This document shows positions 1-64,000 of a stretch of 64,000 nt of DNA, in pieces; within the stretch, counting starts at the first letter, position 1; each line of letters begins with the position of its first letter. Below the pieces are notes generated by a model. It ran no database searches and had not been told where the DNA came from. It was given only the letters and a program-made list of their open reading frames with translations. Both the position numbers and the translations under genes were made by a program. Origin of the DNA: Leucocoprinus leucothites (Eukaryota > Basidiomycota > Agaricomycetes > Agaricales > Agaricaceae); the NCBI GenBank assembly GCA_013368445.1, contig JAACJO010000013.1, positions 1,206,235 to 1,270,234 of the forward strand, read 5' to 3'.

Positions 1-3000
1 AGTAGAACCGCAGATCCAGGTGCTTCATGCGACCATGATGCTCAGGATTCTTGGAAACATCAATCCCAGACTTATTGTCAATCAGGAGAGTGGAAGCATA
101 GGAAGGGGAATAGCCAAACTCTGTCAGGATGTTCCTCATCCACATGATCTCCTTGCCAGCCTCAACTGCAGCCACATACTCAGCCTCTGTAGAAGAGAGA
201 GTAACAAAGGGCTGACGCTTGGAGGACCATCCCACAGCTCCACCACACACTAGAGTCACATATCCACCTGTAGAGCGACCGGTTTGCTTACAACCACCAT
301 GGGAAGCATCTGTGTAGGTCAGAAAGAGCTCCTCAGCTTCACAGCCCTTGTAAACAAGCTTGTAATTGCTTGTGCCCTTCAGATAGCGCAGGAGATGCTT
401 CACAGCAGCCCAGTGCTCAGGATGAGGGTTGTGGTTGAATCTCCCAAGGTAGGAGACTGCATAAGCAATATCTGGGCGAGTCATGGTGGCTAGATACTGC
501 AGGGAGCCTACAGCAGAGAGGTAGGGAATGGTTTGCATTTCCTCTTGCTGGGAAGGAGTGGGAACAAGTGTGGAGAGTTCTGTGCCAGGAGAGAGCGGAG
601 TCTTCACAGAATTGCAGTCAGACATGTTGAATCTGTTCAGGAGCTCCTGGACATAGTGGGATTGGGAAAGCGAAATAGTGTGGGCTTCAAGGTCCTGCTT
701 GACCTGGACAGAGAGGAGAAATGTAGTGGCTCCCAAATCGCGCAATTTGAAGTGTTTCTGCAGCTCCAGCACTGTGGCATCCATGGCAGCATCATTCTTC
801 GAAACAAGGGTGATATCATCGATGAAAACAGGCACTATGACCTTGACTTCACCCTTGGAGTAGATGTAGATGGAACTGTCACTCTGGAGTCGTTTAAAGC
901 CCAGGGAATCAAGCACAGTGTGTAGCTTCTTGTTCCACTGCCTAGCTGACTGTTTGAGGCCATAGAGCGATTTGTGCAGCTTGCAAACGACGTTTGGGCC
1001 TCCCTGGTGATATCCTTCAGGCTGCCTCATGTAGATGTCCTCATCCAGCTCTCCATAGGTGAAAGCAGAGGAGATATCCACAGATCGCATTTTGAAGCCT
1101 TCCTTGGCTGCCAGATCTATAATAAGGTGCAGGGATGCAGGATGAAATGTAGGGGCAAAAACCTCAGTGTAGTCATAGCCAGGATGCTGGGAATAGCCCT
1201 TTGCAACAAGCCTAGAGCGATAGCGCTCAATAGACTGGTCTGGGTCGAGTTTCAACTTGAAAACCCAGCCAGACTCAATGATTTTGGCCCCAGGAGGTAG
1301 CTCAACAAGCTCCCAGGTCCCATTTGCGATTAGAGTCGAAATTTCGGTGTTGCAGGCTTCTCTCCACTTGTCAGCATCCGGGGCCTTCATAGCAACCTTG
1401 TAGTTGCGAGGATCAGGCCCAGAAACACTTCCAGCAAACTCTACAACCTCATAGTCAGCATCAACATAGTTTCCTTGCTCCTGGTCCTTTGGAGGGAAGA
1501 GCAGAGGTTTCCCCAGTAGCCAGTAGGCTGTCCTGGGTGCTGGAGGTCGTGTGGAGCGTCGCTGAGGCTGTGGGGGCTGCGCAAGTGGTGTAGGAACCTG
1601 AGGAGGCATTCTGGGAGGTGCTGGACCAATAGGAGTGGCATAGGAGATGTCAGAATCATCAGAGTCCGATGGGGAGTCACCAGATCAAAGAGGAACACTA
1701 GGACCAGCCTTGGGAGTCTCTGGAGCGTCAGAGGGCTCTACAGATGGACTGGGAGGCAGGGATCGCTCCTCAGACTTGGGAGAGTGACTGGGAGACTCTG
1801 GGGGCTGCTGGGTCCGAGCTGGCACTCTAGGTGGCTCAGGAGCCTCAGATCGACGTTCTGGAGGCTGGTCAACATCACCCCCTTCATCTGAGAGCAGTGG
1901 AAAGCCAGAGGATGGAGGAAGTGGAGGAAAAGGTGGAGAAAAGCTACTTGAAGATTGAGGAGGTGCTGGAGGTCCAGGGGGCGCAAAAGACGGCACATCG
2001 TCGCGTTTGGAGCCTGTGAGACATGGAAAGTACCTCTCATCAAAGTCAGCTTGCTCAGAAATGCGAATTTGGCGAGTGGTGGGGTTGTAAAAGAGCCAGC
2101 CCTTGTAGCCAGTTGGATAACCAATAAAAACGCATTTTTCAACATGAGGCTGTAAGGAATTGCGCTTATCTTGCTGTATATGCACATAGGCAGTGCACCC
2201 CCATACCCTGAGGTGGGAAATGTCTGGTTTGCGCTTGAAAAATGCCTGGAAGGGTGTAGTGTTGGGGAGAGGAGCTGTAGGAAGTCTATTCCACACATGG
2301 ACCATAGAAGCAATACAGTGGCCCCAGAATGAGGGAGGGAGTCCAGACTCTGCTAACATGGCTATAATGTGTTCCCCCATAGTCCTGTTGGCTCTCTCAG
2401 CTAGGCCGTTCTGCTGAGGCCTGTTGCGAGTGGAATGACACCTCTCAATGCCACAGTCCTTGGTAAACTGCAAAAATGCGTTGGACATGTATTCACCACC
2501 TTTATCATCCTGTAGAGTGCGAATTTTCGCTCCTAGCTGGTTCTCTGCCCAAGCCTTGTACTCCTTGAACGCTTCAAAGGCTTCTGACTTGGCCCTAAGC
2601 AGGTAGACAGCTCGAAAACGCGTAGAATCATCAATAAACGTCATCCAGTACTTGTAGCCACTGTGGGTAGGCACTGGGAGCGGTCCATGGAGGTCTGAGT
2701 GCACCAACTCAAGTGGGGAACGATTGTGGTTGGCTGAGGGCAGGAAAGGAAGGGAGTGCATCTTTCCAGCAAGGCAGGGCTCACAAACTGCATCAGGCTG
2801 AGCTGAGGAGTCGATTTTAAGCCCAGTAACCAGTTCCTGCTGTATCATCTTCTTCACATCAGCATAATTATGGTGTGCAAAGTGATGGTGCCAGAGTGAG
2901 AGGTCAGCAGGAAGTGTGGAGATGCTAAAAGCAGTCTCAGAAGCGATGGTAGTGCCATTGAGGACAGCAGAGTTGGTGGAATCAATGGAGGCAGTGAAGA

Positions 3001-3580
3001 GAGTCTCTCCCTTGAGTCTAAAGGCCATAGAATGTGAGGAAATCGATATATTGAACCCCTTATTTCATGTGAGGTATAGACAAGACAGGAGATTACTCCG
3101 GAGGTCCGGAACATGCAGTACATGTGAAAACTCGACCGCTCCAGCCATTTTTCCGCCCATAACAGGGTAAAAGACCACTGAACCCATCCCAGCTGAATAT
3201 ATGACAGAGTTGTCTGCTAATCTGATTGGTATGCGACAGGGGGTATATTTCTTGAACCAATGACAGTGTGGGGTCATATGTGACGTAGCACCTGTGTCTG
3301 CAATCCAATGGAAGTCAGCATCGAGCTGGAGGGGTGGGGAAGAGGCTGGGGAAGTGGGGGAAGCAATAGGAGTGGAGGGGGAGCTTGTACTTGCATTTCC
3401 AGCGAATTCTGTGACTCTGCTTGCTTCTCCAGATGCTGGAGGGGCAGGGGAGCCGTCAGAGTTCTCCTGGGCCTTGTTGGCATGGTTTCCACGTTGTTTG
3501 GACCGGGGGGGAGTGTTCTGAGTGTCCTCTTGAGCTTTGAGGCAATCCTTGTCCTTTCTCCAGCATTTGGCCTCTGTATG
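1..3580 (-). pseudogene. cop1 copia pol: protease, integrase, RT, RNase H
   Basis: This is the pol part of a Ty1/copia retrotransposon read leftward and leaving the window at base 1. In order on the minus strand I see the last part of a CCHC knuckle at 3565-3580, an aspartic protease motif (DTGATSHM) near 3275-3300, the integrase zinc region (HHFAHH then CEPC), the integrase core (HSDLHG, DDKGGEY, NGLAERANR), a proline-rich linker, RT with FIDD near 810, and RNase H (TDASHGG, SSTEAEY, DNKSG). I followed one frame codon by codon from 1684 to 2 and it has no stop. Two in-frame TGAs break the frame, at 3065-3067 and 1685-1687; the first sits where an Arg CGA is plausible. The element is therefore only lightly damaged. 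The family identification is firm; the left end is missing. Confidence 0.9.
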
Positions 3581-3807
3581 TGTTAGAATGTAAAATGATA
3601 GAGAGTAGAGGATGATAAGAGAGTAGAGGAAAGCTCAGACACTGACACTGACACACACACAAAAGTGGGGAAGAAGATAATTGATTGGGAGGCTGAGGCC
3701 CTCCTTATATACCTAGCTACATGGTCTGTGCGCAGTATGGTCATGTGACTACAACTATCCCCATTTAGACAAAGGGGGGTGAGGCTGAAGCTGGTCATAA
3801 TCTAACA
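3581..3807 (-). mobile_element. 227 bp solo LTR inside cop1 gag-pol
   Basis: The segment begins TGTTAGA and ends TCTAACA, a 7 bp inverted terminal match with TG..CA ends. It is flanked by the 5 bp duplication GTATG (3576-3580 and 3808-3812). A TATATAA box on the minus strand (3705-3711) suggests that the LTR reads leftward. It splits the zinc knuckle codons of cop1: gag runs to CGWCHKTSHT on one side and resumes with EAKCW on the other. Its sequence is unlike the cop1 LTR at 24075, so it comes from another LTR family or is a TRIM-type derivative. Confidence 0.88.
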
Positions 3808-4234
3808 GTATGACTGGTTTTGTGACACCAGCCACATGGATCGGTCGATTTCGCCATTTTGAGGCCTCTGGAGGCGGCAGAAAGCGCAGAGGAGGAAGAG
3901 GGAAGGTCTATGGCCCTCCTGCGACATTGGGTGTCCTCAGTGACAAAGGCCTGATGCACAGCAGCCTTGTCAAGTTTGTCCTTGAGGAGGAGAGAGGAAA
4001 TGAAAGAGGAGTACTCTTCAGTGGGCAGGGCTTGGATTAGAGCCATAGAAGCGAGCTCCTCATCCAGGCCTTTGAGGTCAAAGTCATCAGGGCAAAGATT
4101 TTGGATTTGCTTCATGCTCTCCTCCACCCTGTTGATGAGGGACTGCAGGGACTCGTCCTCAGCCTTCCTGATGTTGAAGAGGTCGTCATAGGCATTAAAA
4201 CGAGTGCCAGGACGCCTCTGGAGGTGCACAGCTC
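3808..4234 (-). pseudogene. cop1 gag, C-terminal half
   Basis: The minus-strand frame encodes the copia Gag core (UBN2/Retrotran_gag type: RFNAYDDLFNIRKAEDESLQ, then SFISSLLLKDKLDKAAVHQAF) and the start of a CCHC knuckle (CGWCHKTSHT). It is in register with the pol frame once the 232 bp of LTR plus duplication are removed, so gag-pol was a single frame. The 5' half of gag is cut off at 4234, where the sequence changes to LINE LB on the opposite strand. The same gag segment recurs on the plus strand at 5061-5143 and 16808-17040. Confidence 0.85.
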
Positions 4235-4460
4235 ACTCTCCATTCGCTCCCGAATCAAAGCCTGGATCTCGTCTTATGGACATCTTTCCTGATTCTATTC
4301 ACTTTCACCCCTGCAATCGCTCGGATAAACACGAAATGTATAATCATGTATCATCTCTCGATTCAACTTTTTCCTCTTCTTTGTCCGATCGTAATTGTAT
4401 TTCAGTTGTTACTGATGCTTCTGTTCCACTCGTAGGTTCCCTTCAGGCGGTTTCGGCGGC
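4235..4460 (+). mobile_element. LB-0: scrap of LINE LB ORF2 (RNase H region)
   Basis: The stretch matches LB-1 from about 15473 to 15695, covering the linker and the first RNase H strand (VVTDASVPLVGSLQAVSA). Neither the 3' UTR nor a poly(A) tail is present, so it is not a normal 5'-truncated LINE insertion. It lies between two cop1 gag copies in opposite orientations, which points to rearrangement. Confidence 0.85.
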
Positions 4461-4771
4461 CGTTTTCTCCTTTGTTTTCGCGTCGCTCCAGTCGCCTCCG
4501 CGCACACCCGTCGATCTCGCGTGTCTCCACGACTTCACCAAGTTTCGCTGCGTTCCGGCCATTTCTCATTCCACTATCCCACTTCCATTCCTAATCACTC
4601 TATTCTAATCCTAATATTCCTCTGCTCCTCCCATACCAACTGTTGCCCCGTTCTGCTCCGAACTTTGCCAGTCTGTCGATCCCACCGTTTGCCACGTATA
4701 CCCCTCATTACACGACCACCAACCCTTTCCTCGTCGCCCTACACCGCATTTCAGCTTCCTAGTCTGCCCAG
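4461..4771 (+). other. Unrecognised CT-rich leader before cop1 gag
   Basis: The 311 bases between the LB scrap and the gag ATG are pyrimidine-rich and have no convincing coding frame. By position this could be the untranslated leader of the second cop1 copy, but no LTR end or primer-binding site is visible at its left edge. Nothing else was recognised. Confidence 0.4.
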
Positions 4772-5143
4772 ATGTCTTCCTCTGGCCCCAACTTTGACAA
4801 GCTCAATGCCACTAACTACTCTACCTGGGCAGGCGAGATGCAGGCATGGCTCCAGGCCTCTGGCCTGTGGAGACTGGTCAAGGGTGAACTCCTAAAGCCT
4901 GAGATCCCTTCCCCCACTACCCAAGCCACCTTTGACTCTAGGGAGGCCTGGAATGCAAAGGCTGACAAGGCTGCTGGCTGGCTATATCTCATGGTAGAAC
5001 CAGACCAGAGGGTTCACTTCACTGATAGGGATGATCCTGTCAAGATGTGGACAGATTTGCGAGCTGTGCACCTCCAGAGGCGTCCTGGCACTCGTTTTAA
5101 TGCCTATGATGACCTCTTCAACATCAGGAAGGCTGAGGATGAG
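4772..5143 (+). pseudogene. cop1 gag N-terminus, second copy
   Basis: The ATG at 4772 opens a frame starting MSSSGPNFDKLNATNYSTW and continuing through the copia Gag N-terminal region (WLYLMVEPDQRVHF, AVHLQRRPGTRFNAYDD) to RKAEDE. This matches the typical copia Gag start (LxxxNYxxW). At 5144 the frame is cut by HL1-a. Gag resumes at 9778-9812 after HL1-a and at 16808-17040 after LB-1, so this was one gag gene hit by two successive LINE-type insertions and then by the Tc1-like element. Confidence 0.88.
5131..5143 (+). repeat. Target-site duplication of HL1-a (left)
   Basis: GGCTGAGGATGAG here and GGCTGAGGACGAG at 9778-9790 flank HL1-a, matching at 12 of 13 bases. Reading across them restores the cop1 gag frame. 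Confidence 0.9.
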
Positions 5144-7082
5144 CATCCCTCCTTGACCTCTTACCACCACCATCGAAAGTTGGTGTTTGATTAGACGTCT
5201 AGTTACACATTGTATTCTACCTATTCTACATGGGTAAATGAAAGTCCAAAGCCAAACAGGCTATACACCAATCAACCGAGTCTGCCAACGCCTCCGATGA
5301 CGAGCTCAACATCGCCGAGATGTCCGAGGATGAACATCTCGACCCATACGACGACCCGCGCAACATCCGCGGCTTCTCTGGACCTCGGTCCACTCCCCCT
5401 GAGGCTGACTGTGAGTCACCTCCTCACCCGGTGCCTGGTGACGTTTCGTCCCTCGCGCCTACTACTCAACCTCCGGTGGCTTTGAGCCCCGCAGGTCCTT
5501 CCACCGCCGCCCCCAGTGGCTCTATCGCACCCCGGGCTGGCCCCTCTGCCCCCTCTTCTGTCGGACCTGACTTGGAGGAGGAGGCCATCGCCGCCTATGA
5601 AGGCCTTCGTCGATTCAGGAGATGGTTCTCGAATCTTGATCCTGCCGCCGTCATGACCGACACGGCCCGACGCTCATTTGCTCTCTACGTCTGTGGGAGC
5701 ATGTGGGAATTCAGGAAGAGGGGCTGGGACGATACCCAGCTCACTCCAATGTTTCAGAAGCAGGGGTGGCCCACGGTCGACTCCTTCCTTTGCTCTGGGG
5801 GCTTTTCGACCGGCCCTAATTAACCACACGGTGACCACAAGTCGTCCCGCGGATCTGCTGACAAAGCAGGTCCACGTGACATCAGTATGGGTGACCCTGA
5901 AGCGCCCAAACAAGTGCCCCCGGATCGTCGGCCCGCCCCGGCCCATCCCACTTTACCACCCAAGCAAGCGCCTACTAAAGCGCGCGCTAGTGGCCCCCCT
6001 CAAGCTAAGGTTAGGTCTGATGGCCAAGCCCAGCGAGCGCCCACCAAAGCGCCCCCTCCTTCCACCTCGGCCAGGAAGTCCTTCGCCGAGGCGGCCCGCC
6101 CCACCGGGGTTGCGTCACTCATTAAGTTGGCGCAATCCCACCCCGATCTCGACCCTGATCGCATCACCACTATGCATCAGGCCGCCCAAGCCGCTGCTCC
6201 TGCCACTCGGAAGCCGCGCATGACTACCGCGGGCCCTACCCGCCGCCAGCTCTTCCTCGACTTCGTTGGCAGTGCCGATGAGGTCACCTACCTCCATCAC
6301 AAGGCCATGCGCCTTCTCAACGACTCCCTCTCCTGCGCCAAGTCAATCTTGCGTGTGGAAAACATCACCAAGGCGTACAGCACGATCGCGCTGCACACCT
6401 CCTCCGTTCCCTCTGACGCTGACTGTGATGTCATTGAGTCCTTCATTCCCTCCGTCTTCACCGCCCCCTTCGCGATCAAGACGCGCCGCCCCAGGTCGAG
6501 GTCCTACCTCAAGGTCCTCGATGTCCCTTACTTCGTGAACGGTGTCCGCATTATGCCAAATCACATGACCGACCGCATGCGACTGTCCGCCTTTAAGGAC
6601 ATTTTCGCAGATGTTTCCTCCGTGCGCATTATGCGCAACTCCACCAGAACCGACACCGCCACCGTCTGGTTCGACCTCTGGGACTCTCAATCAGGAGCGA
6701 GCGCCAAGAAGCTCCTGGGCAAGTACCTCCACTTCGAGGGTATTCAGTCCGTGATTCGGGCTGCGTGCGCTCATCCCAGCAGTCCTCAGTGTCAGCGTTG
6801 CTGGCACTGGGGTCACTCTACCTCATCATGCCGCGCCCGTGCATTACGATGCGCCGCCTGTGGCGGTCCTCATCGTACTGAGAACCACCGCTCCCACTCG
6901 AGCTGTTGTAAGGGGAGTCTGAAGGCCAATCCCCCTATCCCGCCCACTGCCGCCGAGGATCCCTGTCCTCACATCAAGTGTGTCAACTGCGCCAAGCGGC
7001 AGATTCTCCTTGTCCTCTTACCACCACCATCAAAAGTTGGTGTTTGTTCTGAGGCATTCCTACATCATCTATCTACAGTGAT

Positions 7083-8990
7083 ATGGGTAGGTGCAAGTCT
7101 AAAGCTACTGCTAACCAGTTTGCCGCGTTCGAATCTGAGTCCGCCGTCTCTGACGACGAGCTCAACATCGCCGAGATGGCCGAAGACGACCACCTCGACC
7201 CCTACGACAACCCACTCAACATGCGTGGGTTCTTCGGTCCCCCCCAGGCTGACGTTCCGTCGCCTGGCCCCTCCCAACCGACAGCTGACGTTTCGTCGCC
7301 GTCGGTTGCTCCTCCAGTGGCTGATGTTCTGTTGCCACTCAAACCCTTCACAGCTGGTGGAACCACCTTCTACCCTGTTGACGCTCCCCCTGCCGTGCCT
7401 GAATCAGTGACCTCCTCCAAGGGAAAGAAGAAGGAGCTCACCCCGAAGCGCGCTCTCTCCAGCCTCCGCACATTCCTCAAGTGGTTAGAGGATTGTGCCG
7501 AATCCCACTCCTCCATTGCAGAGGTGGATGCATCTGCGGCCGTCACTTGCTTGGCTAAGGCGGCCTTTGTCATCGTCGACGAGTTGGAACTCGACGGCAC
7601 CCCCCTCTCCTCGCACTTGCTCAGCTCTCGCGGGCTGGTCGATTTTGGGGATGTAATGTACGACCTCGGGCGCAAGTGTGGGTTGTCCGAGGCCGGCCCT
7701 AAAGCAATGCGCGTCATCCACAAGGTGACCCATGGATCCGCTGACTCAGCGGGTCCACGTGACATCGACATGGGTTCCCCCAAGGCGCCCACCCTGCCCC
7801 CCCCGGATCGTCGGCCCGCCCTGGCCTGTCCCCCCCTACCGCCCAAGCCGGCGCCTGCAAAGGCCCGCGCTAGTGGCAAAGCACCCATTCAAGCGCCCCC
7901 TGCTCCTAAGGTTAGGTCTGATGGCCAAGCCCGGCGAGCGCCCATCCCTCCCTCGGCGGCTAAGAAGTCGTTCGCTGAGGTAGCCCGTACCCCGGCGTCT
8001 GCGGCAGCGCTTATCAAGCTGGCCCAGTCCCACCCCACCCTCGAGCCTGATCGCGTCGCCGCGATGCATCAGGCCGCCCTTGCTGATGCGCCTTCTGCAA
8101 AGAAGCCCCGCATGACCACGTCGGGCCCCACCCGACGCCAACTCTTCCTCGATTTCACTGGCAGCTCCAGTGATATCACCTACCTCCACCACAAGGCCAT
8201 GCGCCTTCTCAACGATTCCCTCACTCGCGCGAAGAGCTCACTTCGCGTCGAGAACATCGCTCGGGCGTACGACACCATCTCGTTGTACACCAACTCCGTC
8301 GCCACTGATGCCGATGCATTAGTGATCGAATCCTCCCTCTCTTCAGCCTTCACTGCCCTGTTTGAGCTGAAGACTAAGCGCCCCAGGTCCAGGTCTTACC
8401 TCAAGATCCTGGACGTCCCTTACTACACAAGTGGCATCCGTACCACTCTGCAACACGTCACCGACCGTATGCGTCTGTCTCCCTTCAAGGAGACATTCGC
8501 TAACGTATCTTCTGTGCGCATCATGCGCAACTCCGCCAAAGCCGACACCGCCACCATCTGGGTCGACCTTTGGGATTCTCAGTCCGGCGCTAACGCTAAG
8601 CGCCTGGTCGGCAAATACCTCAACTTCGACGGCGTGCAGTCCATGATCAAGGCCGCACACACTCACCCCGGGACCCCCCAGTGTCAACGATGCTGGCGAT
8701 GGGGCCACACTACCACCACCTGCCGCAACTGTGCGCTCAGGTGCTCACAATGCGGTGGGCCACATTGGTCCGAGAATCACCGCACTACCTCCTCCTGCTG
8801 TAAGGGATCGCCGAAGGCAAACCCCCCCATTCAGCCCACACCCACTGGGGATCCCTGTCCCCATATCAAGTGCGTCAATTGCAGCAAGGAACATGCTGCT
8901 ACTGACCGCAAGTGCGCGTTCTGGCGCCACCGGTTTGATCGGGATTGGCTGCAAAGTCATTCTGGTTCTGCTGGTCGGCCCCGGGCCTAG
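7083..8990 (+). CDS. HL2-a ORF1, 635 aa Gag-like CCHC protein
   Basis: The reading frame is uninterrupted from the first ATG of the element. The N-terminus is basic (MGRCKSKATANQ), followed by an acidic block (DDELNIAEMAEDDHLDPYDN), FFGPPQ, and ADV(S/P)SP-type repeats. A variable middle module starts SKGKKKELTPKRAL. A conserved block follows (HGSADSAGPRDIDMGSPKAP, proline-rich, then RMTTSGPTRRQLFLDF). The C-terminal third has three Cys/His clusters: CQRCWRWGHTTTTC from about residue 534, CSQCGGPH near 556 and CVNCSKEHAATDRKC near 597. The last two thirds align by eye with LB ORF1. The likely role is nucleic-acid binding and RNP formation, as for LINE ORF1 proteins. It encodes no catalytic domain of its own. 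Confidence 0.88.
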   Translation: MGRCKSKATANQFAAFESESAVSDDELNIAEMAEDDHLDPYDNPLNMRGFFGPPQADVPSPGPSQPTADVSSPSVAPPVADVLLPLKPFTAGGTTFYPVDAPPAVPESVTSSKGKKKELTPKRALSSLRTFLKWLEDCAESHSSIAEVDASAAVTCLAKAAFVIVDELELDGTPLSSHLLSSRGLVDFGDVMYDLGRKCGLSEAGPKAMRVIHKVTHGSADSAGPRDIDMGSPKAPTLPPPDRRPALACPPLPPKPAPAKARASGKAPIQAPPAPKVRSDGQARRAPIPPSAAKKSFAEVARTPASAAALIKLAQSHPTLEPDRVAAMHQAALADAPSAKKPRMTTSGPTRRQLFLDFTGSSSDITYLHHKAMRLLNDSLTRAKSSLRVENIARAYDTISLYTNSVATDADALVIESSLSSAFTALFELKTKRPRSRSYLKILDVPYYTSGIRTTLQHVTDRMRLSPFKETFANVSSVRIMRNSAKADTATIWVDLWDSQSGANAKRLVGKYLNFDGVQSMIKAAHTHPGTPQCQRCWRWGHTTTTCRNCALRCSQCGGPHWSENHRTTSSCCKGSPKANPPIQPTPTGDPCPHIKCVNCSKEHAATDRKCAFWRHRFDRDWLQSHSGSAGRPRA

Positions 8991-9277
8991 GGGGAGCTCC
9001 CTAGTGTCAACGCATCATCCCCCACCCATCACCGGTCGCCGGGTGGGCTCCCACCAACCACAAGGCCTGCCTTCAGATGCAGTGATATCGGTATATGTTT
9101 CTTTCCTTTGTATTTAGTTACATGCCTAGCCCCCCTTCTGCTGTCGACTCGTGTATTGTTTTGGACAGGACCTTTATATATTCCCGGTTGTTTACTTGTG
9201 CGTAGTCGGTAGCGGTATCGGTTCCATGTGGTAGATAGTCGGGCGCGGACTGCTATCACGCACCGCGTTATAAATTG

Positions 9278-9296
9278 GCGACCCCCCTGGGGTCGC
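9278..9296 (+). other. 3' hairpin of HL2-a
   Basis: GCGACCCC, loop CCT, GGGGTCGC form a perfect 8 bp stem just upstream of the poly(A). HL1-a has the same stem with loop AGA at 9727-9745. It lies within the 3' tail otherwise shared with LB, so it may be an RT-recognition structure specific to HL1 and HL2. Confidence 0.75.
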
Positions 9297-9726
9297 ACTT
9301 GATATAAAAAAAAAAAAAAAAAAATGTGCCAAGCGGCATGCAGCTGACGATTGCAAGTGCCCATTCTGGCGACACTGGTTTGACCGGCTTTGGCTTGAAA
9401 ACCATCACCGCGATGCCGCTCGGTCGTGTCTGTAGGGTTCTCTTCCCTACAGGTTGCATTGTCCGCCCCCGCACTGTGCATGGTGGGCCATCGAGATCCA
9501 TGCCGTGCATTTTCCATCCGCCGGTAATCCAGAACAACCTGACTTGTATTGTATTATGCTTTCATTTCGAACTATGTACCACTGTGTGAAGATATCGTTT
9601 GTACTAGGCGGACTTCGGACTCATATATATATTCCTAGCTATGTAGATGTGTAGTCGGTAGCGGTACTTTCTGCATGTCGTAGCAGTTGGGCGCGGACTG
9701 CTATCGTGCACCACGTTATAAATTTG

Positions 9727-9745
9727 CGACCCCAGAGGGGTCGCG
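9727..9745 (+). other. 3' hairpin of HL1-a
   Basis: GCGACCCC, loop AGA, GGGGTCGC: a perfect 8 bp stem about 10 bases before the poly(A). The stem is the same as in HL2-a at 9278-9296 with a different loop, which suggests that the stem rather than the loop is maintained. Confidence 0.75.
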
Positions 9746-9777
9746 CTTGATTTTAAAAAAAAAAAAAAAAAAAAAAA

Positions 9778-9812
9778 GGCTGAGGACGAGTCCCTGCAGT
9801 CCCTCATCAACA
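9778..9812 (+). other. Sliver of cop1 gag between two LINE insertions
   Basis: Thirty-five bases of gag (AEDESLQSLIN) are left between the tail of HL1-a and the 5' end of LB-1. They contain the right duplication of HL1-a (9778-9790) and the left duplication of LB-1 (GTCCCTCATCAACA, 9799-9812). Confidence 0.88.
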
Positions 9813-9891
9813 CAGCCTCCTTTCCCTCTTACCACCATCATCGATTTCTTTGACGGTGTCTACATACACATTGACTACAAATTCTATCGAT

Positions 9892-12648
9892 ATGACTGCA
9901 CCATCACATTGGGTGGACCTTAAGGGTACACCTCCACCGTCTTTGGACCCCATCAACATCGTTGACACTGAAACACGTGTCTCAACTCACAAGCGCGACC
10001 GCTCCAATTCGCCCGCGCTCTCTATCAAATCAACCAAGCATTCCGCCCGCGATGACGCCAAGTCGGCCGCTTCATCTAGAGCAGGATCTGACATTGAAGA
10101 AAGTGGTGAGAGTGATTCCGATTCGTCTGAATCTTCAGCCCCTTCCTCCCCCACAAACGTACATGCTGCACTCTCCCGTGCAGCCTCACACTCTTCCCTC
10201 AGAACTCCCCCTCCTCCATCGTCGCGTTCCAAGCGGGCTCGTGCTCGTGATGTTCGTAGAGGATTGGAGGCTACACCCAAAGCTGTCTCAAGAACCGTGT
10301 CGAGGAGCGCATATGACAGTTTCAAGTCACCCATTCCCTTCCGACCATTCGGCGAGGGATTCCTTGGTGAGCTCAACAATCCTGACCCTCTGAATTTGGA
10401 CTCCCGCGGGGACGCATGGAGCGACCAAGAGGATGGGATTATCACGAACGGGGAACCTGCCACTCGGTTCTTTGGACCCCCACCCACCTCAAGGCTGCCT
10501 CATGTGATCCACGGATCTAATGAGTCAGCAAATGCTGTGCCAACCGGCACTCCGGCTACCTTAGGTGCCGGATCATCTAATACTAATGACGTCACACATG
10601 ACGTCACACATGATGTCACTGGTGACATCATTGCACAGCTGCAGGAGCCTAGGCCTGCACAGCCACATCTACCAGATCTTAAGGATCCATCAAACACTGC
10701 CACCGAGGAGATTGTCGTCGTCGGTGAAGCTACTTACAAAGCGCTGGAGGCGCTTAAATATGCTACTAACTTTTTCAAGCACCGCGCTGCGCTAGGATTA
10801 CAACCTGGCAGAAAGGATCCAAGAGTTCCCCAGATGGGGGAGCCAATATATTGTCTACTCACTACTATGTTTGAAACAGGCTGGGACCGGCTCCCCATCA
10901 ATGGGGAAAGTGGCCTCACCATCGTCGATGCACTAAGGCACTACTATGGCCCGCCTCCCGATATTCCCATGACGGACTCTTCCCCCCCTCCCAAAGGTAA
11001 GGGGAAAGGAAAAAAGGCACGTAATCCCCATCCGTCTACCATCCCTACCCCCCTATTCCCGCCTGGCATTGTCGTTGGGCAAAATAACCTTTCAGCGCAC
11101 ATCGATGATGACCGCATGAACGTCGACCAAGCCCCTCCCGCTGAGGGCACCACTCCTCTCCCCCAGAATGACGTTACGTCTTCTGGTAAGGCACGTGACG
11201 TTTCGTCCGTGTCAGGCTCCCTGAAGGCAAGGAATGACGTTACGTCTTCCAAGCCCTCCGGTCCTATTCACGTCTCCCGGGCCCCCCCTCCACCTTCCAA
11301 TCACGTGACTCCAAGGAACGGGAATGGAAACTTCGAGCGCTCAGTTGGGCGCCTATCTTCTGATGGCCAGGCTCAGCCATCTAAACCTAACCCCAAGAGC
11401 GCCTCTGACATGCCGCCTCCTATTCCCCCTCCTGACCGTAAGGCATCCATCAAACCCCTTACGGAACACTTCAACAAGAAGAATGTGTCGTTCGCTGATG
11501 CCGCCCGACGGGGTGTCCAGCCGGCGATTCCCCCTTCCAACTCTTCTTCGAACATTGATGGGATTAAGATGCGAGAAATGATACTCGCCTTCCCTGAATT
11601 ATCATACAACAAAGTCCTTGCCATGTATAAGGCAGGTTTCGGAGGCGCTCAACCTCAAGCGCCCGAGCCTTCAACCATAAGCGCCCCACGTGCTAAACCT
11701 AAAATGACCACGCACGGACCCACCCGTCGTCAAGTCCTCATCCCATTTGAGGGAAACATCATCGCTGACCGCATTAAAGACTTCAACAAGGCAGCCGAAT
11801 TCTGTAACTGTGGTCTTACCGCCACCCAATCTAAACTTCGTGTTGAATCAGTCCGCGAATCATATAATGGCATATCGATTGCCACCTCAGGTGTCGCTTC
11901 CCCCGCTGACCTGGAAACCATCAAATCCTGGCTTAAAAAAGCCTGGCAACTAGGAGATGCCATCCCCGTTGAGCCTCGTCTCCCACAATCTAAATCATTC
12001 CTTAAAATCGTCGGCGTCCCTTATTGGGTAGCCAATTCCTCCAACCCCCTTTCCCCTGCGTTCGTTGAACAAGCCCTCGGACAATCCACTTTGTTCGAAA
12101 ATGTTATTCTTGCCGCCCGCCCTCGCGTTATGAAAGCTTCCCCAAAATCGGACACGGCCGTTGTGTGGTTTGATATTTGGGATTCCCAAAACGGTACTAA
12201 AGCCAAGACGTTGGTTAACCGTACTATCAACTTCGGCCGACATGTTGGAACTATCCGGGCTACTAGTATGCACCCCGGCATTGCGCAATGCAGGAACTGT
12301 TGGCGCTGGGGACATCCCACTCATGCGTGTCGCGCCCTTGGCGCACGTTGTCAAATCTGTGGTGGTCCTCATCGCATTGAAAACCATCGATCCATGGCCT
12401 GGTGTTGCAAGGCCAATCCCAAATCCAACCCCCCCTGTGACGCCACTCCTGAGGGCATCCCATGTCCTCACCTGGAGAACTTCAAATGCCTGAACTGCAA
12501 AGGCGATCATCACGCTAACAACACCAAATGTCCATTCTGGAGAAACAGGTTCGATCGAACCTGGCATTCCAATAAAGCCGCCGAATCACGTACCGCACGT
12601 GCAGTTCACGCTAATTCCAATCACTCCGGTGGCAGAGTTGCTGTTTAA
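9892..12648 (+). CDS. LB-1 ORF1, 918 aa Gag-like CCHC protein
   Basis: The ATG at 9892 starts MTAPSHWVDLKGTPPP; no ATG lies upstream in frame within the element. The N-terminal half is low-complexity, Ser/Pro-rich and acidic, with a DVTHDVTHDVTGD repeat near 10587-10625. The C-terminal half is the conserved ORF1 region (KPKMTTHGPTRRQVLIPFEG, SFLKIVGVPYW, TAVVWFDIWDSQNG). It ends with Cys/His clusters: CRNCWRWGHPTHAC from about residue 800, CQICGGPH near 820 and CLNCKGDHHANNTKC near 866. This is typical of an RNA-binding LINE ORF1 protein. It is uninterrupted, and ORF2 starts two bases after its stop. Confidence 0.9.
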   Translation: MTAPSHWVDLKGTPPPSLDPINIVDTETRVSTHKRDRSNSPALSIKSTKHSARDDAKSAASSRAGSDIEESGESDSDSSESSAPSSPTNVHAALSRAASHSSLRTPPPPSSRSKRARARDVRRGLEATPKAVSRTVSRSAYDSFKSPIPFRPFGEGFLGELNNPDPLNLDSRGDAWSDQEDGIITNGEPATRFFGPPPTSRLPHVIHGSNESANAVPTGTPATLGAGSSNTNDVTHDVTHDVTGDIIAQLQEPRPAQPHLPDLKDPSNTATEEIVVVGEATYKALEALKYATNFFKHRAALGLQPGRKDPRVPQMGEPIYCLLTTMFETGWDRLPINGESGLTIVDALRHYYGPPPDIPMTDSSPPPKGKGKGKKARNPHPSTIPTPLFPPGIVVGQNNLSAHIDDDRMNVDQAPPAEGTTPLPQNDVTSSGKARDVSSVSGSLKARNDVTSSKPSGPIHVSRAPPPPSNHVTPRNGNGNFERSVGRLSSDGQAQPSKPNPKSASDMPPPIPPPDRKASIKPLTEHFNKKNVSFADAARRGVQPAIPPSNSSSNIDGIKMREMILAFPELSYNKVLAMYKAGFGGAQPQAPEPSTISAPRAKPKMTTHGPTRRQVLIPFEGNIIADRIKDFNKAAEFCNCGLTATQSKLRVESVRESYNGISIATSGVASPADLETIKSWLKKAWQLGDAIPVEPRLPQSKSFLKIVGVPYWVANSSNPLSPAFVEQALGQSTLFENVILAARPRVMKASPKSDTAVVWFDIWDSQNGTKAKTLVNRTINFGRHVGTIRATSMHPGIAQCRNCWRWGHPTHACRALGARCQICGGPHRIENHRSMAWCCKANPKSNPPCDATPEGIPCPHLENFKCLNCKGDHHANNTKCPFWRNRFDRTWHSNKAAESRTARAVHANSNHSGGRVAV

Positions 12649-12653
12649 ATATG
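12646..12653 (+). promoter_or_regulatory. ORF1 stop / ORF2 start overlap zone TAAATATG
   Basis: The ORF1 stop TAA (12646-12648) is separated by two bases from the ORF2 ATG (12651-12653). The same TAAATATG occurs at 24596, 25303 and 50434 in other copies. The constant spacing suggests termination-coupled reinitiation for ORF2, as proposed for some other LINEs. This is inferred only. Confidence 0.5.
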
Positions 12654-15600
12654 TCTGGTAAGAACAAACCCATCTCTTCTGTTCGTATCTATTCGCAAAA
12701 CGTGGGACACTCTTACACCCTAGTTGATACCATACTTGAGTCCAAAAAGTTGGATTTCGAAGTCATCTTTCTACAGGAACCCCCATGGAACCACATTCGG
12801 AAAGCACCTTCTACGACTAACCCTGAAGGGGATGATGTCATTGGTGCCCCTATTCACCCGGAATGGCTGTGTATGGTCCGCCCTACCAAGCCTAACGATC
12901 CCCGACCCCGTACTCTGACTTATGTTCACAGACGCTTACTTCGCATGAGGCCCATTCTTCGTCAAGAGTGGGTTAACCACCGCGATATACAAATCTTGGG
13001 CTTATTCAACCAGGGTAACTATATCCATCTACTTAACATATACTTGGACTCGTCTTCGTCAGCGATCAATTTCCTTTCAACGAACTTCATCAACATCCCT
13101 AACGTTATATATATGGGAGGGGACTTCAATTGTCGATCTCCAGAATGGGACCCTTCAGCCACTTACGTCCCTATGTCGGCTATAACTCTATCGGAGTTGG
13201 CGGATAGCTTCAATCTTACAAGGTCCTCACCGACTTCATTATCTCCTACTCATTTCTCTTCTATTGAAAGTCATGACGATTCGGTTATCGATCTTATTTT
13301 TTGTGCTAACAATTCCACCTCCCACATCATCGATGTCAATTCGAGACTCCCATCGGATCATGCACCCTTGATTATGGATCTTCCAATCCGCCCAGACTAT
13401 ATTAATTATAAAAAATGAGTACTACCGAAAGATAGCAATGAGGAGACGGCTTTCATTTCCCAAGTCTCTGAGCATCTAGCGGCCCTTGACTGTTCGGACA
13501 TTCGATCCACTTCCTGTCTGAACGATATTTCTAACTCCATTTCTCGAATCTTTCATGAATCTTGGAATATGAACTCTAAAACTGTATGGATTACTAACCG
13601 GTCAAAGGAATGGTGGAACCCCCACTGTTCTGAGACTCTTCTCACTTACAGAAGAACAAAAGATCGTAAGGACTGGCGAGCATTCAGAGCGGCTACCAGA
13701 GCCGCCAAACGCTCCTTCTTCGATGCGCGCATCCATGAAATCGCATCGACTAACAAACGACCCTGGGACCTCATGGATTGGGTAAAACAGCGAAAGCTTC
13801 CCGCCGTTGAAGGAATCCACCATCAAGGACGACCTTGTAATGACCTTCCAGACCTATGGAACGCACTCCATTCTTCGTACAACTCAGCATCCGGTCGTCC
13901 GGTAAGCTCTAATATTCTAAATGAAATGAAATATCTTCCCCCCCGTTCCTGGAAAAATTTTTCCGTCCTCGAACTCACCGAATCCCTCCTGTCATGCGCT
14001 AATTCTTCAGCACCCGGACCGGATCACGTCTCCTGGAAACACCTAAAGTCCATCGTCGCCCACAATGAATGCCTCAAAAACATTCTACTCATTGCTAATG
14101 CGTGCGTACGTCTCTCTCATTGGCCGAGTCACTTCAAGGACTCGGTTTCTATCATCATTCCCAAGCCGAATAAACCGGCATATGATACACCTAAAGCGTT
14201 TCGCCCCATTGTTCTACTAAACACTTTAGGTAAATTAATCGAGAAGATGATTGCTCGCCGCATGCAGTTTGAAGCGGTATCCCTAGATGTTCTACACCCC
14301 AACCAAATGGGCGGAGTTATCCAACGATCCACTGAGGATGCAGGAGTATTCCTCACTCACATCATTCGGACTGGATGGGCTAAAGGTATGGTTACTAGTG
14401 TCTGTGCTTTTGACATCGCCCAATTTTTCCCATCCCTAAACCACGAAATCCTCACTAACATCCTACAACGACAGGGGTTCGCCCCAGAACTAGTCAATTT
14501 CTTTTCACACTATCTCATAGGTCGATCCACTCAGTTCATGTGGAACACTTTTCTATCTGATGCCCATGATGCGGATGTTGGCGTTGGGCAAGGCTCCGCT
14601 TTATCACCCATTCTATCCACGCTCTATTTAGCGCCCCTCATGTTCATGTTCGACCAACGCGCTCGCTTACAGTCTATCCCCTCTTCCCTTTTATCATTTG
14701 TTGATGACGGGCTTTGTATATCACAAGCGAAGAATTATACTGACACTATTTCTTCCCTCAAATCAGCTTATTCCATCATTAACTCCATTTGCACTGATCT
14801 CGGACTTGTCGTCGAACACGATAAATCTGAGGTCTTTCACTTCTCCCGACGTCATAACGACCTAAACCCCCCCCTTGATCTATCCGATGTCGGCGGCCCT
14901 ATACTCTATCCCAAACGTTTCTGGCGATACTTGGGTTTTTATTTCGACCGCCGACTTTTGTTTCAGGAACACGTTCGGTATTATTCTACCAAAGCATTAT
15001 CCACAGTGAAAGCTATGAAAATGCTTGGCAATTCCACCCGAGGCCTCCTCCCTCTACAAAAATGTCTACTCTATAGATCGTGCGTTGTCCCTGTGGCTAC
15101 GTATGGTTTCCGACTCTGGTACTTTGAAGGCGCTCGTAACAAGGCACTTCTCAAGTCTCTATCAGCCATGCAAAGACGTGCGGCTCTTTGGATCACAGGT
15201 GCCTTCCGTACTTCCCCATCAGGCAGTGCCAAAAGCATTGCGGGACTTATTCCAATTCACCTCCATCTTCGTAAATTAGCTATTCGCTCGTCGTATCGAG
15301 TCTCTACTTTACCCTCTAATCATGCATTACGGTCTCTTTTATCTAAGGATTTTTCTCTTAACTCCTCCCCTCATCCCCAATCGCTTCGCCTTCTCACCCC
15401 GGCCAAAAAAGCTAAAGTCAAAGGCCCTCTTATTGATGTAGATAGTTCTCTTTCTCACCTTTCTGAATCCTTCTCTCCATTCGCTCCCGAATCAAAGCCT
15501 GGATCTCGTCTTATGGACATCTTTCCTGATTCTATTCACTTTCACCCCTGCAATCGCTCGGATAAACACAAAATGTATAAACATGTATCATCTCTCGATT

Positions 15601-16604
15601 CAACTTTTTCCTCTTCTTCTTCCGATCAAAATTGTATTTCAGTTGTTACTGATGCCTCTGTTCCCCTCGTAGGTTCCCTTCAGGCGGTTTCGGCGGCACA
15701 CTTATATCGCGGCAGACGACAAGTGTCCCATGCAAAACAAGCTAGCGGTCGAGCATCATCTACTGATGCCGAACTTTATTCCATTCGTATTGGCATTGCC
15801 AAAGCCATTTCTCTCCAGTGTGACCACATTATCCTCATCACCGATTGCCTCCCAGCAGCCAAACTGGCAGTCGACCCCTCTATACATTCGAGTCAATCAC
15901 ATTCTATCCAAGTCTGCCGACTCCTTTCTGACTGGCTCACGGCTAAACCCTCCCGATCTATTGACTTCTGGGACGTCCCTTCCAAATGGCATTGGAAGCC
16001 CCATCTTAAAGTTCACAAAGACGTCACCTCCACACGCATACATGCCCCCCCTCGAGTAGGCGCCACTCTCGATTTCCTGCGACGCAAAATCACCAATGAC
16101 TGCCAGAAGTCCTGGGAGTCAACTTTCTGGAAGAAGAAGTACCGCGGCAGCAGTTTCCTTCTTTCAAAAAAGAATCGCAAGTTCCTCACCCCTACCTACG
16201 TAAAGGGGGGCACCTGGCTTCCCTTAGTCAATGAATCACCATCCTTATGTGCGCATGTGTCTCGCGCCATCCTCAATCACGCTCCTATTGGAGCTTATCA
16301 CGAGAGGTTCTTCCCCCTCGAGCCCAAATCCTGTCGTTGTGGCCATCGTCTGGAAACACGACATCACATCCTGTGCTACTGCCCCCTATATCCTTTCTGC
16401 ACTCAATGGGTACAATGCGCTTTTCCTCAGTACGAGTTCCTCGTCGAGTTCTTGAAGAAGAACCCGACCACTTTTGCTTTTACCAATCACGACACGCGTT
16501 CACTGCCGCCCCAAGCTCCTGTGCCCGCCGAACCAAATGAAGGTGAACTATATTCTTTCATCTCTTCTCTTTTCTTTTCCTTTGAGACCGATCTCTGTGT
16601 ATGA
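12651..16604 (+). pseudogene. LB-1 ORF2: endonuclease-RT-RNase H, one nonsense codon
   Basis: The frame is 1,317 codons with a single TGA at 13416-13418 (codon 256). The endonuclease has Q16/N17, E43 (FLQEPPW), GDFN with D158, and SDH with D236/H237. RT follows: PIVLLNTLGKLIEKMIARR, motif A FDIAQFFPSL (D588), GQGSALSPILS, and FVDDG (D685/D686). RNase H has TDAS (D1001), TDAELY (E1041) and ITDC (D1065). The C-terminal cluster CRCGHRLETRHHILCYCP is usual in this LINE group. The stop falls between endonuclease and RT, where other copies have W, H, Q or C. The protein would nick target DNA and reverse-transcribe element RNA. Confidence 0.92.
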
Positions 16605-16745
16605 CACCTCGTTCTATAGTCTCCTTCGAGTCTTATCTATGTTGCTGGACTAATCGTGTATAGTCTCTGTCTTAAGCGGTCTCTGACCGCTTCGTGTACC
16701 CCAGCTTGCTGTAGTGTACCGTCTGTTTGTAATATTTAGTTGAAA

Positions 16746-16807
16746 GCGGACTGCGATCGAGCACCGCTATATAAATTCATTGATTTAAAAAAAAAAAAAA
16801 AAAAAAA
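16746..16807 (+). other. LB 3' tail and poly(A)
   Basis: GCGGACTGC, ATCGAGCACC, GCTATATAAATTCATTG and then poly(A) form the LB 3' end. HL1, HL2 and HL3 tails carry the same order of motifs. This is the part of the RNA that a LINE RT normally recognises when priming at the target. Confidence 0.75.
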
Positions 16808-17042
16808 GTCCCTCATCAACAGGGTGGAGGAGAGCATGAAGCAAATCCAAAATCTTTGCCCTGATGACTTTGACCTCAAAGGCCTGGATGAGGAGCTCGC
16901 TTCTATGGCTCTAATCCAAGCCCTGCCCACTGAAGAGTACTCCTCTTTCATTTCCTCTCTCCTCCTCAAGGACAAACTTGACAAGGCTGCTGTGCATCAG
17001 GCCTTTGTCACTGAGGACACCCAATGTCGCAGGAGGGCCATA
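16808..17042 (+). pseudogene. cop1 gag, continued after LB-1
   Basis: Gag picks up at SLINRVEESMKQIQNLCPDD and runs to EDTQCRRRAI, where the Tc1-like element enters at TA (17041-17042). In the minus-strand copy the same gag continues with DLPSSSSALS. Here the sequence beyond the transposon is LB instead, so the rest of gag is missing. Confidence 0.87.
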
Positions 17043-17252
17043 CAGTGGCTCAAAAAACTGTCCCAATGTTTTCGCATTTTGGACATATTTGCTAATACCA
17101 GGGCAGATATATGGCCTAGCATCCTGAAAATATTCACACAGGTACCTTGACATATTGGGCGCATATATTCCCATGATCACATGACCTTGTCCATCAATGA
17201 ATTAATAATGAATTATCGAAAATATCTACTCATTGGGACAGTTTTTTGACCC
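17043..17252 (+). repeat. Tc1-like left TIR
   Basis: This 210 bp repeat is the reverse complement of 18426-18635. Within it CAAAAAACTGTCCCAATG (17051-17068) recurs inverted at 17231-17248, so each TIR is itself a palindrome-ended unit. These are candidate transposase-binding sites. Confidence 0.88.
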
Positions 17253-17452
17253 CCTGTCAGCCTCCCAGTATCTACCTTGTAACATGCCAGGGGAGCATCA
17301 GGGCAGGCGTGGGAGTAATAAACAAGATCATGTGACCTTGGTTGACATGTTGAGATGGCTACAACTGTCTTTCTTCCTGCCACTACATCATAAAAGCTAT
17401 CTCCTCTACCCAATACTCCCAAGTCACTTCTCTTCTCAAAGATGGCTATTCC

Positions 17453-18409
17453 TTGTGCCAGATTGAACATAAAACTGGTCTAGGAAAGTCTACTGTTGGG
17501 AGGATCAAGAAAGAAGTTGATGGGGACAAGGAAAACAACAAGGGAGGACGTCCTTCCAAGCTTTCTCCTCGTGATAAAAAAGCAATAATTCACCAAATAA
17601 CCTCTGGAAAGCTAGACAATGCTGTCCAGGCTACAACTTTCATTAACTCTACTCTGTCTGACCCTGTCACACCCCAAACTGTCAGAAATACCCTTCAGGA
17701 TAATGGATTTTGCTCTGTAACCAAGATCAAACGACCTCTACTCAAAAAGCGACATCGTGAGGAACGCCTTGACTTTGCACATGAACATAGGAATTGGACA
17801 GTGGAGGACTGGAAGAGGGTGTTGTGGACAGATGAAACAAAGATCAACAGGATTGGGTCAGATGGAAAGGTGTATACCTGGAAGGAGAGGGGGGAACCAC
17901 TGTCAGATAGGACCACTCTCCCTACTGTCAAACATGGAGGAGGTGGTAACATGATGGTGTGGGGGTGTATGGGGTGGAATGGGGTAGGAAAGCTGATAGA
18001 GGTTCAAGGGAATATGGATGCAGTGCAATACTGCGAGATTTTGGACAATGGGGTGGTGGAAAGCTTTGAAAAGTTGGAGATGGAGGAGGAGGAGAGGATA
18101 TTCCAGCAGGATAATGACCCAAAACACACCTCAAAACTGGGACAACAATGGTTTGTGGACAACAACATTCAAGTTCTACCATGGCCTGCACAATCCCCTG
18201 ACCTAAATCCCATTGAACACCTCTGGACCTACCTGAAGGACCAGCTGAAGGCATATGAAAGACCACCCAAGGGAGTATTTGAATTGTGGGAGAGGCTAGT
18301 AGAGGAGTGGAATAAGATTCCAGCAGAAAGGTGCCAAAGGCTGATAGAAAGCATGCCCAGAAGGATTGAGGCAGTTATCAGGGCAAGAGGAGGTCATACA
18401 AAGTATTGA
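17453..18409 (+). CDS. Tc1-like transposase, DD34E
   Basis: The protein cuts and joins transposon ends in the nucleus. The N-terminal helix-turn-helix (LLKDGYSLCQIEHKTGLGKS) begins upstream of this start. The DDE_3 catalytic core has WTDETK (D127), QQDNDPKHTS (D220) and NPIEHLW (E255), counted from the first base given, with 34 residues between the second D and the E. The first codon given is TTG, not ATG. The open frame extends back to 17354 without an ATG, so the true start is unknown: a short upstream exon, a non-AUG start, or a lost start. The catalytic part is intact. Confidence 0.85.
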   Translation: MCQIEHKTGLGKSTVGRIKKEVDGDKENNKGGRPSKLSPRDKKAIIHQITSGKLDNAVQATTFINSTLSDPVTPQTVRNTLQDNGFCSVTKIKRPLLKKRHREERLDFAHEHRNWTVEDWKRVLWTDETKINRIGSDGKVYTWKERGEPLSDRTTLPTVKHGGGGNMMVWGCMGWNGVGKLIEVQGNMDAVQYCEILDNGVVESFEKLEMEEEERIFQQDNDPKHTSKLGQQWFVDNNIQVLPWPAQSPDLNPIEHLWTYLKDQLKAYERPPKGVFELWERLVEEWNKIPAERCQRLIESMPRRIEAVIRARGGHTKY

Positions 18410-18425
18410 GTAGGTAGATAACAGA

Positions 18426-18635
18426 GGGTCAAAAAACTGTCCCAATGAGTAGATATTTTCGATAATTCATTATTAATTCATTGATGGACAAGGTCATGTG
18501 ATCATGGGAATATATGCGCCCAATATGTCAAGGTACCTGTGTGAATATTTTCAGGATGCTAGGCCATATATCTGCCCTGGTATTAGCAAATATGTCCAAA
18601 ATGCGAAAACATTGGGACAGTTTTTTGAGCCACTG
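18426..18635 (-). repeat. Tc1-like right TIR
   Basis: Reverse complement of 17043-17252. The 18 bp motif occurs at 18430-18447 and inverted at 18610-18627, giving four copies in the element. Confidence 0.88.
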
Positions 18636-20085
18636 TATGATACTACTCTACCAAGGCATTATCCATGGTGAAAGCTATGGGTATGCTAGGTAATTCTACC
18701 TGCAGCCTCCTCCCCCTCCAGAAACAGCTTTTATATAGGTCATGTGTCATCCCAGTGGCAACATATGGCTTTCAACTATGGTATTTTGAAGGTGCTCATA
18801 ACAAGGTGCTTCTCACGTCCCTTTCATCTATGCAAAGATGCGTGGCTGTTTGGATCACAGGCGCCTTCTGTACATCTCCATCTGGGGGTGCTGAAAGTAT
18901 AGCTGGTCTTATTCCAATTCATCTTCACCTTCATAAATTAGCTATTCGCTCATCATATTGAGTTTCTACTTTACCCTCTAATCACGCTTTACATTCTCTC
19001 TTGTCTGATTGTTTTTCTTTTAATTCTTCCCCTTATCCCCAATTGCTTCACCTTCTTACTCTGGCCAAAAAAGCTAAAGTCAAAGGCCCTATTATTGATG
19101 TAGATAGTTCTCTCTATCATCTGTCTGACTCTTTCTCACCCTTCACTTCTGAATCCAAGCCTGGATCTTGTCTTATGGACATCTATTCTGATTCCATTCA
19201 TTTTCACCCCTGCAATCACTCGGATAAACATGAAATGTATAAACATGTATCATCTCTTGACTCAGTCTTCTCTTCTTCCTCTCTGGACCGTAATTGTATT
19301 TCTGTTGTCACTGATGCCTCTGTTCCCCTTGTAGGTTCCCTTCAGGCAGTTTCGGCGGCACACTTATATCATGGCGGATGACAAGTGTCCCATGCAAAAC
19401 AGGCAAGCAGCTGGGCTTCCTCCATGGATGCTGAACTCTACTCCATTTGTATTGACATTGCCAAAGCCATATCCCTCCAATGCAACTATATCATCCTCAT
19501 CACTGACTGTCTTCCAGCAGCCAAGCTGGCAGTCAATCCTTCCATCCACTCAAGTCAGTCACAGTCTATTCAAGTTTGCCAACTTCTATCTGACTGGCTC
19601 ACAGCCAAACCATCATGCTCCATTGACTTCTGGGATATCCCATCCAAGTGGCAGTGGAAACCCCATCTCAAAGTCCATAATGACGTCACCTCTACATGCA
19701 TACACACCCCCTCCCACATGGGTGCCACTCTTGACTTCTTGCGATGAAAAGCCACCAATGATTGCCAGAAATCCTGGGAATCAACATTTTGGAAGAAGAA
19801 GTACCGCGGCAATGGTTTCCTTCTCTCAAAGAAAAATCACAAGTTCCTTATCCCCACTTATGTCAAGGGGGGCACCTGGCTCCCTATAGCCAACAAATCA
19901 CCATTGCTATGCACTTGCATGACTTTAGCCATTCTAAACCATGCTCTGATTGGAGCTTATCGTAAAAGGTTCTTTCCCCTCAAACCCAAATCCTGTCACT
20001 GTGGCCACTGCTTGGAAACACGACATTATATTTTGTGCTACTGCCCTCTATACCCCATCCGCACTCAATGGGTGCAATGTGCTTT

Positions 20086-20088
20086 TTT

Positions 20089-20128
<40 letters not shown>

Positions 20129-22413
20129 AGTGCAACCCCGGAGGGGTCGCCAATTTATAACACAGTGTGCGATAGCAGTCCGCGCCCAACTACTACAACA
20201 TGCAGGAAGTACCGCTACCAACTACACATCTACATAGCTAGGTATATATATACGAGTCCGAAGTCCACCTAGTACAAATGATATCTTCACACAGTGGTAC
20301 ATAGTTCGAAATGAAAGTATAGTACAATACAAGTCGGGGTGTTCTGATTTACCAGTGGATGGAAAATGCATGGCATGGATCTTGATGACCCACCATGCAC
20401 AGCGCGGGGGCGGACAATGCGACCTGCAGGGAAGAGAACCCTACAGACGCGACCGAGCGGCATCACGGTGATGGTTTTCAAGCCAAAGCCAGTCAAACTA
20501 GTGTCGCCAGAATGGGCACTTGCGGTCGTCAGCTGCATGCGACTTGGTGCAGTTGACGCACTTGATGTGAGGACAGGGATCCTCAGCGGCGGTGGGCAGG
20601 ATAGGGGGATTGGCCTTTGGACTCCCCTTACAACAGCTCGAGTGGGAGCGGTGGTTCTCAGTACAATGAGGACCACCGCAGGCGGCGCATCGTAACGCAT
20701 GGGCGTGGCACGATGAGGTAGAGTGACCCCAGCGCCAGCAATGCTGACACTGAGGACTGCCTGGATGAGCGCGCGCAGCCCGGATCACAGACTGAACACC
20801 CTCGAAGTGGAGGTACTTGCCCAGGAGCTTCTTGGCGCTCGCTCCTGATTGAGAGTCCCAGAGGTCGAACCAGACGGTGGCGGTGTCGGCTCTGGTGGAG
20901 TTACGCATGATGCGTACGGAGGAGACATCTGCGAAAATGTCCTTGAAGGCGGACAATCGCATGCGGTTGGTCACGTGAGTTGGCATGATGCGGACACTGT
21001 TCACAAAGTAGGGGACATCGAGGACCTTGAGGTAGGACCTCGACCTGGGGCGGCGCGTCTTGATCGCGAAGGGGGCGGTGAAGATGGAGGGAATGGAGGA
21101 CTCAATGACATCACAGTCGGCATCAGAGGGAACAGAGGAGGTGTGCAGCGAAATAGTGCTGTACGCCTTGGTGATGTTCTCCACATGCAAGGTCGACTTG
21201 GCACAGGAGAGGGAGTCGTTGAGAAGGCGCATGGCCTTGTGATGGAGGTAGGTGACCTCATTGGCACTGCCGATGAAGTCGAGGAAGAGTTGGCAGCGGG
21301 TAGGGCCCACGGTTGTCATGTGCGGCTTCCGAGTGGCGGGAGCGGCGGCTTGGGTGGCCTGATGCATAGCGGTGATGCGATCAGGATCGAGATCGGGGTG
21401 GGATTGTGCCAACTTAATGAGTGACGCAACCCCGGTGGGGCGGGCTGCCTCGGCAAAGGACTTCTTGACCGAGGTGGAAGGAGGGGGCGCTTTGGTGGGC
21501 GCTCGCTGGGCTTGGCCATCAGACCTAACCCTAGCTTGGGAAGGGCCACTAGCGCGCGCTTTAGTAGGCGCTTGCTTGGGCGGTAAAGTGGGACGGGCCG
21601 GGGCGGGCTGACGATCCAGGGGCGTTTGCTTGGGCGCTTTAGGGGAGCCCATGTTAATGTCACGTGGTTCCGCTTTGTCAGCGGATCCATGGATCGCCTC
21701 ATGGGCGACGCGCGTACGTTTAGGGTAGGCCGCCTCAACTCTGGTGGCACAGTCCCGAATGAAATCTGCAAATGTGTCCCATCTCTGGGCTCGCATTCGC
21801 TCATTGGCGAGGGCCGTGTCGCCTTGGCCCTGGTTTAGAACTTCCGCAACCAGTCCAACAAGAGTCGGGATGATCACGGCGGTGGTGGCCTCTGGAAGAG
21901 GGCCTGAGGGAACGCTCCTGATGAAGCGGGAGAAGAAACGGATCCCAGCAAGAGCCCAGGTCTCAGCAGACTCCTCAGTTGACCTGGAGGAGATGGCAGA
22001 TGGCGGTGCTGGGGGAGGAAGGTTCTTCACAGGGTAGAACGTCTGTCCGCCGGCAGTGAAGGGTTTTGGGGACGGCGACGGAATGTCAGCCGAGGGAGCA
22101 ACCGCCAACTGCGACAGAATGTCAGCGGCAGGCAGGGAAGAGGGACCAGGCGACGAAACGTCAGCCTGGGGAGGTCCGAAGAACCCGCAAATGTTGCAGG
22201 AATCATTGTAGGGGTCGAGATGTTTGTCCTCGGACATCTCGGCGATGTTGAGCTTGTCGGTGGAGGCCTCGGCGGACTCGGTAGATTGGCGGGGGGGGCC
22301 CTTAGATTTAGACTTTCGCTTGCCCATGTAGAATAGGCAGAGATACGATGTAAACTAGACGTCTTAAAACACACCAACGAATAGATGGTGGTGGTAAGAG
22401 GTCAAGGAGAGAT
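20086..22413 (-). mobile_element. HL1-b: full-length ORF1-only half-LINE
   Basis: The 2.33 kb element lies on the minus strand, with poly(A) (read as T) at the left and the family 5' terminus near 22410. The duplication GGTGCAATGTGCTTT at 20071-20085 and 22414-22428 lies in LB-2 ORF2. It has ORF1 and a 3' UTR but no ORF2. Confidence 0.91.
20498..22327 (-). CDS. HL1-b ORF1, 609 aa, short by a late stop
   Basis: The ATG at 22327 starts MGKRKSKSKGPPRQSTESAE. The N-terminal acidic block (DKLNIAEMSEDKHLDPYND), FFGPPQADVSSPGPSS, the module TWALAGIRFFSRFIRSVP, the conserved C-terminal half and three Cys/His clusters (CQHCWRWGH, CAACGGPHCTENH, CVNCTKSHAADDRKC) are all present. It stops at a TAG where HL1-c has Trp (WRH then stop instead of WRHWFDRLW), losing about 19 residues after the last knuckle. 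Protein function may be little affected. Confidence 0.86.
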   Translation of the reverse strand: MGKRKSKSKGPPRQSTESAEASTDKLNIAEMSEDKHLDPYNDSCNICGFFGPPQADVSSPGPSSLPAADILSQLAVAPSADIPSPSPKPFTAGGQTFYPVKNLPPPAPPSAISSRSTEESAETWALAGIRFFSRFIRSVPSGPLPEATTAVIIPTLVGLVAEVLNQGQGDTALANERMRAQRWDTFADFIRDCATRVEAAYPKRTRVAHEAIHGSADKAEPRDINMGSPKAPKQTPLDRQPAPARPTLPPKQAPTKARASGPSQARVRSDGQAQRAPTKAPPPSTSVKKSFAEAARPTGVASLIKLAQSHPDLDPDRITAMHQATQAAAPATRKPHMTTVGPTRCQLFLDFIGSANEVTYLHHKAMRLLNDSLSCAKSTLHVENITKAYSTISLHTSSVPSDADCDVIESSIPSIFTAPFAIKTRRPRSRSYLKVLDVPYFVNSVRIMPTHVTNRMRLSAFKDIFADVSSVRIMRNSTRADTATVWFDLWDSQSGASAKKLLGKYLHFEGVQSVIRAARAHPGSPQCQHCWRWGHSTSSCHAHALRCAACGGPHCTENHRSHSSCCKGSPKANPPILPTAAEDPCPHIKCVNCTKSHAADDRKCPFWRH

Positions 22414-22807
22414 GGTGCAATGTGCTTTCCCTCAGTATGAGTTCCTCATTGAGTTCTTGAAAAAGAACCTGGCTGCTTTTGCCTTCACCAATCACGACAC
22501 ACATCCACCGCCACTTCAAGTCCCTGTGCCTGCCGAACCTAATAAAGGTGAACTTTATTCTTTCATCTCTTCTTTCCTTTTTTCTTTTGAGTCCAATCTC
22601 TGTATATGATACCTTGTTCTATAGTCTCTTTCTCGAGTCTTTTCTATTTTGCTAGACTAACTGTATATAGTCTTTGTCTTAAGCAGTCTTCAACTGCTTT
22701 GTGTACCCCAGCTTGCTATAGTGTACCATCTACTTGTATTATTTAGTTGAAAGCAGACTGTGATTGAGCACCGCTATATAAATTCATTGATGAAAAAAAA
22801 AAAAAAA

Positions 22808-22842
22808 TTGCTTAGACAAACACAAAATGTACCAACATGTGT
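22808..22842 (+). other. Sliver of LB ORF2
   Basis: Thirty-five bases match LB ORF2 around DKHKMYKHV (compare 28216-28250). They lie between the LB-2 tail and the poly(T) of HL2-b, and are a remnant of an LB copy that received both. Confidence 0.7.
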
Positions 22843-23956
22843 CTTTTTTTTTTATTTTTATTTTTAATCAATGCGACCCTGGAGGGGTCGCCAATTTATA
22901 ATGCAGTGCACAATAGCAGTCCGCACCCAACTATCTACTACAGGGAAACCGATACCGCTACTGACTATACCAGAGTAAACAACCGGGAATACATAAAGGT
23001 CCTGTCCAAGACAATACACAAGTTGACAGCAGAAGGGGGCTAGGCATGTAACGAAATACAAAGAAATGAGACATATACCAATATCACTGCATCTGATGGC
23101 AGGCCTTGTGGTTGGTGAGAGCCCATCCGGTGGCCAGCGATGGATGGGGGATGATGCGTTGACACTAGGGAGCTCCCCCTAGGCCTGGGGCTAACCGGCA
23201 GAACCAGAATGACTTTGCAGCCAATCCCAATCAAATCGGTGGTGCCAAAACGCGCACTTGCAGTCAGTAGCAGCATGTTCCTTGCTGCAATTGATGCACT
23301 TGATGTGGGGACAGGGATCCCCAGTGGGTGTGGGCTGGATAGGGGGGTTTGCCTTCGGCGACCCCTTATAGCAGGAGGAGGTGGTGCGGTGATTCTCGGA
23401 CCAATGTGGTCCACCGCATTGTGGACACCTGAGAGCGTGGTTGCGACAGGTGGTGGTAGTATGGCCCCATCGCCAGCATCGTTGACACTGGGGGGTTCCG
23501 GGGTGAGCGCGCGCAGCCTTGATCATAGACTGCACACCGTCAAAGTTGAGGTATTTGCTGACCAGGCGCTTGGCATTAGCGCCGGACTGAGAGTCCCAGA
23601 GGTCGACCCAAACGGTGGCGGTGTTGGCCTTGGCGGAGTTGCGCATGATGAGCATGGAGGAAACATTTGCAAATGTCTCCTTGAAGGGAGACACGTGCAT
23701 GCGGTTGGTGATGTGTTGAGGAGTGGTATGAATACCACTTGTGTAGTAAGGGACGTCCAAGATCTTAAGGTAAGATCTGGACCTGGGTCGTTTGGTCTTC
23801 AACTCGAACAGGGCGGTGAAGGCCGATGGGAGGGTGGACTCGATCACCGATGCCTCGGCATCGGTGGCGACGGAGCTGGTGTACAATGAGATGGTGTCGT
23901 ATGCCTTGGCGATGTTCTCAATGCGAAGAGAGCTCTTCGCACAAGTGAGGGAGTAG
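22843..23956 (-). mobile_element. HL2-b: 5'-truncated half-LINE
   Basis: Minus-strand HL2 3' half with poly(T) at 22843, the GC hairpin (GACCCTGGAGGGGTC version near 22880), the 3' UTR and the C-terminal ORF1. It ends abruptly at about 23956 where an HL3 scrap on the other strand begins. Confidence 0.86.
23191..23952 (-). pseudogene. HL2-b ORF1, C-terminal half
   Basis: The frame covers SLTCAKSSLRIENIAKAYD to the knuckles CQRCWRWGHTTTTC, CPQCGGPHWSENH and CINCSKEHAATDCKC, ending at TAG 23191-23193, three codons before the HL2-a end (SAG instead of SAGRPRA). The N-terminal half is lost with the element's 5' end. Confidence 0.85.
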
Positions 23957-24074
23957 TGCATGCATCTCCATGGGCGAAGAGTGGGCCGGCCATGGCTGGA
24001 CCACCTTTCACTCCTTCATGCAAGGCTTTGCTTGCTTTGTTGAGCCTGGGGCCTCTCCTAAAGACACATGCGTC
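23957..24074 (+). other. HL3-a: scrap of HL3 ORF1
   Basis: It matches the HL3 middle module at 44595-44712 (EEWA, TFRSFMQGF). It is joined directly to HL2-b on one side and to the cop1 LTR on the other. No ends or tail are present. Confidence 0.75.
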
Positions 24075-24376
24075 TGTCAGATGTGCTCTGGACAGTCTAC
24101 AAGTATTTGTGATTGATTTGTTGATGTATGAAGTTAGAGTTGATGCAGAGGTTGCTTAGTCAGTTGTAGATCACCTGACTGGATGTTCAACTCTCCTGTG
24201 GACGCTTTCTTGACTCTCAGTCATTTACAGTTGTCCACAGGTGAGTACAAGTCTCTATCTTGTTAATCCAGTCATTTACAGTTGTCCACAGATTCCTGTG
24301 TGAGTTGTGAGCTCCCTGGGTGATTTCTCTGGTTTCTAGGACCTCCCACACGTCCCCTGTGCGTCACCTTCTAACA
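24075..24376 (+). mobile_element. cop1 LTR, solo, without TSD
   Basis: The 302 bp segment starts TGTCAGATGTGC and ends TTCTAACA. It is assigned to cop1 because the same start follows the cop1 RNase H end and polypurine tract at 45963-45975. The flanking 5-mers differ (GCGTC and AACCC). The left neighbour is HL3 and the right is LB ORF1, which fits recombination between LTRs of two separate insertions. Confidence 0.82.
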
Positions 24377-24598
24377 AACCCCCCTCACGACACCACTCCT
24401 GATGGCATCCCATGTCCTCACCTTGAGAACTTCAAGTGCCTTAATTGCAAAGGAGATCATCATGCTAATGACACTAAATGTCCATTTTGGAGGAACAGGT
24501 TCAACAGGACCTGGCACTCTAACAAAGCCACTGAATCATGCACTACATGTGCTGTTCACGCTAACACCAATCGCTCCGGTGGCGGAGTTGCTGTTTAA
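24377..24598 (+). pseudogene. LB-3 ORF1, last 70 codons
   Basis: The end of ORF1 (TPDGIPCPHLENFKCLNCKGD, the last knuckle CLNCKGDHHANDTKC, FWRNRFNRTW) stops with TAA at 24596-24598, two bases before the ORF2 ATG. The rest is missing because of the LTR junction. Confidence 0.85.
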
Positions 24599-24624
24599 AT
24601 ATGTCTGGTAAGAACAATGTCATT

Positions 24625-25305
24625 ATCGAGCCCCATCTCCCACAATCTAAATCATTCCTAAAAATTGTTGGCATCCCTTATTGGGTAGCTAATTCATCCA
24701 ACCCTCTATCCCCTGCTTTTGTCGAACAAGCCCTCGGCCAATCATCATTGTTCAAAAACATTATCATTGCTGCTTGTCCTCACGTCATGAAAGCGTCCCC
24801 TAAGTCAGACACAGCTGTTGTGTGGTTTGATATCTGGGACTCCCAAAATGGTACTAAAGCCAAGACGTTGGTCAACTGTACTATCAACTTTGGTCGCCAT
24901 ATCGGCACTATCCGTGCAACCAGTATGCATCCAGGTGTGGCACAGTGTAGGAATTACTGGCGGTGGGGTCACCCCATCCATGCGTGTTGTGCCCTTGGCG
25001 CACGTTGTCAAATCTGTGGTGGCCCTCATCGTGTTGAGAATCACTGATCCATGGCTTGGTGTTGTAAAGCCAATCATAAATCAAACCCCCCTCGTGACAC
25101 CACTTCTGATGGCATTCTGTGTCCTCATCTTGAGAACTTCAAATGCCTCAATTGCAAAGGCGATCATCATGCTAATGACACTAAATGTCCATTTTGGAGA
25201 AACAGGTTCGACTGGACCTGGCACTCTAACAAAGCTGCCGAATCACGCACTGCACGTGCGGTCCACGCTAATTCCAATCGCTCCGGTGGCGGAGTTGCCA
25301 TGTAA
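24625..25305 (+). pseudogene. LB-4 ORF1, C-terminal part
   Basis: It starts within IEPHLPQSKSFLKIVGIPYW and continues to the knuckles (CRNYWRWGH with the second Cys lost to Tyr, CQICGGPH, CLNCKGDHHANDTKC). TGA at about 25045-25047 replaces CGA in ENHRSM. It ends with TAA 25303-25305, then ORF2 at 25308. Confidence 0.85.
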
Positions 25306-25307
25306 AT

Positions 25308-28300
25308 ATGTCCGGTAAAAACAACCACATTTCGTCTGTTCGTATCTATTTGCAGAACGTGGGACACTCTTATGCCCTAGTTGATACCATTCTTGAGTCC
25401 AGGAAGCTGGATTTTGATATTATTTTTCTACAGGAACCTTCTTAGAATCACATTTGTAAAGCACCCTCTACGACTAACCCTGAAGGGGATGACGTCATAG
25501 GTACTCCTATTCACCCAGAATGGCTATGTATGGCTCGTCCTACAAAGCCTAACAACCCTCGTCCACATACTTTAACTTACATTCACAGACAACTATCTCA
25601 TATGAGACCCATTCTTCGACAAGAGTGGGTAAACCATCGCGACATTCAAATCTTAGGTTTATTTAATAGGGGTAACTATATTCATTTCCTTAACATATAT
25701 TCTGACTCGTCGTCATTGGCGATAAACTTTCTCTCTACAAATTTCATCAATATTCCCAATATAATATACATGGGAGGTGACTTCAACTGTTGTTCCCCAG
25801 AATGGGATCCTTTAGCCTCCCATGTCCCTCAGTCCACCATAACTCTAACGGAGTTAGTGGATTGTTTCAATCTTTCTAGATCTACACCAACTGTATTTTC
25901 CCCAACCCATTTTTCGCCCATTGAAAATTATGATAATACAGTTATCGATCTCATTTTTTGTGCAAACATTTCTACTTCACATATCATTGATGCAAATTCG
26001 AGACTACCCTCGGACCACGCACCTTTGCTTATGGATCTTCCAATTCGCCCTGATTACATTAATTATAAAAAATGGGTACTCCCAAAAGATAGCGATGAAG
26101 AGACTGCTTTTATTTCTCAGGTCTTAGAGTATCTTGCGGCTTTGAATTGTTCGAACATTCATTCCACTTCGTGTTTGGACAACATTTCCCATTCTATCTC
26201 TAGTATTATATCCGAGTCCTGGAATTTGAACTCTAAAACTGTATGGATTACTAACTGGTCAAAAGAATGGTGGACTCTTCACTGTTCTGAAACTCTGATT
26301 GCATATCGAAAATCGAAAGACCGAAAGGACTGGCGAGCGTTTAGAACAGCCACACGCACCGCTAAGCGCTCTTTCTTTGATGAGCGTATTCATGAAATCG
26401 CCTCCAACAATAAACGCCCTTGGGACCTTATGGAGTGGGTCAAACAACGGAAACTCCTAGCCATTGAGGGCATTCGATACCAAGGACGCCCTTGCAACGA
26501 CCTGCTGGACTTGTGGAATGCGCTCCACTCATCATACAATTTGGCGTCGGGTCACCCGGTAAGCCCTCAAATTCTAAATGAAATGAAAACCCTTCCTTCT
26601 CGATCCTGGGCAAACTTCTCTGCCCTTGATCTCTCTGAATCCCTACAATCATGCGCTAACTCTTCAGTGCCCAGACCTGACTATGTTTCATGGAAACACC
26701 TGAAGTCTATCGTTGCTCATAACAATTGCTTGAAGAATATTATACTTATCGCTAATGCGTGTGTACGTCTCTCTCATTGGCCGAGTCACTTCAAAGACTC
26801 AGTCTCCATCATCATTCCCAAGCCGAATAAACCAGCCTATAACACCCCCAAATCGTTTCGCCCTATTGTCCTACTTAACACTTTAGGCAAACTTATTGAA
26901 AAAATGATTGCACGACGTATGCAATTTGAAGCGGTATCTATGGACGTCCTTCATCCAAACCAAATGGGCGGAGTTATTCAGCGGTCCACTGAGGACGCTG
27001 GTGTTTTCCTCACACACATCATTCAGGCTGGTTGGGCCAAAGGTATGATCACGAGCGTTTGCGCCTTCGACATAGCCCAATTTTTCCCTTCCCTTAACCA
27101 CAAAATTCTCACTGATATCCTATGATGCCAAGGATTCGCCCCCGAGCTCGTAAAATTCTTCTCTCATTACCTTACAGGTCGATCAACTCAGTATATGTGG
27201 AATACCTTTTTGTCTGATGCCCATGACGCAGATGTTGGTGTAGGGCAAGGCTCAGCTCTTTCACCTGTATTATCGGCACTTTATCTGGCACCTCTCATGT
27301 TCATGTTCGAACAACATGCTCGATTACAGTCTATCCCCTCCTCCCTCTTATCGTTTGTTGATGATGGGCTCTGTATATCCCAAGCGAAGAATTACACTGA
27401 CACAACCTCTTCCCTTAAAGCAGCTTATGCTATCATTAACTCCATTTGCACTGATCTCAGATTAGTCATTGAACATGACAAATCTGAGGTCTTCCATTTC
27501 TCCCGACGTCACAATGATACAAATCCCCCTCTAGACTTGTCTGAAGTCGGCGGTCCCATCCTTTATCCTAAACGCTTCTGGTGTTATCTGGGATTCTACT
27601 TCAACCGTCGACTCTCATTCCAGGAACACGTTCGATACTACTCTACCAAGGCACTATCCACTATAAAAGCTATGGGTATGCTAGGTAACTCTACCCGCAG
27701 CCTCCTTCCCCTTCAGAAACGGCTCTTATATAGGTCATGTGTTGTCCCAGTGGCAACTTATGGCTTTCAACTGTGGTACTTTGAAGGTGCCTGCAATAAA
27801 GTGCTACTCAAGTCCCTCTCATCCATGCAAAGGTGTGCAGCTATCTGGATTACAGGCGCCTTCCGTACATCTCCATCTGGTGGTGCTGAAAGTATTGCCA
27901 GCCTCATCCCCATTCATCTTCATCTACGTAAACTAGCCATTCATTCATCGTATCGAGTTTCTACTTTACCTTCTAATCATGCGTTACGTTCTCTTTTATC
28001 TAACCGATTCTCCCTTAATTCCTCCCCTCATCCTCAATCACTTCGCCTTCTCACTCCAGCCAAAAAAGCTAAAGTCAAAGGCCCTATTATTGATGTAGAT
28101 AATTCTCTTTCTCATTTGTCTGATTCCTTTTCCCCTTTCTCTCCTGAATCCAAGCCTGGATCTCGTCTTATGGATATTTTTCCTGATTCCATTCATTTTC
28201 ACCCCTGTAATCGCTCAGATAAACACAAAATGTACAAACATGTCTTGTCTCTCGATTCAGTTTTTTCCTCTTCCTCTCTGAATTGTAATTGTATTTCAGT

Positions 28301-29260
28301 CGTTACTGATGCATCTGTTCCCCTTGTAGGTTCCCTTCAGGCAGTTTTGGCAGCACATCTATATTGTGGCGGACGACAAGTGTCTCATGCAAAGCAAGCA
28401 AGCAGCCGGGCGTCATCCACAGACGCTGAACTCTATTCCATTCGTATCGGCATTGCCAAGGCCATTTCCCTTCAATGCGATCATATCATTCTTATCACAG
28501 ACTGTATTCCAGCAGCCAAGTTGGCAGTTGACCCATCTATCCATTTGAGCCAGTCGCAATCGATTCAAGTCTGCAGGCTTCTATCTGATTGGCTCGCAGC
28601 CAAACCATCACGATCCATCAACTTCTGGGATATTCCTTCCAAATGGCATTGGAAACCCCATCTCAAAGTCCATAATGACGTCACCTCCACGCGTATACAT
28701 GCCCCTTCTCACATGGGTGCCACCCTCGACTTCCTACAACACAAAGCCACCAACGATTGTCAGAAATCTTGGGAATCTACATTCTGGAAGAAGAAGTACC
28801 GCAGCAACGGTTTCCTTCTTTCCAAGAAAAATAGCAAGTTCCTCATTCCCACTTACATCAAGGGAGGTACGTGGCTTCCCTTAGCCAATGAATCACCATC
28901 GTTATGCACTCATATGACTTGAGCCATCCTAAATCATGCTCCAATTGGAACATATTGCGAGAGGTTCTTCCCCCTCGAATCAATATCTTGTCGTTGCGGC
29001 CATCGCCTTGAATCGCGACATCACATTTTGTGTTATTGCCCTCTCTACCCCATCCACACTCAATGGTGCAATGCACCTTCCCTCAATACGAGTTCTTCAT
29101 TGAGTTCTTGAAAAAGAACTCAGCCGCTTTTGCCTTCACCAATCATGACACGCATCCACCGCTGCTTCAAGCCCCTGTGCCCGCTGAACCAAATGAAGGT
29201 GAACTATATTCCTTTATCTCATCTCTCTTCTTTTCTTTTGAGTCTGATCTCTATGTATAA
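25308..29260 (+). pseudogene. LB-4 ORF2: endonuclease-RT-RNase H, broken
   Basis: The start is MSGKNNHISSVRIYLQNVG. TAG at 25443-25445 replaces the Trp of QEPPW. The frame is then open from 25530 through GGDFNCCSPEWD, SDHAPL, RT motif A (FDIAQFFPSL) to TGA 27123-27125. It reopens with GVGQGSALSPVLS, FVDDG, VVTDASVPLVG and TDAELYSIRIG to TGA 28920-28922. A one-base loss near 29065 shifts the last segment (FPQYEFFIEFLKKN). Three stops and one frameshift make it non-functional. Confidence 0.9.
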
Positions 29261-30260
29261 CACCCCGTTTTATAGTCTCTCTCGAGTCTTCTCTATTTTA
29301 CTGGACTAATCGTGTATAGTCTTTGTCTTAAGCGGTCTTCGACTGCTTCGTGTACCCCAGCTTGCTGTAGTGTACTGTCTGTTTGTAATATTTAGTTGAA
29401 AGCGGACTGCGATCGAGCACTGCTATATAAATTCATTGATTAAAAAAAAAAAAAAGAAAAAAAAAAAGAACAATGTCATTTCATCTGTTTGTATCTATTT
29501 GCAGAACGTGGGACGCTCTTATGCTCTAGTTGATACCATTCTCGAGTCCAGGAAGCTGGACTCTGACATTATTTTTCTACAGGAACCCCCTTGGAATCAC
29601 ATTCACAAAGCACCTTCTACAACTAACCCTGAAGGGGATGACATCATAGGTGCTCCTATCCACCCTGAATGGCTGTGTATGGTTCAACCTACCAAGCCCA
29701 ATGACTCCTGTCCATGAACTTTAACCTATGTTCACAGATGACTACTTTATATGAGACCCATCCTTTGACAGGAGTGGGTAAACCATCGCGACATTCAAAT
29801 CCTAGGCTTGTTCAACCAGGGTAACTACATTCATTTCCTTAACATATATTCTGATTTATTATCATTGGCACTGAATTTTCTTTCCAAAAACTTTATTGAT
29901 ATTCCCAACATTGTATACATGGGGGGTGATTTTAATTGCCATTCTCCAGAATGGGATCCTTCGGCTTCTCATGTCCCTCAATCCGCCATAACTCTAACAG
30001 AGTTAGCAGATTGTTTTAATCTCTCCAGGTCTACACCAACCGTTTTTTCTCCAACCCATTTTCCTTCTATTGAAAATCATGACAATTCTGTTATTGATCT
30101 CATTTTTTGCGCTAACAATTCCATTTCTCATATTATTGATGCAAATTCGAGACTACTATTGGATCATGCACCTTTGCTTATCGATCTTCCAATTCACCCA
30201 GATTATATTAACTATAAAAAACACGTATTACCAAAGGATAGCGATGAAGAGACTGCCTTC

Positions 30261-32510
30261 CATCCCTCCTTGACCTCTTACCACCACCATCTCTTAGTTG
30301 GTGTGTTGCGATTAGAGTTCAATACTACTGCGTCTACTTGAAACTACATGGGTAAACGCAAATCTAAGTCTAATAGGCCACCGCCCCACTCCACTGAGTC
30401 TGTCAACACCTCTGACGACGAGCTCAATATCCCCAAGATGTCTGAGGGTGAACATCTCGACCCATACAATGACCCCCGCAATGTTTGCGGGTTCTTTGGT
30501 CCCTCCCAGGCTGACGTCTCGTCGCCTGGCCCCTCCCAGTCGATGGCTGATGTCTCATTGCCACCATCTGCTCCCTCAGTGGCTGACGTCCCATCGCCTC
30601 TGAAACCTTACACCGTGGGCATGCACACATTCATGCCCATCACCCCTCCTCCCCCAGTTCCTCAGTCTGTTGAGACTCGGGCTCTTGCTGGGCTCCGCTT
30701 CTTTACTCGCTTCGTTGCGAGTGTTCCTCAAGGCCCCCTTCCGGAGGCCACCACTGCCGCACTCGTCCCATCGCTCATTGCATTGGTGGCAGAGATCTTC
30801 AACCGGGGCCAAGGTAACATGGCCCTCGAAAGCAAGCGAATGCATGACCATGGATGGGACACATTCGCAGATTTCATGTGGGATTGTGCCTCCAGAGTCG
30901 AGGAGGCCCACCCTAATCATACCCGCGTCGCCCATGAGGCGACCCATGGATCCGCTGACAAAGCAGGTCCACGTGACATCAACATGGGCTCCCCCAAGGC
31001 GCCCACTTTACCACCCCCAGATCGTCGGCCTGCCCCGGCCCGTCCCCCCCTACCACCCAAGCCGGCACCTGCAAAGGCCTGCGCTAGTGGCAAAGCGCCC
31101 ACTCAAGCGCCCCCCACTCCTAAGCAAGCGCCCATCCCACCCTCGGGGGCTAAGAAGTTGTTTGCTGAGGTTGCATGTACCCCGGCATCTGCGGCAGTGC
31201 TTATCAAGCTTGCCCAGTCCCACCCTACCCTCGAGCCCAATCACATCACTGCGATGCATCAGGCTGCCCTCACTGATGCGCCTTCTGCAAAGAAGCCCCG
31301 CATGACCACATCGGGTCCTACCTGATGCCAACTCTTCCTTGATTTCACTGGTAGTGCCAGTGATATCACCTATCTCCACCACAAGGCCATGCGCCTCCTC
31401 AATGACTCCCTCACTCACGCAAAGAGCTCTCTTCGTGTTGAGAACATCACCAAGGCGTACGACACTATTTTGTTGTACACCAGCTCCGTCGCCACCGATG
31501 CTGAGGCATCGGTGATTGAGTCTGCCCTTCCATCCGCCTTCACCACCCCATTCGAGTTGAAGATGAAACGACCCAGGTCCAGATCTTACCTCAAGATCTT
31601 GGACGTCCCTTACTACATGAGTGGCACCCGCACCACTCCTCAACACATCACCAACCACATGCGTGTGTCTCCCTTCAAGGAGACATTCGCAAACGTCTCC
31701 TCCGTGCGCATTATGCGCAACTCCGCCAAGGCCGACACTGCCACCGTTTGGGTCGACCTCTGGGACTCTCAGTCCGGCACTAACGCCAAGCGCCTGGTTG
31801 GCAAATACCTCAAATTCGACGGCGTGCAGTCTATGATCAAGGCCGCGCGCGCTCACCCCGGGACCCCCCAGTGTCAATGATGCTGGTGATGGGGCCACAC
31901 TACCACCACCTGTCGCAACCGCGCTCTCAGGTGTTCACAATGCGGTGGGCCACATCGGTCCGAGAATCACCGCACCACCTCCTCCTGCTGCAAGGGATCG
32001 CCGAAGGCAAACCCCCCTATCCAGCCCACACCCGCCGGGGACCCCTGTCCCCACATCAAGTGCGTCAACTGTGGCAAGGAACATGCTGCAACTGACCACA
32101 AGTGCACGTTCTGGTGCCACTGATTTGATTGGGATTGGCTGCAAAGTCATTCCAGCTCTGTTGGTCGGCCCCAGGCCTAGGGGGAGCTCCCTAGTGTCAA
32201 CGCATCATCCCCCATCCATTGCCAGTTGCCGGATGGGCTCTCACCAACCACAAGGCCTGCCATCAGATGCAGTGATATTGGTATATGTTTCTTTTCTTTG
32301 TATTTTGTTACATACCTAGCCCCCTTCTGCTGTCGACTCGTGTATTGTCTCGGACAGGACTTGTATATATTCCCGGTTGTTTACTCTTGTGTAGTTGGTA
32401 GCGGTATCGGTTCCATGTAGTAGATAGTCGGGCACGGACTGCTATTGCGCACTACGTTATAAATTTGTGACCCCGGAGGGGTCGCTTTGAAAGAAAAAAA
32501 AAAAAAAAAA
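30261..32510 (+). mobile_element. HL2-c: full-length half-LINE in LB-3
   Basis: It opens with the family 5' terminus CATCCCTCCTTGACC and closes with the HL2 3' UTR, a degenerate hairpin near 32470 and poly(A). The duplication AAGAGACTGCCTTC on both sides is exact. It encodes ORF1 only. Confidence 0.91.
30348..32180 (+). pseudogene. HL2-c ORF1, three CpG-type stops
   Basis: The ATG at 30348 gives MGKRKSKSNRPPPHSTES, the acidic block DDELNIPKMSEGEHLDPYND and repeats of ADV(S/P). The middle module (ETRALAGLRFFTRFVASVPQ) is of HL1-b type rather than HL2-a type. TGA at 31323-31325 and at 31878-31880 replace CGA of GPTRRQ and CQRC. A further TGA near 32121 breaks the last segment. The knuckles CRNRALRCSQCGGPH and CVNCGKEHAATDHKC remain readable. 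It is inactive. Confidence 0.87.
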
Positions 32511-34533
32511 AAGAGACTGCCTTCATTTCCTAGGTCTCAGAGCATCTTTCGGTTTTAGACTGTTTGAACATCCATTCCACCTCTTGTTTGGACAATATTT
32601 CCCACTCTATTTCTAGTATTCTATTCGACTCGTGGAATTCGAACTCTAAAACTGTGTGGATCACTAACCGGTCAAAAGAATGGTGGACTCCTCACTGTTC
32701 TGAGACTTTACTTGCATACCAAAAATTGAAAGACTGAAAAGACTGGCGAGCATTTAGGGCATCTACACAAGCCGCCAAGCGCTCTTTCTTTGATGAGTGC
32801 ATTCACAAAATCGCCTCAACTAACAAATGACCCTGGGACCTTATGGAATGGGTTAAACAACAAAAACTACCTGCCATTGAGGGCATCAGGTACCAAGGAC
32901 GCCCTTGTAACGACCTTCCAGACCTGTGGAATGCGCTCCATTCATCATATAATTCTGCATTGGGCTGTCCAGTAAGTCCTCATATTCTGAATGAAATGAA
33001 ATCCCTTCCCTCTCGATCTTGGGCGAACTTCTCTGCCCTCGAATTAACTGAATCCCTACAATCTTGTGCCAACTCTTCAGCACCTGGCCCTGATCACGTC
33101 TCATGGAAACATCTGAAGTCCATCATTGCACATAGTGATTGCTTGAAGAATATTTTATTAATCGCTAACGCATGCGTACGTCTTTCTTATTGGCTGAGTC
33201 ACTTCAAAGACTCAGTCTCTATCATCATCCCCAAGCTGAATAAACCAGCCTATGATACCCCGAAAGCATTCTGTCCTATTGTTCTACTAAATACTCTAGG
33301 CAAACTAATCGAAAAAATGATCGCACACTGCATGCAATTTGAAGCAGTCTCCTTAGATGTCCTTCATCCAAACCAAATGGGCGGAGTTATTCAATGTTCC
33401 ACTGAGGACACCAGTGTTTTCCTCACTCACATCATTTGGGCTGGGTGGGCCAAAGGTATGATCACTAGTGTTTATGCTTTTGATATCGCCTAATTTTTCC
33501 CTTCTCTGAATCATGATATTCTTACTGATATTCTATGATGCCAAGGGTTCACCCCAGAACTTGTAAAATTCTTCTCCCATTACCTCATAGGTTGTTCGAC
33601 TCAATTCATGTGGAACACCTTCCTGTCTGATGCTCATGACGCAGATGTTGGCGTAGGGCAAGGTTCAGCTCTTTTACCCATACTATTGGCACTTTATTTA
33701 GTTTTTTTTTTTTTTAAATTGATGATTTATTATGCAGTGCCTGGTCGCAGTCCACGCCCACCAACATAGTACAGGACCTAAGTACCGCTACCTAAGCCAA
33801 ACACTACAAAGACGGGAATATATAGAGTCCTGTCCGAATACAGTATATTACTCGATGGCAAAGAAACGTGGCATAGTAACAAAATGAAACTACAAGTCCA
33901 ACTCGCAGACCTCTAACAGTAAGCTTACATGCATGTGTGGCCCCAGCAATGAGGTGACAGGGTTGGGGGATGTGTTGAGGCAGGTATGCGACCTACCCCC
34001 AGGGCCTCCTATTGTCCTCCTTGTGACAGCTAAGCCAATCACGGTCAAACCGGTGGCGCCAGAACAGGCACTTTTGATCATCAGCTGCATGGTCGCCCTT
34101 GCAGTTGATACATGAGATGTGGGGACAGGGCTCCCCGGTGGGTGTGGGCAGGATAGGGGGGTTTGCCTTTGGACTCCCCTTACAGCACGATGATGTGGAG
34201 TGATGGTTCTCACTACAGTGAGGACCACCACACTGGGAACACCTGAGTGCACGGTTGCGGCAGGTGGGGGTAGAGTGACCAAAGTGCCAGCAGCACTGGC
34301 ACTGGGGGACACCAGGGTGGGCACGGGCAGGCTTAATGACAGCCTGCATACCATTGAAGTCGAGGTACTTGTTAAGGAGCTTCTTGGCGCCGGCTCCTGA
34401 CTGAGAGTCCCATAGGTTGAACCAAACAGTGGTGGTGTTGGCCTTGGGGGAGTTGCGCATGATGCGCACAGATGAAACGTCAGCAAAAGTGTCCTTGAAT
34501 GGAGACAATCGCATACAGTTGGTGATGTTGATT

Positions 34534-37500
34534 TTTTTTTTCTTTTTTTAAATCAATGAATTTATATAGCGGTGCTCGATCGCAGTCCACTTTCAACTAA
34601 ATATTACAAACAGACGGTACACTACAGCAAGCTGGGGTACACGAAGTGGTTGGAGACCGCTTAAGACATAGACTATACACAATTAGTCCAGCAAAATAGA
34701 GAAGACTCGAGAGAGAGACTATAGAACGAGGTGTTATACACAGAGATTGGACTCAAGAGAAAAGAGAAGAGAAGAGATGAAAGAATATAGTTCACCTTCA
34801 TTTGGTTCGGCAGGCACATGGGCTTGATGCGGCAGTGGACGCATGTCATGATTGATGAAGGCAAAAGTGGCTGGATTCTTTTTCAAGAACTCGACGAAGA
34901 ACTCATATTGAGGGAAGGCGCATTGCACCCATTGAGTGCAGATGGGGTAGAGAGGGCAATAGCACAGGATGTGATGTCGTGATTCCAGGCGATGGCCACA
35001 ACGACAGGATATTGGTTCAAGGGGGAAGAACCTTTCGCAATAGACTCCAATTGGAGCATGATTTAGGATGGCTCTAGTGGTACGAGTGCATAATGATGGT
35101 GATTCATTAGCTAATGTGAGCCAAGTGCCTCCCTTGACGTAGGTAGGAATGAGGAACTTGCGATTTTTCTTGGAAAGAAGGAAACTGTTGCCGCGGTACT
35201 TCTTCTTCCAGAATGTAGATTCCCAGGATTTTTGGCAATCGTTGGTGGCTTTGCATCATAAAACGTTGAGGGTGGCACCCATGTGAGAAGGGGCATGTAT
35301 ACGCGTGGAGGTGATGTCATTATGGACTTTGAGATGGGGTTTCCAATGCCATTTGGAAGGGATGTCCCAGAAGTCAATAGATCGAGATGGTTTAGCTACG
35401 AGCCAATCGGATAGAAGCTGGCAGACTTGAATTGACTGCGACTGGCTTGAATGGATGGATGGGTCAACTGCCAGCTTGGCTGCTGGAAGACAGTCAGTGA
35501 TAAGGATGATATGGTCGCATTGGAGGGAAATAGCTTTGGCAATGCCAATGTGAATGGAGTAGAGTTCAGCATCCGTGGAAGAAGCCCAACTGCTTGCCTG
35601 TTTTGCATGAGACACTTGTCGTCCGCCGCGATATAAATGTGCTGCCGAAACCACCTGAAGGGAACCTACAAGGGGAACAGAAGCATCAGTGATAACTGAA
35701 ATACAATTATGATTCGAAGACAAAGAGGAAAAGATCAAGTCGAGAGACAGTACATGTTTGTATGTTTCATGTTTGTCTGAGCAATTACAGGGATGAAAGT
35801 GAATGGAATCGGAATGGATGTCCATAAGACGAGAACCAGGCTTGGATTCAGAAGAAAAAGGGGAAAAGGAATCAGACAGATGAGAAAGAGAATTATCTAC
35901 ATCAATAATAGGGCCCTTGACTTTAGCTTTTTTGGCCAGAGTGAGAAGGCGAAGAGATTGGGGATGAGGGGATGAGTTCATAGAAAATTGATCAGATAAG
36001 AGAGATTGTACTGCATGATTAGAAGGTAAAGTAGATACTCGATATGATGAACGAATGGCTAATTTACAAAGATGAAGGTGAATTGGAATGAGACCGGCAA
36101 TACTTTCAATGCCGCCGGATGGAGATGTACGGAAGGCACCAGTGATCCAAATAGCTGCGCGCCTTTGCATGGACGAGAGGGACTTGAGGAGCACCTTGTT
36201 ATGAGCACCTTCAAAGTACCATAATCGGTAGCCATATGTTGCCACTGGAACAATGCATGACCTGTATAGAAGTCGTTTTCGGAGAGGAAGGAGACCATGG
36301 ATGGAGTTACCTAGCATGCCCATAGCTTTCACAGTGGATAATGCCTTGGTAGAGTAATATCGAACGTGTTCTTGGAAAGAGAGTCGATGGTCAAAGTAAA
36401 AACCCAGGTAACGCCAAAAGTGTTTAGGAGAGAGGATGGGACTGCCGACTTCAGATAGGTCTAGAGGGGGATTCGAATCATTGTGATGACGAGAGAAATG
36501 GAAAACTTCAGATTTGTCGTGTTCTATGACTAATCCAAGGTCGGTGCATATGGAATTAATGATGGAGTAGGCTGCTTTAAGGGAAGAGGTTGTGTCAGTG
36601 TAATTCTTCGCTTGAGATATACAAAGCCCATCATCAACAAAAGATAAGAGGGTAGAAGGGATGGATTGTAGTCTAGCGTGTTGCTCAAACATGGACATGA
36701 GAGGTGCTAGATAAAGCGCTGACAATATGGGTGAAAGAGCTGAGCCTTGCCCTACGCCAACATCCGCGTCATGGGCATCAGAAAGGAAAGTGTTCCACAT
36801 ATACTGAGTCGATCGACCTATGAGATAATGTGAAAAGAATTTGACAAGCTCAAGGGTGAACCCTTGATGTCATAAAATGTTAGTGAGAATATCATGATTA
36901 AGAGAAGGGAAGAATTAGGCGATGTCAAAAGCGCAAACACTAGTGATCATGCCTTTGGCCCATCCAGCCTGAATGATGTGAGTGAGGAAGACACCTGCGT
37001 CCTCAGTAGATCATTGGATAACTCTGCCCATTTGGTTTGGATGGAGAATATCTAGGGAAACCACTTCAAACTGCATATGGTGTGCAATCATCTTTTTGAT
37101 TAATTTTCCTAAAGTGTTTAGTAGGACAATGGGGCGGAACACTTTCAGTGTGTCATAGGCCGGTTTATTCGGCTTGGGGATGATGATGGAGACTGAGTCT
37201 TTGAAGTGACTCGGCCAATAAGAAAGACATATGCACGCATTAGCAATAAGTATGATGTTTTTCAAGCAATCATTATAAGCAACGATAGACTTCAGATGTT
37301 TCCATGAGACGTTGTCAGGTCCGGGTGCTGAGGAGTTAGTGCAGGATTGTAGGGATTCAGTGAGTTCAAGGGCAGAGAAGTTTGCCCAAGATCGGGGAGG
37401 AAGATTTTTCATTTCATTCAGAATTTGAGGGCTTACCGGGCAACCCGACGCAGAATTATATGATGAGTGGAGCGCATTCCACAAGTCCAGAAGGTCGTTG

Positions 37501-38556
37501 CAAGGGTGTCCTTGGTATTTAATGCCCTCGATAGCAGGAAGTTTCCGTTGTTTGACCCATTCCATAAGGTCCCAGGGTCATTTGTTGTTTGAGGCGATTT
37601 CATGAATATGCTCATCGAAGAAAGAGTGCTTGGCAGCTCGTGTGGCCATTCTAAATGCTCGCCAGTCCTTCCGGTCTTTCAATTTTCAGTACGCAAGTAG
37701 AGTCTCAGAACAGTGGGGATTCCACCATTCTTTCGACCGGTTAGTGATCCATACAGTTTTAGAGTTCAAATTCCAAGAATCTGATAGAATACTAGAAATA
37801 GAGTGGGAAATATTGTCCAAACACGAAATGGAGTGAATGTTCAAACAATCCAAGACCGCAAGATGCTCTGAGACCTGGGAGATGAAAGTGGTCTCTTCAT
37901 CACTATCCTTTGGGAGTACATGTTTTTTATAATTGATATAATCTGGGCGAATTGGAAGATCCATAAGCAAAGGTACGTGATCCGAGGGTAGTCTTGAATT
38001 TGCATCAATGATATGTGAAGTGGAGATGTTGGCACAAAAAATAAGATCAATAACCGTATTATCATAATTTTCAATAGACGAGAAATGGGTTGGAGAAAAA
38101 ACGGTCAGTGTAGACCTGGAGAGATTGAAACAATCCACTAACTCCATCAGAGTTATGGCAGACTGAGGGACATGGGAGACTAAAGGATCCCATTCTGGGG
38201 AACAGCAATTGAAGTCGCCTCCCATGTATATGATATTAGGAATGTCAATGAAATTTGTCGAGAGGAAATTTATCGCCAATGAAGAAGAGTCAGAATATAT
38301 GTTAAGAAAATGAATGTAGTTACCCTGGTTAAATAGACCTAGGATTTGAATGTCGCGATGATTTACCCACTCTTGTCGAAGAATGGGTCTCATATGAGAT
38401 AAACGTCTGTGAACATAAGTTAAAGTACGCGGACGAGGGTCATTTAGCTTGGTAGGTCAAGCCATACACAGCCATTCTGGGTGAATAGGGGCACCTATAA
38501 CATCATCCCCTTCAGGGTTAGTCGTAGAAGGCGCTTTGCGAATGTGATTCCAACCC
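34534..38556 (-). mobile_element. LB-5: 5'-truncated LINE inside HL3-b
   Basis: The LB tail at the left (poly(T), then the GATCGCAGTCCACTTTC end) runs to the beginning of ORF2 at 38556 (WNHIRKAPSTT), where it is truncated. A 12 bp duplication on both sides, in HL3-b ORF1, confirms a normal LINE insertion. Confidence 0.91.
34734..38556 (-). pseudogene. LB-5 ORF2: most of endonuclease-RT-RNase H
   Basis: The endonuclease is present from NHIRKAPSTT with a stop after CMA (TGA), then GGDFNCCSPEWD and SDHVPL. RT continues with PIVLLNTLGKLIKKMIAHH, GVGQGSALSPILS and FVDDG (514-residue open stretch 35256-36800). RNase H has VITDASVPLVG, TDAELYSIHIG and ITDC. Further TGA/TAA codons and shifts separate the stretches (for example near 37012, 36878 and 35256). 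It ends at 34734 (FSLESNLCV). Non-functional. Confidence 0.88.
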
Positions 38557-39394
38557 GTGATGTTGATTGGCGTGGTATGGATGCCATTCATGTGGAAGGG
38601 GACATTGAGGATCTTGAGATAAGACCTCGACCTGGGGCGGCATGTCTTCAGCTCAAACGGGGCAGTGAAGATGGAGGGGATAGCAGACTCGACAAAGTGA
38701 GTGAAGCCTTGCATAAAGGAGCAAAAGGTGGTCCAGGCGGCCAGCCCACTCTTTACCCATGGAGATGCATGCACTGCTGTGCCCACTCATATCAAACTCA
38801 TATACTGCACCAGCAAGGTAGCTAGCACAGGCTCTGGCAAACTCCTCGTTGAGGAGGGAATCGTCGGGGAGCTCACACATGAAGCGCATGAACTTCCTGA
38901 GGCCTTCGAAGGCCCACTTGGCCATGGCATCGTCTCCAGACACAGTCCTAGGGGAGGACGGCACGACTGATGGCACAGCAGGAGGAGGAGGTGTAATGGG
39001 CACAAACGTGCATGTGCCCATGGTGTAGGGTTTCAGTGGCGATGGAATGTCAGCCACTGGGGGAGTAGATGGCGCTGGCGATGGAACATCAGCGGGCACC
39101 AAGGGAAAGGGTGAGGGCAGCTGAAAGTCAGCCCTCATGGAGGCAGCAGCAGCCTTGAAGTCCGCCATCGTGCAGACCAGCTGAGTAGAGGTGGAGGGCC
39201 TGGGGGCCTCTGCAATGGTGTCAAGCTCATCATCGCCAGATGCGATGTCAGAGTTGAGGTCCATGTTCGCGATTTCGCGAGTGACAGCTTTAGATTTACG
39301 CCTACCCATGTTAGCTAGAGTAGAATTGGTGTATACTAGATGTCTAACTGCACACCAACTAAGAGATGGTGGTGGTAAGAGGTCAAGGAGGGAT

Positions 39395-40733
39395 GTTCTC
39401 TCTCTCATCTGTCTGATTCTTTTTCCCCTTCCTCTTCCAAATCTAAGCCTGGTTCTTGTCTCATGGACATCTATTCTCATTCCATTCATTTCCATCCTTG
39501 TAGCCACTCGGACAAACACGAAATGTATAAACATGTATCATCTCTCGACTTGGTCTTTTCCTCTTCTTCTTCAAATTGTAATTGTATTTCAGTGGTTACT
39601 GATGCATCTGTTCCTCTTGTAGGTTCCATTCAGGCAGTTTTGGCGGCACACTTATATCACGGCGGATGACAAGTGTCCCATGCAAAACAGGCAAGCGGCT
39701 GGGCTTCATCCATGGACATGGAACTATATTCCATTCGCATTGGCATTGCCAAAGCCATTCACCTCCAATGTGATCACATCATCCTCATCACTGACTGTCT
39801 CCCAGCAGCCAAGCTGGCAGTTGATCCATCCATCCACTTGAGCCAGTCACAATCTATTCAAGTTTGCCGACTTCTATCTGAATGGCTCACAGCAAATCCA
39901 TCATGCTCCATTGACTTTTGGGACATACCATCCAAATGGCATTGGAAACCCCATCTTAAAGTTCACAATGATGTCACCTCCATGCGTATACATGCCCCTT
40001 CCCACACAGGTACCACCCTCAACTTTCTACGTTGCAAAGCCACCAACAATTGCCAGAAATCCTGGGAATCCACATTCTGGAAGAAGAAGTACTGCGGCAA
40101 CAGTTTCCTTCTTTCAAAGAAAAACCGCAAGTTCCTCATTCCCACCTATGTCAAGGGAGGCACATGGTTACCTTTAGCCAACAAATCACCATCACTATGT
40201 GCTCGTATGACTTGGGCCATCCTAAATCACGCTCTGATTGGAGCATATCGCGAGAGATTCTTCCCCCTTGACCCTAAATCCTGTCATTGTGGCCATTGCC
40301 TGGAAACACAACATCATATCCTATGCTACTGCCCCCTATATCCCATCCATACTCAATGGGTGCAATGCACTTTCCCTCAGTACAAGTTCCTTGTTGAGTT
40401 CTTAAAGAAGAATCTGGCTGCTTTTGCTTTCATCAACCATGACACGCATCCACCGTCGCTTCAAGCCCCTGTACCCACCAAACCAAATGAAGGTGAACTA
40501 TATTCTTTCATCTCTTCTCTTCTCTTTTCTTTTGAGTCTGATCTCTGTGTATAACACCTCGTTCTATAGTCTCTTTCGAGCCTTCTCTATTTTGCTGGAC
40601 TAATTGTGTATAGTCTATGTCTTAAGCAGTCTCCGACTGCTTTGTGTACCCCAGCTTGCTGTAGTGTACTGTCTGTTTGTATTATTTAGTTGAAAGTGGA
40701 CTGCATTTGAGCACCGCTGTATAAATTCATTGA

Positions 40734-40767
<34 letters not shown>
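39395..40767 (+). mobile_element. LB-6: 3' fragment of LINE LB
   Basis: LB from the pre-RNase H linker (LSHLSDSFSP region) to the 3' tail and poly(A) at 40740-40767. No duplication: the left flank is the HL3-b 5' end and the right flank is LB-7. Confidence 0.86.
39463..40554 (+). pseudogene. LB-6 ORF2 end: RNase H and Cys tail
   Basis: One frame with a single TGA at 39667-39669, where LB-1 has CGA (GRRQVSHAKQ). It includes VVTDASVPLVG, MDMELYSIRIGIAKA (the TDAE motif decayed to MDME), ITDCLPAAKL and CHCGHCLETQHHILCYCP, ending FESDLCV at 40554. Confidence 0.86.
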
Positions 40768-40769
<2 letters not shown>

Positions 40770-41043
40770 AAGACAGTTGGTGATGAGGATGATTTTGTCA
40801 CACTAGAGGGAGATAGCCTTGCCAATGCCAATGCAAATGTAAGAGAGTTCAGCATCTGTGGAAGATGCCTGGCTGCTTGCCTGTTTTGCATGGGACACTT
40901 GTTGTCCACTGCAATACAGATGTGCTACCGAAACTGCCTGAAGAGAACCTACAAGTGGAACAGAAGCATCAGTAACAACTGATATACAAGTACAATCAGA
41001 AGAAGAAGAAAAGACAGTATTGAGAGATGATACATGTCGGTAC
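40768..41043 (-). pseudogene. LB-7: RNase H scrap, minus strand
   Basis: On the minus strand it reads MYRHVSSLNTVFSSSS, CISVVTDASVPLVGSLQAVS and SSTDAELSYICIGIGKAISL followed by a stop. It has no tail. It abuts the LB-6 poly(A) and the HL4 5' end. Confidence 0.82.
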
Positions 41044-41072
41044 ATCCCTCCTTGACCTCTTACCACCACCAT

Positions 41073-43386
41073 TTTTTTTTTTTTTTTTTTTTTTTAAATC
41101 AACGCAACCCCAGAGGGGTCACAAATTTATAATGCGGTGCGCGATAGCAGTCCGCGCCCAACTACTACGACATGCAGAAAGTACCGCTACCAACTACACA
41201 TCTACATAGCTAGGTATACATATACGAGTCCGAAGTCCGCTTAGTACAAACGATATCTTCACGCAGTGGTACATAGTTCGAAATGAAAGCATACTACAAT
41301 ACAAGTCAGGTTGTTCTGATTTACCGGCGGATGGAAAATGCACGGCATGGACCTCGATGACCCACCGCGTGCAGCGTGGGGGCGGACAATGCGACCTGCA
41401 GGGAAGAGAACCCTACAGACACGACCGAGTGGCATCGCGGCGATGGTTTTCAAGCCAAAGCCGGTCAAACCAGTGTCGCCAGAATGGGCACTTGCGATCG
41501 TCAGCTGCATGCGACTTGGCGCAGTTGACGCACTTGATGTGAGGACAGGGATCCTCGGCGGCGGTGGGCGGGATAGGGGGTTTTGCTTTCGGACTCCCCT
41601 TACAACAGCTCGAGTGGGAGCGGTGGTTCTCAGTACGATGAGGACCGCCGCAGGCGGCGCATCGCAACGCACGGGCACGGCACGATGAGGTAGAGTGACC
41701 CCAGCGCCAGCAACGCTGACACTGAGGACTGCCTGGATGAGCACGCGCAGCCCGGATCATGGACTGAACACCCTCGAAGTGGAGGTACTTGCCCAGGAGC
41801 TTCTTGGCGCTCGCTCCTGATTGAGAGTCCCAGAGGTCGAACCAGACGGTGGCAGTGTCGGCTCTGGTGGAGTTGCGCATGATGCGCACGGAAGAAACAT
41901 CTGCGAAAATGTCCTTGAAGGCGGACAGTCGCATGCGGTCGGTCACGTGATTTGGCGTGATGCGGACACCATTCACGAAGTAGGGGACATCGAGGACCTT
42001 GAGGTAGGACCTCGACCTGGGGCGGCGCGTCTTGATCGCAAAGGGGGCGGTGAAGACGGAGGGGATGGAGGACTCAATGACGTCACAGTCGGCGTCAGAG
42101 GGAACGGAGGAGGTGTGCAGCGCGATCGTGCTGTACGCCTTAGTGATGTTCTCCACACGCAAGATCGACTTGGCGCGGGAGAGGGAGTCATTGAGAAGGC
42201 GCATGGCCTTGTGATGGAGATAAGTGACCTCATCGGCACTGCCGATGAAGTCGAGGAAGAGTTGGTGGCGGGTGGGGCCCGCGGTTGTCATGCGCGGCTT
42301 CCGAGTGGCGGGAGCGGCGGCTTGGGCGGCCTGATGCATAGCGGTGATGCGATCAGGGTCGAGATTGGGGTGGGATTGCGCCAACTTGATGAGTGACGCA
42401 ACCCCGGCAGGGCGGGCCGCCTCGGCGAAGGACTTCTTGACCGAGGTGGGAGGAGGGGGCGCTTTGGTGGGCACTTGCTGAGCTTGGCCATCAGACCTAG
42501 CCCTAGCTTGGGGGGGGCCACTAGCGCGCGCTTTAGCAGGCGCTTGCTTGGGCGGTAGGGTGGGATGGGCTGGGGCAGGCCGACGATCCGAGGGGGTCTG
42601 CTTGGGCGCTTTGGGAGAGCCCATATCAATATCACGTGGTTCTGCTTTGTCAGCGGATCCATGGATTGCCTCATGGGCGACGCACGTACGTTTAGGGTGG
42701 GCCTCCTCAATTCTGGTGGCACAGTCCCGAATGAAGTCTGCAAATGTGACCCATCCCTGGGCTCGCATTCGCTCGTTGGTGAGGGCCGTGTCGCCTTGGC
42801 CCCGGTTGAGAACTTCCGCAACCAGTCCAACAAGAGTTGGAATGATCATGGCGGTGGTGGCCTCTGGAAGAGGGCCTGAGGGAATGTTCCCGATGAAGCG
42901 GGAGAAGAAACGAATCCCAGCAAGAGCCCGGGTCTCAACAGACTCCTCAGTTGACCCGGAGGAGACAGCGGACGGCGGTGCTGGGGGGGGGAGAGCCTTC
43001 ATGGGGTAGAACGTCTGTCCGCCGGCAGTGAAGGGTTTTGGGGACGGCGACGGAACGTCAGCCACAGGAGCGACCACCGACCGCGACGGAACGTCGGCGG
43101 CAGGCAGGGAAGAGGGCCCAGGCGACGAAACGTCAGCCTGGGGAGGTCCGAAGAACCCGCGAACATTGTGGGGGTCGTCGTAGGGGTCGAGATGTTCGTC
43201 CTCGGACATCTCGGCGATGTTGAGCTCGTCGGCGGAGGCCTCGGCAGACTCGGTAGATTGGCGGGGGGGGCCTTTAGACTTAGACTTTCGCTTGCCCATG
43301 TAAGATAGGCAGAGATACGATGTAAACTAGACGTCTTAAAACACACCAACGAATAGATGGTGGTGGTAAGAGGTCAAGGAGGGATG
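41073..43386 (-). mobile_element. HL1-c: full-length intact half-LINE
   Basis: The 2.31 kb minus-strand element has the tail at 41073 and the 5' terminus at 43386. The duplication CTTACCACCACCAT (41059-41072 and 43387-43400) lies inside the 5' terminal motif of HL4, so one half-LINE entered another about 15 bases from its start. ORF1 is intact and ORF2 absent. Confidence 0.93.
41413..43299 (-). CDS. HL1-c ORF1, 628 aa, intact
   Basis: The ATG at 43299 starts MGKRKSKSKGPPRQSTESAE. An acidic block (DELNIAEMSEDEHLDPYDDP), FFGPPQADVSSPGPSS and two ADVPS repeats follow. The middle module is TRALAGIRFFSRFIGNIP. Then come AHEAIHGSADKAEPRDIDMG, a Pro/Lys-rich linker, RMTTAGPTRHQLFLDFIG, DVPYFVNGVRI, FDLWDSQSG, and the clusters CQRCWRWGHSTSSC, CAACGGPHRTENH and CVNCAKSHAADDRKC. 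It closes WRHWFDRLWLENHRRDATRS. Length and order match HL2-a (635 aa). It is presumed to be an RNA-binding Gag-like protein. It has no enzymatic domain. Confidence 0.89.
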   Translation of the reverse strand: MGKRKSKSKGPPRQSTESAEASADELNIAEMSEDEHLDPYDDPHNVRGFFGPPQADVSSPGPSSLPAADVPSRSVVAPVADVPSPSPKPFTAGGQTFYPMKALPPPAPPSAVSSGSTEESVETRALAGIRFFSRFIGNIPSGPLPEATTAMIIPTLVGLVAEVLNRGQGDTALTNERMRAQGWVTFADFIRDCATRIEEAHPKRTCVAHEAIHGSADKAEPRDIDMGSPKAPKQTPSDRRPAPAHPTLPPKQAPAKARASGPPQARARSDGQAQQVPTKAPPPPTSVKKSFAEAARPAGVASLIKLAQSHPNLDPDRITAMHQAAQAAAPATRKPRMTTAGPTRHQLFLDFIGSADEVTYLHHKAMRLLNDSLSRAKSILRVENITKAYSTIALHTSSVPSDADCDVIESSIPSVFTAPFAIKTRRPRSRSYLKVLDVPYFVNGVRITPNHVTDRMRLSAFKDIFADVSSVRIMRNSTRADTATVWFDLWDSQSGASAKKLLGKYLHFEGVQSMIRAARAHPGSPQCQRCWRWGHSTSSCRARALRCAACGGPHRTENHRSHSSCCKGSPKAKPPIPPTAAEDPCPHIKCVNCAKSHAADDRKCPFWRHWFDRLWLENHRRDATRSCL

Positions 43387-43456
43387 CTTACCACCACCAT
43401 CGAAAGTTGGTGTTTGATTAGACGTCTAGTTTTACATCATATTCTACCTGTTTCAC

Positions 43457-43968
43457 ATGGGTAAACAAAAGTTGAAAGCCAACCGGCCACCACCCTGCTC
43501 CACCAAGTCCGTCAATGCCTTTGACGACAAGCTCAACATCCCCGAGATGTCTGAGGACAAACATCTCAACCCCTACGACAACCCACTCAACGTACATGGG
43601 TTCTTCGGTCCCTCCCAGGCTGATGTCTCGTCGCCTGGCCCCTCCTGGTCAATGGCTGATGTCTCGTTGCCATTGCCTGTTCCCCCAGTGGCTGACGTCC
43701 CGTCACCACTCCAGCCTTTGACCGTGGGTACATGCACCTTTGTGCCTATCATGCCTCCCCCTGTGGCGCCCATGTCAGTGTCCTCCTCCAAGGGAAAGAA
43801 GAAGAAGGAGCTCACCCCGAGGCTTGCCTTCAACAAACTCATATCCTTCCTTCAGTGGTTGGATACCATTGAAGACCCCAACGAAATCCCGGTCAACAAT
43901 GCGCAGGCCATGGTTACTTGTCTAGCCAAGGCCTTGTATGCATTCACCAAGGAGCTGCACATGAGCAC
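43457..43968 (+). pseudogene. HL4 ORF1, N-terminal part
   Basis: MGKQKLKANRPPPCSTKS, the block DDKLNIPEMSEDKHLNPYDN, FFGPSQADVSSPGPS, repeated ADV(S/P), then a middle module starting SSKGKKKKELTPRLAF that resembles HL2-a. The frame happens to read on through the HL3-c 5' UTR into HL3-c ORF1, but this fusion is accidental. The C-terminal half is missing. Confidence 0.83.
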
Positions 43969-45679
43969 ATCCCTCCTTGACCTCTTACCACCACCATCTC
44001 TTAGTTGGTGTGCAGTTAGACATCTAGTATACACCAATTCTACTCTAGCTAACATGGGTAGGCATAAATCTAAAGCTGTCACTCGCGAAATTGCGAATAT
44101 GGACCTCGACTCCGACATTGTGTCCAGCAATGACAAGCTTGACACCATCGCAGAGGCCCCCAGGCCCTCTACCTCCACTCAGCTGGTCTGCATGATGGTG
44201 GACTTCAAGGCTGCTGCTGCCTCCATGAGGGCTGACTTTCAGCTGCCCTCACCCTTTCCCTCAGTGCCCGCTGATGTTCCATTGCCGGCGCCATCTACTC
44301 CCCCAGTGGCTGACATTCCGTCGCCACTGAAACCCTACACTGTGGGCACATGCATGTTTGTGCCCATTACACCTCCTCCCCCTGCTGTGCCGTCAGTCGT
44401 GCCATCCTCCCCTGGGACTGTGTCTGGAGACGATGCCATGGCCAAATGGGCCTTCAAAGGCCTTAGGAAGTTCACACGCTTCATGTGTGAGCTCTCCGAC
44501 AATTCCCTCCTCGACGAGGAGTTTGCCAAAGCCTGCACAAGCTACCTTGCTGGTGCAGTATACAAGTTTGATATGAGTGGGCACAGTAGTGCACGCATCT
44601 CCATAGGCGAAGAGTGGGCCAGCTGTGGCTGGACCACCTTTCGCTCCTTCATGCAAGGCTTTGCTCACTTTGTCGAGCCCAGGGCCTCCCCTAAAGACAC
44701 GCACATTGCCCGTGAGGTGACCCATGGATCTGCTGACAAAGCAGAACCACGTGATATCCACATGGGCTCCCCAAGGTGCCCAAGCAAACACCCAAGGCAC
44801 TGCGGCCTGCCCCAGCCCGTCCTCCTGTACTGCCCAAGTAAGCGCCCTCTAAGGCATGCGCTAGTGGCCCCCCCCGAGCACCTGTGAAGGTGCCCATCCC
44901 CACTCCTGCTCTGGCGCCTCGTCAGCGCTCGTTTGCAGAAGCCGCCCGTTCCGGCACTTCGGCACCACCTGTGTCGCTCATCAAGCTAGCACAGGCAAAC
45001 CCCTCCCTCGACCCTGATCGCATTGCTGCAATGCATCAGGCCACCACTGCCACTGCTGGCTCTGCAAAGAAGCCACGCATGACCACCACTGGGCCTACCC
45101 ACCGCCAACTCTTCCTGGATTTCACTGGCAATGCCAGCAAAATCACTTATCTCCATCACAAGGCCATGCGCCTCCTCAATGATGCCCTCTCACATGCCAA
45201 GTCATCCTTGCACATTGAGAACATCACCAAGGCATACAGCACTATTGTGCTGTACACCTCCGCCGTACCCTCGGACTCTGACACCACTGTTGTCGAGTCT
45301 GCTATCCCCTCCGTCTTCACTGCCCTGTTTGAGCTGAAGATGCGCCGCCCCAGGTCGAGGTCTTATCTCAAGGTCCTCGACGTCCCCTTCCACATGAACG
45401 GCATCCGTACCACACTGATCAACATCACTGACCGCTAGGGCCACACATGCATGTAAGCTTACTGTTAGAGGTCTGTGAGTTGGACTTTAGTTTTATTTTG
45501 TTACTATGCCATGTCTCTTTGCCATCAAATAGTGTACTATATTTGGATAGGACTTTATCTATTCTCATCTCTGTAGTATTTGGCTTAGGTAGCGGTAATT
45601 AGGCCCTGTATTATATTGGTGAGCATGGACTGTGACTGGGCACTGTATAATAAATCATTGATTTTTTTTAAAAAAAAAA
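43969..45679 (+). mobile_element. HL3-c: half-LINE with internal deletion
   Basis: Family 5' terminus, HL3 ORF1, HL3 3' UTR and poly(A) to 45679. The ORF1 knuckle region is missing: sequence jumps at 45435 from ITDR to the 3' UTR (GGCCACACATGCATG). No duplication: HL4 lies to the left and cop1 to the right. Confidence 0.85.
44054..45438 (+). pseudogene. HL3-c ORF1, frameshifted, knuckles deleted
   Basis: The ATG at 44054 gives MGRHKSKAVTREIANMDLDS, a decayed acidic block (NDKLDTIAEAPRPST), ADVPLPAPST repeats and the module DAMAKWAFKGLRKFTRFMCEL. One C is missing in a C run near 44770, which shifts the frame. The second frame covers RSFAEAARSGTSAPPVSLIK, RMTTTGPTHRQLFLDFTG and DVPFHMNGIRT and stops at TAG 45436-45438, just past the deletion joint. 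Confidence 0.85.
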
Positions 45680-45912
45680 CTCTCCTGATTGACAACAAGT
45701 CTGGGATTGATGTTTCCAAGAATCCTGAGCATTATGGTTGCATGAAGCACCTAGATCTGCAGTTCTACTGGCTCCAGAATGCTGTACAGTCTGCTTTCAT
45801 TGCTCCAGAGTATATCCCCCCCACCAGTCAGAATGTGGCAGACTTGTTTACCAAGGCTGTTCAGCCCAAGATGGTGGAGTTTGCAGTTCCCATACTAGGA
45901 TTGACTCGCTAG
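45680..45912 (+). pseudogene. cop1 RNase H C-terminus
   Basis: LLIDNKSGIDVSKNPEHYG, MKHLDLQFYWLQNAV, then NVADLFTKAVQPKMVEF and a stop at 45910-45912. It matches the cop1 copy at the left edge of the window (for example MKHLDLRFY at about 1-30). A purine tract (AAGGGGG region, 45966-45972) and an LTR follow. Confidence 0.87.
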
Positions 45913-45974
45913 AGTGTGTAGGTGTCGATTTTGGTGTTTCCAATGACTTGTGGACTTGTCAGATCAAGGGGGTG

Positions 45975-46656
45975 TGTCAGATGTGCTCTGGACAGTCTAT
46001 AAGTATTTGTGATTGATTTGTTAATGTGTGAACTTAGAGTTAATGCAGAGCTTGCTTAGTCAGTTGTAGATTACCTGACCAGATGTTCAACTCTCCTTTT
46101 TTTTTTTTTTAATTTTTAAATCGATGATTTATTACGCGGTGCCCAGTTGCAGTCCGCGCCCGCCAACATAGTACAGGACCTAAGTACCACTACATAAGCC
46201 AAACACTACAAAGACGGGAATATATAGAGTCCTGTCCGAATACAGTACATTACTCGACGGCAAAGAAATGTGGCATAGTAACAAAACGAAACTACAAGTC
46301 TGACTTGCAGACCTCTAACAGTAAGCTTACATGCATGTGTGGCCCCAGTAATGAGGTGACGGGGTTGGGGGATGCATTGAGGCAGGTACGCGACCTACCC
46401 CTGGGGCCTCCTATTGTCCTCCTTGTGACGGCTAAGCCAATCACGGTTGAACCGGTGGCGCCAGAACGGGCACTTTTGATCATCAGCTGCATGGTCGCCC
46501 TTGCAGTTGATATATGAGATGTGGGGACAGGGCTCCCCGGTGGGTGTGGGCAGGATAGGGGGGTTTGCCTTTGGGATGTTCAACTCTCCTGTGGATGCTT
46601 TCTTGACTCTCAGTCATTTACAGTTGTCCATAGGTAAGTACAAGTCTCTATCTTGT
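45975..46656 (+). mobile_element. cop1 3' LTR, split by HL3-d and cut at 46656
   Basis: TGTCAGATGTGCTCTGG starts the LTR directly after the polypurine tract. It runs to 46096, is split by HL3-d and continues 46590-46656 (GTGGATGCTTTCTTGACTC region), matching 24075-24256. The last third is missing because HL2-d begins there. Confidence 0.85.
46097..46574 (-). mobile_element. HL3-d: 5'-truncated half-LINE in cop1 LTR
   Basis: It is 478 bp: poly(T), HL3 3' UTR and the last codons of ORF1 (PCPHISYINCKGDHAADDQK ... RRPQG on the minus strand, 46395-46574). The duplication GATGTTCAACTCTCC is exact (46082-46096 and 46575-46589). This shows mobilisation of an ORF1-only family by target-primed reverse transcription. 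Confidence 0.92.
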
Positions 46657-46733
46657 TGTTTTTTTTTTTTTTTTTTGTGTCAAAGCAACCCCGGAGGGGT
46701 CGCCAATTTATAATGCGGTGCGCAATAGCAGTC

Positions 46734-47262
46734 TTTTTTTATTATTATTATTTAAAATCAATGAATTTATATAGCGGTGCTCGATCGCAGTCCGCTTTCA
46801 ACTAAATATTACAAACATATGGTACACTATAGCAAGCTGGGGTACATGAAGCAGTCAGAGACCGCTTAAGATATAGACTATACACGATTAGTCCAGTAAC
46901 ATAGAGAAGACGAGAGAGAGACTATAGAGCAAGGTGTTATACACAGAGATCGGACTCAAAAGAAAAGAGAAAAGAGGAGATAAAGGAATATAGTTCATCT
47001 TCATTTGGTTCGGTGGGCACAGGGGCTTGAAGCAGCGGTGGATGCGTGTCATGATTGGTGAAGGCAAAAGCAGCCAGATTCTTTTTGAAGAACTCGATGA
47101 GGAACTCATATTGAGGGAAGGCGCATTGCACCCATTGAGTGCGGATGGGATAAAGAGGGCAATAACACAGGATGTGATGTTGTGATTCCAGACGATAACC
47201 ACATCGACAGGATACTGGTTTGAGAGGGAAGAACCTCTCGCGATAAGCTCCGATCGGAGTGT
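46734..47262 (-). mobile_element. LB-8: 529 bp 3' end of LINE LB
   Basis: Strongly 5'-truncated LB on the minus strand: tail, 3' UTR and the last ORF2 codons (CRCGYRLESQHHILCYCP, FFKKNLAAFAFTNHD). The duplication GTGCGCAATAGCAGTC / GTGCACGATAGCAGTC (46718-46733, 47263-47278) matches at 13 of 16 bases. Confidence 0.88.
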
Positions 47263-47691
47263 GTGCACGATAGCAGTCCGCGCCCAACTATCTACTACAG
47301 GGAACCAATACTGCTACCAACTATCCAAGAGTAAACAACTGGGAATACATAATAGTCCTGTCTGAGACAATATGCGAGACGACAGTAGAAGGGGGTTAGG
47401 CATGTAACACATACAGAGAGACAAAACATTTACTGATATCACTGCAACTAGAGGCAGGCCTTGAGGATGGTGTCCACCCGGCGACTGGCGATGGATGGGG
47501 GACGATGCATTGGCACTAGGGAGCTTCTCCTAGGCCCGGGACTGACTGGCAGGACCAGAATGACTTTGCAGCCAATCCCAATCAAACTGGTGGTGCCAGA
47601 ACACACATTTGTCATCCTCCTTTCCCTCTAACCACCATCATTGATTTTTTTGACAGTGATTTATACTACATTGACTACGAAATCTACCATT

Positions 47692-50436
47692 ATGACTGTA
47701 CCATCCCCCTGGGCGGACCTTAAGGGTACCCCACCGCCGTCTTCGGACCCTATGAACATTGCCGACACTGAAACACGTGTCTCATCCAGCAAGCGCGACC
47801 ACTCTAACTCGCTTGCTTTATCCATCAAATCCACAAAGCACTATGTCCACAGTGATGCCAAGTCTGCCGCTACCTCCAGAGCTGGCTCTGATGAAGAAGA
47901 CAGCAATGAAAGTGACTTGGATTCGTCTGTTGCTCCCATCCCTTCTTCCCCCACAAACGCTCGCGCTGCATTATCCTGTGCAGTATCATACTCATCTCTC
48001 AGAACCCCCTCTCCCTCATCCCGCTCAAGGCAATCTCGCGCTCAATGAGGCTTGGATATTACCCCAAAGGCTATCTCTAGAACAGCATCGATGAATGCAT
48101 ATGATGGCCTCAAATCACCTATCCCCTATCACCGCTATGGATAGGGGTTTTTAGGTGAGCTTAAATCAGCCGATCCTTTGAACTTGAGCTTGCGTGGGGA
48201 TGCATGGGGCAATGATGAGGATGGGACATTCAAAGATGGGCTGCCTACTACTAGGTTCTTCGGACCCCCACCCACCTTAAGGCTGCCTCATGCGATCCAT
48301 GGATCCGCTGAGTCAGCAGAACCTGTGCCATCCGGCACCCTGGCTACATTTTTTGCTGGTTCGTCTAGTATGAATGACGTCACACCTGACGTCACACATG
48401 ATGTCACTGGTGATGTCATAACACAGCCACAGGAATCTAGGCTTGCACAGCCACAACTTCCGGATCTTAAGGATCCGTCCAACACAGCCACTGAAGAAAC
48501 TCTAATTGTTGGTGAAGCTGCCTTCAAAGTGCTCGAGGTGCTAAAATACGCTACTAATTTCTTTAAACATCAGGTCACCCTTAATGTACGCCCGGGCAAA
48601 AAAGACCCAAGGTTTCCCCAAATGGGGGAACCCATCTTTTGTCTACTAACATCTATGTTTGACTCAGGCTGGGACCGTTTGCCTATCAATGGCGAAAGTG
48701 GACTCACGATCATTGAAGCGCTAAGACAATACCTTAGCCCTCCTCCTGATATCCCCATGAATGACTCTTCCCCCCCTCCTCAAGGAAAGGGTAAGGGAAA
48801 GAAAGTACGTAAATCCCCTATTCCTAACATCCCTACCCCCTGATTTCCGCCTGGTACTATCATTGGGCAAATTAACCTTACAGATCGTACCAACCAAGAC
48901 ACTATGAATATCGATCAAGCCCCTCCCACTGAGGGCATCATCCCCATCCCCCAGAACAACGTTTCGTCTTCTGGTAAAACACATGACTTTTCGTCTGTGT
49001 TAAAACCACAACAGGCAAAGAATGACGTTACATCTTCTAAACCTAGTACTGGTCCCATCCGAGTATCCTGGGCTCCTCCCCCACCTTCCCATCACATGAC
49101 TCCAAGGAACGGGAATGGAAACTTTGAGCACTCAGTTGGGCGCCCCTCTTTTGATGGCCAGGCTCAGCCATCTAAACCTAACTCTAATATCACCTCTGAT
49201 ATGCCACCCCCCATTCCCCATCCTGACCATAAGGCATCCATCAAACCCCTTACGGAACACTTCAATAAGAAGATGTCGTTCGCTGATGCCGCCTGATGGG
49301 GTGTCCAGCCAACTTCATCTACTTCCACTTCCTCCAATATCGATGGGGTTAAGATGCAAGAAATGATACTTGCCTTCCCTGAACTCTCCTATGACAAAGT
49401 CCTTGCTATGTATAAGGCCGGTTTTGGTAACGCCCAATCCCAATCACCCGAACCGACATCAACCACAAGCACTCCACGCACTAAACCAAAAATGACTACA
49501 CATGGCCCTACATGTCGTCAAGTCCTTATCCCTTTCGAAGGCAACATCATTGCTGACCACATAAAAGACTTCAACAAGGCGTCTGAGTTCTGTAACTGCG
49601 GTCTCACTGCTGCTCAATCCAAACTTCGTGTTGAATCAGTCCGTGAATCATATAATGGCATTTCTATTGCCACCTTGGGTGTTGCCACTCCTGCTGACCT
49701 TGATACCATCAAGTCTTGGCTAAAAAAAGCCTGGAAACTAGGAGACGCTATCCCTATCGAGCCCCACCTCCCACAATCTAAATCATTCCTAAAAATAGTC
49801 GGCATCCCTTATTGGGTAGCCAATTCATCCAATCCTCTATCCCCCGCTTTTGTCAAACAAGCCCTCAGCCAATCATCATTGTTCGAAAACGTTATCCTTG
49901 CTGCCCGTCCTCGCATCATGAAAGCGTCCCCTAAGTCAGACACAGCTGTTGTGTGGATTGATATTTGGGATTCTCAAAATGGTACCAAGGCCAAGATGTT
50001 GGTCAACTGTACTATTAACTTCAGTCGCCATATCGGCACTATCCATGCAACTAGCATGCATCCAGGCATGGCACAGTGTAGGAATTGCTGGAGGTGGGGT
50101 CACCCCACCCATGTGTGTCATGCCCTCAGTGCACACTGTCAAATCTGTGGTGGCCCTCATTGTGTTGAGAACCACCGATCCATGGCTTGGTGTTGTAAAG
50201 CCAATCCTAAATCAAAACCCCCTCGTGATGCCACTCCAGATGGCATCTCATGTCCTCACCTTGAGAACTTCAAGTGCCTTAATTGCAAAGGTGATCATCA
50301 TGCTAACGACGTTAAATGTCCATTTTGGAGAAACAGGTTTGACCGGACCTGGCATTCTAACAAAGCTACTGAATCATGCACTGCACGTGCGGTCCACGCT
50401 AATTCCAATCACTCCGGTGGCGGAGTTGCTGTTTAA
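47692..50436 (+). pseudogene. LB-9 ORF1, several stops
   Basis: The ATG at 47692 gives MTVPSPWADLKGTPPPSSDP. Stops occur at 48046-48048 (TGA), near 48142 (TAG), at about 48841 (TGA) and at 49294 (TGA for CGA in AARRG). The 360-codon C-terminal stretch 49354-50436 is open, with KPKMTTHGPTCRQVLIPFEG, SFLKIVGIPYW and the knuckles CRNCWRWGHPTHVC, CQICGGPH and CLNCKGDHHANDVKC. Confidence 0.88.
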
Positions 50437-50438
50437 AT

Positions 50439-53400
50439 ATGTCCGGTAAGAACAATCATATTTCATCTGTTCATATCTATTCGCAAAACGTGGGACATTC
50501 TTATGCCCTAGTTGATACCATTCTTGAGTCCAGGAAGCTGGACTTTGATATTATTTTTCTACAGGAACCTCCTTGGAATCACATCCGCAAAGCACCTTCT
50601 ACGACTAACCCTGAAGGGGATGATGTTATAGGTGCCCCTATTCACCCGGAATGGCTGTGTATGGCTTGACCTACCAAGCCCAATGAACCTCGTCCATGTA
50701 CTTTAACTTATGTTCACAGACGACTATCTCGTATGAGACCTATTCTTCAACAAGAGTGGGTAAACCATCGTGACATTCAGATCCTAGGCCTATTTAACCA
50801 GGGTAACTACATTCATTTCCTTAACATATACTCTGACTCATCATCACTGGCGATTAATTTCCTATCGACAAATTTCATTGACATCCCTAATATTATATAC
50901 ATGGGAGGCGACTTCAATTGCCGTTCCCCAGAATGGGACCCTCTAGTCTCACATGTCCCTCAATCTGCCATAACTCTAACAGAGTTAGCGGAATGTTTCA
51001 ATCTTTCCAGGTCTACACTGACTGCCTTCTCCCCAACCCATTTCTCGTCTATCAAAAATTATGATAACACGGTTATTGATCTCATTTTTTGTGCCAACAT
51101 CTCCACTTCACATATCATTGATGCAAATTCAAGACTACCCTCGGATCATGCACCTTTGCTTATGGATCTTCCAATTCGTCCAGATTACATTAATTATAAA
51201 AAACAAGTACTCCCAAAAGATAGCGATGAAGAGACTACTTTCATTTCCCAGGTCTCAGAGCATCTTGCGGCCTTAGATTGTTCGAACATTCACTCTACTT
51301 CATGTTTGGACAATATTTCCTGTTCCATTTCTAGTATTATATCAGATTCTTGGAATTCGAACTCTAAAACCGTATGGATCACTAACCAGTCGAAAGAATG
51401 GTGGACTCCTCACTGTTCTGAATCTCTACTTGTGTACTGGAAATTGAAAGATCGGAAGGATTGGCAAGCGTTTAGAATGGCCACACAAGCTGCCAAGCAC
51501 TCTTTCTTCAATGAGCATATTCATGAAATCACCTCAAACAAAAAACGACCCTGGGACCTTATGGAATGGGTCAAACAACATAAACTTCCTGCTATCAAAG
51601 GCATTAGATACCTAGGACGCCCCTGCAACGACCTTCTGGACTTGTGGAATGCGCTCCACTCGTCATACAATTCTGCGTCGGGTTGCCCAGTAAGCCCTCA
51701 AATTCTAAATGAAATGAAAACTCTCCCCTCTCGATCTTGGGCAAACTTCTCTGCCCTTGAACTCATTGAATCCTTACAATCCTGCGCTAACTCCTCAGCA
51801 CCCGGACCTGACCACATTTCATGGAAACATCTGAAGTCTATCGTTGCTCATAACGATTGCCTAAAGAACATCATACTCATAGCTAATGCATGCGTACGTC
51901 TCTCTTATTGGCCGAGTCACTTCAAAGACTCGGTCTCTATCATCATTCCCAAGCCGAATAAACCGGCCTATGATACTCCTAAAGCGTTCTGCCCCATTGT
52001 CCTACTAAACACTTTAGGCAAACTAATTGAAAAAATGATTGCATGACGCATGCAATTTGAAGTGGTATCTTTAGATGTCCTTCATCCAAATCAAATGGGT
52101 GGAGTTATTCAGCGGTCTACTGAAGATGCTGGTGTTTTCCTCACACACATCATTTGGGCTGGTTGGGCCAAAGGTATGATCACTAGCGTTTGCACTTTCG
52201 ACATAGCCCAATTTTTCCCTTCCCTCAATCACGAAATTCTCACTGACATCTTATGACGCCAAGGGTTTGCCCCAGAGCTTGTAAAATTCTTCTCTCATTA
52301 CCTCATAGGCTGATCGACTCAGTTTATGTGGAATTCCTTCTTGTCCAATGCTCATGACGCAGATGTTGGCATAGGGCAAGGCTCAGCTCTCTCACCCATA
52401 CTATCGGCACTTTACCTAGCACCCCTTATGTTCATGTTCGAGCAACACGCCCATCTACAATCTATCCCCTCCTCCCTCCTATCTTTTGTTGATGACGGGC
52501 TTTGTATATCTCAAGCGAAGAACTATACTGACACAACATCTTCCCTTAAAGCAGCTTATTCCATCATTAATTCCATATGCACTGACCTCGGACTAGTTGT
52601 AGAACACGACAAATCTGAAGTCTTCCATTTCTCTAGACATCACAACGATACAAATCCCCCCCTAGACTTGTCTGAAGTCGGTGGCCCCATCCTCCATCCT
52701 AAACGCTTCTGGCATTATCTGGGCTTCTACTTCGACCGTCAACTCTCATTCCAGGAACACGTACAATACTATTCTACCAAAGCACTATCCACTGTGAAAG
52801 CTATGGGTATGCTAGGGAACTCTACCCATGGCCTTCTTCCCCTCCAAAAACAACTTTTATATAGATCATGTGTTGTCCCAGTAGCAACATATGGTTTTCG
52901 GCTATGGTACTTTGAAGGCGCCCGTAACAAAGCGCTACTCAAGTCCCTCTCATCTATGCAAAGGCGCGCGGCTTTATGGATCACGGGCGCATTTCATACA
53001 TCTCCATCTGGTGGTGCTGAAAGTATTGCCGGTCTTATCCCCATTCATCTTCATCTCCGTAAATTAGCCATTCGTTCTTCGTATCGAGTTTCTACTTTAC
53101 CCTCTAATCATGTGTTACGTTCCCTTTTATCTGAACAATTCTCTCTTAATTCCCTCCCTCATCCTCAATTGCTTCGCTTTCTCACTCTGGCCAAAAAAGC
53201 TAAAGTAAAAGGCCCCATTATTGATGTAGATAATTCTCTCTCTCACTTGTCGGATTCTTTTTCCCCCTTCTCTCCTGAATCAAAGCCTGGTTCTCGTCTT
53301 ATGGACATATTTCCCGATTCCATTCATTTCCACCCCTGTAATCGCTTGGACAAACACGAAACATACAAACATGTTTCATCTCTCGACTCGGTTTTTTCCT

Positions 53401-54943
53401 CATCTTCTTCTAATTGTAATTGTATCTCAGTTGTTACTGATGGTTCTGTTCCTCTTGTAGGTTCCCTTCAGACGGTTTTGGTAGCACATCTATATCGTGG
53501 CAGACGACAAGTATCCCATGCAAAACAAGCAAGCGGTCAGGCTTCATCCACAGACGCTGAACTCTACTCCATTTGCATCGGTATTGCCAAAGCTATTTCC
53601 CTCCAATGCGACCATATCATCCTCATAACCGACTGTCTACCAGCAGCCAAGCTGGCAGTCAACCCCTCCATCCACTCAAGCCAGTTGCAGTCAATTCAAG
53701 TCTGCCGGCTTCTATCCAATTGGCTCACAGCTAAACCATCACGATCCATCAACTTTTGGGACATTCCTTCCAAATGGCGTTGGAGTCCTCATCTCAAAGT
53801 CCATAATGACATCACCTCCACACGTATACACGCCCCTTCCCACACAGGTGCCACCCTCGACTTTTTATGATGCAAAGCCACCAACAATTGCAAGAAATCC
53901 TGGGAGTCTACATTCTGGAAGAAGAAGTACCACGGCAACAGTTTCCTTCTTTCCAAGAAAAATTGCAAGTTCCTCATCCCCACCTACGTCAAGGGAGGTA
54001 CATGGCTTCCTTTGGCCAATGAATCACCATCACTATGCGCTTGTGTAACTCGAGCCATCTTAAATCATGCTCCGATTGGAGCTTATCGCAAGAGGTTCTT
54101 CCCTCTTGAACCAGTATCTTGTCATTGCGGCTATCACCTGGAATCACGACATCACATCCTGTGTTATTGCCCTCTCTACCCCATCCGCACTCAATGGGTG
54201 CAATTGTCAGGATTTGCGAAATACCGGCGCTTACTAAGCGCGTGAAAGTTACGGAGAGGTTGGTCGTTGGCTTCAGCGTATGTGCTGCACCCTTCCAATA
54301 TCGCGTCGACCGATTTGGTCTACGAGGAAGATGACAGACAGTGCGAATTGGAATTCAACACTGAAGGAATAATGGACAGAGAATTCAGAGTGGAATCTTA
54401 GTCGATATTCAGAATGAATAATACATGAGCTAGTAGCGACATATTTAAGATAACGCGAAATTGGACAAATAACACATAAATATCGCGAAGCTCACAATGC
54501 GATGATAAACAAATAAACAGATAAACGAAAAGTAAATAGACAACAACAAATGCGACATGACAGAGAACGATAAACATAAATGGAATGGTGGAAACAAATA
54601 TGAGCGCAAATGAAAAGAGGATAGAATGATGAGCGGAGACAGGCTGTGAAATATTTATAGAAATGATAGATAATGAAAAATCGTAGGAATCAGAAATCAA
54701 AAAAGTAGTTGGAGATCAAATCGGAGAGGTTGCGATCGCAGATCATGACAGCAATGCACTTTTCCACAATATGAATTCCTTATCAAGTTCCTAAAAAAGA
54801 ATCCGGCCACTTTTGCCTTCTCCAATCATGACACGCGTCCACCACCACTTCAAGCTCCTGTGCCCGCTGAACCAAATGAAGGTGAACTATATTCCTTTAT
54901 CTCATCTCTTTTCTTTTCTTTTGAGTCTGATCTCTGTGTATAA
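50439..54943 (+). pseudogene. LB-9 ORF2, six or more stops and an LTR insertion
   Basis: Same register as LB-1 ORF2. Stops: TGA 50667-50669, 52044-52046, 52254-52256, 52314-52316 and 53868-53870, nearly all at LB-1 Arg (CGN) codons. The endonuclease (FLQEPPWNH, GGDFNCRSPEWD, SDHAPL), RT (GIGQGSALSPILS, FVDDG) and RNase H (VVTDGSVPLVG, TDAELYSICIG, ITDC) are readable. A 546 bp LTR enters after TQWVQ at 54204, and the final FLKKNPATFAFSNHD ... FESDLCV follows it. Confidence 0.9.
54205..54750 (-). mobile_element. 546 bp solo LTR in LB-9
   Basis: It begins TGTCAGG and ends ATGACA, with the exact 5 bp duplication GCAAT (54200-54204 and 54751-54755). It is A+T rich and unlike its surroundings. A TATAAATA box occurs on the minus strand near 54650-54665, which suggests leftward reading. 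It matches neither cop1 nor the 227 bp LTR, so it is a third LTR family, possibly Gypsy-like. No internal part is left. Confidence 0.85.
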
Positions 54944-57016
54944 CACCTCGTTCTATAGTCTCTCTCGAGTCTTTTCTATTTTACTGGTCTAATCATGTAT
55001 AGTCTTTGTCTTAAGTGGTCTTCGACTGCTTCATGTACCCCAGCTTGCTGTAGTGTACCGTCTGTTTGTAATATTTAGTTGAAAGCAGACTGTGATTGAG
55101 CACCGCTATATAAATTCATTGATTTAAAAAAAAAAAAAAAAAAAAGAACACACATTTGTGGTCAGTCGCAGCATGTTCCTTGCTGCAGTTGATGCACTTG
55201 ATATGGGGACAGGGATCCCTGGCAGGTGTGGGCTGGATGGGGGGGTTTGTCTTCAGCGACCCCTTGCAGCAGGAGGTGGTGTGGTGATTCTTGGACCAAT
55301 GTGGCCCACTGCAATGTGAATACCTGAGAGTGCGGTTGCGACAGGTGGTGGTAGTGTGGTCCCAATGCCAGCATCATTGACACTGGGGGGTCCTGGGGTG
55401 AGTGTGTGCAGCCTTGATCATAGACTGCACACCGTCGAAGTTGAGGTATTTGCTGACCAGGTGCTTGGCGTTAGCACCAGACTGAGAATCCCAAAGGTCG
55501 ACCCAAATGGTGGCGGTGTCAGCTTTGGTGGAGTTGTGCATAATGCGCACAGAGGAGATGTTAGCGAATGTCTCCTTGAAGGGAGACACGTGCATGCAAT
55601 CAGAGATGTGTTGTGGGGTGGTGCAGATACCACTCATATAATAAGGGATATCCAGGATCTTGAGATAAGACCTGGACCTGGGTCGTCTTGTCTTCAACTC
55701 GAACGGGGCGGTGAAGGCGGATGGGAGGGCAGACTCAATCACCAATGCCTCAGCATTGGTGGCAACGGAACTGGTGTACAATGAGATAGTGTCATACACC
55801 TTGGCGATGTTCTCAACATGAAGAGAGCTCTTTGCACGAGTGAGGGAGTCATTGAGGAGGTGCATGGCCTTGTGATGGAGGTAGGTGATATCACTGGCAT
55901 TGCCAGTGAAATCGAGGAAGAGTTGGCGTCAGGTAGGACCCGATGTGGTCATGCGGGGCTTCCTTGCAGAAGGCGCATCGGTGAGGGCAGCCTGATGCAT
56001 CGCAGCGACATGATCAGGCTTGAGGGTGGGGTGGGACTGGGCAAGCTTGATGAGTGCTGCCACAGACACCGGGGTGCGTGCAACCTCAGTGAATGACTTC
56101 TTAGCTGCTGAGGGTGGGATGGGCGCTTGCTTAGGAGTGGGGGGCACTTGAGTGGGCGCTTTGCCACTAGCACAGGCCTTCGCAGGCGCTGGCTTGGGCA
56201 GTAGGGGGGGACAGGCTGGGGTGGGCCGATGATCTGGGGGCGGTAAAGTGGGCGCCTTGGGGGAGCCCATGTCAATGTCATGTGAACCCGCTTTGTCAGC
56301 GGATCCATGGGTCGCCTCGTGGGCGACACATGTACGATTAGGGTAGGCCTCTTCAACTCTAGAGGCACAGTCCCATATGAAAACAGCGAATGTATCCCAT
56401 CCCTGGGCATGCATTCGCTTGCTGTCAAGGGCCATACTGCCTTGGCCCCGGTTGAAAATCTCTGCAACCAACGCAACGAGTGTCGGAATGAGTACGGCAG
56501 TAGTGGCCTCCGGAAGGGGGCCCTGGGGAACGCTCCCAACGAAGTGGGAGAAGAAGCGGAGCCCAGCAAGAGCCCAAGTCTCAACAGACTTCTCAGCTGG
56601 CCCAGAGGAGACAGCAGACCAAGGTGCTGGGGAGGAGGAGTGATGGGCATGAATGTGTGTGTGCCCACGGTGTAAGATTTCAGAGGCAATGGAACGTCAG
56701 CCACTGGGGGAGCAGGCGATGGCAATGGGACGTCAGCCATCGACTGGGAGGGGCCAGGCGACAAAATGTCAGCCTGGGGGGGACCAAAGAACCCGCAAAC
56801 ATTGCGGGGGTCATTGTATAGGTCAAGATGTTCGTCCTTGGACATCTCAGGGATATTGAGCTCGTCGTCGGAGGCATTGATGGACTTGGTGGAGTGGGGC
56901 GGAGGCCTATTAGACTTAGATTTGTGTTTACCCATGTAGCTACAAGTAACACAGTAGTATTGAGCTCTAATCGCAACACACCAACTTTTGATGGTGGTGG
57001 TAAGAGGTCAAGGAGG

Positions 57017-57470
57017 GGTGAGGGCTCAGCCCTCTCTCCAGTCCTATCAGCACTATATCTAGCTCCAGCTATTCAACTCTTTGAATGGTAGGCCATACAC
57101 CTCACATGTGACATTCTTTCCTATGTGGATGATGGCACATTCATTGCCCAGAGGAAAGACTGGGCCATGAATCTTGATGTGCTGAAAGGTGCATATGGGA
57201 TCATGTCTGGCATAGGTCCCTGATGGTGTAGGTGGCAACACTGGTGGCTCAATCACTGTGCTCTCTCACAGTGACAGGCCATTACTACTACATCTGTGTT
57301 GGGCTTTGGCCTGAGGCAGGTGGTTTCCATGGCGGTGAGCAGGCATATTCTGCTTGAGATGTGAGGGGTATTTTCTCTCATATTTGTTTTTTAGAGTACT
57401 TCTTTGTATCCAACTAGCCTGCTATCATGGACCAGTATATAAATTTATGATTTTATTTAATAATAATAAA
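57017..57470 (+). pseudogene. LC: RT scrap and 3' end of a third LINE
   Basis: The plus frame reads GSALSPVLSALYLAPAIQLF, a TAG, then ILSYVDDGTFIAQRKDWAMN and GAYGIMSGIG: LINE RT motifs with YVDDG instead of the LB FVDDG. It then passes into a non-coding 3' end with GGACCAGTATATAAATTTAT and an A-rich tail. The RT and the tail are joined by an internal deletion. No duplication. The family differs from LB. Confidence 0.75.
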
Positions 57471-57656
57471 AAAGAGACCTGAGAAATAAAGGCAGTCTCT
57501 TCATTGCTATCCTTGGGCAGTACACATTTTCTGTAATTAATATAATCTGGGTAGATTGGGAGATCAATGAGTAGAGGTGCATGATCTGAGGGAAGTCTTG
57601 AATTTGCATTAATAACATGGGGGGTGGAATTGTTAGCACAAAAAATGAGATTGATA
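57471..57656 (-). pseudogene. LB-10: endonuclease-end scrap
   Basis: On the minus strand it reads the end of the endonuclease domain and linker (NSRLPSDHAPLLIDLPI region, DYINYRKCVLPKDSNEETAF). At the codon where LB-1 has its stop, this copy has TGT (Cys). No ends present. Confidence 0.82.
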
Positions 57657-57965
57657 CATTACACCTTCTTGACCTCTTACCACCATCATCTCTTAGTTGG
57701 TGTGTTGCATTTTGAGTTCAATACTACTTGTGTCTACTTGTAGCTACATGGGTAAATGTAAATCTAAGTCCAACAAGCCTCCACACCAGTCAATCGAGGC
57801 TACTGATACCTCTGCTGATGTCCTATCGCAGCCAGTTGCTCCCCCTGTGGCTGATGTCCCATCACTGTCCCCAAAGCCCTTCACTGCTGGTGGACAGATG
57901 TTCTACCCTGTGAAGAACCCCCTTCCCCAGCACTGCTGTCCACTATCTTTTCCAGGTCAACTGAG

Positions 57966-57969
<4 letters not shown>

Positions 57970-58002
<33 letters not shown>

Positions 58003-58936
58003 CAATGATTTATTACGTGGTGCCCGGTTGCAGTCCGTGCTCACCAACATAATACAGGGCCTAAGTACCGCTACCTAAACCAAACACTACAAAGATGAGA
58101 ATAGATAGAGTCCTGTCTGAATATAGTACACTACTTGATGGCAAAGAGACATGGCATAGTAACAAGGAAATGAAACTAAAGTCCAACTCGCAGACCTCTA
58201 ACAGTAAGCTTACATGCGCATGTGGCCCTAGCAATGTACCAACAGGGTTGGAAGATGCATTGAAGCAGGTGCATGACCTACTACCAGGGCCTCCTATTGT
58301 CCTCCTTGTGATGGCCAAGCCAATCACGGTCGAACTGGTGGCGCCAGAATGGGCACTTTTGATCATCAGCTGCATGGTCACCCTTGCAGTTGATACATGA
58401 GATGTGGTGACAGGGCTCCCTGGCGGGTGTGGGCAGAATGGGGGGGTTTGCCTTCAGACTCCCCTTACAGCATGATGATGTGGAGCGATGATTCTCACTA
58501 TGGTGAGGACCACCACACTGGGAACACCTGAGTGCACGGTTGTGGCAGGTGGGGGTAGAGTGGCCAAAGTGCCAGCAGCGCTGGCACTGAGGGACACTGG
58601 GGTGGGCATGGGTGGGCTTGATGATGGCCTGCATACTATTGAAGTCGAGGTACTTGTTGAGGAGCTTCTTGGCGCTGGCTCCTGACTGAGAGTCCCATAG
58701 GTTGAACCAAATGGTTGCGGTGTCGGCATTGGGGGAGTTGCGCATGATGCACATAGATGAAACATCAGCAAAAGTGTCCTTGAATGGAGACAGTTGCATA
58801 TGATCAGTAATCTGGACTGGTGTAATACAAACGCCATTCACATGGAAGGGGACATCGAGGATCTTGAGATAAGACCTTGACCTGGGGCGGCATGTCTTCA
58901 GCTCGAATGGAGCGGTGAAGACGGAGGGGATAGCAG
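57970..58936 (-). mobile_element. HL3-e: 5'-truncated half-LINE in HL2-e
   Basis: It is 967 bp: poly(T), HL3 tail, 3' UTR and the C-terminal part of ORF1. The exact duplication TCAACTGAGGAGT (57957-57969 and 58937-58949) shows a normal LINE-type insertion. Confidence 0.92.
58281..58936 (-). pseudogene. HL3-e ORF1, C-terminal 218 codons
   Basis: Open from the truncation point: AIPSVFTAPFELKTCRPRSR, DVPFHVNGVCI, FNLWDSQSG, and the clusters CQRCWHFGHSTPTC, CSQCGGPHHSENH and CINCKGDHAADDQKC, ending NRRPW at 58281. The N-terminus is missing through 5' truncation. Confidence 0.86.
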
Positions 58937-59373
58937 TCAACTGAGGAGTCTGTTGAGACTTGGGCTCTTGTTGGGCTCTGTTTCTTCACCTGTTTTGCTA
59001 GGACAGCTGCCCAGGCCCTCTTCCAGAGGCCACCACTACTGCACTTGTCCCGACCCTCATTAGACTTGTTACAGAAATCTTCAACCGAGGCCAAGGTGAC
59101 ACGGCCCTCAACAGCAAGCGTATGTAAGCCCAGGGATGGGCCACATTTGCAGATTTCATCCAGGACTGTGCCTCCAGAATTGAGGAGGTCCACCCTAAAC
59201 ATATACGCATCATCTACAAGGTGACCCATGGATCTGCTGACAAAGTGGAATCATGTGATGTCAACATGGGCTCCCCCAAGGTGCCCAAGACCAAACAGAA
59301 GGCCCAGCTCAATCTGCCAGCCTGTGGCTCCAGCCCCCTCTGCCCTGGCCTGTCAAAGCATGTGCATACGGCC

Positions 59374-59745
59374 TGTCGAAGCAGCAACGGGGAGCGTAGC
59401 GGTGAAGGTAGACGACGAGGTCAGTACTCACTTTACTAGGCAGTTAGTCTGTTATGGGAGTATGTCCGAGGTAGTAGTTGCGACTGAGAGTATAGAATTG
59501 ACTGTAGAATAACGAAGAAAATACAAGGTATTTATACTAAAGAGTTCGAATAATTCTACTATAAAGAGAGTATTACACCATTGTTTCGAGGTGGTAAAGG
59601 GTACAAGTAAAATGTATAGTGAAACATGTAAAGTCCGCACGAAGTATCGGTGCGTGAACATAGTGGTATTAATAATAGAATGCATATGTCATAATTGAGA
59701 GTGAACATGAACGTAGCAGCATGTAGACGCGCACGTGATTCAACA
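59374..59745 (-). mobile_element. cop2 3' LTR
   Basis: On the minus strand the LTR starts TGTTGAATCACGTGC at 59745, after a purine tract (GAGTGAGGAGGAG, 59746-59758) downstream of the cop2 stop. The other end reads TGTCGAA on the plus strand at 59374, an inverted match with one difference. The right boundary is good and the left boundary is inferred. Confidence 0.7.
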
Positions 59746-59823
59746 CTCCTCCTCACTCGAAATGGCAGGAGATGCATAATTGAGCGACTATGAAAGTGCT
59801 TCGTTTAAGCAGCTATTAAAGCG

Positions 59824-62800
59824 CTAAAGAAATTCGATACCCAGAGAATAAACAAATTTATTGAAGAGAATTGAACCGAGGTTTTTCGTCAGAATATTGG
59901 CAGGGTTGTTTGAGCCCTCGATAAATTCCAACTCAACGGAACCTTCTTCAATGATATCTCGGATATAGTGGTATCGTATATCAATATGCTTCGAGCGTTT
60001 TTCTTGAACAGGGTTCTCGCTCCAGAAGATAGATCCGATATTATCACCATAGAGAATCGGAGCAGGAATTTTAAAACCTATCTCTTCGAGAAGTTGTCGA
60101 ATCCACATCAGCTGGCGGCTGCAATCAGATAGCGCCATATACTCAGCTTCAGTAGATGACAAAGCGACAGTTTTCTGCTTGCGGCTAAGCCAGCTTACAG
60201 GTCCATGCGCTATTGTGACAAAGTTACCTGTGACAGATGTCGAGACTGTCCGTCTTGCGCCCAATCACTATCGGAACAAGCAATGACGGCCTGATTAGAA
60301 GCTCCATCAAAGACGAGTCGATAATTGCACGTTGATCGCAAATATTGCAGCACATGGAGTCCAGCCCGGAAGTGCGCATTGGAAGGGGGCAGATTGCTGG
60401 GAGAGTTTGACAACTGCGAAAGGATATGTCAGGTCTCGATCCGATCATAAGATACATCAGCGATCCGACTAACTGTTGGTAATGAGTCCTAAACTTAGGA
60501 TCTACCTTATTGACATAGGGTTTGAAGATGAAACCGGATGGCAGCGGTGTGAATTTGCGCCTTTAGGAATCTCAAACTTCTCAAGAACCTTATCGAGGTA
60601 TTTCACTTGATCTATATAGAGTTTTCTCTCTTTTCGATCACGTGATATGTTCATGCCTAGGAACTCAGAAAGTTCACCTTGGTCACGACATTCCCAAGTA
60701 GTCATGAATTTTTGCTTCAACTCGGAGAGGAGCAGGGAATTCTTTTTACCCATAAAAAAGACATCATCCACATAAACGACCGCAAAGACACGCTCGCCGG
60801 TCTTGGGATGTGTAAAATGATAAACGCCAGCGTCGGACTTACAGCGCTTGAATCCAAGTTTCAGCATCGATGAAGTGAGTGCTTTCCACCAAGATAAGCC
60901 AGCTTGTTTTAGACCGTAGATCGCTTTGTGTAATCTCCAGACTTTCTTCTCATGGCCAGGAAGTCGGAATCCTTCTGGCTGCTCCATATAGATCTCTTCA
61001 TCCAGATCGCCATATAAATAGGCTGTTTTGACGTCAACAGAGTGAAGGTCAAAGTCCTCAAGCGCTGCAATGCCAAGAAGTAGGCGCGCGGTCTCATATC
61101 GGACAACTGGAGAAAAGAGTTCATCGAAGTCGATTCCCTCGATCTGGGAGAACCCTTTCGCAACAAGGCGAGAGCGATAGCGATTATCGGACTTGATGTT
61201 ATAAACCCATCTATTTTTAATAGCTCTCCTTCCTTTTGGGAGATCAACGAGCTCGTATACACCTCGCTTGTGAAGTGCGTCTAATTCCTCAAGCATCGCT
61301 TTTTGCCATTTAGTTTGAGTTTCAGCGTCTAAGTTCGCAATATCTCGAAACTGTTCGGGAACTGGCCCATTGGCGCGTTGTGCGAGAAGGAAATCAACTA
61401 ATTTTACCCCCCCTTCCTTCATGAACTTCGCAAAATCGGTAGATGATGGTTTATTGTCGATACTACTATCCAGATGAGGGATATTCCAATTTCGTAATCT
61501 GTTCCGAGCTTCCTCATCGGAAATTGCTCCAGGAATAGGTCGATATTGGGCACAATTGTGGTAAGTTAGGATTGAGTTCCCTATATCGTCGGATGACATC
61601 AAGAGGGTCGCTCCTATCACCATACATTTCCTGGTCTGTTCGGAGGTTGAACATTTCGCCTAGGATGGCTATTTTCACGTTCGGTGACCCATCGGTCGAG
61701 CCGTTCTAGTGCATCAAGATCATCCTGGACGAAGGTCGTGGTGGCGGTACCTCAGGTGGAGATGGAGACCGAGCACGTTTACGTGGACCAGGTTCCTTTC
61801 GCGAAGGTCCGGAGAAGGAGGTAACTCGACTTCTTCTTCCTCTTCTTTTGGATGCGATCTTCAGGATCAGCATAAGAGAGGTGGACTTGGCGATCTAGGA
61901 GGTGAAGGTGTTTTAGGGCGTGGAGGAGCACGAGGTGAAGGTGCACGAGGCGGCTCTCCTCCTCGAGGTGCAGGCGGATGGTCTATATGTGGAACATTCA
62001 GAATAGTCGAGATTGGAGGAATCTCAGTGCGAGGCGGCTCGGGGTAAACCGCGGGTTTTTGATCTGGACATTTGGGAACATCTTTTCATCAAAGATGACA
62101 GTCGGCGAGATAAACTCGGCATTCCCTCGAGTATGGCGGAGAAAGATGTAATTCTTCTCCCGATCATATCCAACGAAGATCATCAGTTCAGATTTCGCAG
62201 ATAATTTATTTGGGCGCATTTCGTCCGGAAGGAACACATATGCAGCACAACCGAATACTCTAGGTGACTGATGTCAGGTTTATGTCCATGTACTAACTCA
62301 AACAGAGTTTTCCATTGGATGCAGTTCATCGATGTGCGATTGTAGATGTGGGTTGCGGTGTTAATGCGAAATCCCACCATGAATCTGGAAGACACGCGTG
62401 AAGTCGCATGGCTTGCACCTTCTCATGCAGTGTTCGATTCAATCTTTCTGCTGCCCGTTCTGTTGATGGACGTGGGGCGCACTCGGTGTGAACTCAATCC
62501 CTTTCACCCTAAGATAATCTTGCAGGGTACCTGCTACGAATTCTCCTCCTCGATCGGATGTAAATCGACGAATCGATTTGCCAAATTGGTTCTGAACGTA
62601 AGTTAGAAGCTCAACCATGCGGGGAGCTGCTTCAGCTTTTGATCACAGAAGCACCACATGGGCAAATGAGGAGTAATCGTCCAATAAGGTCATGACCCAT
62701 TTGTACTTGTGATAAGATGATGGGGAGCTCAAAGAGATCACTGTGAACGTGCTCAAAGGCTTCTTTTGCCCGAATTGGGTTATCATTAAAGGGTTTCTGG

Positions 62801-63456
62801 TGCATCTTCCCTTTCATGCAGCCTGGACAAGGGCACGAATGATCGGGAATTGAAACCTGAGGTCCATTCAGTGTGGAGTCGGTAGTTTTGCTCAACACGC
62901 GATTAGACGGATGTCCTAAACGTTGATGCCAGATATTATAGTCAGGATGCTGAGCACGTGGCTCGAAGCATTCGAATGTACAATTCGACATCTTACCGTT
63001 TGTAGTGTAGGCTGCACTCAGAGCGAGGAGCCGCTGACAAAACAGCATTGCCTGACTCATCCCGAAAGATAGTACCATGTTTATCGGCCTCGCTGCAACC
63101 CGGATTCCAGGAGTTGACCGGCAGACATGAGGCGATCATGCATACCCTTTACATAGAACACAGGAGACAATGAAGTCGTCGCAGTGATCTTTTTCCGTTA
63201 TCATGGATCTCGTGTTCAATCAAGACAGTGCCTCGACCCGAATGAATAGGGGAGCGTTCTTGTTAGCTGTCTGAATTTCACCGAATTTCCCCATTTCGAT
63301 TGTAGAAAAATCGTCCAAATAGGGTGTGAAATGTGCGGAAGCACCCGAATCAAGAATCCAAGAAGCAGCCCGTGAAGGCGCTTTCTTTCCCTTACAGTGG
63401 CAACATAGAGCTTTCTCACACTTAGATAGATTCACACAGCGCGGCACAGAGGTCAA
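59824..63456 (-). pseudogene. cop2 copia pol, frameshifted
   Basis: A second Ty1/copia family, reading leftward. Near 63340 the protease motif WILDSGASAHF; around 62935 the GAG-pre-integrase start (NIWHQRLGHPSNRVLS) and CPGCMKGKMH; integrase core with HSDLFE and, near 62560, DRGGEF; then a proline-rich linker (61700-62050). RT is open at 60502-61623 (WQKAMLEELDALHKRGVYEL, RSRLVAKGFSQ, DVKTAYLYGDLDEEIYM, YVDDVFFMG). Frameshifts lie near 60570, 60425 and 60240. RNase H (SSTEAEYMALSD, YGDN, KHIDIRYHYIRD) ends at 59824. The integrase region carries several more breaks. Dead. Confidence 0.87.
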
Positions 63457-63464
63457 ATCACAGT

Positions 63465-64000
63465 TTAATAAAGCCCCACAGGGGCGACCGAAATAGTGCG
63501 CGATACAAGAGAAGTATATACAGGAGCCAGAGATGACGTAACTAGTCCGCGAAAATGTTCAGCGTGGCCAGGAGCGCTCACATGGGAGCGGGCTCGAGTG
63601 GGGCAACAGGCCCCTTCTCGGTCGTGCTGTGGCATCACCGTATCAGTGTTAATCCAATCAGAGATAGAAGAAAAGACTTGCGTTGTCCACAACCCAGAAG
63701 TCCACCCATCAGAATCCTCCCCCTCGGAGTCGGATTCGAGCATCGGATCAGCCGGAGGTGTCATCCTCGGCGACGGTGGGCATTCGTCCATATCTCCTCC
63801 ATAATAAGGGATTTCCTCAATAATGGAGCCCGTCGTTTCGGCTTCGACCGCGAGGTCGGCGAGCCTTTCATCCCAGATCTTCAGCACTTTATCCTTGGTA
63901 GCTTTCGAGCTTCTGCGACGATATCCCTCGGACTGAGGAGATTCGGAGATTCGCTCCTGAAGCCGCGGTGTATTCTTTCGCGCTTCTGCAACAAGGTGGC
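63465..64000 (-). other. Unrecognised open frame at right edge
   Basis: On the minus strand the frame is open from the window edge to a stop at 63465, about 178 codons. It is polar, with RISESPQSEGYRRRSSK, an acidic/proline middle (YYGGDMDECPPSPRMTPPAD, ESDSEGEDSDGW) and FSSISDWINTDTV. I do not recognise a domain. It lies immediately upstream of the cop2 protease. It could be part of cop2 gag, the end of another element, or a host gene cut by cop2. It has no clear zinc knuckle, which a copia gag would usually have here. Confidence 0.4.

Follow-up and report, generated by a model that had tools for sequence, protein, structure and literature searches.

The HL elements of Leucocoprinus leucothites very probably represent a non-autonomous LINE family, which descended from an LB-related LINE minus ORF2 and uses the ORF2 protein of LB in trans. 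Judged by its units, the target-site duplications, the missing ORF2, the selection on ORF1 and the termini common to both elements, HL resembles an ORF1-only element that has long persisted as a parasite or partner of LB and operates in the manner of HeT-A in Drosophila or HAL1 in mammals. A first-pass annotation of the window, a stretch of 64,000 nucleotides, had interpreted these elements as "half-LINEs," and this interpretation is supported. As far as DNA sequence can tell, the case consists of the unit, its repeated insertion, the absence of ORF2 from the copies examined, the homology of ORF1 to that of LB, the common termini, the selection and the joint clusters.

The element HL2-a, as read from the sequence, occupies positions 7002-9305 on the plus strand and ends with a poly(A) tail of 19 A (9306-9324, +). 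Its insertion at 7002-9338 split another unit, HL1-a (5144-9777, +). The 5' copy of the 14-bp target-site duplication (TGCGCCAAGCGGCA, 6988-7001, +) is located inside ORF1 of HL1-a and has 1 mismatch to the 3' copy (TGTGCCAAGCGGCA, 9325-9338, +). The 5' terminus (..CTCCTTGTCCTCTTACCACCACCATC, 7002-7032, +) resembles that of LB at 9813. An open ORF1 frame of 635 aa (7083-8990, +) contains two predicted RRM-like folds at residues about 350-525 (8130-8657, +; AlphaFold and structure matches) and three putative zinc-knuckle-like Cys/His motifs assigned by motif reading (C534-C547, C554-C572 and C597-C611; 8682-8915, +). The 3' UTR of 315 nt (8991-9305, +) is without ORF2; according to a comparison of 3' ends, it carries a terminal block common to HL2-a and LB, GCGGACTG..GCACCGC..ATAAATT (9245-9276, +), and an extra hairpin-like repeat (GCGACCCC/GGGGTCGC, 9278-9296, +).

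HL1-c, including its poly(A), is located on the minus strand at 41073-43386 (element 43386-41097, A24 at 41073-41096), with an ORF1 of 628 aa (41413-43299, -) and a 14-bp target-site duplication. HL2-a and HL1-c had been described as complete 2.3-kb units with a conserved 5' end, an intact ORF1, a 3' UTR, poly(A) and duplications, and this description holds; the sequence from the ORF1 stop to the start of poly(A), 315 nt in HL2-a and 317 nt in HL1-c, contains no ORF2. The window also contains a complete HL1-type unit with a 609-aa frame and a 15-nt duplication (20123-22414, -) and an HL unit with a broken ORF1 and a 14-bp duplication (30261-32493, +). The presumed partner LB, a full LINE with poly(A) and the duplication TCCCTCATCAACA, is found at 9813-16807 (+), with ORF1 at 9892-12648 (+). 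Its ORF2 region at 12651-16604 (+), with the endonuclease, RT (RVT_1) and RNase H-like domains, is not a single open frame in the window copy; two LB copies elsewhere, L050 and L051, possess an open 910-aa ORF1 and an open 1317-aa ORF2.

The genome-wide search that had been proposed, performed on one assembly of 47 Mb, yielded at least 52 full-length HL1/HL2 places with 84-96% identity, the window copies counted in. These were at least 25 of the 95 HL2 matches (start at 5 or below, end at 2275 or above, of 2309) and at least 27 of the 96 HL1 matches (start at 4 or below, end at 2306 or above, of 2310), two of the 27 being a mirror pair on contig C6 that may be one duplicated insertion. The counts are lower bounds because 39 of 485 HL2 and 38 of 509 HL1 candidates were scored. 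After removal of 3 of 41 matches from the duplication test (one copy of a window unit, one interrupted, one short), an exact duplication of at least 9 nt was present in 26 of the 38 complete units and of at least 12 nt in 22, with a mean of 0.01 at both thresholds in a control with flanks swapped between units; 12 of the 38 were without an exact duplication of at least 9 nt. The duplications were mostly 13-16 bp long and are, together with the poly(A) tails, the signature of a movement of the full unit by target-primed reverse transcription. Comparison of ORF1 resulted in six labeled subfamilies, HL1, HL1b, HL2, HL2c, HL3 and HL4, in agreement with the earlier estimate of at least four ORF1-only subfamilies, and 31 HL frames of 607-637 aa were present among the sequences compared.

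ORF1 of HL2-a is homologous to that of LB (identity in 147 of 371 alignment columns, with an E of 3e-80 in a single comparison), and the Cys residues of the zinc-knuckle-like motifs are invariant across 27 aligned HL and LB sequences. AlphaFold gave block means of 60-86 from residue 351 of HL2-a ORF1 onward, but of 52-53 at 421-440, and RRM structures were the top structure matches of the predicted fold. Pfam returned nothing over the cut-off for two HL ORF1s and the LB ORF1, and a PDB sequence search gave a single weak match, a CCHC protein with an E of 0.1.

HL and LB have roughly the first 30 nt and the last 45 nt in common. For the 3' terminal block, 105 places provided 55 distinct 3' ends for comparison. 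The extra hairpin-like repeat occurs in most HL1, HL2 and HL4 ends and is absent from the HL3 and LB ends read. A conserved RNA hairpin in the common 3' block is possible and hardly supported by covariation, which was small for the predicted structure (1 of 7 pairs). The first base past the A-run, A being excluded by construction, was a G in 13 of the 17 HL ends of hairpin type and in 8 of 10 LB/HL3-type ends, a small sample that agrees with the expectation for a single endonuclease serving both elements. The common termini argue for LB as the probable source of the RT of HL. Another LINE might provide the RT instead, with the remaining explanation unchanged, and the 150 endonuclease matches, taken together and not sorted by family, leave room for such a partner. 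This alternative is unlikely, however, because the termini of HL match those of LB and the LINE ORF2 sequence read beside HL is about 78% or more identical to LB.

An origin of the HL copies by internal deletion from a living autonomous LINE, which would have the same 5' end and ORF1 plus its own ORF2, is favored by the homology of ORF1 to that of LB and by the LB-like termini. Both indicate that HL probably did arise from such a LINE at some time. The search for an HL-type ORF2 used matches to the C-terminal part of HL ORF1 (126 scored of 1021 candidates), endonuclease matches (150 scored of 188) and LB ORF2 (813 candidates, of which 45 were scored and gave 46 matches). As the first-pass annotation had stated for the HL units, ORF2 was missing: none of the 126 scored ORF1s had an endonuclease or LB ORF2 at LB spacing on its 3' side, and the HL elements are, within this sample, ORF1-only retrotransposons with complete units and one Gag-like ORF1. 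A same-strand endonuclease or RT was found within 3 kb of four of the 126; opposite-strand neighbors within 3 kb were no rarer than same-strand ones (11 versus 6 match rows). In the three of these four cases that were read, a linkage of HL to ORF2 was rejected, the 3' UTR and tail of HL itself preceding the next element; the fourth, C28:258926, has its endonuclease 1699 nt away. One of the three, an apparent chimera of HL and ORF2 at C28:232479, is in fact an HL3-type unit whose 3' UTR and tail are complete and which has LB as its neighbor on the 3' side. With 126 of 1021 candidates from one genome scored and three of the four near cases read, HL-type ORF1s that possess an ORF2 may exist as rare forms. 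Nevertheless, the HL units have independent duplications, their subfamilies have split at a dS of up to about 1.3 with no ORF2-bearing form seen, and synonymous sites between the ORF1s of HL and LB are saturated, all of which makes the deletion origin quite unlikely.

The ORF1 of HL is under purifying selection. On long ORF1 frames, dN/dS between subfamilies was 0.23-0.43 for the full frame (0.20-0.41 with CpG masked) and 0.10-0.23 for the C-terminal half with the RRM and zinc-knuckle region; within subfamilies, it was 0.13-0.35. Neutral simulations with stops rejected gave 0.74-1.0. The earlier claim that a protein-coding ORF1 was retained across subfamilies was thus borne out; a dN/dS near 1 had been named as speaking against it, and 0.20-0.43 was obtained. 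This result also bears on the possibility that ORF1 is a fossil passenger and that HL moves in a SINE-like manner by its ends, for which LB-like termini might suffice, and 13 of 29 HL2-type copies indeed have stops in ORF1. Measured against the neutral values, however, and against 31 open frames, an unselected ORF1 is very unlikely and already strongly disfavored. As a measure of whether broken copies multiply, which bears on a cis preference of ORF1, changes common to at least two of the 29 HL2-type copies were counted: nonsense changes were common at 3 of 7 sites, CpG-type missense changes at 112 of 123, missense changes in total at 290 of 472 and synonymous changes at 349 of 496. Frameshift-length gaps were common to at least two copies in 4 of 14 cases and in-frame gaps in 9 of 17; the four common frameshift-length gaps are neighbors that jointly keep the frame, and uncompensated frameshifts are few and seemingly private.

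A single ORF with poly(A) and duplications might also suggest that HL units are retrogenes, processed from a host gene that was domesticated out of a LINE ORF1. This is extremely improbable, given that both termini are LINE-like in all subfamilies under comparison, and given the location of all 126 scored ORF1 matches in repeat clusters, none alone on a contig.

In the preferred explanation, a non-autonomous HL served by LB, ORF2 would have been lost once, the simplest timing being ahead of the divergence of today's HL subfamilies. The HL RNA would resemble LB at both its 5' and its 3' terminus and end in poly(A), and the HL ORF1 protein probably coats this RNA, its own by preference if it acts in cis. 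It would hand the RNA to the ORF2 protein made by LB, which possesses endonuclease and RT activity. This protein may nick the target and copy the HL RNA by target-primed reverse transcription, leaving the duplications of mostly 13-16 bp.

Tad1-type LINEs of fungi possess an ORF1 with zinc-knuckle-like motifs and an ORF2 with an APE-like endonuclease, RT and an RNase H-like domain. LB has the same combination and is perhaps, as judged by its domains, a Tad1-type LINE; HL is without the ORF2. Fungal SINE/LINE pairs with a common tail are reported with Mg-SINE/MgL and SINE2-1_BG/Tad1-24_BG (PMC3747384), and HL likewise is a non-autonomous element with a LINE tail, whereas Mg-SINE and SINE2-1_BG have a tRNA promoter and HL a selected ORF1 and a LINE-like 5' end. 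HL is not a short, non-coding element with a Pol III-derived head: its selected frames encode 607-637 aa, and an Rfam scan of the window found nothing at the gathering scores. In mammalian L1, ORF1p forms a coiled-coil trimer and has a single RRM but no known zinc knuckles. HAL1 (half-L1) of mammals, reported as a non-autonomous LINE derivative coding only for ORF1p that arose several times (PMC5753468), resembles HL in being ORF1-only. In contrast to HAL1, which derived from L1, HL is marked by zinc-knuckle-like motifs as well as termini of the LB type, and a single origin is its simplest reading; with an ORF1 that matches that of LB, HL appears to have neither an L1 origin nor an L1 ORF1p, the latter compared by description.

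HeT-A of Drosophila is described as a non-LTR retrotransposon that codes only for Gag, its RT being ascribed to TART or TAHRE (PMC11698117, PMC5537684). HL shares with it one Gag-like ORF, no RT, RT-bearing relatives alongside and one type of chromosomal region. HeT-A, which the first-pass annotation did not name, is the closest analogue of HL by gene content and habit. It joins chromosome ends head-to-tail, whereas HL inserts internally, nested and with duplications, in internal clusters, and shows neither attachment to chromosome ends nor head-to-tail arrays. Mammals (HAL1) and flies (HeT-A) already provide examples of ORF1-only LINEs; here, there is a family of several subfamilies with open frames, strong constraint and a plausible partner LINE, itself with open frames. 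Titles and abstract openings of the literature revealed no ORF1-only LINE in fungi. HL and LB would allow two old questions to be tested jointly: why a costly ORF1 persists in an element that borrows its RT, and how LINEs come to be restricted to regions resembling centromeres. One small genome contains all the parts.

On each of 11 large contigs, the HL and LINE-endonuclease matches (51 and 80 in total) are gathered in a single interval of 26-231 kb. This confinement of HL to clusters was absent from the earlier reading and is new here. No such interval was found on C11, C12 and C14-C19; the contigs of the assembly are not whole chromosomes. We infer that the clusters are candidate centromeres. 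HL and LB could even be a centromere-dwelling pair, with a Gag-like HL ORF1 protein delivering the RNA of HL, and perhaps that of LB as well, to centromeric chromatin, by analogy to the HeT-A Gag reported to bring its RNA to fly telomeres (PMC11698117). This idea is doubtful at present; if true, a half-LINE would be a partner in building centromere DNA and not a mere parasite.

In Tricholoma matsutake, candidate centromeres are reported as GC-rich, LINE-enriched and LTR-poor regions at a single position on all chromosomes but one; in T. bakamatsutake, at least 10 of 13 chromosomes have a region rich in marY2N, frequently close to the center, without a general LINE enrichment (PMC10211490, PMC10627285). 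The HL/LB clusters recall these regions in forming one element-rich interval on each large contig that has them; the passages on the Tricholoma regions describe no ORF1-only family. LTR elements are also reported from mushroom centromeres (PMC8022983, PMC10817607, PMC10696834). Different from the GC-rich T. matsutake region, the HL window showed no raised GC (0.492 versus 0.484-0.492 in four 6-kb background stretches); the mean GC of the HL-rich loci examined was 0.532. The clusters on C2, C3 and C4 are about 1.2-2.3 Mb away from the telomere-bearing end of the contig. The telomere repeat in the assembly is TTAGGG.

Two complete half-LINE units of the window, HL2-a (7002 to 9324, plus strand) and HL1-c (41073 to 43386, minus strand), possess the 5' end, single ORF1 (635 and 628 aa, respectively), short 3' UTR, poly(A) and target-site duplications described for them in the first-pass annotation; the duplications measured 14 bp. 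A search of 47.0 Mb in 110 contigs, where the window makes up the terminal 64 kb of C13, revealed many full-length copies: the HL2 DNA query gave at least 95 match rows, at least 25 of them spanning the unit (39 of 485 candidates scored), and the HL1 query at least 96 and at least 27 (38 of 509). LB, the LINE with ORF1 and an ORF2 region at 9813 to 16807 (plus strand), gave at least 19 rows, at least 11 covering nearly the whole element (14 of 533). Thirty loci were collected from the HL2 search (L001 to L030) and 23 more were added (L031 to L053); the window and L001 to L051 contained 41 complete units identified by their ends. After exclusion of a copy of a window unit, an interrupted unit and a short unit, an exact duplication of at least 9 nt was present in 26 of 38 units, and of at least 12 nt in 22 of 38, versus 0.01 for either length when flanks were swapped between units. 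This indicates that HL units were inserted many times as wholes, and the existence of the family is well supported.

In LB, about 380 nt separate ORF1 from the start of the endonuclease domain, and about 920 nt separate it from that of the long RT frame. Compared with 46 LB ORF2 matches (from 45 scored candidates of 813) and 150 endonuclease hits (from 188 candidates), none of 126 scored HL ORF1 C-terminal hits (of 1,021 candidates) had an endonuclease or RT at this spacing on the same strand, in agreement with the proposed lack of an ORF2. Four of the 126 had one within 3 kb on the same strand: an RT at 374 nt (C28:232479) and endonucleases at 777 nt (C28:241605), 994 nt (C41:14240) and 1,699 nt (C28:258926). 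The sequence was read for the first three, and in each HL's own 3' UTR and tail were followed by another element. Opposite-strand pairs within 3 kb were no rarer than same-strand pairs (11 versus 6 rows), so that neighbors of this kind are to be expected in nested clusters.

Selection was evaluated by NG86 on 34 long ORF1s (31 HL and 3 LB). Between HL subfamilies, dN/dS was 0.23 to 0.43 at dS of 0.40 to 1.28 (CpG-masked, 0.20 to 0.41 and 0.35 to 1.33), values biased downward by the use of long frames only. Neutral simulations with stops rejected gave 0.92 to 0.93 without and 0.74 to 0.80 with CpG bias, or 0.85 to 1.00 when the latter were masked; a range of 0.23 to 0.43 versus 0.74 to 1.00 means that ORF1 has been kept as protein-coding by selection, as had been suggested. 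Within subfamilies, dN/dS was 0.13 to 0.35, and between them 0.10 to 0.23 in the C-terminal and 0.26 to 0.56 in the N-terminal half. A mosaic pattern marks the N-terminal half, in which HL1 and HL1b differed by a dS of 0.80, versus 0.09 in the C-terminal half. N-terminal modules seem to have been swapped among subfamilies with the C-terminal half kept (L046 and L048 versus window 41413 to 43299).

HL and LB ORF1 share 40% identity across 371 aligned columns, with synonymous sites saturated over the whole ORF. Their 5' starts are alike (HL, CTCCTTGTCCTCTTACCACCACCATC; LB, CTCCTTTCCCTCTTACCACCATCATC), as are their 3' ends (GCGGACTG..GCACCGC..ATAAAT..), a block present in 55 different 3' ends collected at 105 places. 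A hairpin-like repeat adjoins the tail in most HL1, HL2 and HL4 ends (window 9278 to 9296 and HL loci) and was absent from the HL3 and LB ends read and from the HL2-type L009, L019 and L039. The A-run was followed by G at 13 of 17 HL ends of the hairpin type and at 8 of 10 ends of the LB/HL3 type. Two LB copies on C28 (L050, L051) have an open 910-aa ORF1 and 1,317-aa ORF2. The HL ORF1 protein probably binds HL RNA, which the LB ORF2 product would probably copy; since ORF1 was constrained over a dS of about 1, an ORF1 protein favoring its source RNA would be the easiest account. HAL1 is the mammalian parallel (PMC5753468). The system working most like HL would be HeT-A, whose coding capacity is limited to a Gag-like protein, the RT being encoded by TART and TAHRE (PMC11698117, PMC5537684). 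Tail sharing between LINEs and SINEs is on record in fungi (PMC3747384), and literature searches for ORF1-only LINEs listed no fungal example.

The most interesting part of the HL finding is its confinement to candidate centromeres. On C1 to C10 and C13, one interval per contig (26 to 231 kb) holds all 51 HL ORF1 and 80 endonuclease hits (from 126 of 1,021 and 150 of 188 scored candidates). The 11 intervals total 1.42 of 27.6 Mb (5.1%, with the size of C9 a guess), giving a log10 P of about −138 versus uniform spread. No scored hits of either kind were on C11, C12 or C14 to C19; smaller contigs also bear them, with two endonuclease hits on contigs without HL hits (C27, C37). As a control, 65 of 150 RVT_1 hits, mostly LTR-type as judged by frame length and with LB scoring below the list, were on the 11 contigs and 12 inside the intervals. 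Among the roughly 100 telomere places listed, of 180 in total, C2, C3 and C4 each carried an array at the right-hand end, about 1.2 to 2.3 Mb from the cluster of that contig. Centromeres have been proposed at single LINE-enriched regions in Tricholoma matsutake and at regions rich in marY2N in T. bakamatsutake (PMC10211490, PMC10627285), and candidate centromeres are the best reading of the HL/LB intervals from their sequence.

All 180 TTAGGG-array matches were forward and none reverse; those listed were at right-hand contig ends except one at C2:3107124. On C6 (117430 to 151204), LB, HL1 and HL2 pieces are paired as mirror images whose scores are the same or nearly so, which suggests a large inverted repeat centered near 134 kb, either a palindromic centromere core or an assembly artifact. 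With 37 of 172 HL ORF1 and LB ORF2 hits, and no stop in 5 of its 11 LB ORF2 hits, the C28 cluster (93000 to 345000) appears to be younger or more active than the other clusters. The CpG observed/expected ratio of the window (1 to 64000) was 0.66, versus 0.88 to 0.92 in four background stretches, as after methylation-driven decay. Translations suggested a Tc1/mariner-like transposase frame (17453 to 18409) and Ty1/copia-like pieces (1685 to 3028, 60502 to 61623) among the LINEs of the window.
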